Source: Gemmatimonadota bacterium (GTDB lineage Bacteria; Gemmatimonadota; Gemmatimonadetes; Longimicrobiales; Gaopeijiaceae). Taken from it: a stretch of 64,000 bases of DNA. Made by a program: the position numbers and the translations under genes. A model generated the notes under the pieces. It worked only from the letters and a program-made list of their open reading frames with translations, had not been told where the DNA came from and searched no databases. Position 1 is the first letter of the stretch; every line of letters starts with the position of its first letter. The DNA is taken from NCBI GenBank assembly GCA_030827315.1, contig JAURER010000003.1:1-64000 (forward strand). The letters are read 5' to 3'. Below, in pieces: positions 1 through 64,000 of this stretch.

Positions 1-1
1 G

Positions 2-1699
2 ATCGCGGTGCTCCGCTGCCTCGGGGCCGGTCAGAGCACGGCGTTTCTGGCCTACCTCATTCAGGCCGCGATGCTCGGCCTCCTGGGCGCCTCGGCCGGC
101 GCGGCGCTGGGCGTCGTGCTGCAGGCACTCATGCCCACGATCCTCGCCGGGGTGCTTCCCGTCGACGTGACGACGAGACTCTCTTTCCCTTCCATCGTCG
201 CCGGCCTGGGCATCGGTGTGTGGATGGCCGTGGTCTTCGCGCTGATTCCGCTGCTGCAGGTCCGGGACGTGCCCCCCCTCGCGGCCCTGAGACAGGACTT
301 CGAGGTTCGCCGCGGCCACCTGGATCCGGTCCGGCTCGTAGCCTACGCGCTGCTCGGCGCCAGCGTGCTCGCGCTGTGCGCGTACGAGGCGCCGGACCCC
401 GAGCTCGGACTCGGCTTCGCCGCCGCGCTCGCGGTGGCGGCCGCGCTCATCGCCGGCGTGGGGTGGGGGATCACGCGGATGACTCGCCGCTTCTTCCCGA
501 CCCGCGCTTCCTACCCGATCCGTCAGGGGATCTCGAACCTGTTTCGGCCCCAGAACCAGACCGTGTCGGTGACGCTTGCGCTCGGCTTCGGGGCCTTCGT
601 GATCGGCACCATCGTGCAGATCGAGGGAAGTCTGCGCGACGACCTTACGCTCTCGTTCGGGAGCGGACAGCCCAACCTCCTGCTCTTCGACATCCAGACC
701 GACCAGGCCGAGGGGGTGCGCGGGCTCCTCGGCCCGGAAGCCGACGTGGACGCCTCGCCGCTCGTGACTTCGCGGATCGCGCGGATCAACGGCGTGACCG
801 CAGAGGAACTGCGAGACGATCCGGACCGGGAGTCGCGGCCCGAGGGGTGGGCGCTGCGGCGTGAGTACCGGAACACGTACCGGGAGCGGCTGGGCCGGGC
901 GGAGGAACTGGTTTCGGGTCGCTGGTGGGACGGGACGCCGGGCAGCGACGACGCGACGGAGGTCGTCGCCGGTGGGCTGGCCAGGCTCTCGCTGGAGGTC
1001 GATGTCGCGGAGAGTCTGCGCGTAGGTCTGGGTGACACGATCACGTGGGACGTGGCGGGCGTGGAGATCCCTTCCGTGGTGACGAGCCTCAGGACGGTCG
1101 ACTGGGGCCGCCTGGAGCCGAACTTCTTCGCGATCCTGGAGCCCGGAGTGCTCGAAGACGCCCCGCAGAACGTGGTCATGATCGCGCGGATCGCGGACGC
1201 GGCCGAGCGCGACCGGGTCCAGCGGGAGCTCGTGGGAGCTTTTCCCAACGTCTCCGCCCTCGACTTCTCCCGGGTCCAGGAAGCGATCGAGTCGGTGCTG
1301 TCCCGCGTCCGGCAGGCCGTGGCGTTCCTCGGGGGGTTCAGCGCCCTCGCCGGCGTCATCGTGCTCGTGGGCGCCCTCGCGACCTCACGGCACCAGCGTC
1401 TGCGCGAAGGGGCCCTGCTGAAGACGCTCGGCGCCCGGCGCCGGCAGGTGCTCACCGTCCTCCTCGCGGAGTACCTCGCGCTCGGCACGATCGCTACGGC
1501 GAGTGGGCTCCTGCTCGCGATCGTCGCTTCCGCGGTGGTGGTCCCGACCGTGTTCGGGATCGACTACGCGGTGCGGCTCGGTTCCACGGCGGCCATCTGG
1601 GCGGTGGTCGTGTCCCTCACGGTCGTGACCGGGCTTCTGGGCTCGCGCGAGCTCCTGCGCAGGCCGCCGCTTGCCGTGCTCCGCGAGGCGCCCGAGTAG
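2..1699 (+). CDS. ABC transporter permease, FtsX/MacB-like (5' end outside window)
   Basis: Frame is open to the window edge (IAVLRCLGAGQSTAFLAYLIQ...). C-terminal FtsX-like segment ATSRHQRLREGALLKTLGARRRQVLTVLLAEYLALG. Confidence 0.85.
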   Translation: MAVLRCLGAGQSTAFLAYLIQAAMLGLLGASAGAALGVVLQALMPTILAGVLPVDVTTRLSFPSIVAGLGIGVWMAVVFALIPLLQVRDVPPLAALRQDFEVRRGHLDPVRLVAYALLGASVLALCAYEAPDPELGLGFAAALAVAAALIAGVGWGITRMTRRFFPTRASYPIRQGISNLFRPQNQTVSVTLALGFGAFVIGTIVQIEGSLRDDLTLSFGSGQPNLLLFDIQTDQAEGVRGLLGPEADVDASPLVTSRIARINGVTAEELRDDPDRESRPEGWALRREYRNTYRERLGRAEELVSGRWWDGTPGSDDATEVVAGGLARLSLEVDVAESLRVGLGDTITWDVAGVEIPSVVTSLRTVDWGRLEPNFFAILEPGVLEDAPQNVVMIARIADAAERDRVQRELVGAFPNVSALDFSRVQEAIESVLSRVRQAVAFLGGFSALAGVIVLVGALATSRHQRLREGALLKTLGARRRQVLTVLLAEYLALGTIATASGLLLAIVASAVVVPTVFGIDYAVRLGSTAAIWAVVVSLTVVTGLLGSRELLRRPPLAVLREAPE

Positions 1700-1714
1700 T
1701 CCCGAGACGCGGCT

Positions 1715-2128
1715 TCAGTTCAGCGCGTTCGCCGCGAGCAGGTCGGCAGGCAGTCTCAGCGTCACTTCGTGGTGACATCCGTCGCACGGGAGCGGATGCG
1801 GGACGCGAAGCCGGGCGGGCTTCACGTGGAGGGCGTGGCCGCACCTCGGACACGCGCCGTCGATGGTCTGCAGCGTGAACCGCTCGATCCAGCGCCGCCG
1901 GGCGAGCGCGGCGCCGGTCACGAGGGCCCCGATCGGCCACACGGCGTGAGGCGGGACGATCGCCGCGAGTGGAGCGACCAACGCGAAGACGGCCATGGTC
2001 CGCACGGCGCCACCGACCCGCCAGGCCGAGCTCCGCGCCGTCACCCGGACGCGCACGTGCACGGGCTCGAACCCGAAGAGGGTCGCCTGCGCCCCGGCGT
2101 CGAAGGTGCCGGGCGCGGTTTTGGCCAC
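1715..2128 (-). CDS. Small membrane protein with C-terminal zinc ribbon, unknown function
   Basis: Likely GTG start at 2128, just after the aminotransferase stop. Hydrophobic segment MAVFALVAPLAAIVPPHAVWPIGALVTGAALA then CPRCGHAL...CDGCHHEVTL. Confidence 0.55.
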   Translation of the reverse strand: MAKTAPGTFDAGAQATLFGFEPVHVRVRVTARSSAWRVGGAVRTMAVFALVAPLAAIVPPHAVWPIGALVTGAALARRRWIERFTLQTIDGACPRCGHALHVKPARLRVPHPLPCDGCHHEVTLRLPADLLAANALN

Positions 2129-2133
2129 GCCGG

Positions 2134-3309
2134 CTACCCCTTCGCGGCGAAGGCCCGGAGTCTCTCGCCCGCCTCGTGCAGCGTCTCGATCCGCTTGCAG
2201 AAAACGAAGCGTGCGAGTGAGTGCCCGCGTTCGGGGACGCTGAAGAAGCTCCCGCCGGGTACCGGCGCCACGCCACCCTCCCGCGTGAGACGTTTCCCGA
2301 ACGTCATGGAGTCCTCGTCGCTGAGTGCCGAGAAGTCCGCGAGCACGTAGTAGGCGCCCTGGGGAAAGCGACACGCGAACCCGGCCTCCTGGAGGGCCGC
2401 GACCAGAATGCCGCCCCGCTCCCGGTACTGCGTGACCATGTCTTCGTAGTACGAAGCCGGAAGCTCGTTGAGCCCGACGGCGCACGCCTCCTGGAGCGGC
2501 GCCGGTGCGCCCACGGTGAGGAAGTCATGCACCTTTCGGATGGCGTTGGTAAGGGTCGGCGGGGCGATGATCGTGCCGATGCGCCAACCGGTCACGCTGA
2601 ACGTCTTCGAAAGTCCGGAGATGGTGATCGTCCGGTCGCGCATGCCCGGGAAGGTGGCGAGGGGGATGTGCTCCCCCTCGTAGTAGATGTGCTCGTAGAT
2701 CTCGTCGGTGATGGCGAGGATGTCGTGCTCGATGCACACGTCCGCGATCGCCTGCAGCTCTTCCCGCGTGAAGACGCGTCCGGTCGGGTTGTTCGGAGTG
2801 TTGATGACGATGGCCCGCGTCCTCGACGTGACGACCGCCTCGAGCATCGCCTTCTCGAGCCGGTAATCCGGAGCCTCGAGCGTCACGAACACCGGCTTCG
2901 CCTCGCACAGGATCGCGTCCGGGCCGTAATTCTCGTAAAACGGCTCGAAGACGATCACCTCTTCACCCGGATCGACGACCGCGAGCATGACCGACGCCAT
3001 GGCTTCGGTGCCGCCGCAGGTGACCGTGATCTCGCGCTCGGTGTCGACCTCCATCCCGTAGTGCTCACGGTACTTCCTCGCGAGCGCGTGCCGGAGACTC
3101 GGGGAACCCCACGTGATCGCGTACTGGTTCACGTCGCTGCGGATGGCCGCGCAGGCAGCCTCCTTGAGAAGCTCCGGGGCGGCGAAATCGGGAAATCCCT
3201 GCGCCAGATTCACCGCATCGTGTTCGCGGGCGACGCGGGTCATTTCGCGGATGACGGATTCGGTGAAGGAGTGCGTGCGCCGGGCGGTGCGCTGGAGCCG
3301 GTGGGTCAT
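2134..3309 (-). CDS. Pyridoxal-phosphate aminotransferase class I/II (methionine/kynurenine aminotransferase-like)
   Basis: VNLAQGFPDFAAPELLKEA, NTPNNPTGRVFTREEL, SGLSKTFSVTGWRIGTIIAP. Start assigned at MTHRLQRT. Confidence 0.9.
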   Translation of the reverse strand: MTHRLQRTARRTHSFTESVIREMTRVAREHDAVNLAQGFPDFAAPELLKEAACAAIRSDVNQYAITWGSPSLRHALARKYREHYGMEVDTEREITVTCGGTEAMASVMLAVVDPGEEVIVFEPFYENYGPDAILCEAKPVFVTLEAPDYRLEKAMLEAVVTSRTRAIVINTPNNPTGRVFTREELQAIADVCIEHDILAITDEIYEHIYYEGEHIPLATFPGMRDRTITISGLSKTFSVTGWRIGTIIAPPTLTNAIRKVHDFLTVGAPAPLQEACAVGLNELPASYYEDMVTQYRERGGILVAALQEAGFACRFPQGAYYVLADFSALSDEDSMTFGKRLTREGGVAPVPGGSFFSVPERGHSLARFVFCKRIETLHEAGERLRAFAAKG

Positions 3310-3533
3310 GGATCGTGGGGTCGGGGTGCGCGACGGATGCCGCGGTGGCGCGCCATGATGGACACCGGCCGGCGACACGGCAACCGCCTCGGTCCCACGC
3401 CTCGGGGCGGGCGTGCGCTCCGCGCTGCTCCGGGGTCTGGCCCGGCGGCGCTCCTCGGCTCAACTTCACGCTCCCCGGTCCCCGGTCCCCCCGCGGAGCG
3501 GATTGTCCCCGAATGGAAACGACCGGAGCGCCC

Positions 3534-3920
3534 ATGAGGCCGTCTCGTCTCCCGATCATCGCTACGTTGTTTCTCGCGGCAACGCCGCTCACCACCCAGC
3601 AGCACGCGGGTACCCTCGCTGCGCTCGAAGGGACGGAGAGCGGGCTCGCCGGCATGAGCGGGAGGGCCTCCGACGCAGAGGTCGTGCTCGCCGACCGGAG
3701 CATGGTCTACGTGGGCTCGGCCGCCGCAGGCGTCTTCCAGCCGAACCCCGACGTTGTCTGGGTGGGCAGGAGAGAGGGAAACCCGCGCAACCGCGCGGGC
3801 GTGGGCCGGGGTCTGTTCAAGTCCGTGGACGGGGGCCGCAGCTGGGCGTCGAGGGGCTTCGAATCTTCCGAGCGCTTCCATCGGGTCGTCACGCACCCCA
3901 CGTTCGGAGACGGCCGGTGA
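3534..3920 (+). pseudogene. Truncated BNR/sortilin-like (VPS10-type) glycosyl hydrolase remnant
   Basis: Signal peptide MRPSRLPIIATLFLAATPLTTQQ, then MVYVGSAAAGVF joined directly to PNPDVVWVGRREGNPRNRAGVGRGLFKSVDGGRSWASRGFESSERFHRVVTHPT and a stop. Known relatives are many hundreds of residues long. Confidence 0.6.
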
Positions 3921-4825
3921 AGCCCGCGCCCGCGGTCCGTGGACTCGCGCTCGCCGCCGCGCTGTGCGCCGGCGTTCACGCCGCGCCGCTCGGAGCGCAG
4001 GAGCCGCTTCGCCTCTTCATCTCGGTGGACATGGAGGGGATCGGCGGCATCGGTACAGGGGCGATGACGTCGGCCGGCGGGAAGGACTACGCGACCGGTC
4101 GCGAGCTCATGACCGACGAGGTCAACACGGTGGTCGAGGCCATTTTCGCGCACGACGCCCGGGCCCGGATCGTGGTGAACGATGCGCACGGAGACCATCA
4201 GAATCTGCTCCACACGCAGCTCGACCCGCGCGTCGTCTACATTCAGGGAGCCCTCAAGCCGCTGGGGATGGTGCAGGGGCTCGACGGCACCTTCGACGGG
4301 GTGATCTTCGTCGGCTACCACGCGAAGGCGGGCGACCCGGACGGCTTCCTCGCGCACACGGGCACGGGCTCCGTGAAGGGTCTCTGGCTCAACGACGTGG
4401 AGGTGGGCGAGGGGGGGATGAACGCGGCCTTCGCCGGCGCGCACGGCGTGCCCGTGATCCTCGCGTCGGGTGACTCTGCGGCCTCCGCCGAGCTCTCTGC
4501 GCTCCTCGACACCGAGACCGTCACCACCAAGACCGCCGAGACGCCCGCCGCGGCCCGCCTGCTGCACCCCGAGGTAGTCCGGGGCATGCTCGGCGAGGGG
4601 GTGGCCCGTGCGCTGGAGCGTCTGGAGAGGGGAGGGTACGAGGCGTTCGATCTCGGAACACCTGTGCGGATCCGGGTACGCTTCGCCACCACGATCCACG
4701 TCGACATTCTGATGTCGATTCCGGGGATGACGAAGGTCGACGGCTTCACGGTGGAGTACACCGCCACGAGTGCCGATCAGGCGTACCGACTCATCCGGCT
4801 GATGTATCGTTTCGTCCAAACCTGA
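3917..4825 (+). CDS. M55 family D-aminopeptidase (DppA-like), predicted secreted
   Basis: GTG start overlaps the upstream stop (GTGA). Signal peptide, then LFISVDMEGIGGI, VNDAHGDHQNLL, GYHAKAGDPDGFLAHT. Confidence 0.85.
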   Translation: MKPAPAVRGLALAAALCAGVHAAPLGAQEPLRLFISVDMEGIGGIGTGAMTSAGGKDYATGRELMTDEVNTVVEAIFAHDARARIVVNDAHGDHQNLLHTQLDPRVVYIQGALKPLGMVQGLDGTFDGVIFVGYHAKAGDPDGFLAHTGTGSVKGLWLNDVEVGEGGMNAAFAGAHGVPVILASGDSAASAELSALLDTETVTTKTAETPAAARLLHPEVVRGMLGEGVARALERLERGGYEAFDLGTPVRIRVRFATTIHVDILMSIPGMTKVDGFTVEYTATSADQAYRLIRLMYRFVQT

Positions 4826-4838
4826 ACCCCACACTGCG

Positions 4839-5753
4839 ATGCTGCGCGACGCCCTCCTCTGGGCCTCCACGAACCCCACGCTCGCTCAGAAGCTGCCGCG
4901 CTACCGGTTCGTCCAGAAAGCGACCAAACGGTTCATGCCCGGCGAGGACCGGCAGGACGCCCTGAACGAGTGCGCCACACTGGGCGCGCGCGGCATCTCC
5001 TCGACGATCACGCTCCTGGGGGAAAATCTGACGTCGCTGGACGAGGCCGACGCTGTGGTCGCGCACTACCTCGACAGCCTCCGGGCCATTGAGGAACAGG
5101 GGCTGCGAACGGTCATCTCCATCAAGCCCACGCAGCTGGGTCTCGACTTTGGTGTGGACGAAGCGACCCGGCGCCTCGCACAGCTCTGCGCCGCCACGCC
5201 GACCACCGTCTGGATCGACATGGAGGGCTCGGCTTACGTCGATCAGACGCTCGACATCTTCCGGACGGTCAAGCGGGAGCGGAGCAACGTGGGGCTGTGC
5301 ATCCAGGCGTATCTGCGGCGGACCGCCGCCGACCTCGAGTCGCTCCTGCCGCTCGATCCCGACATCCGGATCGTGAAGGGCGCCTACAACGAGCCAGAAT
5401 CGATCGCGTTCCCCGACAAGCGGGACGTGGACCGGAGTTTCGTGGCGCTCGCGGAGAGCCTCCTGCGGGCGCGGCGCGACGGGGGCAGGGGCACGGCCGT
5501 GCTCGCGACGCATGACCCCCGGATGATCTCCGAGACGAACCGGCTGGCGAACGAGCTGGGCGTCGACAGGGAGGCGTACGAGTTCTCCATGCTGTTCGGG
5601 ATCCAGCGGAACGAACAGGACCGACTGGCCCGGGCCGGGTACCGGATGCGCGTCCTCGTGAGCTACGGCTCCGCGTGGTTCCCCTGGTACATGCGGCGTC
5701 TCGCAGAGCGGCCGGCGAACCTCTGGTTCGTGGCCAAACAGATGATCGGGTGA
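4839..5753 (+). CDS. Proline dehydrogenase (monofunctional)
   Basis: ISSTITLLGENL, IKPTQLGLDFG, IWDMEGS-like WIDMEGSAYVDQTLDIF, CIQAYLRRTAADLESLL, RIVKGAYNEPESIAFPDK. Confidence 0.88.
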   Translation: MLRDALLWASTNPTLAQKLPRYRFVQKATKRFMPGEDRQDALNECATLGARGISSTITLLGENLTSLDEADAVVAHYLDSLRAIEEQGLRTVISIKPTQLGLDFGVDEATRRLAQLCAATPTTVWIDMEGSAYVDQTLDIFRTVKRERSNVGLCIQAYLRRTAADLESLLPLDPDIRIVKGAYNEPESIAFPDKRDVDRSFVALAESLLRARRDGGRGTAVLATHDPRMISETNRLANELGVDREAYEFSMLFGIQRNEQDRLARAGYRMRVLVSYGSAWFPWYMRRLAERPANLWFVAKQMIG

Positions 5754-7000
5754 CTCCGGCCTCCGTCGGCCCGTGGCCGGGCGACGACGATCCAGGACGC
5801 TGGCGCGCCCTGGCGGTGGTCTCCGCGGCGATGCTGCTTTCGCTCAGCGCATGGATGACCGCGACCGCCGTCGGCGCCGAACTGCAGGTACGCTGGGGGC
5901 TGACGACGTCCGAGGTAGGGTGGCTCACCACGACCGTCCAGCTCGGCTTCGTAGCGGGTACGGCCCTCGCGGCCGTCCTGAACGTGGCCGACGTGGTGCG
6001 CGCCCGGACCCTCTTCGCGACGTCGGCGCTGATGGCCGCACTCGTTAACGCGGGGCTCCTCCTCGCACCCGGGTATGCGAGCGCGCTCGCCCTGAGGTTC
6101 CTCACGGGCGCGTTCCTCGCCGGGGTCTATCCGCCCGGCATGAAGATGGTCTCCACCTGGTTCCGCTCCGCGCGCGGCCTCGCCATAGGCACCGTCGTCG
6201 GTGCGCTCACCGTGGGGAAGGCGACCCCGTGGCTCATCAAGGCGGCGGGGGGCGCCAGCCTCGGCGCCGTCGTGGCCGGAGCCTCGGTCGCCGGACTGGC
6301 CGGCTCGCTCCTCGTGGCCGCGGGCTACCGAGACGGGCCGTACCCCTTTCCGAGCCGACCCTTCGAATGGGCCCGGGTGGGGAGGATTCTCCGCCACCGC
6401 GAGACGATGCTCGCGACCGGTGGATACCTCGGACACATGTGGGAGCTTTACGCCATGTGGACGTGGGCGCCGACCTTCCTCGGCGTCGCGGCTGCCGGGC
6501 GTGTCTCGACGGGCACCGTCGACCTCGTCGCCTTCGGTGCGATCGCTGCCGGGGGCCTGGGCTGCGTCTGGGGCGGGCTCGCGGCCGACCGGATAGGGCG
6601 TGCGCGGGTGGTGAATCTGGCGATGGGCGTAAGCGGGGTATGTTGCCTCCTGGCGGGTCCAGCCACCGGGCTTCCCTTCGTGGCGCTGGCGGTGCTGACA
6701 TGGGTCTGGGGATTCTTCGTGGTGGCCGACTCCGCGCAGTTCAGCGCACTGGTCACCGAGGTCGCCCCCGCCGACTCGGTAGGGACCGCCCTCATGCTCC
6801 AGACTTCGATGGGCTTCCTGCTCACCATGGTCACGATCCAGGCCTTGCCCGTGGCGGTGGACACGTTCTCGTGGCGGTGGGGATTCGCCTTTCTCGCGCT
6901 CGGGCCCGCAGCCGGGATCTTCAGCATCCGTCGCCTGGCAGACGTCCGACGATTAGCTTCGGCTCCATCGTCCCCGCAGTCTCCCGGAGTTCCACGATGA
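5750..7000 (+). CDS. MFS transporter
   Basis: GTG start overlaps the proline dehydrogenase stop. About 12 hydrophobic segments; LRFLTGAFLAGVYPPGMKMVSTWFRSARGLAIGTVVGALTVG. Confidence 0.85.
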   Translation: MTPASVGPWPGDDDPGRWRALAVVSAAMLLSLSAWMTATAVGAELQVRWGLTTSEVGWLTTTVQLGFVAGTALAAVLNVADVVRARTLFATSALMAALVNAGLLLAPGYASALALRFLTGAFLAGVYPPGMKMVSTWFRSARGLAIGTVVGALTVGKATPWLIKAAGGASLGAVVAGASVAGLAGSLLVAAGYRDGPYPFPSRPFEWARVGRILRHRETMLATGGYLGHMWELYAMWTWAPTFLGVAAAGRVSTGTVDLVAFGAIAAGGLGCVWGGLAADRIGRARVVNLAMGVSGVCCLLAGPATGLPFVALAVLTWVWGFFVVADSAQFSALVTEVAPADSVGTALMLQTSMGFLLTMVTIQALPVAVDTFSWRWGFAFLALGPAAGIFSIRRLADVRRLASAPSSPQSPGVPR

Positions 7001-7380
7001 AACGACTCGCATTCCTGTCCCTCGCGGTCTCCTTGATGACCGGCGCGACGGCGTTCCCGGGGGTGACGGACCTCGTGCACTTCGGACTGCGCTCCTCGTC
7101 GCCGGCGGCGGACGCCACCGTCGCTGCCGTCGAGGAGATTCGCCTCACCTTCACCCAGGTGCCGCAAGAGAACTCCGCCACGATCCGACTTGTGAACGCG
7201 GGCGGTGACCTCGTCGAGACCGGGGAGCTGCAGAGCGACCCGAACGACGCGACGACAGTCTTCGTCGCCGTCGGCACGGCGCTCGCGCACGGCCGGTACA
7301 CCGTCGCCTGGCGCGGAATCGGAGACGACGGGCACGTGGTGCGCGGGGATTTCGGGTTCACCGTCGCGGCGCAGCGTTAG
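6997..7380 (+). CDS. CopC-domain periplasmic protein
   Basis: ATGA overlap with the MFS gene. Signal peptide, HFGLRSSSPAADATVAAVEEIRLTFTQ and GDDGHVVRGDFGFTV (CopC fold). Confidence 0.75.
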   Translation: MKRLAFLSLAVSLMTGATAFPGVTDLVHFGLRSSSPAADATVAAVEEIRLTFTQVPQENSATIRLVNAGGDLVETGELQSDPNDATTVFVAVGTALAHGRYTVAWRGIGDDGHVVRGDFGFTVAAQR

Positions 7381-7386
7381 CGGCGC

Positions 7387-8283
7387 TTGAACGCCCTGGT
7401 GGGGGCCGCGACCGGCTGGCTGCTCTTCGCCGGCCTGGTGCTGATGGTAGGCGCGAGCGCGGCTCGTTGGCTCGTGATTCCTCGCGCGTTCGGGCCCGGT
7501 GATGACCGTGACCGTGTGATCGCCTCCGCCGCGCGGATGGGTCTCGCCGGAGCCCTCCTGCTCCCCGTTGCCATGGCCCTGGTGTTCCATCGGCAGCTCG
7601 CGGAGTTCCGAGATCCGTTCGCGACGCTGGGCGAGGACGCGTCGCTCCTGCTCCGCGCCACCGAGTGGGGCTCGACGTTCGTCATGGCCGCGGGCGTCTC
7701 GCTCGCCGCGGTCGCGGTCTGGATCTTCATCGCTCGCGCGCGGGCGTGGGGCTGGCTCGTCGCCCCCCCGCTCGCCATCGGACTGTCGGCCTACCCCGCG
7801 CTCTCGGGACACGCGTCGGGTACGGGTGACCTCACCGGCATCACCATCCCCGCCGACACCGCGCACGTGCTCGCCGCGGGGGTCTGGGTGGGGGGGCTCG
7901 CCTTTCTGCTGTACGCGGACCGGCGCTCGCGGCAGGCGCTCGGGGCGAGTGATCTCCCGCGACTGGTTTCCGCGTACTCGCCCGTCGCCGTCGGGAGCGT
8001 CGGCGTACTGCTGCTCACCGGCGTCGTTGGGTCGTGGGCGCAGCTCGAGGGACTGGCCGCCCTCACCACGACACCGTACGGACGAATCCTCCTCGGCAAG
8101 CTTGCGCTCGTGGCGGCGGTGATGGGATTGGGTCTACGCAACTGGAAGCGGCTCACGCCGGTCCTGGGCACGAGCGAGGGACCGGCCGCGCTTCGGCGCT
8201 CGGCCACCATCGAGCTCGCTCTCGCCCAGCTCGTACTGCTCGTCACCGCCGTCCTCGTCCGCACTTCACCCCTCGGTCACTGA
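7387..8283 (+). CDS. CopD family copper-resistance membrane protein
   Basis: Multi-TM; HVLAAGVWVGGLAFLLYADRRSRQ, SVGVLLLTGVVGSWAQLEGLAALTTTPYGRILLGKLALV. Directly follows copC. Confidence 0.8.
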   Translation: MNALVGAATGWLLFAGLVLMVGASAARWLVIPRAFGPGDDRDRVIASAARMGLAGALLLPVAMALVFHRQLAEFRDPFATLGEDASLLLRATEWGSTFVMAAGVSLAAVAVWIFIARARAWGWLVAPPLAIGLSAYPALSGHASGTGDLTGITIPADTAHVLAAGVWVGGLAFLLYADRRSRQALGASDLPRLVSAYSPVAVGSVGVLLLTGVVGSWAQLEGLAALTTTPYGRILLGKLALVAAVMGLGLRNWKRLTPVLGTSEGPAALRRSATIELALAQLVLLVTAVLVRTSPLGH

Positions 8284-8286
8284 CGC

Positions 8287-9510
8287 ATGCTCCACATCGC
8301 CATCGCCGCGGGCCTCATGCTCGGCATCGGAGCCGGGCTGCTCGGCGCCGCCGGCTCGGAACTCTTCCTCACCGTCTCCATGGCCTCGGAGCCGTTCGGG
8401 CGCGCCTTCATCTCGGCCATCCGGATGGTCATCATCCCGCTCGTGATGGCCGTGGTCTTCACGGGCGTCGCCAACCTCGGCGATCCCCGCAAGCTCGGCC
8501 GCCTCGGGGGCACGACGCTCCTCTTCTTCTGGGGCTCGGTGCTGCCGGCCATCGTGATCGGCATGGGCGTCATGTGGGCCGCCCTCTCGTTCGCCCCCGC
8601 CATCACGCCGCCCGAGGCCGTGGCTGGCGACGCCCCGGCGCTCCCGGGCATCGTCGACTTTCTCGTGGGCCTGATCCCGAGCAACCCCTTCGCCGCGGCG
8701 ACCGAGGGCGCACTGCTCCAGTTGATCGTGTTCACGGCTCTCCTGGCGGCCGCCGCGGGGACGCTGGAGGCGCACGCCCGGCAGCGACTCGTGGACTTCG
8801 CCGAGGCGCTCAGCGACGCCCTCATCAAGCTCGTCTGGTGGATTCTTTGGACGGCGCCCCTGGGCATCTTCGGCCTCGCCGCTCCCGTCACCGCCCAGCT
8901 GGGGTGGGGCCTGATCCAGAGCCTGGCGGTCTTCGTGGTGGCCGTGGTGGTCGGACTCGCCGTCTACATCTCGGCCGTCTACTTCCCGTTGCTGAGGATC
9001 GTGGGAGGGATCGGACCGGTGCGCTTCCTCGCTGGGACCTTCGGAGCGGCTTCCATCGCCTTCTCCACCACGAGCACCGCGGCGGCGCTACCCGTGACTC
9101 TCGAGGAGGCCAAGAGGAAGCTGGGCGTCTCGGAGCCGGTCGCGGACCTCGTGCTGCCCCTCGGCGCCTCGATGTACCGCGCGGGTTCGGCACTCTTTCA
9201 GGGCGCGGCCGTGGTCTTCCTCGCCCACCTCTTCGACGTGTCGATTCCGCCCGCCGCGGTCGGCGGGGCCATCCTCGCCACTTTCATGGTCTCGCTCACG
9301 GTCGCGCCCGTCCCCTCGTCCGGCGTCATGACGCTCGCGCCGGCGCTCGACGCCGTGGGGGTTCCCCTGTCGGGTCTGTCGATCCTGCTCGGAATCGATC
9401 GAATCCCCGACATGTTCCGTTCGACGGTGAACCTGCTCGGGCAGATCACCGCGGCCGTCGTCGTGGACAACTGGGCAGGCGAAGCGGGGGCGGCTTCCGA
9501 TGATGAGTGA
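8287..9510 (+). CDS. Dicarboxylate/amino acid:cation (Na+ or H+) symporter, DAACS family
   Basis: FISAIRMVIIPLVMAVVFTGVANLGDPRKLGRLG, AFSTTSTAAALPVTLEEA, PLGASMYRAGSALFQG. Confidence 0.88.
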   Translation: MLHIAIAAGLMLGIGAGLLGAAGSELFLTVSMASEPFGRAFISAIRMVIIPLVMAVVFTGVANLGDPRKLGRLGGTTLLFFWGSVLPAIVIGMGVMWAALSFAPAITPPEAVAGDAPALPGIVDFLVGLIPSNPFAAATEGALLQLIVFTALLAAAAGTLEAHARQRLVDFAEALSDALIKLVWWILWTAPLGIFGLAAPVTAQLGWGLIQSLAVFVVAVVVGLAVYISAVYFPLLRIVGGIGPVRFLAGTFGAASIAFSTTSTAAALPVTLEEAKRKLGVSEPVADLVLPLGASMYRAGSALFQGAAVVFLAHLFDVSIPPAAVGGAILATFMVSLTVAPVPSSGVMTLAPALDAVGVPLSGLSILLGIDRIPDMFRSTVNLLGQITAAVVVDNWAGEAGAASDDE

Positions 9511-11206
9511 CCCCTCGCCCGCCGGCAGGATCGGCACCGTGCCCCTCACCGTCGGGCGGGTCGCCGCGCTCGTCGCGGTCTTTGTCGGTCTCGGGAGCAT
9601 CCCCGCCGACGCCCAGACGGCGACGCCTGCGCAGGCCCCCACAGCGGCCTACGACGTGGTGATCCGAAACGGCCGCGTGGTGGACGGGTCGGGCAACCCG
9701 TGGATCCGGGCGGACGTGGCGGTGCGTTCGGGGCGCATCGTGCGGGTGGGCCGCGTGGAGGGCGCGGGCCGGAGAGAGATCGACGCCACGGGGCTCTACG
9801 TCGCCCCCGGCTTCATCGACATGATGGACCAGTCGGGCGGCGTGCTTCCCCGCAACGGCCTCGCGGAAAACAAGCTCCGCATGGGCGTGACCACGGCGAT
9901 CGGAGGCGAAGGTGGCACGCCGGTGCCGGTGGACGGGATCGAGTCGTACTTCACCGGGCTGGAGGAGGAGGGGATCTCCATCAACTTCGGCACCTACTTT
10001 TCCCAGACCCAGGCCCGGATGACGGTGCTCGGCAACGTCGCACGCGCGCCGGACGTCGCGGAGCTCGAGCGCATGCGCGAGATCATGCGCTCCGCGATGC
10101 GCCAGGGCGTCATGGGCATGACCACCGCCCTCATCTACCCGCCCTCGTCCTTCGCCTCGACGGACGAACTCGTCGCCGTCGGGCAGGCGGCGGCGGAATA
10201 CGGGGGGATCTACGCCAGCCACATCCGCGACGAGGGGGCCGGCCTGGTGGGCGCGGTCCGGGAAGCGATCGAGGTCGGCGAGCGGTCGGGCATGCCCGTG
10301 GAGATCTTCCACTACAAGGCCGCGTTCGAGCCCGGGTGGGGGAAACTCATCCGCGAAGCCGCCGAGGAGATCGAGGCCGCGCGCGCACGGGGCGTCGACG
10401 TAGCGGCCGACGTCTATCCTTATACCGCCGGCGGCACCGGGCTGGAAGCGACCATTCCCAGCTGGGTCTTCGACGGTGGGATGGATTCGGTCCGGGCTCG
10501 CATCGGGCGCCCCGACGTTCGCGCCCGACTCAAGCGGGAGGTCGAGACCGGCTACGAGGGGTGGTGGAACATCGTCGAAGCCGCCGGCGGATGGGACGGC
10601 GTGGTGCTTGTGAACGCCAGGAACCCCGACAATGCGCGTTTCGAGGGGATGTCGATCTCCGAGATCGCACGGGCGCAGAGCAAGGAGCCTGCGGATGCCG
10701 CGTGGGACATCGTAGCGGAGGGCTCGGGGCGGGTCATGGCCATCTACCACATGATGAGCGAGGACGACGTCCGCTGGGCCCTCCAGCGCCCGTGGACGAG
10801 CGTCGGGAGCGACGCCGGCGCGGCGCTCGACCCTGGCGTCGTGGACGGACTCGGCCTGCCGCACCCCCGCAGCTACGGCACCTTTCCGCGCGTGCTCGCC
10901 CGCTATGTCCGGGACACCGCGGCGTTGAGCCTCGAGGAGGCCGTACGCAAGATGACGTCGTGGCCGGCCACCAGGATGCGCCTCGAGCGCCGGGGGGTCA
11001 TTCGCGAGGGAGCCTGGGCGGACATCACGGTGTTCGACCTCGAGACCATGGACGACCGCGCGACGTACGAGGAGCCCGTGCTCTTTCCCGAGGGGATCGA
11101 GTACGTGCTGGTCAACGGCGTGGTCGTGATCGACGAGGGCGGCGTACACACCGGTGCGCGCCCGGGACACGTTCTGTACGGACCCGGAAGGGAGGTGAAT
11201 CGATGA
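9500..11206 (+). CDS. N-acyl-D-amino-acid deacylase-like amidohydrolase, secreted
   Basis: Signal peptide; YDVVIRNGRVVDGSGNPW, VAPGFIDMMDQSGG, YASHIRDEGAGLVGAVREAIEV, EIFHYKA, SVGSDAGAALDPG. Confidence 0.82.
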   Translation: MMSDPSPAGRIGTVPLTVGRVAALVAVFVGLGSIPADAQTATPAQAPTAAYDVVIRNGRVVDGSGNPWIRADVAVRSGRIVRVGRVEGAGRREIDATGLYVAPGFIDMMDQSGGVLPRNGLAENKLRMGVTTAIGGEGGTPVPVDGIESYFTGLEEEGISINFGTYFSQTQARMTVLGNVARAPDVAELERMREIMRSAMRQGVMGMTTALIYPPSSFASTDELVAVGQAAAEYGGIYASHIRDEGAGLVGAVREAIEVGERSGMPVEIFHYKAAFEPGWGKLIREAAEEIEAARARGVDVAADVYPYTAGGTGLEATIPSWVFDGGMDSVRARIGRPDVRARLKREVETGYEGWWNIVEAAGGWDGVVLVNARNPDNARFEGMSISEIARAQSKEPADAAWDIVAEGSGRVMAIYHMMSEDDVRWALQRPWTSVGSDAGAALDPGVVDGLGLPHPRSYGTFPRVLARYVRDTAALSLEEAVRKMTSWPATRMRLERRGVIREGAWADITVFDLETMDDRATYEEPVLFPEGIEYVLVNGVVVIDEGGVHTGARPGHVLYGPGREVNR

Positions 11207-12423
11207 CGAGTCGCACGCGCGCGAACCGTATCCTGTTGACCGTTGCCGCGCTCGCGGCGGCGTGGACGGCGCCCGGGGGAGTGCCCGTGGCCTCGGCCAC
11301 GAGGCTCCTCGCCCAGGACGGCTCCGGGCAGGCCCAGGCGCTCGCGAGGGTGAAAGCGCGACTCGAGCCGGAGATCCACCGCGCAATGCTGGACGGGACG
11401 ATCCCGTCGATCACGGTCGCGCTCGTCGACCGCGGCGGAGAGATGTGGAGCGCCGCGTACGGCGAGTCGAACCTGTGGGCACGCACGCCGGCCTCGACGA
11501 ACACCGTGTACCTGATCGGCTCCACGTTCAAGGCCCAGTCGACGGTGGCGCTGCTCCAGCAGATGGAGCAGGGGAAGTTCGAGCTCGACGACCCCGTGCA
11601 CGATCATCTCGAAGGGATCACGATCCGAGGTGAGGATCCGACTCACCCCGTCCTCTTCCGGCATCTCCTGACCCACACCTCGGGCATGCCCGTCGACTTC
11701 GGGCCCCACCCGGTGTGGGGCGAAACGTCTCCGCTCCCGCTCGGAGAGTACCTGGCGGATTCACTGCGTGTAGACGCCCCCCCCCGGACCGCGGTCGTAT
11801 ACTCGAACATGGCGTACTCGCTCGTCGCCCACCTCGTCGAACGCTTCAGCGGGGTTCCCTACAAGCGGTACATTCGGGAGAACGTCTGGTCCCCGCTGGG
11901 TATGGGCGACACGGACTTCGACCTCCGGCCCGAGATGGAGGAGCGCATGGCGACGCCGTACGTGCCCGACTCGATCACGGGACGCCCCCTACCCACGGCG
12001 CGGCTCAAGGCGAACGTCTGGCCGGCCGGCATCACCTACGGCACCATCCACGACCAGGCGCGCTGGCTGGCCTTCAATCTCGGAGACGGGACGGCCGGCG
12101 GTCGTCGCCTGCTCACGGAGGAGACCCTCCTGGAGATGCAGCGCCTGCAGTTCGAAGAATTCTCCGGCGAGCCGATGTCGGGAGGTTGGGGCTACGAGCG
12201 GCCGGGCTACGGACTGACGTGGTGGACCACCCGGCGCGCCGGCGACGCCTTCTTCGCGCATTCCGGAAGCGTCCCCGGCTACACGGCCTTCGTCATGGGC
12301 AACCGGACCCGGGGCTTCGGCGTCGTCCTCCTCACCAACGGGAACGCCGCGCACCCTCACCTGGTGAGGCTCAGCAACCTCGCATTGGACCTGATGGCGG
12401 AGGAGCTGGCCGGGGCGGGCTGA
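11203..12423 (+). CDS. Serine hydrolase, beta-lactamase/penicillin-binding (class C-like) family
   Basis: ATGA overlap. Signal peptide; IGSTFKAQSTVALLQQ (SxxK), VVYSNMAYSLVAHLVERFSG (YSN), FFAHSGSVPGYTAFV. Confidence 0.85.
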   Translation: MTSRTRANRILLTVAALAAAWTAPGGVPVASATRLLAQDGSGQAQALARVKARLEPEIHRAMLDGTIPSITVALVDRGGEMWSAAYGESNLWARTPASTNTVYLIGSTFKAQSTVALLQQMEQGKFELDDPVHDHLEGITIRGEDPTHPVLFRHLLTHTSGMPVDFGPHPVWGETSPLPLGEYLADSLRVDAPPRTAVVYSNMAYSLVAHLVERFSGVPYKRYIRENVWSPLGMGDTDFDLRPEMEERMATPYVPDSITGRPLPTARLKANVWPAGITYGTIHDQARWLAFNLGDGTAGGRRLLTEETLLEMQRLQFEEFSGEPMSGGWGYERPGYGLTWWTTRRAGDAFFAHSGSVPGYTAFVMGNRTRGFGVVLLTNGNAAHPHLVRLSNLALDLMAEELAGAG

Positions 12424-12493
12424 TAGGTCGCGACATTCCGCCCGTGATCCCGGTGGGGGCGGTCGTGCGCGGCCGCGTGGTGACGGTCGGCCG

Positions 12494-13024
12494 TCAGGGG
12501 AAGAGGGGCCGCCAATAGAGAGAGTGCCGGCCGATCATGAAGCCGGTCAACCCGCCCACCGTGCCCCCCACCACGCCGCCCAGGACGCCGCCCCGGTTCT
12601 CGGCGTCATTGCACTCGTCGGGGGTGAGGCAGCCCCACGACCCGACGATCACTCCGAGCACGCTGCCCAGGGCCGTCCCGCTCAGGCCGCCCCAGAGCAT
12701 CCCCTGGAGCCAGTGGCTGGAGCGCACGTCCACGCCGCGGACGTCTGCGAGCGGGATGTCGATGGAGAGGTCCTCCTGGCGCAGGGTGACGGTCCGGGCG
12801 TCGAAGCCGGCGACCGCCGCCGCCTCCAGTCGATACCCCGCGGTCGTGACGCGCACGAGGGACTCCGGTGCGATCGCCGAGAGAACGCCGGTCAGGCGCC
12901 CGGCCGGGCCGCCCCCCGGAGCGGGCGGTGCGTCCTGGGCCGAGAGGAGCGCGGGGAAGCCGGACGCGACGGCGAGCGCGACGGCGAGGAGGATCGCGCA
13001 GAGGGGGCGGTGAGAGGAAGTCAT
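12494..13024 (-). CDS. Hypothetical exported protein with glycine-zipper-like C-terminal half
   Basis: Signal peptide MTSSHRPLCAILLAVALAVASGFPALLSAQ; GLSGTALGSVLGVIVGSWG...GGVLGGVVGGTVGGLTGFMIG. Confidence 0.6.
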   Translation of the reverse strand: MTSSHRPLCAILLAVALAVASGFPALLSAQDAPPAPGGGPAGRLTGVLSAIAPESLVRVTTAGYRLEAAAVAGFDARTVTLRQEDLSIDIPLADVRGVDVRSSHWLQGMLWGGLSGTALGSVLGVIVGSWGCLTPDECNDAENRGGVLGGVVGGTVGGLTGFMIGRHSLYWRPLFP

Positions 13025-13043
13025 CGTTCCATCTGCGTGGGGC

Positions 13044-13064
13044 GGCCGGGCGTGTCGCCCGGCG
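13044..13064. other. GC-rich hairpin between dcd and the downstream gene
   Basis: Perfect 8-bp stem with 3-nt loop: GCCGGGCG-TGT-CGCCCGGC (13045-13063). No T-tract. Confidence 0.35.
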
Positions 13065-13075
13065 ACCGCCGCTGC

Positions 13076-13630
13076 CTACATGCGCGGCAGGGTCACGCCG
13101 ACCTGCTTCATGTACTTTCCCTTCCGGTCCGCGTAGGCGATCTCGGGCTCCTCGTCGCCCTCGAAGAAGAGGAGCTGCGCGATCCCTTCACCCCCGTAGA
13201 CCTTCGCCGGAAGCGGCGTCGTGTTGGAGATCTCGAGCGTCAGATACCCCTCCCAGGTGGGCTCGAGCGGCGTGACGTTCACGATCAGTCCGCAGCGGGC
13301 GTACGTGGACTTGCCCACGCACACGACCAGCACGTCGCGGGGAATCCGGAAGTATTCTTCGGTCCGGGCGAGCGCGAAGGAGTTCGGCGGGATGATGCAC
13401 TCGGGCCCGTCGATGTTCACGAAGGAGCGCTCGTCGAAGTTCTTCGGGTCCACGATCGCGCTGTGGACGTTCGTGAAGACCTTGAACTCCTTCGAGACGC
13501 GGATGTCGTAGCCGTAGGAGGAGATCCCATAGGAGATCTTCCCGTCGCGCACCTGACCGGTCTCGAAGGGCTCGATCATGCCGTGCTCCTCGCACATCCG
13601 GCGGATCCACTTGTCACTCTTGATGGGCAT
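13076..13630 (-). CDS. dcd: dCTP deaminase
   Basis: [83 protein letters not shown]. Confidence 0.93.
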
Positions 13631-13730
13631 CGACGGGCCTTCTCCCATGGAATGTCGAGGTCATGCGGGGCCCCGCGCGTCGTGCGGGCGGGCGTCGGAG
13701 CGACGCCGAAGCGGGCGCGCCGGAGCGCGC

Positions 13731-13760
13731 AAGATAGACCGTTGGGGGAACCCCGGTCAA
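13731..13760 (-). promoter_or_regulatory. Sigma70-like promoter for dcd
   Basis: On the minus strand TTGACC (13760-13755), N18, TATCTT (13736-13731). Confidence 0.55.
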
Positions 13761-13797
13761 ACCGGCGAAATTCCTTGAAATGCCTTGCTTCGTCCGG

Positions 13798-13827
13798 TTG
13801 ACACTGCGCGCCGCGCCCGGGTACCTT
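13798..13827 (+). promoter_or_regulatory. Sigma70-like promoter for nuoA-N
   Basis: Consensus -35 TTGACA (13798-13803), N18, TACCTT (13822-13827), about 50 bp upstream of nuoA. Confidence 0.55.
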
Positions 13828-13846
13828 TTTCCCCGTTCGGCCTCGC

Positions 13847-13864
13847 TCGTGAAACATTTCACAA
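13847..13864 (+). promoter_or_regulatory. Putative Rex-type operator upstream of nuoA
   Basis: TCGTGAA-ACAT-TTCACAA: one mismatch from the Rex consensus TTGTGAA-N4-TTCACAA; perfect inner palindrome GTGAAA-CA-TTTCAC. Confidence 0.6.
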
Positions 13865-13878
13865 ACCCCAGCGACCCC

Positions 13879-14235
13879 ATGTCGGGAGCCTATCTCCCCC
13901 TCCTCATCCTGCTGGGCGTTTCGGTACTGAACGCCCTCGGCATGGTCGTCACGTCGCACATACTGAATCCGCGCCGCGATACGCCGCAGAAGCTCATGCC
14001 CTACGAATCGGGCATGATTCCCCTGGGCAGCACGAAGGCCCGCTTCTCGGTGAAGTTCTACATGGTGGCGATCAGCTTCATCGTGTTCGACCTCGAGACG
14101 ATCTTCCTGATTCCCTGGGCGGTGCACATGCGCGAGCTGGGCTGGAGTGCGTTCGTGTCGATGAGCATCTTCGTCGCGGTGCTCGCGATCGGCCTGGTCT
14201 ACGAGTGGAAGAAGGGAGGTCTGGAGTGGGACTGA
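13879..14235 (+). CDS. nuoA: NADH-quinone oxidoreductase subunit A
   Basis: [53 protein letters not shown]. First gene of the nuo operon. Confidence 0.93.
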
Positions 14236-14912
14236 CGGACAAGCTGCCCGGCGGCGGCTCCGCGAAGACCACCGGCGGGATGTTCGGGCCCGGCAGCCCG
14301 ACCTTTCTCACCAGCAAGGTCGACGCCCTGATCAACTGGGGCCGCCTGAACTCGCTCTGGCCGATGCCGTTCGGCACCGCGTGCTGCGCGATCGAGATGA
14401 TGGCCTCGGCCGCCTCGAACTACGACCTCGCCCGCTTCGGCATGGAGCGGATGTCGTTCAGCCCCCGTCAGGCCGACGTGCTCATCTGCGCCGGCAGGGT
14501 GCCCTACAAGCTCGCTCCGGTCCTCCGCCGCATCTGGGATCAGATGCCGCAGCCGAAGTGGGCCATCTCGATGGGCGCCTGCGCCAGCTCGGGGGGCGTC
14601 TTCGACGTGTATTCGATGGTGCAGGGGATCGACACGATCATTCCGGTGGACGTCTACATCCCCGGCTGCCCGCCGCGCCCCGAAGGGCTGATTTACGGCC
14701 TGATGATGATTCAGGAGAAGATCCGCCAGGAAAGCCTCACGAAGCACTTCGAGCACCGCGCGGAGGATCCGGCGCTGGTCGCGCGCCCGCGCGCCAGCGA
14801 GATCGAAGTCGTGGGGCTCACGGGGCCGTTCGGCAATTCGACGCAGCAGGACAAGCTCTCCACTGGTGTCGTCGTGACCCCGGACGCCCCGGCCGACGAC
14901 CTGCTCTCCTGA
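14226..14912 (+). CDS. nuoB: NADH-quinone oxidoreductase subunit B
   Basis: GTG start; [57 protein letters not shown]. Confidence 0.95.
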
Positions 14913-14916
14913 CGAC

Positions 14917-15606
14917 ATGGCAGACGAAACCAAGAGCGCACTCGACGCGGTAGACGAAGGTCCGGTCGCGTCGGGAGCGGAGTCGGCGGACGCCGGCGGT
15001 TCCACGGGCTCGCCCGACGACCACGCCTCGGTCGCTGCGCTCGTGCGCAAGTATCCCGACGAGGTCCTCCGGTACCGTCTGAACGCCGGAGACCAGTACG
15101 TGGTCTGGCTCCGGCCCGACAGGAGTCACGAGATTCTCGCCTGGCTGAGGGACGACGCCGACCACCGGTACGACATGATGTCCGACGTCACCGCCGTGGA
15201 CTACGGGTCCGGGCGGCCCGTCGAGGTCGTCTATCAGATGTACTCCACCCCGCATGGGCGCCAGCTCCGCATCCGTTGCCCGCTCCCGCTCGACGCGATG
15301 GAGATCGACTCGGTCTACGACCTCTGGAAGAGCGTGAACTGGCTCGAGCGCGAGGTCTACGACCTCTTCGGCGTGACGTTCCGTGGGCACCCGGACCTCA
15401 GGCGGATCCTGATGCCGGACGACTATGCCGAAGGCCACCCGCTTCGGAAGGATTTCCCGCTGCGCGGTCGCTTCTCTCGCGCAGAGCAGACCCGCCGGGC
15501 GCTGAACCAGGACGTGGAGCGCTTTTACCTCGCCGACGACCTCACGTACGGCGAGCCACAGGAAGTCGGCGGGGCCGAGGTCGGCCACCAGGGAGGCGAG
15601 GGCTGA
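14917..15606 (+). CDS. nuoC: NADH-quinone oxidoreductase subunit C
   Basis: WREVYDLFGV-like NWLEREVYDLFGVTFRGHPDLRRILMPDDYAEGHPLRKDFPLRGR. Confidence 0.93.
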   Translation: MADETKSALDAVDEGPVASGAESADAGGSTGSPDDHASVAALVRKYPDEVLRYRLNAGDQYVVWLRPDRSHEILAWLRDDADHRYDMMSDVTAVDYGSGRPVEVVYQMYSTPHGRQLRIRCPLPLDAMEIDSVYDLWKSVNWLEREVYDLFGVTFRGHPDLRRILMPDDYAEGHPLRKDFPLRGRFSRAEQTRRALNQDVERFYLADDLTYGEPQEVGGAEVGHQGGEG

Positions 15607-16886
15607 TGGCTACGAAGACCGTGGAGTTCACCGTCGGCCAGGGCCGGGAGATGGGCCCGGGCGGAGTCGGCACGCCGAGTCCCCTCGCTCCGTTCGACGT
15701 TCCCGAGCCCGACATCGGCACCGAGCGGATGCTCATCAACATCGGGCCGCAGCACCCGGCGACGCACGGCGTGCTCCGTCTGGTGTGCGAGCTCGACGGC
15801 GAGACGGTGACCGAGGTCGTGCCGCATATCGGCTACCTCCACTCTTCGTTCGAAAAGCTCGGAGAGTACCGGACCTGGAATCAGATCGTCCCGCTGACGG
15901 ACCGGATGGATTACCTGGCGCCGCTCATCTACAACTGCGCCTACGTCATGTCCGTCGAGAAGCTCATGGGCATCGAGGTGACCGAGCGCTGCAAGGTCGT
16001 GCGGGTCATCATCATGGAGCTCGACCGGATCTTCGGGCATCTGCTCTGGCTCGGCACCACCGCCATCGACGTCGGGGCGTTCACGCCGTTCCTCTACTCG
16101 TTCCAGCAGCGCGAGAAGATCTACGGGCTCCACGAGACGCTCACCGGCGCACGGATCACGACGTCGGCCACCCGCGTGGGCGGGATGATGGCGGACCTTC
16201 CGGAGGGGTGGCTCGACCAGCTCCTCGACTTCCTCGACAACTTTCCGAAGACGCTCGACGAGGTCGACAGCCTGCTCACGGGCAACCAGATCCACATCGG
16301 GCGGACGCAGGGCATCGGCGCCATCACCGCCGACGAAGCGATCAACTACGGCTTCACCGGCCCGAACCTCCGCGCGGCGGGCGTTCCGTACGACGTCCGC
16401 AAGGACCGCCCGTACTACGACTACGAGTCGTACGACTTCGACGTCCCCGTGGGCGAGCACGGTGACTGTTACGACCGCTACCTCTGCCGGATGGAGGAGA
16501 TGCGTCAGTCCGTGCGCATCATCCGTCAGGCGATGCGGCGCCTGCCCGGGGGGCCGATCAACGTTCAGGATCCCGGCATCTCGCTTCCCTCCAAGACGGA
16601 CGCGATGTCCGACATGGAGAGCATGATTCACCACTTCAAGCTGATCACCGAGGGCATCCCGGCCCCCGAGGGCGACTGCTACATGGCGATCGAGGCCTCC
16701 AAGGGAGAGCTCGGCATGTACGTGGTTGCGGAAGAGGGCAGCACCAAGCCGGTGCGCTGGCGGGTTCGCCCTCCCTCGTTCGTGAACCTGTCGGTGATCC
16801 CGAAGCTCGCGGAGGGGCACCTGGTGTCCGACCTGATCATGATCAACGCGAGCCTCGACATCGTGCTCGGGGAGATCGACCGATGA
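15606..16886 (+). CDS. nuoD: NADH-quinone oxidoreductase subunit D
   Basis: NIGPQHPATHGVLRLVCELDGETV, PHIGYLHSSFEKLGEYRTW, GELGMYVVAEEGSTKPVRWRVRPPSFVNL. Confidence 0.96.
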   Translation: MATKTVEFTVGQGREMGPGGVGTPSPLAPFDVPEPDIGTERMLINIGPQHPATHGVLRLVCELDGETVTEVVPHIGYLHSSFEKLGEYRTWNQIVPLTDRMDYLAPLIYNCAYVMSVEKLMGIEVTERCKVVRVIIMELDRIFGHLLWLGTTAIDVGAFTPFLYSFQQREKIYGLHETLTGARITTSATRVGGMMADLPEGWLDQLLDFLDNFPKTLDEVDSLLTGNQIHIGRTQGIGAITADEAINYGFTGPNLRAAGVPYDVRKDRPYYDYESYDFDVPVGEHGDCYDRYLCRMEEMRQSVRIIRQAMRRLPGGPINVQDPGISLPSKTDAMSDMESMIHHFKLITEGIPAPEGDCYMAIEASKGELGMYVVAEEGSTKPVRWRVRPPSFVNLSVIPKLAEGHLVSDLIMINASLDIVLGEIDR

Positions 16887-17536
16887 GCGAAACCCCCTTT
16901 CGGAACCCCGGCTGGGCCGGCAACACCGGTGAGTTCGACCTCACCGAGGAGCAGGTCCGCGGCGAGGACTTCGTCGGCGACCGTCCCGCGCACGGAGGCC
17001 ACGCCTCGGGCGCGGGTGCGATGCCGTACATGCTCGCGGAGAAGAACCCCGACGTGGCGCTCTTCGAGGGCGAGTACCAGGAGCGCTTCGAGAAGATCCT
17101 CACCCGGTATCCGACGAAGCAGGCCGCGCTGCTCCCCGCGCTCGGGCTCGCGCAGGAGATCCGCGGCTACGTCAGCCCGGATTCGATGGACCGGGTGGCC
17201 GAGCTCCTTGATCTGTCTCCGGCATACGTGCGCGGTGTCGCCACCTTCTACACGATGTACAACAAGCGCCCCGTGGGTCGGCACCTGGTGCAGGTCTGCA
17301 CGAACATCTCGTGCAACCTCAACGGGGCCGACGAGGTCGTGGAGGCGTTTCTCCGCTACACCGACACCGAGCTCGGCGAGACTTCCGAGGATGGCCACTT
17401 CACCGTCATCGAGGCGGAATGCCTCGCGGCCTGCGGCTTCCCGACCTGCGTGCAGATCAACTCCCGTTACTTCGAAAACGTGACCCCCGACCAGGTGCCG
17501 CAGATCTGCGAGCGCCTCAAGTCCGAGGGGAAGTAG
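16883..17536 (+). CDS. nuoE: NADH-quinone oxidoreductase subunit E
   Basis: ALLPALGLAQEIRGYVS, VATFYTMYNKRPVGRHLVQVCTNISCNLNGA, ECLAACGFPTCVQIN. Confidence 0.93.
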   Translation: MSETPFRNPGWAGNTGEFDLTEEQVRGEDFVGDRPAHGGHASGAGAMPYMLAEKNPDVALFEGEYQERFEKILTRYPTKQAALLPALGLAQEIRGYVSPDSMDRVAELLDLSPAYVRGVATFYTMYNKRPVGRHLVQVCTNISCNLNGADEVVEAFLRYTDTELGETSEDGHFTVIEAECLAACGFPTCVQINSRYFENVTPDQVPQICERLKSEGK

Positions 17537-17540
17537 GCGC

Positions 17541-18833
17541 ATGGCATACCCCTACGTCTCGGACCACGAGGTCCGGATCCTGAGCAAGCACTTCGGCGAT
17601 CCGATGCAGCGCCGCGTCGACACCTATGTCGAGCGGGGCGGCTACGGTGCGCTGAAGAAGGCCTTCGAGATGGGCCCCGAGAAGATCATCGACGAGGTGA
17701 AGGCCTCGGGTCTCCGCGGACGGGGCGGGGCGGGCTTCCCGACCGGCGTGAAGTGGTCGTTCATGCCCAAGGGCACGGGCAAGCCGCACTACCTGCTCTG
17801 CAACGCCGACGAGTCCGAGCCGGGCACCTTCAAGGACCGTGAACTGATGCGTTGGGATCCGCACCAGCTCATCGAGGGGTGCCTGATCGGCGCGTACGCC
17901 ATCGGCGCCCAGCACGTCTACATCTACTGCCGCGGCGAGTTCTTCGAGACCAACCAGGTTCTCGCCCGCGCAGTAGAGGACGCCTACGCCCGGGGCTACA
18001 TCGGCAAGGACATCATGGGATCGGGTGTCGACCTCGACCTCACCGTGCACCAGGGCGCAGGGGCGTACATCTGCGGCGAAGAGACGGGGCTCATGAACTC
18101 GCTGGAGGGCCGTCGCGGCCAGCCACGCGTCAAACCCCCGTTCCCCGCGGCGGTCGGCGCGTTCGGCATGCCCTCGACGATCAACAACGTCGAGACCCTC
18201 TGCACGGTGCCGCACATCGTCGCGAACGGCGGCGCCTGGTACCGCCAGTGGGGCACCGAGAAGAGCCCTGGCACGAAGCTGTTCTGCGTGAGCGGACACG
18301 TGAATCGCCCGGGCAACTACGAGCTGCCCCTCGGCTTCCCGCTCCAGAAGCTCATCGACGACGTGTGCGGCGGGATGCGCGGAGGGAACGCCCTCAAGGC
18401 CGTGATTCCGGGAGGCTCCTCCGTTCCGATCATCAACGCCGAGGAAGTCTCCCGCTGCACGCTCGACTACGAGGGGTGTGTCGCGGTCGGGACGATGCTG
18501 GGGTGCGCCTCGGTCATCGTCATGGACGAAACGACCGACGTGGTGAAGCAGGTACGGCGCATGGTCGACTTCTACGCCCACGAATCGTGCGGTCAGTGCA
18601 CGCCCTGCCGTGAGGGCTCGGCGTGGACAGCGAGGATCCTTCGCCGCATCGAGGAGGGAAGAGGGACCGAGGAGGACCTCGACACGCTCATGGACACGAC
18701 GCAGCAGATGGTCGGCACCACCATCTGCGTGCTCTCCGACTCCGTGGCGGCGCCGGTCCAGTCCTCGATCAACAAGTTCCGGGACGAGTATCTCGCTCTG
18801 ATTCGCCGCGGTGAGCGCGTGGGGGCTGCCTGA
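17541..18833 (+). CDS. nuoF: NADH-quinone oxidoreductase subunit F
   Basis: GLRGRGGAGFPTGVKWSFMP, CNADESEPGTFKDRELM, GAGAYICGEETGLMNSLEGRRGQPR, ESCGQCTPCREGSAW. Confidence 0.96.
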   Translation: MAYPYVSDHEVRILSKHFGDPMQRRVDTYVERGGYGALKKAFEMGPEKIIDEVKASGLRGRGGAGFPTGVKWSFMPKGTGKPHYLLCNADESEPGTFKDRELMRWDPHQLIEGCLIGAYAIGAQHVYIYCRGEFFETNQVLARAVEDAYARGYIGKDIMGSGVDLDLTVHQGAGAYICGEETGLMNSLEGRRGQPRVKPPFPAAVGAFGMPSTINNVETLCTVPHIVANGGAWYRQWGTEKSPGTKLFCVSGHVNRPGNYELPLGFPLQKLIDDVCGGMRGGNALKAVIPGGSSVPIINAEEVSRCTLDYEGCVAVGTMLGCASVIVMDETTDVVKQVRRMVDFYAHESCGQCTPCREGSAWTARILRRIEEGRGTEEDLDTLMDTTQQMVGTTICVLSDSVAAPVQSSINKFRDEYLALIRRGERVGAA

Positions 18834-20425
18834 TGGCCGACATGGTCAAGGTCACGATCGACGGACACGAGCTCGAAGTGCCGAAGGGCACCACCATCCT
18901 CGAGGCCGCCAAGCGGGTCGGCACCGAGGTGCCGCACTACTGCTATCACCCGGGCATGTCGTCCCCAGCGATGTGCCGTCTGTGTCTCGTCGACGTCGAG
19001 GGCGCGCCGAAGCCGATGCCGAGCTGCGTCACGACCGTCATGGACGGTCAGGTGGTGCACACGCAGTCGGAGAAGGCCCTCGCGAACCGCCAGGGTGTGC
19101 TCGAGTTCTACCTCGTGAATCACCCGCTCGACTGCCCGATCTGCGACATGTCGGGCGAGTGCAATCTCCAGGATTACGTTCACGAGGAGGGCCGCAAGCA
19201 GGGCCGCGGTCGTGAACCCAAGAGGGTTTTCGGGCGAGACGACTTCGGCGGTGACGTGCTCTTCTACGGCGACCGCTGCGTCATGTGCACGCGCTGCGTG
19301 CGCTTCATGAGCGAGGTCGAACAGGACGACCGACTCACCGTGGTCGAGCGCGGAAACCGCTCCGTCATCGACACCTTCTTCGCTGAAGGCCTCGACGGAA
19401 CGAACTGGCACGGCAACATCGTCGACATCTGCCCGGTGGGCGCGCTCGTCTCCAAGGACTTCCTCCACAAGGCGCGCGCCTGGGACCTGACGCACACGCC
19501 CTCGATCTGCACCAGCTGCTCGCAGGGGTGCAACATCGACCTCCACACGCGCGACAACCTCGTGCAGCGCATCAAGCCGCGTGAGAACCTGGACGTCAAC
19601 GGCTGGTGGATCTGCGATCACGGCCGGCACGACTACGAGTGGATGAACCGGGGCGACCGCCTCGAGGCGCCCCTCGCGCGTGACGGATCGACTTCCCGCG
19701 CGACGGGGTGGAAGGACGCCCTGCGTGGGGTGCTCGACGGAGCCGCTGCGTCCAGTGGCGGGGTCAGGGCCATCGCCTCGGCCGGCTCCTCCAACGAGGA
19801 TCTCGGAGCACTCCGGGCGCTCGTGGATGCGCTCGGCGGAGGGGAGATCGTCTATCGCTCCGCGCGCGCCGCGGACGAGATCCCACTTAAGGGCTATCCG
19901 ACGCTCGCGCGCCGCAGGGATCTCGCGCCGAACACCACGGGGGCCAACCTCATGGGGATGACCCGCGTGGGCGGAGACGACGCCACCGGCGGTCTCGAGG
20001 GTGTCGCTTCGCACGAGGGGGTCGTGATCGTCCTGGGCGATCGCCTGGACGACGTCGGTGCCGACTTCGGAGAGAAGGCGAGCCTTTACGTCTATCTCGG
20101 CACGCATGACGTCCCCGGCGCGTCGGCGGCGCACTTCGTACTGCCCGTGGCCACGCACGCGGAGTCGGAAGGGACGTTCACGAACCGGGAAGGGCGGGTG
20201 CAGCGGTTCGAACCGGCACTGCAGGCTCCTGGCATGGCCCGGCCTGCGTGGCTCGTGCTCGGGGCGCTCACCGCCGAGCGAACGGGTGGAGGGGTCGCGC
20301 GCACCGCGCCCGACGCCTTCGCGGCACTCGGATCGACCGTGCCCGCGTTCAGCGGAATCGGCTACGGCGACATCGGGTCGCGCGGAGCCGTCGTCAACGA
20401 ATCCGTTTCCCTGACGGGGGACTGA
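18833..20425 (+). CDS. nuoG: NADH-quinone oxidoreductase subunit G, short form
   Basis: 2Fe-2S (CYHPGMSSPAMCRLC), CPICDMSGECNLQDY, CVMCTRCVRF, and N7-type CTSCSQGC...CDHGR motifs; only 530 aa. Confidence 0.93.
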   Translation: MADMVKVTIDGHELEVPKGTTILEAAKRVGTEVPHYCYHPGMSSPAMCRLCLVDVEGAPKPMPSCVTTVMDGQVVHTQSEKALANRQGVLEFYLVNHPLDCPICDMSGECNLQDYVHEEGRKQGRGREPKRVFGRDDFGGDVLFYGDRCVMCTRCVRFMSEVEQDDRLTVVERGNRSVIDTFFAEGLDGTNWHGNIVDICPVGALVSKDFLHKARAWDLTHTPSICTSCSQGCNIDLHTRDNLVQRIKPRENLDVNGWWICDHGRHDYEWMNRGDRLEAPLARDGSTSRATGWKDALRGVLDGAAASSGGVRAIASAGSSNEDLGALRALVDALGGGEIVYRSARAADEIPLKGYPTLARRRDLAPNTTGANLMGMTRVGGDDATGGLEGVASHEGVVIVLGDRLDDVGADFGEKASLYVYLGTHDVPGASAAHFVLPVATHAESEGTFTNREGRVQRFEPALQAPGMARPAWLVLGALTAERTGGGVARTAPDAFAALGSTVPAFSGIGYGDIGSRGAVVNESVSLTGD

Positions 20426-20429
20426 GCCG

Positions 20430-21740
20430 ATGCTGGAACCGATTCAGGGCATTCCCGCGCTGATCGCGATGATGCTCAAGAACGTGGGCATATTCACGCT
20501 CGTCATTCTGGTGGTCGCCTACGCGACGCTCGCGGAGCGACGCGTATCGGCGTTCATCCAGGACCGTCGTGGTCCGAACCGCGTGGGCCCCTTCGGCCTC
20601 CTGCAGCCGATCGCGGACGGCATCAAGAACATTCTGAAAGAAGAGACACTGCCGGCCACGGCGTCGCGCTTCTTCTTCGTGCTCGCGCCGATCCTGGTGC
20701 TGGTCCCATCCATGGTGACCTTCGCCGTGATTCCGATCGCCGCGCCGCTGCCGACGCCCTGGGGCGTGGTCGACATGGTCATCGCCGACGTGCCGATCGG
20801 AATCCTCTGGGTTCTCGCGTTCAGCTCGCTCGCCGTCTACGGGGTGGTTCTCGGAGGGTGGGCGTCCAACAACAAGTACGCCTTCCTTGGCGGACTCCGC
20901 GCCTCCGCCCAGATGGTCAGCTACGAGGTCGCGCTGGGCCTTTCGCTCATCGCGGTGCTCATGATGGCCGGCAACGTGACGCTCACGGACGTGATCTGGC
21001 AGCAGCAGCAGCTCGGCATGTGGTTCGCCTTCCCGCTCTCGCTCGCCTTCATCCTCTTCGTCATCTCGGCGTTCGCAGAGACCAACCGGCTCCCCTTCGA
21101 CATGCCCGAGGCGGAGTCGGAGCTGGTCACCGGGTACCACACCGAATATTCGGCCATGAAGTTCTCGGCGTTCATGATCTCCGAGTTCGGCCACATGGTG
21201 ACGGCGTCGGCCCTCATGGCGACGCTGTTCCTCGGCGGCTGGGACCTGCCGGGTGCGTGGGACGATGCGTACTGGTACAACGGGATCCTGATCAGCGGCT
21301 TCGGAGCCGACGGCGCCGCGATCCTCGCCCAGCCCAGTGCGCTCAAGACGCTCCTCACCTTCCTCGGATTCGGGGCGAAGACCGGCTTCTTCCTCCTGGT
21401 CTACATCTGGATCCGCTGGACGCTGCCGCGCTTCCGGTACGATCAGGTGATGTCGCTGGGCTGGAAGGTCATGCTCCCGACCGCTCTCGCCTACGTGATG
21501 CTCGTCGCCATGACGATCCTCCTCCTCGACGAGCTGGGCGTCGCCTACGGCTTCGGCTACGGACTCGCGCTCACCGCGGTCAGCGGGGCGGCCACGTTCG
21601 CATTCATGTTCTTCCTCGACCGCGGCCGCACCATCACCGGAGCGGCTGCGCAGCGGACTCAGCGCGTCGAAGTGAAGACCATTCCCACGAAGGTCGCCGC
21701 CACGGAGGCGGGGGCCACGCCCGCACCCGCGGGCGACTGA
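20430..21740 (+). CDS. nuoH: NADH-quinone oxidoreductase subunit H
   Basis: AERRVSAFIQDRRGPNRVGPFGLLQPIADGIKNILKE, SAFAETNRLPFDMPEAESELVTGYHTEYSAMKF. Confidence 0.95.
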   Translation: MLEPIQGIPALIAMMLKNVGIFTLVILVVAYATLAERRVSAFIQDRRGPNRVGPFGLLQPIADGIKNILKEETLPATASRFFFVLAPILVLVPSMVTFAVIPIAAPLPTPWGVVDMVIADVPIGILWVLAFSSLAVYGVVLGGWASNNKYAFLGGLRASAQMVSYEVALGLSLIAVLMMAGNVTLTDVIWQQQQLGMWFAFPLSLAFILFVISAFAETNRLPFDMPEAESELVTGYHTEYSAMKFSAFMISEFGHMVTASALMATLFLGGWDLPGAWDDAYWYNGILISGFGADGAAILAQPSALKTLLTFLGFGAKTGFFLLVYIWIRWTLPRFRYDQVMSLGWKVMLPTALAYVMLVAMTILLLDELGVAYGFGYGLALTAVSGAATFAFMFFLDRGRTITGAAAQRTQRVEVKTIPTKVAATEAGATPAPAGD

Positions 21741-21758
21741 CAGCCAGGAACCGAATCG

Positions 21759-22259
21759 ATGGCGATTTCAGTCAAGGTCATGCACCGGCCCGCGCCGGAG
21801 ACGACGTCCTACCTCCGGGCGGCGCTCAGCGGGATGGCACTGACCTTCCGGCACATGGTCAACCCGGTCAAGGTGACGCAGCAGTACCCCGAGGAGCAGA
21901 CGGACCTCGACCCACGTTGGCGCGGGACCCACGTCATGGAGACCCACGCCGACGGACGCCCGAAGTGCGTGGCGTGCGGACTCTGTCCGACGGTTTGTCC
22001 GGCGAACTGCATCCGGCTCGTGGGTGGTGAAGACGACCAGGGGAACCGGTATCCACTCGTATACGAGATCGACGAATTCCGCTGCATCTTCTGCGGGATG
22101 TGCCAGGAGGTGTGTCCCGTGGAGGCGATCCACGTCGGGCGGCACTTCGAGAATGCCGAGTACACGCGCGACCGCTTCGTCTACGACCTCGATCGTCTGA
22201 TGGAGCAGGATCACCCGTCCACGCTCCTGTGGGACCCCTCCGACCCGACCTCCGAGTGA
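21759..22259 (+). CDS. nuoI: NADH-quinone oxidoreductase subunit I
   Basis: Two 4Fe-4S motifs: [18 protein letters not shown] and [17 protein letters not shown]. Confidence 0.94.
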
Positions 22260-22768
22260 TGTCGATTCTCTTCTACGTCTTCGCGGGGCTCGCGATCGGC
22301 GGCGCCGTCGGCGTCGTGATGGCGAAAAGCCCGGTGGGGAGCCTGCTCTTCATGGTCACGACGCTGGCCGCCATGGCGGGCACGTTCGTGCTCCTCGAAG
22401 CGCACTTCCTCGCGGCGATCCAGATCATCGTGTACGCGGGCGCCATCATGGTGCTCTTCCTCTTCGTGATCATGCTCCTGAACCTGGGGCACGACTACCA
22501 GAAGGATCTCAGGGGCGGCGCCTTCGCAGTGCTCTCCTTCGGCGTGATTGGCGGTATCGCGGGACTTCTGGCGCGCCAGCTCGGGGCCACCGGGTCCCTG
22601 TCGGGTCCCGGCGCCGGCGCGATCGACGCGGCCATCGCCGAGCACGGCGCACTCGGCGCGATCGCCGAGCCGCTCTACACGACGTACGTCGTCCCCTTCG
22701 AGATCACGGGCATCTTGCTGCTGGTCGCCATCGTCGGGGCGCTCGTCCTGGCGAAGAGGGAGGTCTGA
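22259..22768 (+). CDS. nuoJ: NADH-quinone oxidoreductase subunit J
   Basis: ATG overlaps the nuoI stop; [32 protein letters not shown]-type motif. Confidence 0.92.
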
Positions 22769-23061
22769 TGATCACCGAGTCCCTGGTCCTGAGTGCCATC
22801 CTCTTCGTGATCGGCACGTTCGGAGTCCTCGTTCGACGCAACGCGATCATCATGTTCCTCTGCATCGAGCTCCAGCTCAACGCGGTCAACCTGAGCCTGG
22901 TCGCCTTCTCGCGGATGTGGGGCATCGAGGGGCAGCTCTTCGTCTTCTTCGTGATGACCGTGGCCGCCGCGGAGGCCGCGGTGGGCCTCGCGATCATCAT
23001 CTCCATCTTCCGCCACTACGAGACGGTGAACGTGGACAGCTTCAACCTGCTCAAGTGGTGA
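22768..23061 (+). CDS. nuoK: NADH-quinone oxidoreductase subunit K
   Basis: [47 protein letters not shown]. Confidence 0.94.
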
Positions 23062-23066
23062 CGGGC

Positions 23067-25226
23067 ATGTACGCGTTCCTGACGGCGCTCGCGCAGGGCG
23101 GGGGAGATGCGGCCGCGTCCGAGGCCGGGCACTTCGAGCCTTTCCTGCCCGGCCTGGTGGTCCTGCTACCCCTCCTGGGGTTCGTCATCAACGGAATCCT
23201 GGCCCTGAAGCACGGGCGGGATTCGGCCGCAGCGGTCCGGGCCGGCGGCGAGCTGACGTTCGGCGATCGGAAACCCGCCACGCACACGCTGCCCACCTGG
23301 GTCGGCCCCGGGGTGATGGGGCTCGCGTTCCTGATCACGCTCGTGAACTTCACGCGCATGCTCGGGGCGCACCTCGAGGAGCCGGTGGTCGTCCACTACT
23401 GGACGTGGATCGCCACGGGGACGTTCACGGTGGATGCGGCGCTGCAGCTCGACCAGCTGTCCATGATCATGATGATGGTGGTCACGGGCGTCGGCTTCCT
23501 GATCCACGTGTTCAGCGTGGGCTACATGAAGGAGGACCCCGGGTATCCGCGATACTTCGCGTACCTGAACCTCTTCGTCTTCTTCATGCTCGTCCTCGTC
23601 ATGGGATCGAGCTACGCCTTGATGTTCGTGGGGTGGGAAGGCGTCGGGCTCTGCTCGTATCTCCTGATCGGGTACTGGTTTTCCGACCGTGAGAAGTCGG
23701 ACGCTGGCAAGAAGGCGTTCATCGTCAACCGCATCGGCGACGCGGGCTTCCTGATCGCGATGTTCATGGTGTTCGCGAACTTCGGATCCCTCGATTACGT
23801 CCCCGTCTTCCACGATGCCGAGGGCCTCGCCTACGCCGGCGGACTCGTCACGGCGATCACGCTCTTCTTCTTCGTGGGCGCCATCGGCAAGAGCGCGCAG
23901 ATCCCGCTCTTCGTGTGGCTTCCCGACGCGATGGCCGGTCCTACGCCGGTCTCCGCGCTGATCCACGCGGCCACGATGGTCACGGCGGGCGTGTACCTCG
24001 TCGCCCGTTCTTCGGTGCTCTTCGCGCTCGCACCCCTCACCAGTGCCGTCGTGGCCGGTATCGGCGCGCTCACGGCGCTGTTCGCGGCGACCATCGCGCT
24101 CAAGCAGAACGACATCAAGAAGGTGCTCGCGTACTCCACCGTCTCCCAGCTCGGGTACATGTTCCTGGGCGTGGGCGTGGGCGCGTACGCGGCTGGCGTT
24201 TTCCACCTCATGACCCACGCCTTCTTCAAGGCGCTCCTCTTCATGGGCTCCGGCGCGGTGATCCACGCCATGCACGAGGCGTATCACAGCACCCACAGCC
24301 ACGAGGACGCCCAGGACATGAGGAACATGGGCGGCCTCAGGGCGCACATGCCCATCACCTGGGCCACCATGTGGATCGCCACGCTCGCCATCGCCGGGAT
24401 CTGGCCGTTCGCGGGCTTCTTCTCTAAGGACGAGATCATTTGGCAGACCGCGGCTTTCGGTGGCGCCGCAGGTGCACCGTACACGGCGCTCTACACGGTG
24501 TACTGGGTCATGGCGCTCGCTGCGGCCATGCTCACGGCGTTCTACATGACCCGCATGATGGTCCTGACCTTCCACGGCGCGAACCGCACGGGTGCCGAGG
24601 AGTCCAGGCACCTGCACGAGGCCCCCGTGGTCATGTGGCTGCCCCTCGCGGTGCTCGCGGTGCTTTCCGTGTTCGGCGGGTGGATCAACGTCCCCGAGGC
24701 GATTCGCGCATCGTTCCTGGGCGGAGCTGGTGCTCTGCCGATGACGGAATGGCTGCACCACTGGCTCGAGCCCCTGACGGCTCAGGCCCACCACATCCAG
24801 GAGGAGCACCTCGGCGAGCTGGCACACGCGGCGCCGTTCGGCGGGGGCGAGGTCATGTGGGCTGTCATCTCCACAGTGGCTGCGGCGATCGTGGTCGCGG
24901 TCGCGATCCGGTTCGTCGGTGGACGGAAGGTGGTCGCGGTGGCCGAGGACACCACGGAGCTGACCGGTCTCTCGAAGGTCCTCTACAACAAGTACTACAT
25001 CGACGAGTTCTACGATCGCGTCGTGGTGAGGCCCATCGTCCAAGGCTCACGCTTCTGCTGGAAGGTCATCGACTCGCTCATCATCGACGGCGTGGTCAAC
25101 GCCGTCGGCTGGATCGCCAAGGCCTTCGGGTGGGGCATCAGCATGTTCCAGACCGGTAGCGTGAACACGTATGCATTCATCCTCACCGTCGGGGTGCTCG
25201 TCATCCTCGGCGCCAGCCTGTTCTAG
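23067..25226 (+). CDS. nuoL: NADH-quinone oxidoreductase subunit L
   Basis: GWEGVGLCSYLLIGYWF, KSAQIPLFVWLPDAMAGPTPVSALIHAATMVTAGVYLVAR, LAYSTVSQLGYMFLGVGVGAY. Confidence 0.95.
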   Translation: MYAFLTALAQGGGDAAASEAGHFEPFLPGLVVLLPLLGFVINGILALKHGRDSAAAVRAGGELTFGDRKPATHTLPTWVGPGVMGLAFLITLVNFTRMLGAHLEEPVVVHYWTWIATGTFTVDAALQLDQLSMIMMMVVTGVGFLIHVFSVGYMKEDPGYPRYFAYLNLFVFFMLVLVMGSSYALMFVGWEGVGLCSYLLIGYWFSDREKSDAGKKAFIVNRIGDAGFLIAMFMVFANFGSLDYVPVFHDAEGLAYAGGLVTAITLFFFVGAIGKSAQIPLFVWLPDAMAGPTPVSALIHAATMVTAGVYLVARSSVLFALAPLTSAVVAGIGALTALFAATIALKQNDIKKVLAYSTVSQLGYMFLGVGVGAYAAGVFHLMTHAFFKALLFMGSGAVIHAMHEAYHSTHSHEDAQDMRNMGGLRAHMPITWATMWIATLAIAGIWPFAGFFSKDEIIWQTAAFGGAAGAPYTALYTVYWVMALAAAMLTAFYMTRMMVLTFHGANRTGAEESRHLHEAPVVMWLPLAVLAVLSVFGGWINVPEAIRASFLGGAGALPMTEWLHHWLEPLTAQAHHIQEEHLGELAHAAPFGGGEVMWAVISTVAAAIVVAVAIRFVGGRKVVAVAEDTTELTGLSKVLYNKYYIDEFYDRVVVRPIVQGSRFCWKVIDSLIIDGVVNAVGWIAKAFGWGISMFQTGSVNTYAFILTVGVLVILGASLF

Positions 25227-25238
25227 GAGGCGCCCATC

Positions 25239-26903
<1,665 letters not shown>

Positions 26904-26918
26904 GCCGGACAGCCACAC

Positions 26919-28454
26919 ATGGAACTGGATTTCTCTAGACAGCTGCATTTCTTCTGGGCGCTCCTTCCGGAGATCATCCTGTGCGTCTGGGGCATGGCCG
27001 TCCTGGTGGCCGGGGTCTCTGGCCGGCACAGGAAGGGGGCGGCCACCGAGGGCGGAGACCCGAGCTTCGGTGGCGCCGCGGACCTGGGCTGGCTCGCGCT
27101 CGCCGGCGTGCTCCTGGCCGGGATGGCCAACGGTTGGCTGTACGGCGTCGACGAGGTCGGCCGCGACTCGATGGTGGCGCTCGACGGCTTCCGCCTCTTC
27201 GCAAACTGGATCTTCCTCGTTGCGGCGGCTCTCTCGATCCTGGTGTCGTTCACCTACGTGTACCGTCAGCGGCTGCAGGCCGGAGAGTTCTTCGGCCTGA
27301 TCCTGCTCTCCACGGCAGGGATGATGTTCATGGCCGGGTCCCGCGACCTCATCGTCGTCTTCCTGGGCCTCGAGGTCATGTCGATCGCGGTGTATGCCCT
27401 GACGGCGTTCAACCGGCGCGACCGCAAGTCGGCCGAGGCTGGCCTGAAGTATTTCCTGCTCGGCGCCTTCTCCACCGGATTCTTCCTCTACGGCATCGCG
27501 CTCCTGTACGGTGCCACGGGCAGCACGAACGTGGCAGAGATCGGGCGGGTGGTCGCGTCGGGAACCGCCCCGGCCGCGCTGCTCACCGCAGGGATCGCCT
27601 TCCTGACAGTCGGCTTCGGCTTCAAGGTTTCGGCCGTCCCGTTCCACATGTGGACCCCGGACGTATACGAGGGCGCGCCGGCGCCGGTCACGGCGTTCAT
27701 GTCCGCCGCCGTGAAAGCCGCGGCGTTCATCGCCTTCATGCGCGTGTTCATGGTGGCGCTCGACGGCGCCTACGATTCGTGGTACCCGATCGTCTGGTGG
27801 CTCGCGGCCGTAACGATGGTGATCGCCAATGTCATCGCGCTGGTGCAGTCCAACGTGAAGCGGATGCTCGCGTACTCGAGCATCGCCCACGCCGGCTACC
27901 TCCTCGTCGCGGTCACCGCCTCGAATGAGACTGCGGCCGCGGCCATGCTCTTCTACCTGCTCGTCTACACCGTGATGAACATCGGCGCCTTCGCCGTCGT
28001 CATCAGCGTGGCGCACCAGGGGGAGGAGCGCCTGCAGGTGGAGGATTACGCCGGCTTCGGCTGGGCGCAGCCCGCGATGGGCGTGGTGTTCACGGTTTTC
28101 CTGCTTTCGCTGGCGGGCTTCCCAGGCACCGGCGGATTCATGGGGAAGATCTACCTTCTCCAGGGAGCCGCGGACGCGCAGCTCTGGTATCTCTCCGTCG
28201 TCCTGGTCCTCACGACCATCGCGTCGTACTGGTATTACCTGCGGCTCGCGTGGTTCATGTGGATGAAGCGGCAGATCAGCGACGACCAGCACGACCTCGT
28301 GATCGTGCCGCTCCCCATGCGCGTCGCGCTCATGGTGGCAGCCGTCGTGGTCATCTACACCGGGATCTTCCCGGCGCCGGCTCTCGAGTTCGCCCGGAGC
28401 AGTGTCGAGGGACTCGGCGCCCTGAGCGGGAGCATGCTCGGACTGGGCCAGTAG
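26919..28454 (+). CDS. nuoN: NADH-quinone oxidoreductase subunit N
   Basis: VFLGLEVMSIAVYALTAFNRRDRKSAEAGLKYFLLGAFSTGFFLYG, HMWTPDVYEGAPAPVTAFMS. Confidence 0.95.
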   Translation: MELDFSRQLHFFWALLPEIILCVWGMAVLVAGVSGRHRKGAATEGGDPSFGGAADLGWLALAGVLLAGMANGWLYGVDEVGRDSMVALDGFRLFANWIFLVAAALSILVSFTYVYRQRLQAGEFFGLILLSTAGMMFMAGSRDLIVVFLGLEVMSIAVYALTAFNRRDRKSAEAGLKYFLLGAFSTGFFLYGIALLYGATGSTNVAEIGRVVASGTAPAALLTAGIAFLTVGFGFKVSAVPFHMWTPDVYEGAPAPVTAFMSAAVKAAAFIAFMRVFMVALDGAYDSWYPIVWWLAAVTMVIANVIALVQSNVKRMLAYSSIAHAGYLLVAVTASNETAAAAMLFYLLVYTVMNIGAFAVVISVAHQGEERLQVEDYAGFGWAQPAMGVVFTVFLLSLAGFPGTGGFMGKIYLLQGAADAQLWYLSVVLVLTTIASYWYYLRLAWFMWMKRQISDDQHDLVIVPLPMRVALMVAAVVVIYTGIFPAPALEFARSSVEGLGALSGSMLGLGQ

Positions 28455-28518
28455 CTCCGTTCATCCGGCCCCGGACGACCGGGGGCGGCCCCGACCCCGT
28501 GCCGGCGAGGCAGTCACC

Positions 28519-29886
28519 ATGAAGGCCCACATCTTCCGTCAGTACGACATCCGCGGCATCGTGGGGCAGGATCTCGATTCGGAAGTCGCAGAGGCGGTCG
28601 GCCGTGCGATGGCCTCCCACGTTCGCGCCTCGTCGGGCCGGCAGAGGCCGCGCATCGCCGTCGGACACGACAACCGCACGTCGTCCCCCCACCTCGCCGC
28701 CGGCATGATCCGCGGAATCACCGCCGCGGGTGGCGACGTGCTCGACGTCGGCACCGTGCCGACCCCGGTGCTGTACTGGTCCGAGGTCACCTTCGGGACC
28801 GATGCAGGCGTTCAGATCACGGGCTCGCACAATCCGCCGGAGTGGAACGGGATCAAGATGACGTGCGGGCGGGCGGCTCTCTACGGGGACGCGATCCAGG
28901 GCCTCCTGCGGCGCATCCAGGACGACGACCTCGACTCGGGGGAAGGAAGCGTGGAGCGCGTCGACGTGCTCGACCGCTACGTGGAAGACGTCGCCGGCCG
29001 GTTCAGCCTCGCACGGCCGATGAAGGTGGCCGTGGACTGCGGAAACGGGAGCGGAGCACTCGTGGCGGAGCGCCTCTTCGAGGCCATGGGTGTCGAGATC
29101 ACGCCGCTTTTCTGCGACTCCGACGGGACCTTTCCGAACCACCATCCCGACCCGACCGTGGACGAGAATCTCGAAGATCTCATCGCGGCGGTGCGAGCGG
29201 CGCCCCACGATCTCGGGATCGCCTTCGACGGAGACGCGGACCGGATCGGGGCCGTCGACGAGCACGGAGCCATCGTGCGCGGCGACATGCTGCTGCTCCT
29301 GTTCGGCCTGGACCTCCTGGAGAAGCGGGGGCCGGGTCAGAAGCTCGTCTTCGACGTCAAGTGCAGCCAGGCGCTTCCGGAGGTGTTCGATGCGGCGGGT
29401 GGCGAGGCGATCATGTGGAAGACGGGACACTCACTTCAAAAGGTCAAGATGAAGGAGACGGGGGCGCTGCTGGCGGGCGAGCTCTCGGGTCACATCATGG
29501 TGGCCGACGACTACTTCGGCTTCGACGACGCGCTCTACGACGCCTGTCGGCTGGTGGAGCTTCTGAGCCGCTCGCAGCGCCCCCTCTCGGCCCGCGTCGC
29601 GGACTTTCCACGCTACGTCTCGACCCCCGAGATCCGCATCGACGTGACGGAGCAGCAGAAATGGGAGATCGTCGAGCGGGCCGTCGAGCACTTCAGCGCG
29701 CTGCACGACGTCATCGACGTCGACGGCGTGCGCGTACTCTTCGGCGACGGCTGGGCCCTGCTGCGCACCTCCAACACGCAGCCGGTCATCGTGGCGCGGT
29801 TCGAAGCCCGCTCGCCGGAGCGGCTCGCGGAGATCCGAGGCGAGGTCGCAGCCTGGCTCGCGGATCAGGGCGTGTCGCTCCCCTGA
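28519..29886 (+). CDS. Phosphomannomutase/phosphoglucomutase
   Basis: IFRQYDIRGIVGQDLD, GVQITGSHNPPEWNGIKM, AFDGDADRIGAVDEHG, GELSGHIMVADDYFGFDDA. Confidence 0.92.
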   Translation: MKAHIFRQYDIRGIVGQDLDSEVAEAVGRAMASHVRASSGRQRPRIAVGHDNRTSSPHLAAGMIRGITAAGGDVLDVGTVPTPVLYWSEVTFGTDAGVQITGSHNPPEWNGIKMTCGRAALYGDAIQGLLRRIQDDDLDSGEGSVERVDVLDRYVEDVAGRFSLARPMKVAVDCGNGSGALVAERLFEAMGVEITPLFCDSDGTFPNHHPDPTVDENLEDLIAAVRAAPHDLGIAFDGDADRIGAVDEHGAIVRGDMLLLLFGLDLLEKRGPGQKLVFDVKCSQALPEVFDAAGGEAIMWKTGHSLQKVKMKETGALLAGELSGHIMVADDYFGFDDALYDACRLVELLSRSQRPLSARVADFPRYVSTPEIRIDVTEQQKWEIVERAVEHFSALHDVIDVDGVRVLFGDGWALLRTSNTQPVIVARFEARSPERLAEIRGEVAAWLADQGVSLP

Positions 29887-29905
29887 TCGCGATCGGGAAG
29901 AGGCG

Positions 29906-32731
29906 ATGAACCGCTCGTCACGGGGAGGAACGGGCGCGCTGCACGGAGGGCGCCGGCTGATCGTGATCCTCGTCGCGATCGGTCTGGTCGCGGGCGTCGG
30001 TCGCGCGCTCACCGGACTCTACGTCGAAGTGCTCTGGCAGCTGCAGGCGGGCTACGCGGGCGTCTTCTGGCGCCGCGTGGCCTGGGAGTGGGGGGTGCAG
30101 GTGGCCGCTGGCGTGCTCGTGGCGGCAGTCGTGTTCCTCAACCTCCGGGTCGCGGCGACCACGCTGGGCGGCATCCAGATCCGGCGGCGGTTCGGGAACA
30201 TCGAGATCTCCGAGCAGATCCCCAGGAGGTACGTGACCTGGTCGCTCGGCACCGCCGCGGTGCTCATCGGCCTCTGGTTCGGGGCCGCCGTGCCGCCGGG
30301 CATCGGGCGACAGGCGCTGCTGGCCATCTCAGCCCCGGCGTGGGGCGTCACCGATCCCGTCCTGAACCGGGACCTCGGCTTCTACGTCTTCTGGTACCCG
30401 GTGCTGGGCAGCGCGATCACCTACGCCATGATCCTGGCCATCCTGGTCTTCACGCTCGCCACGGCGGGGTACGCGGCCACCGGGGCGGTTTCGTGGGCGC
30501 GCGGGCGCCTTCAGGCGCACGGCATCGCCCGCGTGCACCTCGGGATGATTCTGGCGATCTCTTTCCTCCTGCTGTCGCTGCGACTCTGGCTGGGCCGTTA
30601 CGAGCTTCTCATGAGCGGAAGCTCGGCGGTGCAGGGGATCTTCGGGTTCACGGACGCGCATGCCCGACTTCCCGCGCTCCGCACCCTCGCCGTCATCAGC
30701 GCGGGCGCGGGGGCCGCGACCGCTTGGGGCGCGCTGCGAGACCGCGGGTGGGCGCTCGTCACCTCGTTCACGGTCGTCGTCCTCTCCACGGTCCTCATCG
30801 GCAACGTCTATCCGTCGCTCATCCAGAACTTCCGTGTCGAGCCAAACGAGCTGCAGCGCGAGACTCCCTACATCGAGCACGCGCTGGACTTCACGCGACG
30901 CGGTTTCGGTCTGGAGGAGACCGAGCGCCGCAGCTTGCAGCACGACGCCGACGTCGCGCTGGACTGGGACGAGGCCGCGCGTCAGTTCGCCGGCCTGCCC
31001 GTGTGGGGGAGGGACCCATTGCGGACGACCTTCCAGGAAGTCGAAGCCCGCTTCTCCTACTACGACTTCGACGGAGTCTTCATCGACCGGTACCCGTCCT
31101 CGGAAGGGCTGACTCCCGTAGCCATCGCGGTCCGGAAGATCGACCCGGCCGGCATCCAGGGAATCCAGGGAAGCAACTGGCAGAACACGCGCCTCCGCGA
31201 GCGATACGTGTCCGGGATGGGCGCGGTAGCGTCCGTCGCCAACCGCCGTTCGCCCGACGGGCGGCCGGAAATGCTCCTCGCCGGCATTCCGCCGGTCGCC
31301 GCGCAGAGTACCGCCGGCGTGACTCCCCTGACGCTGCAGCGTCCCCAGGTCTACTACGGAGCATACGCGGTACGCTCGGGGTCGCTGCCCGGGGGGGGCG
31401 ACTACGCGATCGTCACCCCGGGCGACGACCAGTACCGAAACCCCGATGGCGTGGTCGGGCTCGCCGGCGAGGACTTCCCCGAGGGGATCCCGCTCTCCTC
31501 GGCGCTGCGCTCCGCGCTCCTCGCCTGGCGGTTCGGTACCGCGAACCTCCTGTTCTCTTCTGAGATCCACTCCGAAAGCCGCCTCATCCACCGACGGGAC
31601 GTCGTCGAGCGCGCAGAGGCGATCGCGCCCTTCCTCCGCTTTCCGGAAGTGCCCTATCCGGTCATCCACGAGGGACGGATCGTCTGGGTCCTTGAGGCGT
31701 TCACCGGGACGAGGGCCTTCCCGCTCGCCGCCGTGCACCCGATGGGCGCCCTCGGTACGTCGGGCCGGTTCGTCCGCTACGTCCGCAACAGCGTCAAGGT
31801 CACGGTCGATGCGGTGACCGGTGACGTCCGCTTCTACAGGGTGCCCATCCACGATCCCCTCGCCGACGCCCTCGACCAGGCGTATCCGGGGCTCCTCGAA
31901 CCCATGGAGTCGATGCCGGAGGGGCTGCGCAGCCATCTGCGCTACCCCCGCTCGCTCCTGGCCCTGCAGTCGAGGGTGCTCCTGCAGTACCACCAGGAGA
32001 CCGCACCCGTCTTCCACGGCCAACAGGACGTCTGGAGCGAGCCGGAGGAGCTCGCCAAGAGCACCAGCCCGGTGCCGTACGAAGCGGAATACGGGATCTG
32101 GCGGCTTCCGGGCGAGGAGGAGGCGCGCTTTCACCTCACCACCGTCTTCGTCCCGAGCGGCCGCGAGAACCTCACGGCCATCTTCGTCGGACGCACCGAC
32201 GCAGCGGGCCGCCCCGAGACGGTCCTGATGGACGTGCCGGTGGACCAGCAGCTGCTCGGCCCGAGGCAGATCGAGGCACAGGTCGAGCAGGATCCCGTGA
32301 TCTCGCAGCAGTTCTCCCTCTGGCGCACGGGAGGGAGCGAGGTCTGGACCGGGCACCTGCACCTGGTGCCCGTGGGCGAGCGGCTCCTCTACGTCGAACC
32401 GGTCTTCCTCGCGGCGACGAATGACGCCATTCCCGAGCTTCGTCGTTTCGTGGTGAGCGACGGGAGGGAAGTCGTCATGACCGAGACGCTGCCCGAGGCC
32501 TTCGTCCAGCTGTCCGGTCGCGCCGCCCCGGCGCCGGCCGGGGTCGCCGACGCTCCGTGGCCCCAGGAACCGCCGGTTACGGGCCAGGCCACCGGAAGCT
32601 GGCCGGTCGAGGCGTTGCGGCTCCTCGAGCAGGCCGAGACCCGCGCCCGTGCCGGGGACTGGCAGGGGTACGGCGTGGCCCTGGACGAGCTCCGCGAACT
32701 CCTGCGGCGGCTCCAGGGCGGCGGCGGGTGA
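29906..32731 (+). CDS. UPF0182 (COG1615) family large membrane protein
   Basis: N-terminal multi-TM, GYxGVFWRR, YVTWSLGTAAVLIGLWFG; VEPNELQRETPYIEHALDFTRRGFGL, FTDAHARLPALR; 941 aa. Confidence 0.88.
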   Translation: MNRSSRGGTGALHGGRRLIVILVAIGLVAGVGRALTGLYVEVLWQLQAGYAGVFWRRVAWEWGVQVAAGVLVAAVVFLNLRVAATTLGGIQIRRRFGNIEISEQIPRRYVTWSLGTAAVLIGLWFGAAVPPGIGRQALLAISAPAWGVTDPVLNRDLGFYVFWYPVLGSAITYAMILAILVFTLATAGYAATGAVSWARGRLQAHGIARVHLGMILAISFLLLSLRLWLGRYELLMSGSSAVQGIFGFTDAHARLPALRTLAVISAGAGAATAWGALRDRGWALVTSFTVVVLSTVLIGNVYPSLIQNFRVEPNELQRETPYIEHALDFTRRGFGLEETERRSLQHDADVALDWDEAARQFAGLPVWGRDPLRTTFQEVEARFSYYDFDGVFIDRYPSSEGLTPVAIAVRKIDPAGIQGIQGSNWQNTRLRERYVSGMGAVASVANRRSPDGRPEMLLAGIPPVAAQSTAGVTPLTLQRPQVYYGAYAVRSGSLPGGGDYAIVTPGDDQYRNPDGVVGLAGEDFPEGIPLSSALRSALLAWRFGTANLLFSSEIHSESRLIHRRDVVERAEAIAPFLRFPEVPYPVIHEGRIVWVLEAFTGTRAFPLAAVHPMGALGTSGRFVRYVRNSVKVTVDAVTGDVRFYRVPIHDPLADALDQAYPGLLEPMESMPEGLRSHLRYPRSLLALQSRVLLQYHQETAPVFHGQQDVWSEPEELAKSTSPVPYEAEYGIWRLPGEEEARFHLTTVFVPSGRENLTAIFVGRTDAAGRPETVLMDVPVDQQLLGPRQIEAQVEQDPVISQQFSLWRTGGSEVWTGHLHLVPVGERLLYVEPVFLAATNDAIPELRRFVVSDGREVVMTETLPEAFVQLSGRAAPAPAGVADAPWPQEPPVTGQATGSWPVEALRLLEQAETRARAGDWQGYGVALDELRELLRRLQGGGG

Positions 32732-32770
32732 CGCAGCCCGAAGGGCCCTCGCGACCCCCGGCCTCTACCG

Positions 32771-32799
32771 TTGATCGCCCCCCGGTGCTCTGGTAGGTT
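32771..32799 (+). promoter_or_regulatory. Sigma70-like promoter for sucCD
   Basis: TTGATC (32771-32776), N17, TAGGTT (32794-32799). Confidence 0.5.
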
Positions 32800-32808
32800 C
32801 CTTTGCTC

Positions 32809-32830
32809 TCCCGCGGCCTAACGCGCGGGA
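32809..32830. other. Inverted repeat in the presumed sucC leader
   Basis: TCCCGCG-gcctaacg-CGCGGGA: perfect 7-bp arms, 8-nt loop, just downstream of the -10. Confidence 0.45.
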
Positions 32831-32857
32831 CAACCAGAAACCAGCGACCGACAACGT

Positions 32858-33991
32858 ATGGACATCCACGAGTACCAGGCCAAGGAGCGCTTCATCGCGG
32901 CCGGGATTCCCGTTCCCCCGGGCAGGATCGCGACCACCGCCGACGAGGCCGAAGCGATCGCGAGGGATTTCGGCGGTCCGGTCATGGTCAAGGCACAGGT
33001 CCACTCCGGAGGCCGGGGCAAGGCGGGGGGCGTGAAGTACGCCGCCGACGCCGCCGCGGCCCGTGAGCACGCCTCCCGGATTCTCGGGATGGACATCAAG
33101 GGGCTGACGGTCGAGAAGGTCCTGGTCACGCCGGCAGAGGACATCGCCAGCGAGGCGTACGTCGGGGTCCTCGTCGACCGGAAGACGCAGGCGGCGACCT
33201 TCATGGTCTCGGCCGAGGGCGGGATGGACATCGAGGAGGTCGCCGCGACGAACCCCGATGCGATCCGCCGACTTGCCGTCGATCCCCGGTACGGTCTTCT
33301 TCCGCACCAGGCCTACTGGCTCGCGAACTTCCTGTACGAGGAACCGGCGCACATCAGGCAGGCCGCCAGCGTGATCGCCCGGCTCTACGACTCCTTCGTG
33401 GACTCCGGGGCCTCGATGACGGAGATCAATCCGCTCATCACGACCCCCGACGGAGCGGTCAAGGCGATCGACGCCAAGATGAGCATCGACGACAACGAGC
33501 TCTTCCGTCGGCCCGACGTCGCAGCCATGCGCGACAACTCGGCCGAGCCGGCGTCGGAGACGAAGGCCCGCGAGGCGAGTCTCTCGTACGTGAAGCTCGA
33601 CGGAAGCGTCGGCTGCTGCGTCAACGGCGCGGGCCTGGCCATGGCGACCATGGATCTGGTGAAGTACTACGGCGGCGAGCCGGCGAACTTCCTCGACATC
33701 GGCGGATCGTCCAATCCGGACAAAGTCGTGGCGGCGCTCGAGATCATCACCTCGGATCCGAACGTCAAGTCGATCCTCTTCAACATCTTCGGTGGAATCA
33801 CCCGCTGTGACGACGTGGCCAACGGGATCGTCGAGGCCACGAAGCGGATCCAGATCGACGTCCCGATCGTGATTCGTCTCACGGGCACCAACGAAGAGCT
33901 CGCGCTCGAGATCCTCGAAAAGGCCGGGTTCTCGGCCTACACCTCCATGGACGCGGTCGTCGAAAAGGCCGTTCAGCTGGCCAACGCGTAA
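32858..33991 (+). CDS. sucC: Succinate--CoA ligase, beta subunit
   Basis: [82 protein letters not shown]. Confidence 0.95.
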
Positions 33992-34002
33992 GGCGCACAG
34001 AC

Positions 34003-34887
34003 ATGTCGATCTTCATCGATTCCGATACCAGGCTGGTCGTCCAGGGCATCACTGGACGCGACGGCTCCTTCCACACCCGCCAGATGATGGAGTACGGCAC
34101 GCAGGTCGTGGCCGGCGTGACTCCCGGCAAGGGTGGACAGACCTTCGAAGGCCCGGGCGGCAGGACCGCTCCGATCTTCAACTCCATGGACGAGGCCGTG
34201 GCCGAGACCGGGGCCAATACCTCGGTCATCTACGTGCCGCCCGCGTTCGCCGCAGATGCCGTGCTGGAGGCCGCCGACTCCGGGGTCACCTTCGTCGTGG
34301 CGATCACCGAGGGCGTACCGGTGCTGGACATGGCGCGCGCCCACGCGTTCGCCCGTGACAAGGGCGTGCGCGTCCTCGGGCCGAACTGCCCGGGCCTGAT
34401 CTCCCCCGGAAAGTCCAAGGTGGGAATCCTGCCGGCTCAGATCGTGACGGAGGGCCCCATCGGCGTCGTGTCCCGCTCGGGGACGCTCACGTACGAGGCG
34501 GTCTTCCAGCTGACCAACGTCGGACTCGGCCAGACCACGTGCGTCGGCATCGGCGGTGACCCGCTCATCGGAACGAATTTCATCGACTGTCTCAAGGCCT
34601 TCCAGGCCGACCCCGACACGACCGCGGTGGTGATGATCGGCGAGATCGGCGGCACGGACGAGCAGGAAGCGGCCGCCTTCGTGAAGGAGCACATGACGAA
34701 GCCCGTCGTGGGCTTCATCGCCGGTCAGACGGCGCCTCCGGGCCGCCGCATGGGCCACGCGGGAGCGATCATCAGCGGGTCGGCGGGCACGGCGGAAGAG
34801 AAAATGAAGGCGTTCGCGGACAACGGCATCGCCGTGGCGAAGCGTCCGGCCGACATCGTGGGACTCATCCAAGATGCGATCGCCTGA
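34003..34887 (+). CDS. sucD: Succinate--CoA ligase, alpha subunit
   Basis: [71 protein letters not shown]. Confidence 0.95.
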
Positions 34888-34948
34888 CGTGCGGACCACC
34901 GTCCTCCGTCCCCGTGGGTTCCCGGGGCGTGCAACGAGGGAGGTCATC

Positions 34949-35425
34949 GTGAAGAAGCCCACGGGTGAGAAGCTGCTCGTGCAGCACGCCATCCAGCCCG
35001 TGCAGTACCGGGTTTATGCGGACACGCCTCTGGCGGAGGTGGTGGATCTGATGGTCCGCCGCTCCGTGCCGGCGGTACCCGTGGTTGGAGAACGCTACGA
35101 GGTCCTCGGAATCATCACCGCCGGCGACGCCCTGCGTGAAGTCCTCGATGACGGAGCTGCCCAGGAGAGACGAAGGGAGGGGGTCGGGGGCGTCGGCTCC
35201 GGTACCCCGAGAAGGGCGCGGGACGTCATGACGCGTGCCGTGCTCTGCGTGTCCGAGACGCAGCCGCTGGTCGACGCCGCGCGCACGATGGTGAACAGGA
35301 AGGTCCAGCAGCTCCCCGTCGTCCGCGACGGAGAGCTGGTGGGCCTGATCACGAGAGACGCGGTCCTCGAAGCGCTCCGGCCCGCACACAAAGAACCCTC
35401 AGACAACCCGGACGAACGTTCATGA
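34949..35425 (+). CDS. CBS-domain protein (two CBS motifs)
   Basis: [48 protein letters not shown]...[51 protein letters not shown]. An alternative start overlaps sucD (34874). Confidence 0.8.
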
Positions 35426-35841
35426 GCCTCACACTGGCGATCATCAAGCCCGACGCGGTCGGATCGGGAAAGGCCGGTAAGATCCTCGCGCACCTCGAGT
35501 CCGCGGGCTTCACGGTCCGCGCCCTGCGCCTCACCACGCTCGACAAGACCCAGGCAGGCGCGTTCTACGCCGTGCACGCCGGGCGCCCGTTCTACGACGA
35601 GCTGGTCGACTTCATGACGTCCGGACCGGTCATGCCGATGGTCCTCGAGGCGGATGACGCGGTGGCGAAGCTTCGGGACGCGATCGGCGCCACGGATCCT
35701 GCCCAGGCGGCCGAGGGCACCGTGCGGAGGCTCTACGCCGAGTCGAAGGGACGCAACGCCATCCACGCTTCGGATTCCGACGAGAACGCGGCGATCGAGA
35801 TCGGCTTCTTCTTCTCGATGCACGAGCGACTCGGCCTCTGA
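35422..35841 (+). CDS. ndk: Nucleoside diphosphate kinase
   Basis: [72 protein letters not shown]. Confidence 0.95.
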
Positions 35842-35869
35842 GCCCGTCCCGGGGGGCACCCCGCGTCGC

Positions 35870-35897
35870 TGGACATTCCTCCTGCGGTTGCTAGCTT
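35870..35897 (+). promoter_or_regulatory. Sigma70-like promoter immediately upstream of yceD-rpmF-plsX-fab
   Basis: TGGACA (35870-35875), N16, TAGCTT (35892-35897); ATG at 35906. Confidence 0.45.
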
Positions 35898-35905
35898 TCC
35901 CGACT

Positions 35906-36415
35906 ATGCTCAGAGTTGATCTCGGGCAACTGGACCGTGAGGGCTCGGTCGCCGTGGAAGCCAGTATTCCCGCGGAGGACGGGCTGTGGGACGGCGCCGG
36001 TCTCCTCTGGGACGGTGACGTCGTCGTGAAGCTTCAGGCGACGTTCGCTGGAACGGGAGAGGTCGTCGCCAGGGGTACCGTCGAAGGGAGGCTTCGCCAG
36101 GAGTGCCGGCGCTGCCTCAAGGCGGTGGACACCCCCTATGCGCAGGCCCTCACGCTGGTGTTCGTGTCGGACGGCTCGGAGGAGGACGGCGATGGCGGCG
36201 CGTACGGTTTCGACGCCGACCAGGCCGAGTTGGACCTTGGCGAAGCAGTCCGCGAGGAAGTGGTCCTCGCGGTCAATCCCTACGTAGTTTGCGATCCGGA
36301 GTGCAAAGGGCTCTGTTCGCGTTGCGGGGCGGACCTCAACGAGGGCCCCTGCCACTGCAGCGAGAATGAGTTCGATCCCCGCTGGGAAGCACTCCGGCGT
36401 CTGAAGAGCGAGTGA
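35906..36415 (+). CDS. DUF177/YceD family protein
   Basis: LRVDLGQLDREGSVAVEASIP, GTVEGRLRQECRRCLKAVDTPY, VCDPECKGLCSRCGADLNEGPCHC; upstream of rpmF as usual. Confidence 0.88.
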   Translation: MLRVDLGQLDREGSVAVEASIPAEDGLWDGAGLLWDGDVVVKLQATFAGTGEVVARGTVEGRLRQECRRCLKAVDTPYAQALTLVFVSDGSEEDGDGGAYGFDADQAELDLGEAVREEVVLAVNPYVVCDPECKGLCSRCGADLNEGPCHCSENEFDPRWEALRRLKSE

Positions 36416-36418
36416 GAC

Positions 36419-36601
36419 ATGGCTGTTCCAAAGAAGCGCACGTCCAAGCAGCGCAAGCGGAAGCGGCGCACCCATTACAAGGCCGAGGGCGTGACCGTCC
36501 ACGAGTGCCCCAAGTGCGGCGACCCGAAAGTCCCGCATCGTGTCTGCCCCACGTGCGGACACTACAAGGGCGAGCCGGTCCTCGACATCGTCGAAGACTG
36601 A
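36419..36601 (+). CDS. rpmF: 50S ribosomal protein L32
   Basis: [21 protein letters not shown]...[22 protein letters not shown]. Confidence 0.95.
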
Positions 36602-36686
36602 TCGACGGTCGCCGACATAGGACGAAGCGGACGGCTGACACGCGTGCCCTCCGCCCGGCCCCGTCACCCCAACCCCGGAAATCCCC

Positions 36687-37670
36687 GTGCGAATAGCCCT
36701 CGACGCGATGGGAACCGATCGGGCACCCGGACCTGAGGTCGCGGGTGCCTTGGCTGCGCTTCGCGCGCAGGACATGGGTGATCTCGAGGTCCTCCTTGTC
36801 GGGGATGAAGGGGCGATCAGGGCGGAGCTGGCGCAATTCGGCGACATCCCGTCAGGGATCGAGATCCACCACGCCGCGGACCGCGTGTCGGCAGAGGACT
36901 CGCCGGCTTCGGTGATCCGTCGCAAGCCTGATTCCTCGATCGCCGTGGGCCTCCGGCTGCACAAGGAAGGGAAGGCCGACGCCTTCGTCAGCGCGGGCTC
37001 GACCGGCGCCGTCATGGCAGCCTCGCTCTTCATCCTCCGCCCGCTGCCCGGAGTGGATCGCCCCCCGGTGGGTACGCTGCTGCCCACGGCGCGCGACCTT
37101 TGCCTGCTGCTCGACGCCGGCGCCAACATCGACTGCAAGCCGTCTCATCTGGTCCAGTTCGCCCACCTCGGCTCCGTCTACGCGAGGGACGCCATGGGCC
37201 GCGCGAACCCGCGGGTGGGTCTCCTCAACATCGGCGAGGAGCCCGGCAAGGGAGATGCGCTCACCGCCGAAGCATACGAGCTCCTCTCACGCGAGTCCGG
37301 ACTGAACTTCATCGGAAACATCGAGGGCCGCGACATCGTGCGCGGGGACTGCGACGTCATCGTCTGCGACGGCTTCGTCGGGAACATCCTTCTGAAGTTC
37401 TACGAGTCCGTCGCCGGCTACATCGTGGACCTCCTGCGCGTGGAGCTCGACAAGGTCCCCGATCGCAAGGTCGACCTCGACCACGTGTTCCGGGTGCTCG
37501 ACTATGCCGAGTACGGCGGCGCGCCCCTCCTCGGACTGGGGGGCGTCTCCATCATCTGTCACGGAAGTTCTCCGCCCAGGGCGATCCAGAACGCCCTTGC
37601 CGTGGCCGCGCGCGCGGTCCGGTCCGGCCTGGTTCGACACAGCGCCGAGGACGTGGGGCACCCCTCCTAG
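36687..37670 (+). CDS. plsX: Phosphate acyltransferase PlsX
   Basis: RIALDAMGTDRAPGPEVAGALAA, AFVSAGSTGAVMAASLFILRPLPGVDRPPVGTLLP, DVIVCDGFVGNILLKFYE. Confidence 0.94.
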   Translation: MRIALDAMGTDRAPGPEVAGALAALRAQDMGDLEVLLVGDEGAIRAELAQFGDIPSGIEIHHAADRVSAEDSPASVIRRKPDSSIAVGLRLHKEGKADAFVSAGSTGAVMAASLFILRPLPGVDRPPVGTLLPTARDLCLLLDAGANIDCKPSHLVQFAHLGSVYARDAMGRANPRVGLLNIGEEPGKGDALTAEAYELLSRESGLNFIGNIEGRDIVRGDCDVIVCDGFVGNILLKFYESVAGYIVDLLRVELDKVPDRKVDLDHVFRVLDYAEYGGAPLLGLGGVSIICHGSSPPRAIQNALAVAARAVRSGLVRHSAEDVGHPS

Positions 37671-37683
37671 CCAGGGATCGATC

Positions 37684-38679
37684 ATGCAGACTCCCATGCC
37701 CATCGTCGAGATCGCGGGGACCGGTCGGTTTCTTCCGGACAACGTGGTCACCAACGACGACCTCGCCAAGCGCATGGACACCTCCGACGAGTGGATCCAG
37801 ACGCGCACCGGAATCCGCGAGCGGCGCATCGCCCCGCCGGAGCTGTGGGCGGCCCAGATGGGCACGGAGGCGGCGCGAAAGGCCATGGAAAAGGCCGGGG
37901 TCGAGCCGGGCGAGGTGGACATCCTGATTGTGTCCACGGCCACGCCGGATCGCTGGCTCCCGTCCACGGCCTGTGACATGCAGTCGCTGATCGGGTGCGA
38001 CAACGCGCTCGCGTTCGACCTCATGGCCGCCTGTACCGGGCACCTGTACGCACTCACGATGGCCGAGGGATACATCGCCGCGGGACGCGGAGAAGTCGCT
38101 CTGGTCGTGGCTGCGGAAAAGATGAGCGCCATCATGGACTGGGACGATCGTAGCACCGCGGTCCTCTTCGGTGACGGCGCCGGCGCGGCAGTCGTGCGGA
38201 AGGCCGACGGCTCGGGCCGGGGGATCCTCTCCTCGCACCACCGGTCCGACGGAAAGCTCGCCGAGCTTCTGTACCGGCCCGGAGGCGGCGCGGTCGAGCC
38301 GCTGAGCCAGACCGTGCTCGACGAGGGCAGGCACCTGCTCAAGATGGAGGGTCGCGAGATTTTTAAGAACGCCGTTCGCTCGATGGCGGAGGCGTGCGAC
38401 CTGGCGCTGCAGAAGGCCGGCCTGACCGCCAGCGACATCGACCTGCTCGTGCCACACCAGGCGAACATCCGCATCATCGAGGCGACGGCCAAGTATGCCG
38501 GCATCCCGATGGATAAGGTCTACGTGAATGTGGACCGCTACGGCAACATGAGCTCCGCGACCGTGCCGATCGCCTTCGACGAAGCGATCGAGCAGGGCCG
38601 TCTGGGCCCGGGCTCCACCGCAATGACCGTCGCGTTCGGGGCCGGGCTCACGTGGGGCGCGATGACGATCCGCCTCTGA
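37684..38679 (+). CDS. fabH: 3-oxoacyl-ACP synthase III
   Basis: GRFLPDNVVTNDDLAKRMDTSDEWIQTRTGIRERRIA, DLMAACTGHLYAL, VPHQANIRIIEATAKYAGIP. Confidence 0.95.
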   Translation: MQTPMPIVEIAGTGRFLPDNVVTNDDLAKRMDTSDEWIQTRTGIRERRIAPPELWAAQMGTEAARKAMEKAGVEPGEVDILIVSTATPDRWLPSTACDMQSLIGCDNALAFDLMAACTGHLYALTMAEGYIAAGRGEVALVVAAEKMSAIMDWDDRSTAVLFGDGAGAAVVRKADGSGRGILSSHHRSDGKLAELLYRPGGGAVEPLSQTVLDEGRHLLKMEGREIFKNAVRSMAEACDLALQKAGLTASDIDLLVPHQANIRIIEATAKYAGIPMDKVYVNVDRYGNMSSATVPIAFDEAIEQGRLGPGSTAMTVAFGAGLTWGAMTIRL

Positions 38680-38699
38680 CGACCGAACCACTCGACCGA

Positions 38700-39617
38700 A
38701 TGTCTCTCGCGCTGATCTTCCCCGGTCAGGGGTCTCAATACGTCGGTATGGCGGCGGCGCTCGCTCGCAGCGAGCCGGCCGCGGCCGAGGTGCTCCGCGC
38801 CGCCGACGAAGCCCTCGGCTTCCCGCTTTCCGCTCTCATGGCGCACGGCCCGGAGGACGAGCTCACCGCCACCCGGAACGCCCAGCCCGCTCTGCTCACG
38901 CACTCCGTCGCCGCCCTGCGGGTGCTGGGTGACCGCCTCGGAGAGCCCGGCTTCGCCGCCGGACACTCACTGGGCGAATTCAGCGCGCACGTGGCCGCCG
39001 GTACCCTTGCGTTCGAGGACGCGCTGCGTGCCGTGAGGCTCCGAGGCGATCTCATGTACGCGGCGGGCCAGGCCCGACCAGGGACGATGGCCGCGGTCCT
39101 GGGGCTCGACGACGCCGCGGTCGAGGCCGTATGCGCACGCGTCGACTCCGGGGTGTGCGTACCGGCAAACTTCAACTCCGAGGGCCAGGTCGTCGTGAGT
39201 GGCGACGTCGCCGGTGTGGAGCAGGCGATGGAGCTCGCGCGGCAGGCGGGAGCTAAGCGCGTCGTTCCGCTCAACGTCTCCGGCGCCTTTCACTCCCCGC
39301 TCATGGAGCCCGCCGCCGAGGGGCTGCGTGATCATCTCGCGTCGATCGAATTCCACGATCCGGCCTTTCCGGTCATCTCGAACGCGACCGCGGAGCCGGT
39401 CACGAGCGGCGCACGGGCACGCGAGCTCCTGGTCGAGCAGCTCACTTCGCCCGTGCGGTGGAGCGCCTCGGTGTCCCGCATGGTCGAGGGCGGGGCAGAC
39501 CGCTTCCTCGAGCTCGGTCCCGGCAAGGTGCTTGCGACACTCAACCGTCGAAACGCGCGCGACGCGAGGACCACGTACGCCGGGGAGCCCGAAGACTTCT
39601 CGGGACTGGAGATCTGA
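38700..39617 (+). CDS. fabD: Malonyl-CoA:ACP transacylase
   Basis: LIFPGQGSQYVGMAAALA, QPALLTHSVAALRVL, AAGHSLGEFSAHVAAG. Confidence 0.95.
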   Translation: MSLALIFPGQGSQYVGMAAALARSEPAAAEVLRAADEALGFPLSALMAHGPEDELTATRNAQPALLTHSVAALRVLGDRLGEPGFAAGHSLGEFSAHVAAGTLAFEDALRAVRLRGDLMYAAGQARPGTMAAVLGLDDAAVEAVCARVDSGVCVPANFNSEGQVVVSGDVAGVEQAMELARQAGAKRVVPLNVSGAFHSPLMEPAAEGLRDHLASIEFHDPAFPVISNATAEPVTSGARARELLVEQLTSPVRWSASVSRMVEGGADRFLELGPGKVLATLNRRNARDARTTYAGEPEDFSGLEI

Positions 39618-39618
39618 C

Positions 39619-40356
39619 ATGAGTGAACTCGACGGTACGGTGGCCGTGGTGACCGGAGGATCCCGGGGAATCGGCCGCGCCATCGCGCAGGCGCTGGCGC
39701 AGGCCGGCGCGAAGGTCGCCGTCGTCGGTCGAAGCGGTGAGAGCGCGCAGCGTGCCGCGGCCGAGCTTCCGGGCGAGGGCCACGGCGGCTATGCGTGCGA
39801 CGTGGCCGACCCCGAGCAGGTGAACACCACTGTCGGCGCGATCGAGGCCGGGCAGGGGCCCGTCGGCATCCTGGTCAACAATGCAGGAATCACGCGCGAC
39901 AACATCCTGCTGCGCATGAAGGATGAGGAATTCGATGAGGTGATCGCAGCCAATCTCAAAGGCGCATTCAACTTCACCCGGGCCGTAACCCGCGGAATGA
40001 TGAAGCGGCGCGCCGGCGCGATCCTCAACATCACTTCGGTGGTGGGCCTGACGGGCAACGCAGGCCAGGCGAACTACGCCGCGTCGAAGGCGGGGATGGT
40101 CGGGCTCACGAAGAGCGTGGCCAAGGAACTCGCCAGCCGCGGGATCCGCTGCAACGCGATCGCGCCGGGCTTCATCGAGACCGACATGACCGACGCGCTC
40201 AACGAATCACAGGTGGAAGCGCTCCTCGGCCAGATCCCCCTGGGTGCACTCGGCGGTCCGGAGGACATCGCCGAAGCCGCGGTGTTTCTCGTAAGCCCTC
40301 GCGCGCGCTACATTACCGGCCAGGTTTTGGCGGTCGACGGCGGGATGGTCATGTAG
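39619..40356 (+). CDS. fabG: 3-oxoacyl-ACP reductase
   Basis: [81 protein letters not shown]. Confidence 0.95.
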
Positions 40357-40426
40357 CCCTCCGGCACCGCCCTTTTCATTCTATTCACCAGCAGCACGAC
40401 CTTCAGACTTTCAGGAGGAAGGACAC

Positions 40427-40669
40427 ATGAGCGAGCCCACCGAGGCGCGGGTCCGTGAGATCATCATCAACGAACTGGGCGTCGAGCCCGAGAAGGTGAC
40501 CGACGACGCTTCGTTCGTTGAGGATCTCGGCGCGGATTCCCTCGACACGGTCGAGCTGGTCATGGCCTTCGAGGAAGAGTTCGGCATCGACATTCCCGAC
40601 GAGGACGCGGAGCAGATGCGCACGGTTGGCGACGCGATCCGGTATCTGAACCAGCACGCGTCGGAGTAG
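40427..40669 (+). CDS. acpP: Acyl carrier protein
   Basis: [33 protein letters not shown]; strong SD AGGAGGAAGG upstream. Confidence 0.96.
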
Positions 40670-40705
40670 GCCGCGCCCTGCTTTCGCGCATTTCGACTGC
40701 ACGGC

Positions 40706-41971
40706 ATGACGATGGGTAACAAAGCAGGACCGAGGCGCGTGGTCGTCACGGGGATGGGGCTGGTGTGCCCCGTCGGCAACGACGTGGACACGAGCTGGAC
40801 CAACCTCCTCGCGGGCAGGAGCGGGGGGGGGCCGGTCACTCACTTCGAGGCGACCGAGGAATTCCCGTGCAGGATCGCCTGCGAGGTTAAGGGGTTCGAC
40901 CCCCTCGACTACCTCGACAAGCGTGACGTCAAGCGCCACGACCGCGTATCCCAGCTCGCGGTCGCGGCCTCCGCTCAGGCCCTCGCCTCGGCCGGTCTCG
41001 AGGGACCGCCGCCAGGCAGCGACCCGGAGCGGTTCGGGGTGATCTTCGGAAGCGGTATCGGGGGGATCTCGACCTTCGAGGAGCAGCACCGGAGGCTCAT
41101 CGAGCAGGGGCCCGGGCGCGTCAGCCCCTTCTTCATCCCGATGTTCATTCCGGACATCTCCGCCGGGCTCATTTCGATCCGGTGGGGTCTTCGGGGTCCG
41201 AACTACGCCACCGTTTCGGCGTGTGCCTCTTCAGCGCACGCGATCGGTGATGCGATGCGGCACATCCGCTACGGCGACGCCGACATCATGATCGCCGGCG
41301 GGGCCGAAGCGACCCTGACGCCCATGACCTTCGCGGGCTTCTGTGCGATGAAGGCGATGTCGACCCGCAACGACGATCCCGAGGGCGCCAGCCGGCCCTT
41401 CTCCGCCGACCGTGACGGGTTCGTGATGGGCGAAGGGGCCGGGGCGGTGATCCTCGAGTCGCTCGAGCACGCCGAGGCGCGAGGCGCCGAGATCCTGGGC
41501 GAGGTCGTGGGTTACGGGCTGAGCGCGGACGGCTATCACATTACCTCTCCGCCGCCCGGCGGCTACGGGGCCCAGGCGGCGATGCGCATGGCGATGAAGT
41601 ACGCTGGGGCGACCCCGGAGGATGTCGACTACGTCAATGCCCATGGCACGTCGACCATGGCGGACGCCATCGAGACCGAAGCGGTCAAGGAAGTGCTCGG
41701 CCCCCGCGCGTACGACATCGTCGTGGGGTCGACCAAGTCGATGACGGGACACCTTCTGGGTGCGGCCGGGGCGCTCGAGGCGATCGTGTCGCTCATGGTG
41801 TGCCGGACGGGAAAGATCCCGCCGACGGCCAACTTCTCCACGGCCGACCCGGCATGCGACCTCGAATACGCCCACGGTGGGATGATCGAACGACCGGTAC
41901 GCCTCGCTCTTTCGAACTCCTTCGGGTTCGGCGGACATAACGCCTGTCTCGCGCTCCGGGGCTGGAGCTGA
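40706..41971 (+). CDS. fabF: 3-oxoacyl-ACP synthase II
   Basis: RRVVVTGMGLVCPVGNDVDTSWTNLLAGRSG, NYATVSACASSAHAIGDAMRHIRYGDADIMIAGG, NAHGTSTMADAIETEAVKEVLG. Confidence 0.95.
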   Translation: MTMGNKAGPRRVVVTGMGLVCPVGNDVDTSWTNLLAGRSGGGPVTHFEATEEFPCRIACEVKGFDPLDYLDKRDVKRHDRVSQLAVAASAQALASAGLEGPPPGSDPERFGVIFGSGIGGISTFEEQHRRLIEQGPGRVSPFFIPMFIPDISAGLISIRWGLRGPNYATVSACASSAHAIGDAMRHIRYGDADIMIAGGAEATLTPMTFAGFCAMKAMSTRNDDPEGASRPFSADRDGFVMGEGAGAVILESLEHAEARGAEILGEVVGYGLSADGYHITSPPPGGYGAQAAMRMAMKYAGATPEDVDYVNAHGTSTMADAIETEAVKEVLGPRAYDIVVGSTKSMTGHLLGAAGALEAIVSLMVCRTGKIPPTANFSTADPACDLEYAHGGMIERPVRLALSNSFGFGGHNACLALRGWS

Positions 41972-41988
41972 GCGGACAGGACCGCTCG

Positions 41989-42513
41989 ATGACGAACCTT
42001 CGGGTCGGAACCGGCTACGATTCACATCGCTTCGACGCGGATCGTCCCCTCGTGCTGGGAGGCGTCAGCATCCCCGACCACCCGGGTCTCTCCGGGCACT
42101 CGGACGGGGACGCCGTCGCCCACGCCGTCATCGACGCAGTCCTGGGCGCGGCCGGCGCCGGCAACGTAGGCAGCCATTTTCCCCCTTCCGAAGCTCGATG
42201 GAAGGATGCGGATTCGATCGGCCTCCTCGAGCGGGCGGCGGCGGTCCTCAGAGGCCGCGACTGGCACGTCGTGAACGTGGACGTGACGGTGGTCTGCGAG
42301 AGCCCGAGGATCGCGCCCTGGGCCGATGCCATGCGCGCTCGGCTGTCGGGGGCGCTGGGGATCACCGGGACCCGGGTCTCCATCAAGGGCAAGACGAACG
42401 AGGGCATGGGTTGGATCGGCGCCGGTGAGGGCCTCGCGGTCCACGCGGTCGCCCTGGTGGAGCTCAACATCGGGGAGCGCGGCGCGGAACGGGGCGGCGC
42501 GGACGCCCTCTGA
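41989..42513 (+). CDS. ispF: 2-C-methyl-D-erythritol 2,4-cyclodiphosphate synthase
   Basis: RVGTGYDSHRFDADRPLVLGGVSIPDHPGLSGHSDGDAVAHAVIDAVLGAAGAGNVGSHFPPSE. Confidence 0.95.
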   Translation: MTNLRVGTGYDSHRFDADRPLVLGGVSIPDHPGLSGHSDGDAVAHAVIDAVLGAAGAGNVGSHFPPSEARWKDADSIGLLERAAAVLRGRDWHVVNVDVTVVCESPRIAPWADAMRARLSGALGITGTRVSIKGKTNEGMGWIGAGEGLAVHAVALVELNIGERGAERGGADAL

Positions 42514-42530
42514 ACGACTTCGTCTCCTGG

Positions 42531-43121
42531 ATGAGCGGCTTGCCCGACTGGGTCGTGTACCTCGTCCTGTGGGCCGGTGCCGCCATCGAGAACTTCCTTC
42601 CGGCCGTGCCCGCCGACACCTTCGTCGCGCTGGGGGGCTTTCTGGCCGGCGCCGGCGCTCTCGACGCGCGCTGGGTCGCGGTCGGCACGTGGGCGAGCAA
42701 CGCCGCCGGAGCCCTGTTCGTCTACAGGATGAGCCACCTTTACGGGAGGGCATTCTTCGAGCGCGGCCTCGGGCGCTACCTCCTGCGCCCTCACCAGATG
42801 GCGCGGATGGAGCGCTTCTACGCCCGGTGGGGCACCCCTGCCATCTTCTTCTCGCGCTTCCTTCCGGGCATCCGCGCCATCGTGCCGGTGTTCGCGGGGG
42901 TGACCCATCAGCCGTGGACGCACGTCGTGCCGCCGATCGTGGTCGCGTCCGCTCTCTGGTACGGCGGCCTCGTGCGCCTCGGCATGTTCGCCGGCAGGAA
43001 CCTCGAGCTGCTCGACGCGCTGCTGGCAAACGTGAACCGAACCCTCGCCGGAGTCGCCCTCTTTTTCGGGGCGGCCATGGTGGTCTGGTGGGTGCTGACG
43101 CGGCGGCCTCCGGATGGATGA
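42531..43121 (+). CDS. DedA/SNARE-associated family membrane protein
   Basis: IENFLPAVPADTFVALGGFLAG, FYARWGTPAIFFSRFLPGIRAIVPVFAGVT. Confidence 0.85.
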   Translation: MSGLPDWVVYLVLWAGAAIENFLPAVPADTFVALGGFLAGAGALDARWVAVGTWASNAAGALFVYRMSHLYGRAFFERGLGRYLLRPHQMARMERFYARWGTPAIFFSRFLPGIRAIVPVFAGVTHQPWTHVVPPIVVASALWYGGLVRLGMFAGRNLELLDALLANVNRTLAGVALFFGAAMVVWWVLTRRPPDG

Positions 43122-44022
43122 CGCCAGCGCGCGCGCCTTCCGGCTGGAGCCGTTTCAGGATCACCTGAACTTCGAGCGTGGGCTGTCCGCGCGTACGATC
43201 GCCGCGTACGGCAGGGATCTTCGACGCTGGATCGCGTTCGTGACCGCCGAGGGAGCGCGGCGGCCCTCGGACGTCGACACGGGAATGCTGCGGGCGTGGG
43301 TCTTCACACTCAGGGACGCGGGGCTGGCTGCGACCTCGATCCGGCGCGCCCAGTCCGCGGTGCGGACCTACTACGGATTCCTCCTGGCCGAGGGCCTCGT
43401 AGAGCACGACCCCACCGACCGACTCGAGTCGCCGCGTGCCGACCGTCGGCTTCCGGACTTTCTCGGGCGCGAGGAGACGGAACGCCTACTCGAGGCCCCG
43501 GACCCCGGCCACGCGCTGTACTGGAGGGATCGAGCCATTCTCGAGTTCCTCTACGCCACGGGCGTCCGCGTGTCCGAGCTGGCAGACCTTCCGATCTCCT
43601 CGCTGGACATGGACGACGGCTTCGCGCTCGTCTTCGGGAAGGGTTCCAAGGAGCGCCTGGTCCCGGTTGGCGCCCCCGCGCTCCGGGCGCTGCGCCGTTA
43701 CCTGACCGAAGTCCGACCGGGTCTCGACCGCGGAAAGGGGATGGGGCGGGTCTTCCTCAACGCCCGCGGAGGGCCCCTGCGCCGGGAGTCGGTCTGGGCC
43801 GTGGTCCGGAACGCGGCACGGCGCGCGGGAATCCGCCGCAAGGTCTCACCGCACACGCTCCGGCACACTTTCGCAACGCACCTGATCGAAGGCGGCGCTG
43901 ACCTCGCCGCGGTCCAGGAACTGCTCGGCCACGCCGACATCTCCACCACGCAGATCTACACGCACCTCGATCGGGCCTACCTGCGCGACCTGCACCGCCG
44001 CTTCCACCCTCGGAGCGGCTGA
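43114..44022 (+). CDS. XerC/XerD-type tyrosine recombinase
   Basis: FQDHLNFERGLSARTIAAYGRDL, ATGVRVSELADL, HTLRHTFATHLIEGGADLAAVQELLGHADISTTQIYTHLD. Confidence 0.93.
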   Translation: MDDASARAFRLEPFQDHLNFERGLSARTIAAYGRDLRRWIAFVTAEGARRPSDVDTGMLRAWVFTLRDAGLAATSIRRAQSAVRTYYGFLLAEGLVEHDPTDRLESPRADRRLPDFLGREETERLLEAPDPGHALYWRDRAILEFLYATGVRVSELADLPISSLDMDDGFALVFGKGSKERLVPVGAPALRALRRYLTEVRPGLDRGKGMGRVFLNARGGPLRRESVWAVVRNAARRAGIRRKVSPHTLRHTFATHLIEGGADLAAVQELLGHADISTTQIYTHLDRAYLRDLHRRFHPRSG

Positions 44023-44062
44023 CGGCCGCCGGCGCTCGTGGCGTCGCCCGGGAACGACGGCC

Positions 44063-45658
44063 TCAGCCGCCCCGGGGGCCCTGCGTGGCGCCCGGCTGCG
44101 CGTCCACCGCGCCGAACAGCTCCTGCTGCGACATCGTCGTCTCGATGAGGCGAATCGCTTCGGTCAGGACGGGATCGCGCCTCGTGCGGTAGTCCGCTTC
44201 CGCGCCGATGTCGCCCATGCGCTGCGCGACCGTCATGTCGAGACGCCAGAGCAGGTAATCGCGCACCTGCGGGTCGTCGACGTACTCGGCGCCGAGCCCC
44301 TCGGCGGCGAGCTGCCGCATCCAGGTCTCGAATTCCTCGGCGTGCACGCCGGGCCGGGCGCCCTCGGCGCGCCGCAGTGCCACGAGGGACAGCCCGTACT
44401 CCGCGATGCGAAGCCCAAGGGGGAACTCCTGTTCGTTGGTCGCGCGGATGAACTCCTGCTCGGTGGTCGTGAGGGTGTCGTCGGCGATCACGAGATCCGG
44501 GAAGATGCCCCCGCCGGAGATGAGCTGCCGGCCCGAAGCCGTGGCCACGCGGGGCAGGGTGTCGACGTCCTCGCCGACGGGCATCCCCTGGCGGTCGCGG
44601 TCGCGCTGCAGGGAGCGTCCGAGCGGGGTCAGCCACGAGCCGGTGGTGAAGCGCAGGCGGCGGCCATGCGGCAGGTTCATGACGGTCTGGACGACACCCT
44701 TTCCGAAGGTCCGTTCGCCGAGCACGACCGCTCGGTCGTAGTCCTGGAGCGCGCCGGCGAGGATCTCGGCCCCGGAGGCGGTGAACTCGTCGACCAGGAT
44801 CACCACCGGCAGATCCGGGACCAGGGCCGGCCAGCGGTCTCCGTACGAGTCCGTCTCGGGCGTCGCCGCGCTTCCCCCGGGCACGCGCTGAACCGTGCTG
44901 GCCAGCGTCGAGCCGGGCTTCAGGAAGAGGTCGGCGAGCATGAGCGACTCGTCGAGGAAGCCGCCCGGGTTGCGGCGCAGGTCGATGATGAGACCCTTGC
45001 GGCCCTGGAGAACGCCGAGCGCCTCGTTCATCTCGCGTGCGGCGTTGCGCGCGACGCGATCCATGATCACGTACCCGATGTCACCCTGCAGGACGCCATA
45101 CTCGACGGCCGGCACGTGCACCTCGGCTCGGGTGATCACGTAGGTCCGCGGCTCCGCGTACCCGGCACGCCGGATGCGCACGTTGACCTCCGTACCGACC
45201 GGGCCGCGAATCGAATCGGCGGCCATGTCGGTGTTCCACTCGGTGGCGTCGTACTGGTTCACTCCGACGATCACGTCGCCGATCATGATGCCGTGCTCGC
45301 TGGCGGGGAATCCACGGAAGACACCGGTGATCGTGATCTCGTCGTTGAGCATCGTGATCTGCAGCCCGATGCCCGAGTAGTTGCCGGTCGTCCCCTCCTC
45401 CCAGGCCTCCGCCTCCTGCGGCGTGAAGAGCTCCGCATACGGATCGTTGAGGGCGTCGATCAGCCCGTCGATGGCCGCTTCCCAGAGAATGGAGTCGCTG
45501 AACGCCTCCATGTGCATCCTGGAGATCGCCTCGACCGCGCTGGAAAGCACCTCGACCTGAGCGGGGCGCTCCGGCGACTCCTGGGCGGCGAGCTCCTGCG
45601 CCTGAAGCGCGGGGAGCGCGAGCGTGAGGCCGGCAACTGCGGCGAATCTCATGATCAT
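44063..45658 (-). CDS. S41 family C-terminal processing peptidase with PDZ domain
   Basis: Signal peptide; GIGLQITMLNDEITITGVFRGFPASEHGIMIGDVIVGVN (PDZ), LIIDLRRNPGGFLDESLMLAD, VDEFTASGAEILAGALQDYDRAVVLGERTFGKGVVQT. Confidence 0.9.
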   Translation of the reverse strand: MIMRFAAVAGLTLALPALQAQELAAQESPERPAQVEVLSSAVEAISRMHMEAFSDSILWEAAIDGLIDALNDPYAELFTPQEAEAWEEGTTGNYSGIGLQITMLNDEITITGVFRGFPASEHGIMIGDVIVGVNQYDATEWNTDMAADSIRGPVGTEVNVRIRRAGYAEPRTYVITRAEVHVPAVEYGVLQGDIGYVIMDRVARNAAREMNEALGVLQGRKGLIIDLRRNPGGFLDESLMLADLFLKPGSTLASTVQRVPGGSAATPETDSYGDRWPALVPDLPVVILVDEFTASGAEILAGALQDYDRAVVLGERTFGKGVVQTVMNLPHGRRLRFTTGSWLTPLGRSLQRDRDRQGMPVGEDVDTLPRVATASGRQLISGGGIFPDLVIADDTLTTTEQEFIRATNEQEFPLGLRIAEYGLSLVALRRAEGARPGVHAEEFETWMRQLAAEGLGAEYVDDPQVRDYLLWRLDMTVAQRMGDIGAEADYRTRRDPVLTEAIRLIETTMSQQELFGAVDAQPGATQGPRGG

Positions 45659-45819
45659 GCGAAGCCCTTCCGGGTCATTGTCGTCATTGCCGTCTTCTAA
45701 CCCCCCGCGGGGAGAGGGCGTTCCGGTCCTGCATGCGCGGCACCGAAAACGGTATCTTCGTACGCCGCATCCATGACCGATCGCGCCGCCACGAACAGAC
45801 CGATACGACGGTCCCGTCC

Positions 45820-47625
45820 ATGAATCAAGCTCACGCCCGCCCGCCCCTGCGTGTCGCGCTCGCGCAGCTCAAGCCCCGCAAGGGCGACGTCGCGGGCAAT
45901 CTCGAGCGGGTGCGCACCGTAGCGCTCGACGCCCGGGCCGAAGCGGACATCGTCGTCTTCCCGGAGAGCGTCCTCTCGGGCTACTTCCTCGAGGGCGGGG
46001 TCGCGGATGCCGCGCGCACGGCCGAGCAGGTCGCCGCCGGTCTGGGCGTTCCGCCCGACGACGCGCCCGATGTGGTCATCGGCTTCTACGAGCGCCGGCG
46101 ACGCCGGCTCCACAACAGTGTCGCTTGGCTCGAGCCGCAGGGGGACCGGTTTGCCGTCCGCCACGTGCACCGCAAGATGTTTCTGCCCACGTACGGCGTC
46201 TTCGACGAGGCCCGCTTCGTGGAGCCGGGTACCGACCTCCGCGCGTTCGACACGCGGTTCGGCCGGGTCGGCATGCTCGTGTGCGAGGATGCCTGGCACT
46301 CGCTGCCCGGGACCATCCTGGCCCTGGGAGGCGCCGAACTGATCGTGGTCGTGAGCGCCTCCCCCGCTCGAGGCTTCCTCCCTTCGGGGGGCGGGCTTCC
46401 GATCAACCTCGAGCAGTGGGACCGGCTGGCGCCCGCGATGGCGTCCGAGCACGGGGTCTTCGTCGCAGTGGCACAGCTCGCGGGCTCGGAAGGAGGCAAG
46501 CTCTTCCCGGGTGGTTCGATCGCCGCAGGTCCCGACGGACGGGTCGTGGCACGGGGTCCGCTGTTCGAAGAGGGCGTGACCGTGGCCTCCCTCGACGCCA
46601 CCGAGATCGACCGGACGCGCGCTGCGACTCCGCTCCTCTCGGACCTCGAGCAGGTGCTGCCGCATCTCGAGCGCTCGCTGCAGGCGGCCCTGGGCCGAGG
46701 GACGCCCGAGGAGGAAGAGGGCGGGGCGGACTCTTCGGGGAACGGGGCGCCCGCCGTGCTGGGCGGCACGGGCGAGCACACCGGTGACAACCCCGCGCTG
46801 CACGACGCGGCCATCCTCGAGATGGACCTCGAGCTCGTGGAACGGACGCTGGTGGAGTTCATCAGGGAGGAAGTCCGTCGGCGACGCGGATTCCAGCGCG
46901 TGGTGGTGGGGGTGTCCGGCGGTGTCGACTCGGCGGTCTCCCTCTTCCTGGCCTGCCGCGCCCTCGGTCCCGAGAACGTTTATGGGTTTCGGCTTCCGTA
47001 CCGGACGTCGAGCCCGGAGAGTCTGGAGCACGCCGAGCTCGCGCTCGACGCGACCGGAGCACACGCGCGTACCATCGAGATCTCCGACTCCATCGACCGA
47101 TACGTCGAGCGCTACGAGCCCGACATCTCGCCGCTGCGCAGGGGCAACCTCATGGCGCGGCTGAGAGCCGTCATACTTTTCGACCAGTCGGCCCGGATTC
47201 ACGCGCTGCCCCTCGGCACGGGAAACAAGAGCGAGCGACTGCTCGGCTACTTCACGTGGCACGCCGACGACTCCCCTCCGATCAATCCCATCGGAGATCT
47301 CTTCAAGACGCAGGTCTGGGCGCTCGCCCGGCACCTCGGCGTACCCGACGTCATCATCGAGAAGCCGGCCACCGCCGACCTCGTGAAAGGCGTCACCGAC
47401 GAGGACGAGATGGGCGTTTCGTACGCCCAGGCCGACCCGATCCTGCACTGGATGATCCGAGGGTACGGTCCCGGCGATCTCGAGCGTGCCGGCTTCGACG
47501 CGACTGCTGTGGAGGTGGTGCGCCGAAGGCTCGACTCCACGCACTGGAAGCGGGAGCTGCCCACGGTTGCCGTCCTTTCTTCGAGCGCGATCGGCGAGTT
47601 CTACCTGAGGCCGGTCGACTACTGA
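45820..47625 (+). CDS. nadE: Glutamine-dependent NAD+ synthase (nitrilase + NAD synthetase domains)
   Basis: FPESVLSG, HRKMFLPTYGVFDE, VCEDAW; VGVSGGVDSAVSLFLACRALG, LGTGNKSERLLGYFT, NPIGDLFKTQVWALARHLGVP. Confidence 0.92.
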   Translation: MNQAHARPPLRVALAQLKPRKGDVAGNLERVRTVALDARAEADIVVFPESVLSGYFLEGGVADAARTAEQVAAGLGVPPDDAPDVVIGFYERRRRRLHNSVAWLEPQGDRFAVRHVHRKMFLPTYGVFDEARFVEPGTDLRAFDTRFGRVGMLVCEDAWHSLPGTILALGGAELIVVVSASPARGFLPSGGGLPINLEQWDRLAPAMASEHGVFVAVAQLAGSEGGKLFPGGSIAAGPDGRVVARGPLFEEGVTVASLDATEIDRTRAATPLLSDLEQVLPHLERSLQAALGRGTPEEEEGGADSSGNGAPAVLGGTGEHTGDNPALHDAAILEMDLELVERTLVEFIREEVRRRRGFQRVVVGVSGGVDSAVSLFLACRALGPENVYGFRLPYRTSSPESLEHAELALDATGAHARTIEISDSIDRYVERYEPDISPLRRGNLMARLRAVILFDQSARIHALPLGTGNKSERLLGYFTWHADDSPPINPIGDLFKTQVWALARHLGVPDVIIEKPATADLVKGVTDEDEMGVSYAQADPILHWMIRGYGPGDLERAGFDATAVEVVRRRLDSTHWKRELPTVAVLSSSAIGEFYLRPVDY

Positions 47626-47683
47626 CCGGTGGGTCTTCAGGGGTGTGCGCCCCGGTCAGCTGCCGGAGTCGACCCTTCCCGCA

Positions 47684-48823
47684 CTACACGGCGGCCTTCA
47701 GGGTACGGCGCATCTGCTCCAGCAGGGGCAGGGGGGTCAGCTCCCCGTCGATGATGGAGGCGAGCTCCTCCTCCCGGCGCCAGTGCGCCTCGAGCTCCGC
47801 GAGCTCCAGCTCCAGGAGGTGCTGCTCGTTCCGCTCGTTCGCGGCGATTTCCAGTGCGATCCCGCCCGTGCGCCCGAGATCCCCGAGCCGCTTCCCGTCG
47901 CGGACCACGATGCGCTGCAGGTCGGACGCGGATCCCGCTTCCTGGATCAGGCGCGACGCCGTGCGCACGCGCTGCTCGGACGCGCCTGCAAAGTGGTGGT
48001 AGGCGAGGATTCGACGCAGTGTACGCGTGGCTTCGTCGCCCGTGAGGCGCAGACCCGCGTCCCGGTAGAGACCGCACCGCGGACACCTTGCCACGAGGTC
48101 GACGTCGCCGTCGCCTGAACCGGGGAAGAGCCCGACACCGTGACGGTCCCGGTAGTCGAGGGCGCGGAAGGGATGGTCGCAGCTCGGGCAGCGCTCCTCG
48201 CCACGCCACGCCGAGGTCCCGAACCGGAGCCAGCGGGCCCCGTCCCGGAGCGTGTCGCCCCCGTTGTTCATGATCAGCCAGATCCCGAACAGGGAGACGC
48301 CGCCGGCCGCCCAGCCTCCCAGTACCACGGCGCCGGCCGCCACGGTGCCGACCGTGCCGAGCTGCTTCCACTTCCGCCTCCGTGCGGCGAGCTCTCGCCC
48401 GTAGCGCCACCACGCCTCTTCCGTGCGCTGCGCCCGGCCCACGCGCACGACCTCGATACGACCCGCCCGAAGGAGGGCGATGTTGTCGGTCTGCGAAAGG
48501 AGTCGCGCTCGGTCGCGGGTCAGCTTTTCCAGCTCGTCGAGGGCTTCCCAGCGCGCGTCGATCGGCATGAGGGACCAGCGGCGGCACGTTCCGCACACCA
48601 CCCACAGACGACCCCGGTCCGGATCGAAGGCCAGGCGTCTCCCCAGAGGGACCCGCTCCAGTTCCTCGTTCGCCACGAAAGGCGAGGAGCACACGAGGCA
48701 GCGTCTGTACACGGGCTCGATCCAGTTGGGGAGCGGCAGGCTGCGTGGGGCGCGGGGCTGGCGATCCCTGCGATACACGCGAGAATACCCCCGGGTCCCA
48801 TCCCCCGCTGCCGTCGCCGTCAT
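47684..48823 (-). CDS. Unknown protein with two CxxC-pair zinc ribbons flanking a hydrophobic segment
   Basis: RRCLVCSSPF...VVCGTCRRW; hydrophobic LGTVGTVAAGAVVLGGWAAGGVSLFGIWLIM; ERCPSCDHPF...ARCPRCGLYRDAG; helical C-terminus. Confidence 0.65.
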   Translation of the reverse strand: MTATAAGDGTRGYSRVYRRDRQPRAPRSLPLPNWIEPVYRRCLVCSSPFVANEELERVPLGRRLAFDPDRGRLWVVCGTCRRWSLMPIDARWEALDELEKLTRDRARLLSQTDNIALLRAGRIEVVRVGRAQRTEEAWWRYGRELAARRRKWKQLGTVGTVAAGAVVLGGWAAGGVSLFGIWLIMNNGGDTLRDGARWLRFGTSAWRGEERCPSCDHPFRALDYRDRHGVGLFPGSGDGDVDLVARCPRCGLYRDAGLRLTGDEATRTLRRILAYHHFAGASEQRVRTASRLIQEAGSASDLQRIVVRDGKRLGDLGRTGGIALEIAANERNEQHLLELELAELEAHWRREEELASIIDGELTPLPLLEQMRRTLKAAV

Positions 48824-49400
48824 GCTGCTGGTCATCGACAACTACGACTCGTTCACGTTCAACCTGGTCCAGGCGCTCGGCGCGCTGGGCGCGGATCCCG
48901 TGGTCGTCCGCAACGACGAACGCTCTCTCGACGACCTCGCGAAGCTGGCCCCGGAGCGGGTCGTGGTGTCCCCGGGACCCTGCACGCCCCGCGAGGCGGG
49001 CGTCAGCGTCGAGGCCTTCCAGCGCTTCGGCGCGGCGGGGATTCCCATGCTCGGCGTCTGCCTCGGCCATCAGAGCCTCGGCGAGTCGTTCGGAGGCCGG
49101 ACTGTTCGGGCTCGGCGTGTCCTGCACGGCAAGACCGGTCCGGTGCGCCACGCCGGCGCGGAGCTCTTCCGTGGCATTCCCTCGCCCTTCGCCGTGGCGC
49201 GATACCACTCTCTGGTCACCGACGCCGCCGCGCTGCCCGGGGAGCTCGAGCCGGTCGCATGGAGCGCCGATCCCGCGGACGATGGAGAAATCCAGGCGAT
49301 CCGTCATCGCGCCCTTCCGCTCTGGGGTGTGCAGTTCCACCCCGAATCGCTCTTCGGCGAGCACGGGACCGCTCTCCTGCGCAATTTCCTCGCGCTATGA
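48822..49400 (+). CDS. Anthranilate/aminodeoxychorismate synthase component II (glutamine amidotransferase)
   Basis: MLLVIDNYDSFTFNLVQALGALGADPVVVRND, VVSPGPCTPREAGVS, LGVCLGHQSLGESFGG, GVQFHPESLFGEHGTALLRNFL. Confidence 0.92.
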   Translation: MLLVIDNYDSFTFNLVQALGALGADPVVVRNDERSLDDLAKLAPERVVVSPGPCTPREAGVSVEAFQRFGAAGIPMLGVCLGHQSLGESFGGRTVRARRVLHGKTGPVRHAGAELFRGIPSPFAVARYHSLVTDAAALPGELEPVAWSADPADDGEIQAIRHRALPLWGVQFHPESLFGEHGTALLRNFLAL

Positions 49401-49463
49401 CCGCGTTCGAGGGCACTCCACGGTGCGCCGGCCGGGCCGGTGGGGCCGGACCGTGTCTCGCGG

Positions 49464-49493
49464 TTGACCCTCACCCTCCGGTTCCGGTAGGTT
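49464..49493 (+). promoter_or_regulatory. Sigma70-like promoter for the kds/lpt cluster
   Basis: TTGACC (49464-49469), N18, TAGGTT (49488-49493), upstream of kdsB. Confidence 0.5.
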
Positions 49494-49547
49494 ACCCGGC
49501 GTGAATCGTGCATCTACGCTCCGCCTCTCCGGCTCCGGAAACACGCC

Positions 49548-51991
<2,444 letters not shown>

Positions 51992-52015
51992 CCACGCCCT
52001 GCGAGGAATGACCCG

Positions 52016-52816
52016 ATGTTCGATCGATTCGTGCTCGTCGCGGGCCCGTGCCAGCTCGAGGAAGATGCGCTGAACCTCGAGGTCGCCGAGGCGCTCGCCA
52101 TCCTCGCCCGGGACACGGGGATGCCGGTCGTCTTCAAGGCGTCCTTCGACAAGGCGAACCGGTCCAGGCTGGACGCCCCCCGTGGGCCGGGACTCGAGGC
52201 GGGTCTGCGACGTCTCGAACGGGTCCGCGCCGAGACCGGCCTCCCGCTGCTGACGGACATCCACGAACCCCAGCAGGCGGACCCGGTCGGAGCGGTAGTC
52301 GACGTCATCCAGATTCCGGCCTTTCTGTGTCGCCAGACCGACCTTCTCGTCGCGGCGGGCCGCACCGGAAGGGCGGTGAACGTGAAGAAGGGGCAGTGGA
52401 TGGCACCCGAGGAGATGGCCGGGGCCATCGAGAAGGCGCGGGTATCCGGAGCGGCCGCGGTGACGGTCACCGAGCGCGGTACCAGTCACGGATACGGCGA
52501 CCTCGTGGTCGACATGCGCTCGTTCGCGCGCCTCCGGCAGGCCACCGGCGCGCCCGCGATCTTCGACGGAACACACTCGGTCCAGCGTCCCGGCAAAGCG
52601 GAGGGATCGAGCGGAGGCGACCCACAGCACATCCCGGCGCTCGTCCGGGCGGCCGTGGCGGCCGGCTGCGACGGGCTCTTCATCGAAACGCACCCCGATC
52701 CGTCCCGCGCGCCGTCGGATGGCACGAACATGCTCCCGCTCGATCGTCTGCCGGCGCTCATCGACGACGTTCGCAGGATCCGCGAGGCCCTCGCCGCGGG
52801 AGAGGGCCCCCGATGA
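52016..52816 (+). CDS. kdsA: 3-deoxy-8-phosphooctulonate synthase
   Basis: FVLVAGPCQLEE, VFKASFDKANRSRLDAPRGPGLEAGLRRLERVRAETGLPLLTDIHEP, TERGTSHGYGDLVVDMRS. Confidence 0.95.
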   Translation: MFDRFVLVAGPCQLEEDALNLEVAEALAILARDTGMPVVFKASFDKANRSRLDAPRGPGLEAGLRRLERVRAETGLPLLTDIHEPQQADPVGAVVDVIQIPAFLCRQTDLLVAAGRTGRAVNVKKGQWMAPEEMAGAIEKARVSGAAAVTVTERGTSHGYGDLVVDMRSFARLRQATGAPAIFDGTHSVQRPGKAEGSSGGDPQHIPALVRAAVAAGCDGLFIETHPDPSRAPSDGTNMLPLDRLPALIDDVRRIREALAAGEGPR

Positions 52817-53382
52817 GCACCGCGTCCGACCCCATCTCGGGCGATCTCGCCCGCTCCATTCGCCTGGTCATCTTCGACGTGGACGGCGTGCTGACCGACG
52901 CGGGCGTCTACATGGGCCAGGCCGCCGACGGTACCGCGGTGGAGCTGAAGCGCTTCGACATCCAGGACGGCATCGGCATGAAGATGCTCATGTGGGCCGG
53001 GCTCGAGGTGGCGATCGTCTCAGGCCGGCACTCGGAGGCCACCACGATGCGGGCGCGCGAGCTGGGGATCGAGGAGTGCCATCAGGAGCCCGACGCGCAC
53101 AAGCTCCGGGTGGTCGAGAACCTTCTGGCCCGCAAGGGCGTGGCGTGGGCCGAGGTCGCGATGATCGGCGACGACATCCCCGACCTCGCGGTGATGCGCC
53201 GCGTGGGTCTCCGGGCCGCGGTGGGAAACGCGACCGCGCCGATCGTCGCAATCGCCAACTGGCAGGCGACGCGCCCCGGAGGGCGCGGGGCCGCACGGGA
53301 ATTCTGCGACGCACTCCTCCAGGCGCGGGGGGTGCTCGACGAGATCGTCGAACGCTACGTCGCGGAGCGGAGCCGCACGTGA
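52813..53382 (+). CDS. kdsC: KDO-8-phosphate phosphatase
   Basis: VIFDVDGVLTDAGVYMGQ, ELKRFDIQDGIGMKMLMWAGLEVAIVSGR, MIGDDIPDLAVMRRVGL. Confidence 0.93.
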   Translation: MSTASDPISGDLARSIRLVIFDVDGVLTDAGVYMGQAADGTAVELKRFDIQDGIGMKMLMWAGLEVAIVSGRHSEATTMRARELGIEECHQEPDAHKLRVVENLLARKGVAWAEVAMIGDDIPDLAVMRRVGLRAAVGNATAPIVAIANWQATRPGGRGAAREFCDALLQARGVLDEIVERYVAERSRT

Positions 53383-54347
53383 CCGACCGCGACACCCTCG
53401 TCGCCGAAGGCCGCCGGGTCCTGGCCATCGAGGCCGCGGCCGTCGCCGCGCTCGAGGCGCGGCTCGGCGAGGACTTCGCCCGCGCGTGCGAGCTGGTCGC
53501 GAGCGCGAAGGGGCGCATCGTCACGTGCGGCATCGGCAAGAGCGGGCACATCGCCAGGAAGCTCGCCGGCACACTGACGTCCACTGGTTCGCCCGCGATC
53601 TTTCTCCACCCCGTCGAGGCCCTACACGGCGACCTCGGGATCGTGGGTCGCGATGACGTCGCGATCCTGATTTCGAAGTCGGGAGCTTCGGACGAGCTGG
53701 CCGGCCTGATCGGCCACCTGGGCCGCCTCGCGGTGCCGATCGTGGCGCTCGTCGGAGCGGCACGCAGCCAGCTCGGCGATCACGCGACCGTCGTGCTGGA
53801 CTGTTCTGTGGCCGAGGAGGCATGCCCCATGGACCTCGCGCCGACCTCGTCGACGACGGCCGCGCTGGCCATGGCCGACGCCCTCGCCATCACGGTGCTG
53901 CAGCAGAAGGGCTTCCGCCCCGAGGACTTCGCCGCGCTGCATCCAGGCGGAGCGCTCGGGCGCAAGCTCACGGTGAAGGTCGCCGACGTCATGGTGTCCG
54001 ACGCCTATCCGGAGTTGCCCGAGGGGTGCTCCATGCGCGACACGATCGCGCCGCTGGCGGAGATGCGCGGCACCGTTCCGGTGGTCGATCGGGAGCGCCG
54101 GGTAGTCGGCGTGGTCACGGCGGGCGATCTTACGAGGCTCATGGAGCGCGATCCGAATTTTCTCGCATGTCCGGTCGCGGACGTCATGACCCGGTCTCCC
54201 CGGACCGCGTCGGCGAATGAACTCGGTGCCGCCGCCGCGAGTAGGATGGAGGCGCACGGGATCATGGCCCTTCCCGTGGTGGACGCCGAGGGCGTTCTGC
54301 TGGGGATGGTCCACCTGCACGACCTGATGAGAGCCGGAGCGGTCTAG
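53379..54347 (+). CDS. kdsD: D-arabinose-5-phosphate isomerase (SIS + CBS)
   Basis: GRIVTCGIGKSGHIARKLAGTLTSTGSPAIFLHPVEALHGDLGIV, CPMDLAPTSSTTAALAMADALA, FAALHPGGALGRKL. Confidence 0.94.
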   Translation: MTDRDTLVAEGRRVLAIEAAAVAALEARLGEDFARACELVASAKGRIVTCGIGKSGHIARKLAGTLTSTGSPAIFLHPVEALHGDLGIVGRDDVAILISKSGASDELAGLIGHLGRLAVPIVALVGAARSQLGDHATVVLDCSVAEEACPMDLAPTSSTTAALAMADALAITVLQQKGFRPEDFAALHPGGALGRKLTVKVADVMVSDAYPELPEGCSMRDTIAPLAEMRGTVPVVDRERRVVGVVTAGDLTRLMERDPNFLACPVADVMTRSPRTASANELGAAAASRMEAHGIMALPVVDAEGVLLGMVHLHDLMRAGAV

Positions 54348-54349
54348 AG

Positions 54350-54916
54350 ATGACGGAGAGAACGGATGCACGCCCCCGCCGGGCCGGACGAGTGGCCGCC
54401 CTGTGCCTGGCCGTCGCCCTCGGGGCCTGCGGGGGAGACGCGGGCACCCGGGTCGCCTCCTCGGCGCTGCAGTCGATGGAGGCCGACTACGTCGCATTCG
54501 GCATGCGCGCCTACGTGACCGCGTCGGGCGTGCGCGAGGCCCGCATCGAGGCTGACACCGCGTTCATCTTCGAAGAGGAGTCGAGCGCGGTGCTGCACCG
54601 GATGAGCCTGGTGTTCTACGACGAGCAGGGCAGGGAGCGGGCCACCGTGACCGGCACGGAGGGCGACTGGAACCGGCAGACCAACCGCATGGTCGCGCGC
54701 GGCGACGTCGTGCTCTTCATCCACGGCGACTCCAGCACCATCGAGAGTCCCGAGATCTTCTACGAGCCCGACATCGACCGCATCTGGAGCGACTCGACGA
54801 CGGTGCGAACCATGAAGGACGGCTCCGTGCAGACGGGAACGGCCTTCGAGTCCGACATGTCGTTCGAGAACCTCACCATCCAGAACATGCGCGGCTCGAC
54901 TCGTCGCATCTTCTAG
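54350..54916 (+). CDS. lptC: LptC-like LPS export protein, predicted lipoprotein
   Basis: Lipobox LGAC; EADYVAFGMRAYVTASGVREARIEADTAFIFEEES...MVARGDVVLFIHGDSSTIESPEIFYEPDIDRIWS; between kdsD and OstA-like gene. Confidence 0.78.
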   Translation: MTERTDARPRRAGRVAALCLAVALGACGGDAGTRVASSALQSMEADYVAFGMRAYVTASGVREARIEADTAFIFEEESSAVLHRMSLVFYDEQGRERATVTGTEGDWNRQTNRMVARGDVVLFIHGDSSTIESPEIFYEPDIDRIWSDSTTVRTMKDGSVQTGTAFESDMSFENLTIQNMRGSTRRIF

Positions 54917-54928
54917 GGGCGAAGACCC

Positions 54929-56602
54929 GTGCCCTCGGCAGGCCCCGTGGGGGCACGGCATGTCCTCCTCCTCGCGGTGGGCCTCACCGTCGGCGTTTCA
55001 AAGGGGCTCGAAGCCCAGGAAGGATGCGACCTGGTCAGCAGCCAGTTCGTGAACGTGGTGACGCTCCCGGGCGTCGGCCGCGTGACCCACATCAAGCGAC
55101 CGCACTTCGTCTGCGACGGCGGCGTGCAGATCTTCGCCGACTCGGCCGCCGCGCAGGGTGATCGCGGCATGTCCGACCTGATCGGCAGAGTCCGATACCT
55201 CGAGTCGGGACGGGAGCTGCTCGCCGACCGCGCGCGTTACTTCAGCGTCGAGGGCCGTCTGCAGGCGTCGGGCAACCTGTCGATTCGGGACGACGCGCAG
55301 AGGTCCTCCATTCGCAACGGTGACCTGGTCTACCTTCTGGCGACGGACTTCCGGACCGAAGAGGAGATGACGATCACGACGGGCCAGGACGCCGTTCGCC
55401 CGCATGCGACCCTCTCGCCCCCGAAGCCCGCACCGGACACCACCGCGGTCGCCCCACCGGCCGACACCGCCGGGGTAGCCGTGCAGGCCGACACGGCCGG
55501 AATCCCGCGAGCGGCCGACACCCTCGCCGAGGCGTCCGATACGACGCCACCAACGCCGTACACCGTTGTCAGCGACCGGATGTTCCTGCGGGCCGGGCGC
55601 TACTTCACCGCCGCGGGAGCCGTCGAGATCGTCCGCGACTCGCTCTTCGCCTTCGCCGACTCGGCCCTCTACGACCAGGAGGGGGGTGCGCTGGAACTCG
55701 AGGGTTCCGCGCGCGTCGAAGGTGAGGCATACGAGCTCGTGGGGCGCAGGATCACGATGGGGTCGCCCGACGCCGAATACAGCGAGGTCCGAGCACTCCG
55801 AGACGCGCGGCTGCTCGGGGACGGCTTCGAGCTCACCGCGGCCCTGATCCGCGCCTTCCTGCGGGACGACGCGCTGGAGCGCCTGGTCGCCACGCCCCTG
55901 AGGCCCGCCGCGGACGCCGAAGAGGAGCCCGACTCGATCGACCTCATACGCCCCGAGGCGATCGTGGAGCAGTTCGAGCTGCGCGCGGACTCGCTGGAGA
56001 TCCTGGCCCCCGGCGAGGGGATCGAACGGGTGTTCGCGGCTGGACGCGCCCGGAGCGAATCAGCGTCCCGCGACTCCCTCAACGTGGACGTCCTTCCGGA
56101 GATCGCGCGGAAGGACTGGCTGGAGGGCGACACCATCATCATCACCTTCGTCGTGCCCGACGACACGGACGCGGCGGAGGCGGAGGTGGACGAGATCACG
56201 GCCCTCGGCGATGCGCGGAGCCTGTACCGGCTCGCATCGACCGACTCGACGGCCGTCGCCGGCACGGACGCACCCGCGGTCCATTACGTGACCGGGGCCG
56301 AGATCCGCATCGAGATGGCGGCCGGTGAGGTCGCCGCCATGCGGGTCACGGGACAGACCCGCGGCCTGCACTTCGAGCCGCTGCGGCGGTCTGCGGCCCG
56401 GGACACGACCGGAGCGGATACGCTCTCCGTGCCACGCGACAGCGTCGCAGCCCCGCCCGACACGGGGTCCGCCTCCGCCGCACGTGCCGAGCCGCCCCCC
56501 CCCGCCAACCGAGCGAGCCGACGCGGCCCAACGCGGAGCGACGACCGCGCGCGCCCCCCCGAACGACCCCGTCTGGAGAAACGACCTTGGACACGCCCCT
56601 AG
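54929..56602 (+). CDS. LptA/OstA-domain protein, extended
   Basis: [83 protein letters not shown]; 557 aa; next to lptB. Confidence 0.78.
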
Positions 56603-57483
56603 AAGCGAACGAGCCCGGCGGCGACACGCCGGATACCTCCGACCCCGTGGTGGAGGCCGCCATCCAGGCAGCCGAGGAGTCCACGCCGGCCGCCACCGCG
56701 GTGGCGGTGGGCGAGCCCGCGCCGTCCGGAAGTCGCCTCCGGGCCGAGGGGCTCTCGAAGGCGTACCGCACGCGGAAGGTGGTCGACGACGTAGCGATCT
56801 CCGTGCGCCAGGGGGAGATCGTCGGACTGCTCGGCCCCAACGGGGCGGGGAAGACGACCACCTTCTACATGATCGTGGGACTCATACCGCCGGACTCGGG
56901 CACGGTGCACCTGGACGACGAGGAGCTCACGCGCACGCCGATGTACCTTCGGGCCCGCAAGGGCGTCGGATACCTGGCCCAGGAGCCTTCGATCTTCCGC
57001 AAGCTCTCGGTGGAAGACAACGTGCTCGCCATCCTCGAGACGCTGGGCCTGTCGTCGGCCGAGGAGACGTCGCGCCTCGAGGAGCTGCTGGGCGAGCTGG
57101 ACCTCCAGCGTCTGCGTACGAGCAAGGCCTATTCGCTGTCGGGCGGCGAGAGGCGGCGCCTCGAGATCACCCGGGCGCTCGTGCAGCGCCCGAAGTTCAT
57201 GCTGCTCGACGAGCCGTTCGCCGGCATTGACCCGATCGCGGTGCACGACATCCAGGAAATCGTGCGGGGTCTGAAGGACCGGGACATCGGCGTGGTGATC
57301 TCGGATCACAACGTGGAGCAGACGTTGGAGATCGTCGATCGCGCCTACATCATGTACGAGGGCCGCATCCGCGTGAGCGGCACCGTTTCGGAACTCGTCT
57401 GGAATGACGAAGTTGCGGAGATCTATCTGGGGCCGGCGCTGACGGCCCGGATGCGTCAACGATACGCCAGGCCGGCGCCGTAG
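56587..57483 (+). CDS. lptB: LPS export ABC transporter ATP-binding protein
   Basis: TTG start; [80 protein letters not shown]. Confidence 0.95.
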
Positions 57484-57540
57484 GGACACGCGCCGGGCCG
57501 TGGACGACGGGGCACAGCGGGGTCCCTCGACCGAGACCGA

Positions 57541-59049
57541 ATGAGCCAGTTCAGCACGAAGCTGTATCAGAGCACCCAGCTCCGTCCGGAGATGCGGATC
57601 AACCCGCGCCTGTATCAGGCGATGGAGTTGCTCTACATGCCCCTGATGGACCTGGAGCAGCATCTGAAGGAGCAGCTCGCGGAGAACCCGCTCCTGGAGA
57701 TGGTCGAGGCGGACGATCAAAAAGAGGTCGAGCTCAAGGAAGACACCGTCGACGAGCCCATGGGCGACGACGGGGTGGACTGGGAGGAGATCCTCCTGGA
57801 TGGCTTCGACGTGGGCGGGCGCCGTCAGCAGTTCGAGTACCGCGAGTACATCGAGCCGACACCCGTCGAGGCCCAGGGTCTGCACGACTACCTCCACGAT
57901 CAGCTCCGGCTGCTCTCCATCTCGGAGCGGGAGCTGCGCCTCGGCGAAGAGCTCATTGGAGACATCGACGACTCGGGCATGCTCGTGTGCACACCCGAAG
58001 AGTGTGTCGCGCATCTCAACGACTGGCTCGAAGAGGTGCGCCCGCCGCTGATCGCGCGGGCAAGCGAGATCGCCGACGCCGAGGAGCGCGCGGACGAGCT
58101 CGCCGAGATCGAAGCGATCTTCCAGCCGTACGAGCCGGTCGAGGCGGAGCGGATGCTCACGGTGATCCAGAACTTCGATCCGCCGGGCGTGGGTGCCCGC
58201 GACGTTCGCGAGTCGCTCCTGATTCAGCTGCGGCAGCGAGGTGAGGAAGACTCACTCGCGTATCGGATCGTCGCGGAACAGTTCGACGCGCTGATTAACC
58301 GGCACCTGACCGAGATCGCCCGCTCGTTCGGCGTCACGCCCAGGGACGTCCAGGACGCCGCGGACGCCCTGAGTCATCTCGACCCGAAGCCCGGTCTCAA
58401 GTACTCGATCGATCCCGAGCAGTACGTCATCCCCGACCTCATCGTCGAGAAGATCGACGGTGATTATATGGTCTTCGCAAACGACACGAGCCTCCCGAGG
58501 CTCCGCATCTCGCAGTCCTATCGCGAGATCGCCAAGGACAAGCGCGCCTTCACCGGCGAGAACCGGGAGTTCATCGCGGCGAAGCTCAACGCTGCGAACT
58601 GGATGATCCAGGCCATCGAGCAGCGCCGCCAGACGATGCTCAAGGTCATGAACTTCATCGTAGACCGGCAGCGCGACTTCTTCGAGCGGGGCGTCCAGTA
58701 CCTTAGGCCGCTGACCCTGCGCGAGGTCGCCGACTACATCGAGATGCACGAGTCGACGGTGTCCCGAGTTACGAACAAGAAGTTCGTTCAGACTCCGCGC
58801 GGCGTGTACTCGCTCAAGTACTTCTTCTCGAGCGGGCTCTCGACCACGAGCGGCGAGGACATCTCGGCGCGTGGAGTCCGTGACAAGATCAAGCAGATGG
58901 TCGCCGAGGAGAACGCCCGCAAACCGCTGACCGACCAGGCGATCGTCACGGCGCTCAAGGCCGAGGGCGTGCAGATCGCTCGGCGCACGGTCGCCAAGTA
59001 CCGGGACCAGCTGGGCATCCTTTCGGCCCGCATGCGGAAGCGCGTCTGA
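57541..59049 (+). CDS. rpoN: RNA polymerase sigma-54 factor
   Basis: MSQFSTKLYQSTQLRPEMRINPRLYQAMELLYMPLMDLEQHLKEQLAENPLLE; LREVADYIEMHESTVSRVTNKKFVQTPRGVYSLKYFFSSG; ARRTVAKYRDQLGI (RpoN box). Confidence 0.96.
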   Translation: MSQFSTKLYQSTQLRPEMRINPRLYQAMELLYMPLMDLEQHLKEQLAENPLLEMVEADDQKEVELKEDTVDEPMGDDGVDWEEILLDGFDVGGRRQQFEYREYIEPTPVEAQGLHDYLHDQLRLLSISERELRLGEELIGDIDDSGMLVCTPEECVAHLNDWLEEVRPPLIARASEIADAEERADELAEIEAIFQPYEPVEAERMLTVIQNFDPPGVGARDVRESLLIQLRQRGEEDSLAYRIVAEQFDALINRHLTEIARSFGVTPRDVQDAADALSHLDPKPGLKYSIDPEQYVIPDLIVEKIDGDYMVFANDTSLPRLRISQSYREIAKDKRAFTGENREFIAAKLNAANWMIQAIEQRRQTMLKVMNFIVDRQRDFFERGVQYLRPLTLREVADYIEMHESTVSRVTNKKFVQTPRGVYSLKYFFSSGLSTTSGEDISARGVRDKIKQMVAEENARKPLTDQAIVTALKAEGVQIARRTVAKYRDQLGILSARMRKRV

Positions 59050-59051
59050 GC

Positions 59052-60014
59052 ATGGGCAAGGCACACGGAGCGCTGCGCTCGGACTTCACGGTCGTGATCC
59101 CCGCCTTGGACGAGGCGCCGGTGATCCCGGACCTCGTGCGCGAGCTTCGCGCGGCCTTCGAGCGCCACGGTCTGGACGGGGAGGTGCTGCTCGTCGACGA
59201 CGGATCCACCGACGGAACGGGAGACATCGCCGAGCGCGAGGCCGCCGGCTGGGCGCGCTTCCGCGTGCTGCGCCATCGGAGGAACCTCGGCAAGACCGAG
59301 GCGATGACGACGGCCGCGGAGGCAGCCAGCGAGGATCTCCTCGTGCTCTTCGACGCCGACCTCCAGCACACGCCCGACGAAATCCCGCGCTTCCTCGCCA
59401 AACTCGACGAGGGGTGGGACATCGTGACGGGTCGAAAGGTCGGATCGTACGACAAGCGCGCCGTGTCCTCGGTCTACAACCGGCTCTCCCGACGCATCTT
59501 CGACGTGCCGGTCTCCGACCTGAACTCGATGAAGGGGTTCCGGGCGGAGCTTCTCGACGGGCTTCTGCTTCGCCACGACTGGCATCGGTTCTTCGTGGTG
59601 CTCGCGCACGCGCGCGGAGCGACCGTCACCGAGATCGACATCGAGTTGCATCCGCGGCGGGCTGGAAAGGCAAAGTTCCAGGGCTCGTTCCGGATCCTCG
59701 TGGGCCTCATCGACCTCATCTCGGTGTGGTTCCTCCTCCTCTTTTCGCGCAAACCGCTGCTGCTGTTCGGCGGGACGGGCATCGCGCTGGCGGCGGCCGG
59801 AGCGCTGGTGGCCGCCGGGACGGTCTATCTCCGGTTCGTGCACCCGATGCTTGGGTTCGAGCCGTACATCCCTCCCATGGGATACCGTCCGCTTCTTTAC
59901 CTGATCATGCTGCTCGAGACGCTCGGCTTCCTCCTCGTCGGGTTTGGCCTGGTATCCGAGCAGGTCGCGCAGCTCCGCGACGAACTCGAAGCCATTCGCA
60001 AGAAAGGGGTCTGA
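59052..60014 (+). CDS. Family 2 glycosyltransferase with C-terminal TM helices
   Basis: FTVVIPALDEAPVIPDLVRELRAAF, LLVDDGSTDGTGDIAERE, LFDADLQHTPDEIPRFLAKLDEGWDIVTGRK. Confidence 0.9.
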   Translation: MGKAHGALRSDFTVVIPALDEAPVIPDLVRELRAAFERHGLDGEVLLVDDGSTDGTGDIAEREAAGWARFRVLRHRRNLGKTEAMTTAAEAASEDLLVLFDADLQHTPDEIPRFLAKLDEGWDIVTGRKVGSYDKRAVSSVYNRLSRRIFDVPVSDLNSMKGFRAELLDGLLLRHDWHRFFVVLAHARGATVTEIDIELHPRRAGKAKFQGSFRILVGLIDLISVWFLLLFSRKPLLLFGGTGIALAAAGALVAAGTVYLRFVHPMLGFEPYIPPMGYRPLLYLIMLLETLGFLLVGFGLVSEQVAQLRDELEAIRKKGV

Positions 60015-60015
60015 C

Positions 60016-61164
60016 ATCTCCCCACATCGGATCCTGGTCGTGGTCGGGACCCGTCCCGAGGCGATCAAGATGGCCCCCGTGGTCTCCGCTTTACGGGCGC
60101 GCGAGCCGGCCGTCTCGGTGCACGTCGCGTTCACCGGACAGCACACGACGCTCGTCGACCGGGTTCTCGGTGCGTTCGACCTGCGCCCGGAATTCGACCT
60201 CGCCATCATGACGGAGGGTCAGACGCTCTACGACGTGGTCCACCGCACCCTCGACGGGCTCCGACACGTCGTGCGGACGCTCGGGCCGGAGGTGATCGTC
60301 GTGCAGGGTGACACCGCGACGGTCTTCGTGGCCGCGCTGGTCGGGTACTTCGAGGACGTCCGGGTCGCCCACGTGGAGGCGGGCCTGCGCAGCGGGCACA
60401 AGCGGGCACCGTTTCCGGAAGAGGTCCTGCGCCGCATGACCGATGTCGTCGCGGACTTGCACTTCGCGCCGACGCCGGGCGCGCGGACGATGCTCCTCGC
60501 GGAGAACGTCCGGGCGGAATCGATTCACGTGACCGGAAACACCGTGGTCGACGCCCTGCTCGACGTAGCGGCCAGGGGGGCGAGTCCGTCGCACCCCGCG
60601 CTGCGTACGCTGCTGGCCGACCCCGCGCGCCGACTCGTTCTCCTGACCGCGCACCGTCGCGAGGCGTTCGGCGAACCCCTGGAGCGCGTCTTCGGGGCTG
60701 TCCGCGCACTCGCCGACGAGATCCAGGACGTCGACGTCCTGTACCCCGTGCATCCGAACCCGGGCGTGGCGGGACCCGCGCACGAACTCCTCGGCAGCCA
60801 TCCGAGGATCCACCTGGTGGAGCCCCTCGACTACTTCGACCTCGTGGCCGCGCTCCAGGGCGCCAGCCTCGTGCTCACCGACTCCGGAGGGATCCAGGAA
60901 GAGGCCCCCACCTTCGGAACCCCGGTGCTCGTGCTCCGCGAGGTCACCGAGCGACCCGAGGGGATCGAGGCCGGTGTCGCCGAGCTGGTCGGCACCGATC
61001 CGGACCGGATCCTGGAACGAGCCCGGGCCGCACTGGGGCCGCGCGACCGTTCGACGCCCCCGCGGAACCCTTACGGCGATGGGAAGGCCGGCGAGCGGAT
61101 CGCGGACATTCTCGTCGCCACCCTCACGGGCGCCCACCGCACGACGACGGACTGGGACGGCTGA
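60016..61164 (+). CDS. wecB: UDP-N-acetylglucosamine 2-epimerase (start uncertain)
   Basis: ILVVVGTRPEAIKMAPVVSAL, VQGDTATVFVAAL, HVEAGLRSGHKRAPFPEEVLRRMTDVVADLHFAPT, TGNTVVDALL, LTDSGGIQEEAPTFGTPVLVLREVTERPEG. Confidence 0.85.
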   Translation: MSPHRILVVVGTRPEAIKMAPVVSALRAREPAVSVHVAFTGQHTTLVDRVLGAFDLRPEFDLAIMTEGQTLYDVVHRTLDGLRHVVRTLGPEVIVVQGDTATVFVAALVGYFEDVRVAHVEAGLRSGHKRAPFPEEVLRRMTDVVADLHFAPTPGARTMLLAENVRAESIHVTGNTVVDALLDVAARGASPSHPALRTLLADPARRLVLLTAHRREAFGEPLERVFGAVRALADEIQDVDVLYPVHPNPGVAGPAHELLGSHPRIHLVEPLDYFDLVAALQGASLVLTDSGGIQEEAPTFGTPVLVLREVTERPEGIEAGVAELVGTDPDRILERARAALGPRDRSTPPRNPYGDGKAGERIADILVATLTGAHRTTTDWDG

Positions 61165-61234
61165 CCGCGCATCGAGGCTGGCATGTCGGCGGAACGCAGG
61201 CAGGATCGGGGGTTTCGGCCGCCGGGTCTCACCG

Positions 61235-61263
61235 TTGATCCCCCCTGCGGCGCCCGGTAGACT
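61235..61263 (+). promoter_or_regulatory. Sigma70-like promoter for the GT4 gene
   Basis: TTGATC (61235-61240), N17, TAGACT (61258-61263). Confidence 0.45.
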
Positions 61264-61300
61264 TGTGCGCACCTCGCCCACGCCACCCCGGCGGCAGATC

Positions 61301-62419
61301 GTGAAGATCCTGATGCACTGCGTCTACTACCCGCCCGAGGTCGGGGGGCTCGAGAGCCACGTGCACTTTCTCTGCCGTGCGCTCGCGGAGCGCGGTCACA
61401 GGGTCGACGTCGTGACGTCGCGTTCCATCGACGGAGCGCCCCCGGCGGAGGTGCTCGAGGGGGTCCACGTCTGGCGGACGTGGTTCCCGGGCAAGTCGAC
61501 CGCCGGCTGGGTGGCGCACGCGGTGGGCTCGCTCCCCAGAGCGTATCGGACTTCGCAGGCCGTGGACATTCTCCACGCGCAGGCATTCCAGTCGATTCCG
61601 CCGCTCCAGGCCGTGCGGGCCCTTCGGGGCGCCCCGCTCGTGGCGACGCTTCATACCTCCCACTTCCTCCGCCTGGCCGCCAAGCCCGGATGGCGGACGC
61701 TCCTGGGCAGGCTCGTCGACGGCGTCGACACGTGCCTGGCCGCGAGCCGCGAGATCGCCGACGTAGCCGAGGCACTCGCCCCGGGACGCCGGGTCGAGGC
61801 GATCACCAACGGTGTCGAGACGTCGATCTTCCGTCGGGTCGAGCCAACCCTCGCCGCGCCGGGGGAGGGGGTGCGCCGGATCGTCGTGCCCCGGCGGCTC
61901 TTCCCGAAGAACGGCGTGGAGTACCTCGTGCGCGCCCTGCCTCGAATCGCCGAAGACGTCGACGTGGAGGCGGTGCTCGTCGGTGACGGACCGGAGCGGG
62001 CACGCCTCGAACGTCTGGCGTCGGAGCTCGGCGTCGCCGATCGGGTGCGCTTCGAGGGCGCACGGCCCCATGCGGACATGCCCGGAATCCTCTCGTCCGC
62101 CCACGTCGCGGTCTTCCCCTCGCTCATGGAGGCGACGTCGGTCGCGGCACTCGAGTGCATGGCGTGCGAGGTCCCGGTCGCGGCCTCGCGCGTGGGTGGA
62201 CTCCCTGAGATCGTCGACGAAGACGTGGGCACGCTCTTCGAGCCCGCCGACCCCGAGGACCTCGCGCGGCGCGTCTCGGTACTCCTGAGGCGAAGCGACC
62301 TCCCCGCCGTCGGTGCACGAGCGCGCCGTCGGGTGGTCGAGCAGTGGAGCAACGCACGGCTCGCGGACCGGCACGTCGAGATCTATCGGGAACTCATCGC
62401 CCGCCGCGAGGCGGCCTGA
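61301..62419 (+). CDS. GT4/GT1-type glycosyltransferase
   Basis: GTG start; HCVYYPPEVGGLESHVHFLCRALAERGHRVDVVTS, VPRRLFPKNGVEYLVRALPRI, FPSLMEATSVAALECMACEVPVAASRVGGLPEIV. Confidence 0.92.
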   Translation: MKILMHCVYYPPEVGGLESHVHFLCRALAERGHRVDVVTSRSIDGAPPAEVLEGVHVWRTWFPGKSTAGWVAHAVGSLPRAYRTSQAVDILHAQAFQSIPPLQAVRALRGAPLVATLHTSHFLRLAAKPGWRTLLGRLVDGVDTCLAASREIADVAEALAPGRRVEAITNGVETSIFRRVEPTLAAPGEGVRRIVVPRRLFPKNGVEYLVRALPRIAEDVDVEAVLVGDGPERARLERLASELGVADRVRFEGARPHADMPGILSSAHVAVFPSLMEATSVAALECMACEVPVAASRVGGLPEIVDEDVGTLFEPADPEDLARRVSVLLRRSDLPAVGARARRRVVEQWSNARLADRHVEIYRELIARREAA

Positions 62420-62426
62420 GGGAGCC

Positions 62427-64000
62427 ATGGCGAAGAAGAGCAAGGACACCGGGGAGTCCCGCCGCGAGCGGGGGCGCACTCCGATCGACGGGCCGGTCGA
62501 TCTGCCACGGTGGCTTCCCCCCGCGCTCTACGCCGTGCTCGCGGCTTTTCTCTTCCGGGAGTTCATCTTCAGCGACCGGATGCTGGTCGGATCCGACACG
62601 CTCGCGATGGGCTACGTGGTGCGCGAGCTGTACGCCGAGGCGCTGCACACCCTGGGCCGCATTCCGCGCTGGGCACCGCACATCCTCGGCGGCACACCCT
62701 TCCTCGAGGCCCTGAGTGCGGGCGATTCCCTGTATCCGCCCTCGCTCCTGCTGCTGGCCGTCCTGGAGCCGTACCGTGCCCTCGGGTGGAAGCTGGTGCT
62801 GCACGTCTTCCTCGCGGGGCTCTTCTTCTTCGCCTGGGTCCGGGCCATCGGCGGCTCACGACCGGCCGCGCTCCTGGGCGGGGCCGCGTACATGCTCGCC
62901 CCCTTCCTCATCGGCTTCGTCCACCCGGGCCACGACGGCAAGATCTTCGTCACGGCGCTGGCTCCGCTCCTCTTCTGGGCGACGGAGCGTCACTTCGCGA
63001 GGCCCGGCCTCGGCTCCGTGGGAGCGATCGGTCTCGTCGTGGCCATGGTGCTGTACACCACGCACTTCCAGATGGCCTACTTCCTGTTCGGGGGCGTCGG
63101 GCTGTACGCCATCTTCCGGGCCATCCAGGTCGCGCGCGGCGGCGCCGACATTGCCGAGCCCGACGAGGCCGGGGCGAACGGGTCCACACGCCACGGGCGA
63201 CCGCGCGCCGGTGCCATCCGTTTTGCGCTCTTCCTCGCCGCCTCCGTCCTGGGCGCGGCCGGGGCCGCATACCAGTTCGTGCCGGCCGTCGACTACGTGA
63301 CCGAATACTCGCGGCGCGTCCAGACGACACGCGACTCGGCCGGGGAAACGGGTCGGGTATGGTCGAGCTCGTGGTCGATGCATCCGGAGGAGGCGATGTC
63401 CCTCGTCGTCCCCGAGTTCGCGGGGAACCAGGCGAACGGGTCCGGATGGACCTCCGGCACGTACTGGGGCCGCAACGCCCTCAAGGACAATCACGAGTAC
63501 GCGGGGCTGGTGGTGCTCCTCCTGGCGGCCGTGTCGTTCCTCGGAGCCGCGCGTCGCTCCCTGCGCCTCTTCTTCCTGGGACTCGGCCTCTTCGCCCTCG
63601 CGTTCGGCCTCGGTACGCACACGCCCGTGTGGGGGCTCCTGCACGCATTCCTGCCTGGCATCCGGCTCTTCCGCGCGCCCGGCATGGCCGTCTTCCTCTT
63701 CGGATTCGGTGCCATCACCCTCGCGTCACTGGGCCTGGACCGGGTCCTGCAGCTCATCCGTGAGCGCGACGACGCCGAGCTGGCCCGCGTGCAGCGCGTC
63801 CTCTGGATTGGAACCGGCATCGTCGGGGGACTCGCGGTCCTGATGACCAGCGGGGTCTTCACCACGCTCTGGACCGGCACGGTCTACCCGACCATCGACC
63901 AGCGCCGCCTCCAGATCCTTGCGGCGCATCTTCCCAACATCGCGCGCGGCGCCGCGCTCGCCACGCTGCTGGCCGCGGCCACCGCGGGGGCGGTGTGGGC
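62427..64000 (+). CDS. YfhO-like multi-TM membrane protein (3' end outside window)
   Basis: ATG at 62427, frame open to the window end and so absent from the ORF track: MLVGSDTLAMGYVVRELYAEALHTLGRIPRWAPHILGGTPFLEALSAGDSLYPPSLLLL, many TM segments. Confidence 0.75.
   Translation, partial: MAKKSKDTGESRRERGRTPIDGPVDLPRWLPPALYAVLAAFLFREFIFSDRMLVGSDTLAMGYVVRELYAEALHTLGRIPRWAPHILGGTPFLEALSAGDSLYPPSLLLLAVLEPYRALGWKLVLHVFLAGLFFFAWVRAIGGSRPAALLGGAAYMLAPFLIGFVHPGHDGKIFVTALAPLLFWATERHFARPGLGSVGAIGLVVAMVLYTTHFQMAYFLFGGVGLYAIFRAIQVARGGADIAEPDEAGANGSTRHGRPRAGAIRFALFLAASVLGAAGAAYQFVPAVDYVTEYSRRVQTTRDSAGETGRVWSSSWSMHPEEAMSLVVPEFAGNQANGSGWTSGTYWGRNALKDNHEYAGLVVLLLAAVSFLGAARRSLRLFFLGLGLFALAFGLGTHTPVWGLLHAFLPGIRLFRAPGMAVFLFGFGAITLASLGLDRVLQLIRERDDAELARVQRVLWIGTGIVGGLAVLMTSGVFTTLWTGTVYPTIDQRRLQILAAHLPNIARGAALATLLAAATAGAVW

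Follow-up and report, generated by a model that had tools for sequence, protein, structure and literature searches.

The window, the whole 64,000-nucleotide stretch of DNA analysed here, is part of contig 72 in a Gemmatimonadota genome of 3.07 Mb that is 98% complete; it carries a nuo gene cluster, whose NuoA has its closest named relatives in Gemmatimonadota metagenome-assembled genomes. The features at the start of this cluster are as follows.

13076–13648, minus strand: dCTP deaminase-like gene, the divergent neighbour; the nuoA promoter sits between this gene and nuoA.
13798–13803, plus strand: −35 hexamer TTGACA of the nuoA promoter, read directly; 100% conserved across the genus (13 genomes), with a 17–18-bp spacing at nearly all nuoA sites class-wide.
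13822–13827, plus strand: −10 hexamer TACCTT, read directly; 94% conserved within the genus.
13847–13864, no strand assigned: predicted Rex operator TCGTGAA-ACAT-TTCACAA, from sequence match and conservation.
13879–14235, plus strand: nuoA, encoding complex I chain 3, the first gene of the nuo cluster (PF00507, E = 7.9e-38).
13879–28454, plus strand: nuo gene cluster, the putative controlled unit, checked by Pfam at nuoF, nuoG, nuoH and a Proton_antipo_M subunit that is probably nuoN.

Positions 28519–34887, 3′ of the cluster, hold genes for a phosphoglucomutase/phosphomannomutase and a large UPF0182 membrane protein, followed by sucC- and sucD-like genes.

The palindrome before nuoA, TCGTGAAACATTTCACAA, departs from the Rex motif TTGTGAA-N4-TTCACAA at a single base, the C at position 2, and encloses a perfect inverted repeat, GTGAAA-CA-TTTCAC. 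The promoter consists of TTGACA, an 18-bp spacer and TACCTT; a further 19 bp lead to TCGTGAAACATTTCACAA, which ends 14 bp before the nuoA ATG (13879–13881). If transcription starts about 7 bp past the −10 element, the predicted operator would span roughly +13 to +30. A sequence-only reading of this DNA had proposed the same palindrome, promoter and start codon; its sequences and coordinates proved exact on direct reading (with a promoter gap of 19 bp), and so did the perfection that it ascribed to the inner repeat. It had also held that such a palindrome is not expected by chance, and TCGTGAAACATTTCACAA is indeed the sole match to TTGTGAAN4TTCACAA in the window at three or fewer mismatches, against a chance mean of 0.21 per shuffle, with no match to the reversed pattern genome-wide.

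The host genome encodes one protein in which PF06971 is followed by PF02629, at C6:43647–44276, which we call rex; the winged-helix-plus-Rossmann gene that the sequence-only reading had suggested looking for is therefore present. The N-terminal DNA-binding domain (PF06971, E = 3.7e-16) scores over the cut-off, and the C-terminal NAD-binding Rossmann domain (PF02629) matches at E = 1.5e-17. The best matches in the PDB are Rex proteins (5zz5, 2dt5, 1xcb and 3ikt; E down to 5.6e-50). In an alignment with Thermus Rex, the GxGxxG motif VGAGRIG of the host protein aligns to VGMGRLG, and equivalents of R16 and Y98 are retained together with the QVRKDLSxFG stretch. As judged from these alignments, the predicted NAD-binding and DNA-recognition stretches of host Rex are kept.

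Conservation of the site before nuoA extends across the order and into much of the class. Within the genus (13 genomes), conservation reaches 99% in the operator arms, 100% in the −35 and 94% in the −10 element, compared with 70–74% in the stretches flanking the operator and 58–61% further upstream. A first sample of relatives has the site in 28 of 30 nuoA regions, and a set of genomes with rex has it in 73 of 79, so that the palindrome, which had been proposed for checking in relatives, is found in close and distant ones alike. A pattern linking operator to nuoA matched 49 of 298 genomes of the phylum (control, 0), and many of the nuoA regions that it missed carry the site on reading; some families have the variant ACGTGAAAAWTTTCACGA. 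An outside control of 70 nuoA regions from other phyla included none with the site at fewer than three mismatches. Class-wide, the distance from the −10 element to the nuoA operator is 8–21 bp (one outlier, at 32 bp, has a poor promoter call), whereas that from operator to ATG runs from around 13 to more than 150 bp, a more than tenfold spread; in genus g24 the site lies about 90–165 bp from the ATG with its distance to the −10 element kept. Because the first distance is narrow and the second so variable, the nuoA site is tied to the promoter and not to the start codon.

The operator also follows the presence of rex. All 49 genomes found with the linked pattern are listed among the 267 with a PF06971 match. 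Conversely, 12 of 13 nuoA regions from rex-less genomes lack the site (six regions from genus g26, and one each from G253, G178, G020, G035, G085 and G184), and most of the rex-less regions keep a TTGAC/TA-box promoter. The sampled g24 relatives of G253 retain both rex and operator, as do the g35 relatives of G178. At loci not selected by motif, the site is present in 51 of 57 regions of the rex group versus 1 of 13 rex-less regions (Fisher P = 2e-8, ignoring kinship). About five losses of rex together with the operator look independent, as judged by taxonomy labels and not by a tree. The atp promoter described below behaves likewise: in rex-less G035 its site has decayed to TTGCGACCCTTTTCCCCA with the promoter intact, and rex-less G020 has no atp site. 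Exceptions are six rex-positive genomes without a clear nuoA site (G021, G192, G220, G211, G191 and G210) and G204, a rex-less draft (87% complete) in which the nuoA site is present. Two genomes were counted as rex-positive on weak grounds, G010 (63% complete, Rex not found) and G029 (a C-terminal fragment only), and rex-less calls in drafts can stem from missing contigs, most of the affected genomes being 87–99% complete. The joint absence of operators and rex resembles a set of natural deletion experiments, which makes the regulatory link unusually firm for one drawn without bench work.

Further sites were sought with mismatch patterns, using TYGTGAAN4TTCACRA as the strict form and the reversed pattern as control. 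The strict form occurs three times in the host genome, at rex, at nuoA and at a DUF192 lipoprotein gene (reversed control, 0). In 39 related genomes the reversed pattern has no match, and strict sites number 0–3 per genome, nearly all of those checked lying at rex, nuoA or DUF192. The site at the host rex promoter (C6:44319) starts 60 bp 5′ of the rex start codon and overlaps a TACATT −10 element; most relatives have the same motif at their rex promoter, abutting the −10 element. In G007, G013, G003, G012 and G002 (L165, L167, L173, L174 and L175) the rex operator is degraded or lost and the nuoA site intact, so that rex autoregulation seems to be decaying in these genomes. The DUF192 site (C63:9069; L006, 1501–1518) covers the first codons of its gene and is found in the genus only (also L057, L067 and L193–L206), where most members retain the CGT codon and the TTTCAC stretch and several have a degenerate form. 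The DUF192 gene is divergent from a Trm112-like gene, which precedes a c-type cytochrome gene.

The sequence-only reading had expected matches at cyd, ndh and rex. The one at rex was found, and the host genome's strict-pattern matches include none at cyd or ndh, so the regulon found agrees only in part with the one expected. A further respiratory site, weaker but conserved, does occur at the promoter of atpZ/atpI-type ATP-synthase genes, where C74:13619–13636 (L241) is a two-mismatch match. This site reads TTGCGAAAAATTTCACAA or nearly so in several further genera within the order (L288, L303, L304, L306 and L307), and is degenerate and only half-conserved within the window's own genus. Its first six bases form a −35-like hexamer with a −10 element 16–17 bp downstream, and the operator thereby lies over the −35 element and part of the spacer. 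Among the few two-mismatch genome matches that were examined, C36:37734, C36:75971 and C6:19392 resemble coding sequence and were rejected as Rex sites.

Taken as a whole, the sequence evidence leaves us highly confident that the host's own Rex repressor uses the palindrome as its operator at the nuo (complex I) promoter; the proposal that Rex controls complex I here draws support from the rex gene, the conservation of the site and the further sites. If it behaves like characterised members of its family (PMC5355995, PMC2883068), host Rex should bind DNA at a low NADH/NAD+ ratio and leave it at high NADH. As long as NADH is scarce compared with NAD+, a dimer of Rex would occupy the DNA just past the nuoA transcription start, where it would prevent RNA polymerase from binding the TTGACA/TACCTT promoter or from clearing it. 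A rise in NADH, for example when electron acceptors are short, would release Rex from the DNA and allow complex I to be made, and NADH would then be re-oxidised. Since complex I consumes NADH, the predicted Rex–nuo circuit makes sense as feedback.

The operator lies past the −10 element at nuo, abuts it at rex and covers the −35 element at atp, and steric blocking of polymerase is the predicted mode common to the three sites. At nuo, Rex might act as a road-block, the word used in the sequence-only reading, in the strict sense of halting elongation past the start while polymerase can still load. The site in the window would allow this variant, since its start, 19 bp past the −10 element and at about +13, is close to where a polymerase footprint has its leading edge, but we consider it rather doubtful: most other families place the site only 8–15 bp after the −10 element, inside the expected footprint, and the rex and atp operators overlap promoter elements. 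On account of these short gaps and overlaps, occlusion looks like the general mode, and a block of polymerase binding or promoter escape would suit the arrangement at least as well as an elongation block.

Class-wide conservation of the site and its loss with rex argue strongly against look-alike operators of CRP/FNR regulators, RNA hairpins and chance. The CRP/FNR consensus, TGTGA-N6-TCACA, has a spacing equal to that of the Rex motif. TCGTGAAACATTTCACAA fits it with one change, and a CRP-like, HTH-containing protein (L082, from the same contig) is encoded in the host genome. Binding of the nuoA palindrome by such a regulator is nevertheless very unlikely, given that the site vanishes along with rex, that the motif recurs at the rex promoter and that the inner A and T beside N4, which CRP does not need, are conserved in 71 of 73 and 73 of 73 sites. 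The strongest cNMP-domain match in the genome (L079, at a contig end) has broken reading frames. It is scarcely credible, too, that the palindrome controls translation or stability by folding into a hairpin in the nuoA leader RNA: GUGAA and UUCAC could pair in the transcript, and the leader folds somewhat better than its shuffles (z = −1.9), yet the g24 site keeps a fixed distance to the −10 element while far from the ATG, and the rex and atp sites, touching the −10 and covering the −35 element respectively, therefore lie wholly or partly outside the transcript. A chance palindrome, which the shortness of the site and its one mismatch might suggest, has a negligible probability given the absence of the reversed pattern from 39 genomes and the 99% conservation of the arms against roughly 60% in the upstream flanks within the genus, and is contradicted by conservation and co-loss with rex.

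The predicted operator and its Rex can be set beside characterised systems. In Streptomyces avermitilis, operators resembling TTGTGAAN4TTCACAA are bound by Rex at nuoA, at atp and at the promoter of rex itself (PMC5355995), which establishes the Rex control of nuo in Streptomyces that the sequence-only reading had mentioned; the likeness to that system (nuoA1-N1) consists in nuo, atp and rex as targets, predicted ones here. The nuoA1 operator, with a footprint from −42 to −16, lies between and over the −35 region (PMC5355995), whereas the present site lies past the −10 element. In Streptomyces, rex shares a transcript with hem genes and the targets include cyd, in contrast to the present genome, in which no strict cyd site was found. 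The S. avermitilis cydA1 operator likewise lies downstream of the start (footprint −3 to +25; PMC5355995), but its target is cytochrome bd and not complex I. Staphylococcus aureus Rex shares the palindrome (TTGTGAAW4TTCACAA) and the repressor family with the host, and differs in targeting anaerobically induced genes (PMC2883068). In Caldithrix abyssi, from another little-studied phylum, a Rex site was computed before rex (PMC5317091); there the target is a hydrogenase operon (PMC5317091), here nuo. The predicted circuit is thus of the Streptomyces kind, in another phylum and with a different operator position. We found no report of NADH-controlled complex I in Gemmatimonadota in the open-access literature; the Rex survey of Ravcheev (2012) might mention the phylum.

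The predicted operators also differ in their fit to the consensus. At base 2, T occurs in 4 of 73 nuo sites versus 22 of 25 rex sites (ignoring kinship); class-wide, a C or A there puts the left half of the nuo operator off-consensus, while the right half is nearly always TTCACAA. The off-consensus base may reflect a tuned, weaker nuo operator. We tentatively suggest, at somewhat short of even confidence, that the Gemmatimonadota Rex regulon is old and very small (rex, nuo, atp and, at the genus level, DUF192), with graded operator position and strength: the rex site is near-perfect and abuts the −10 element, the atp site doubles as the −35 element, and the nuo site lies past the −10 element with one half-site off-consensus. 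Were this grading true, the nuo operon would switch on before rex as NADH rises. With this analysis, the prediction that NADH governs the expression of complex I reaches a widespread, poorly cultured phylum, and a compact set of promoters becomes available for comparing operator position.
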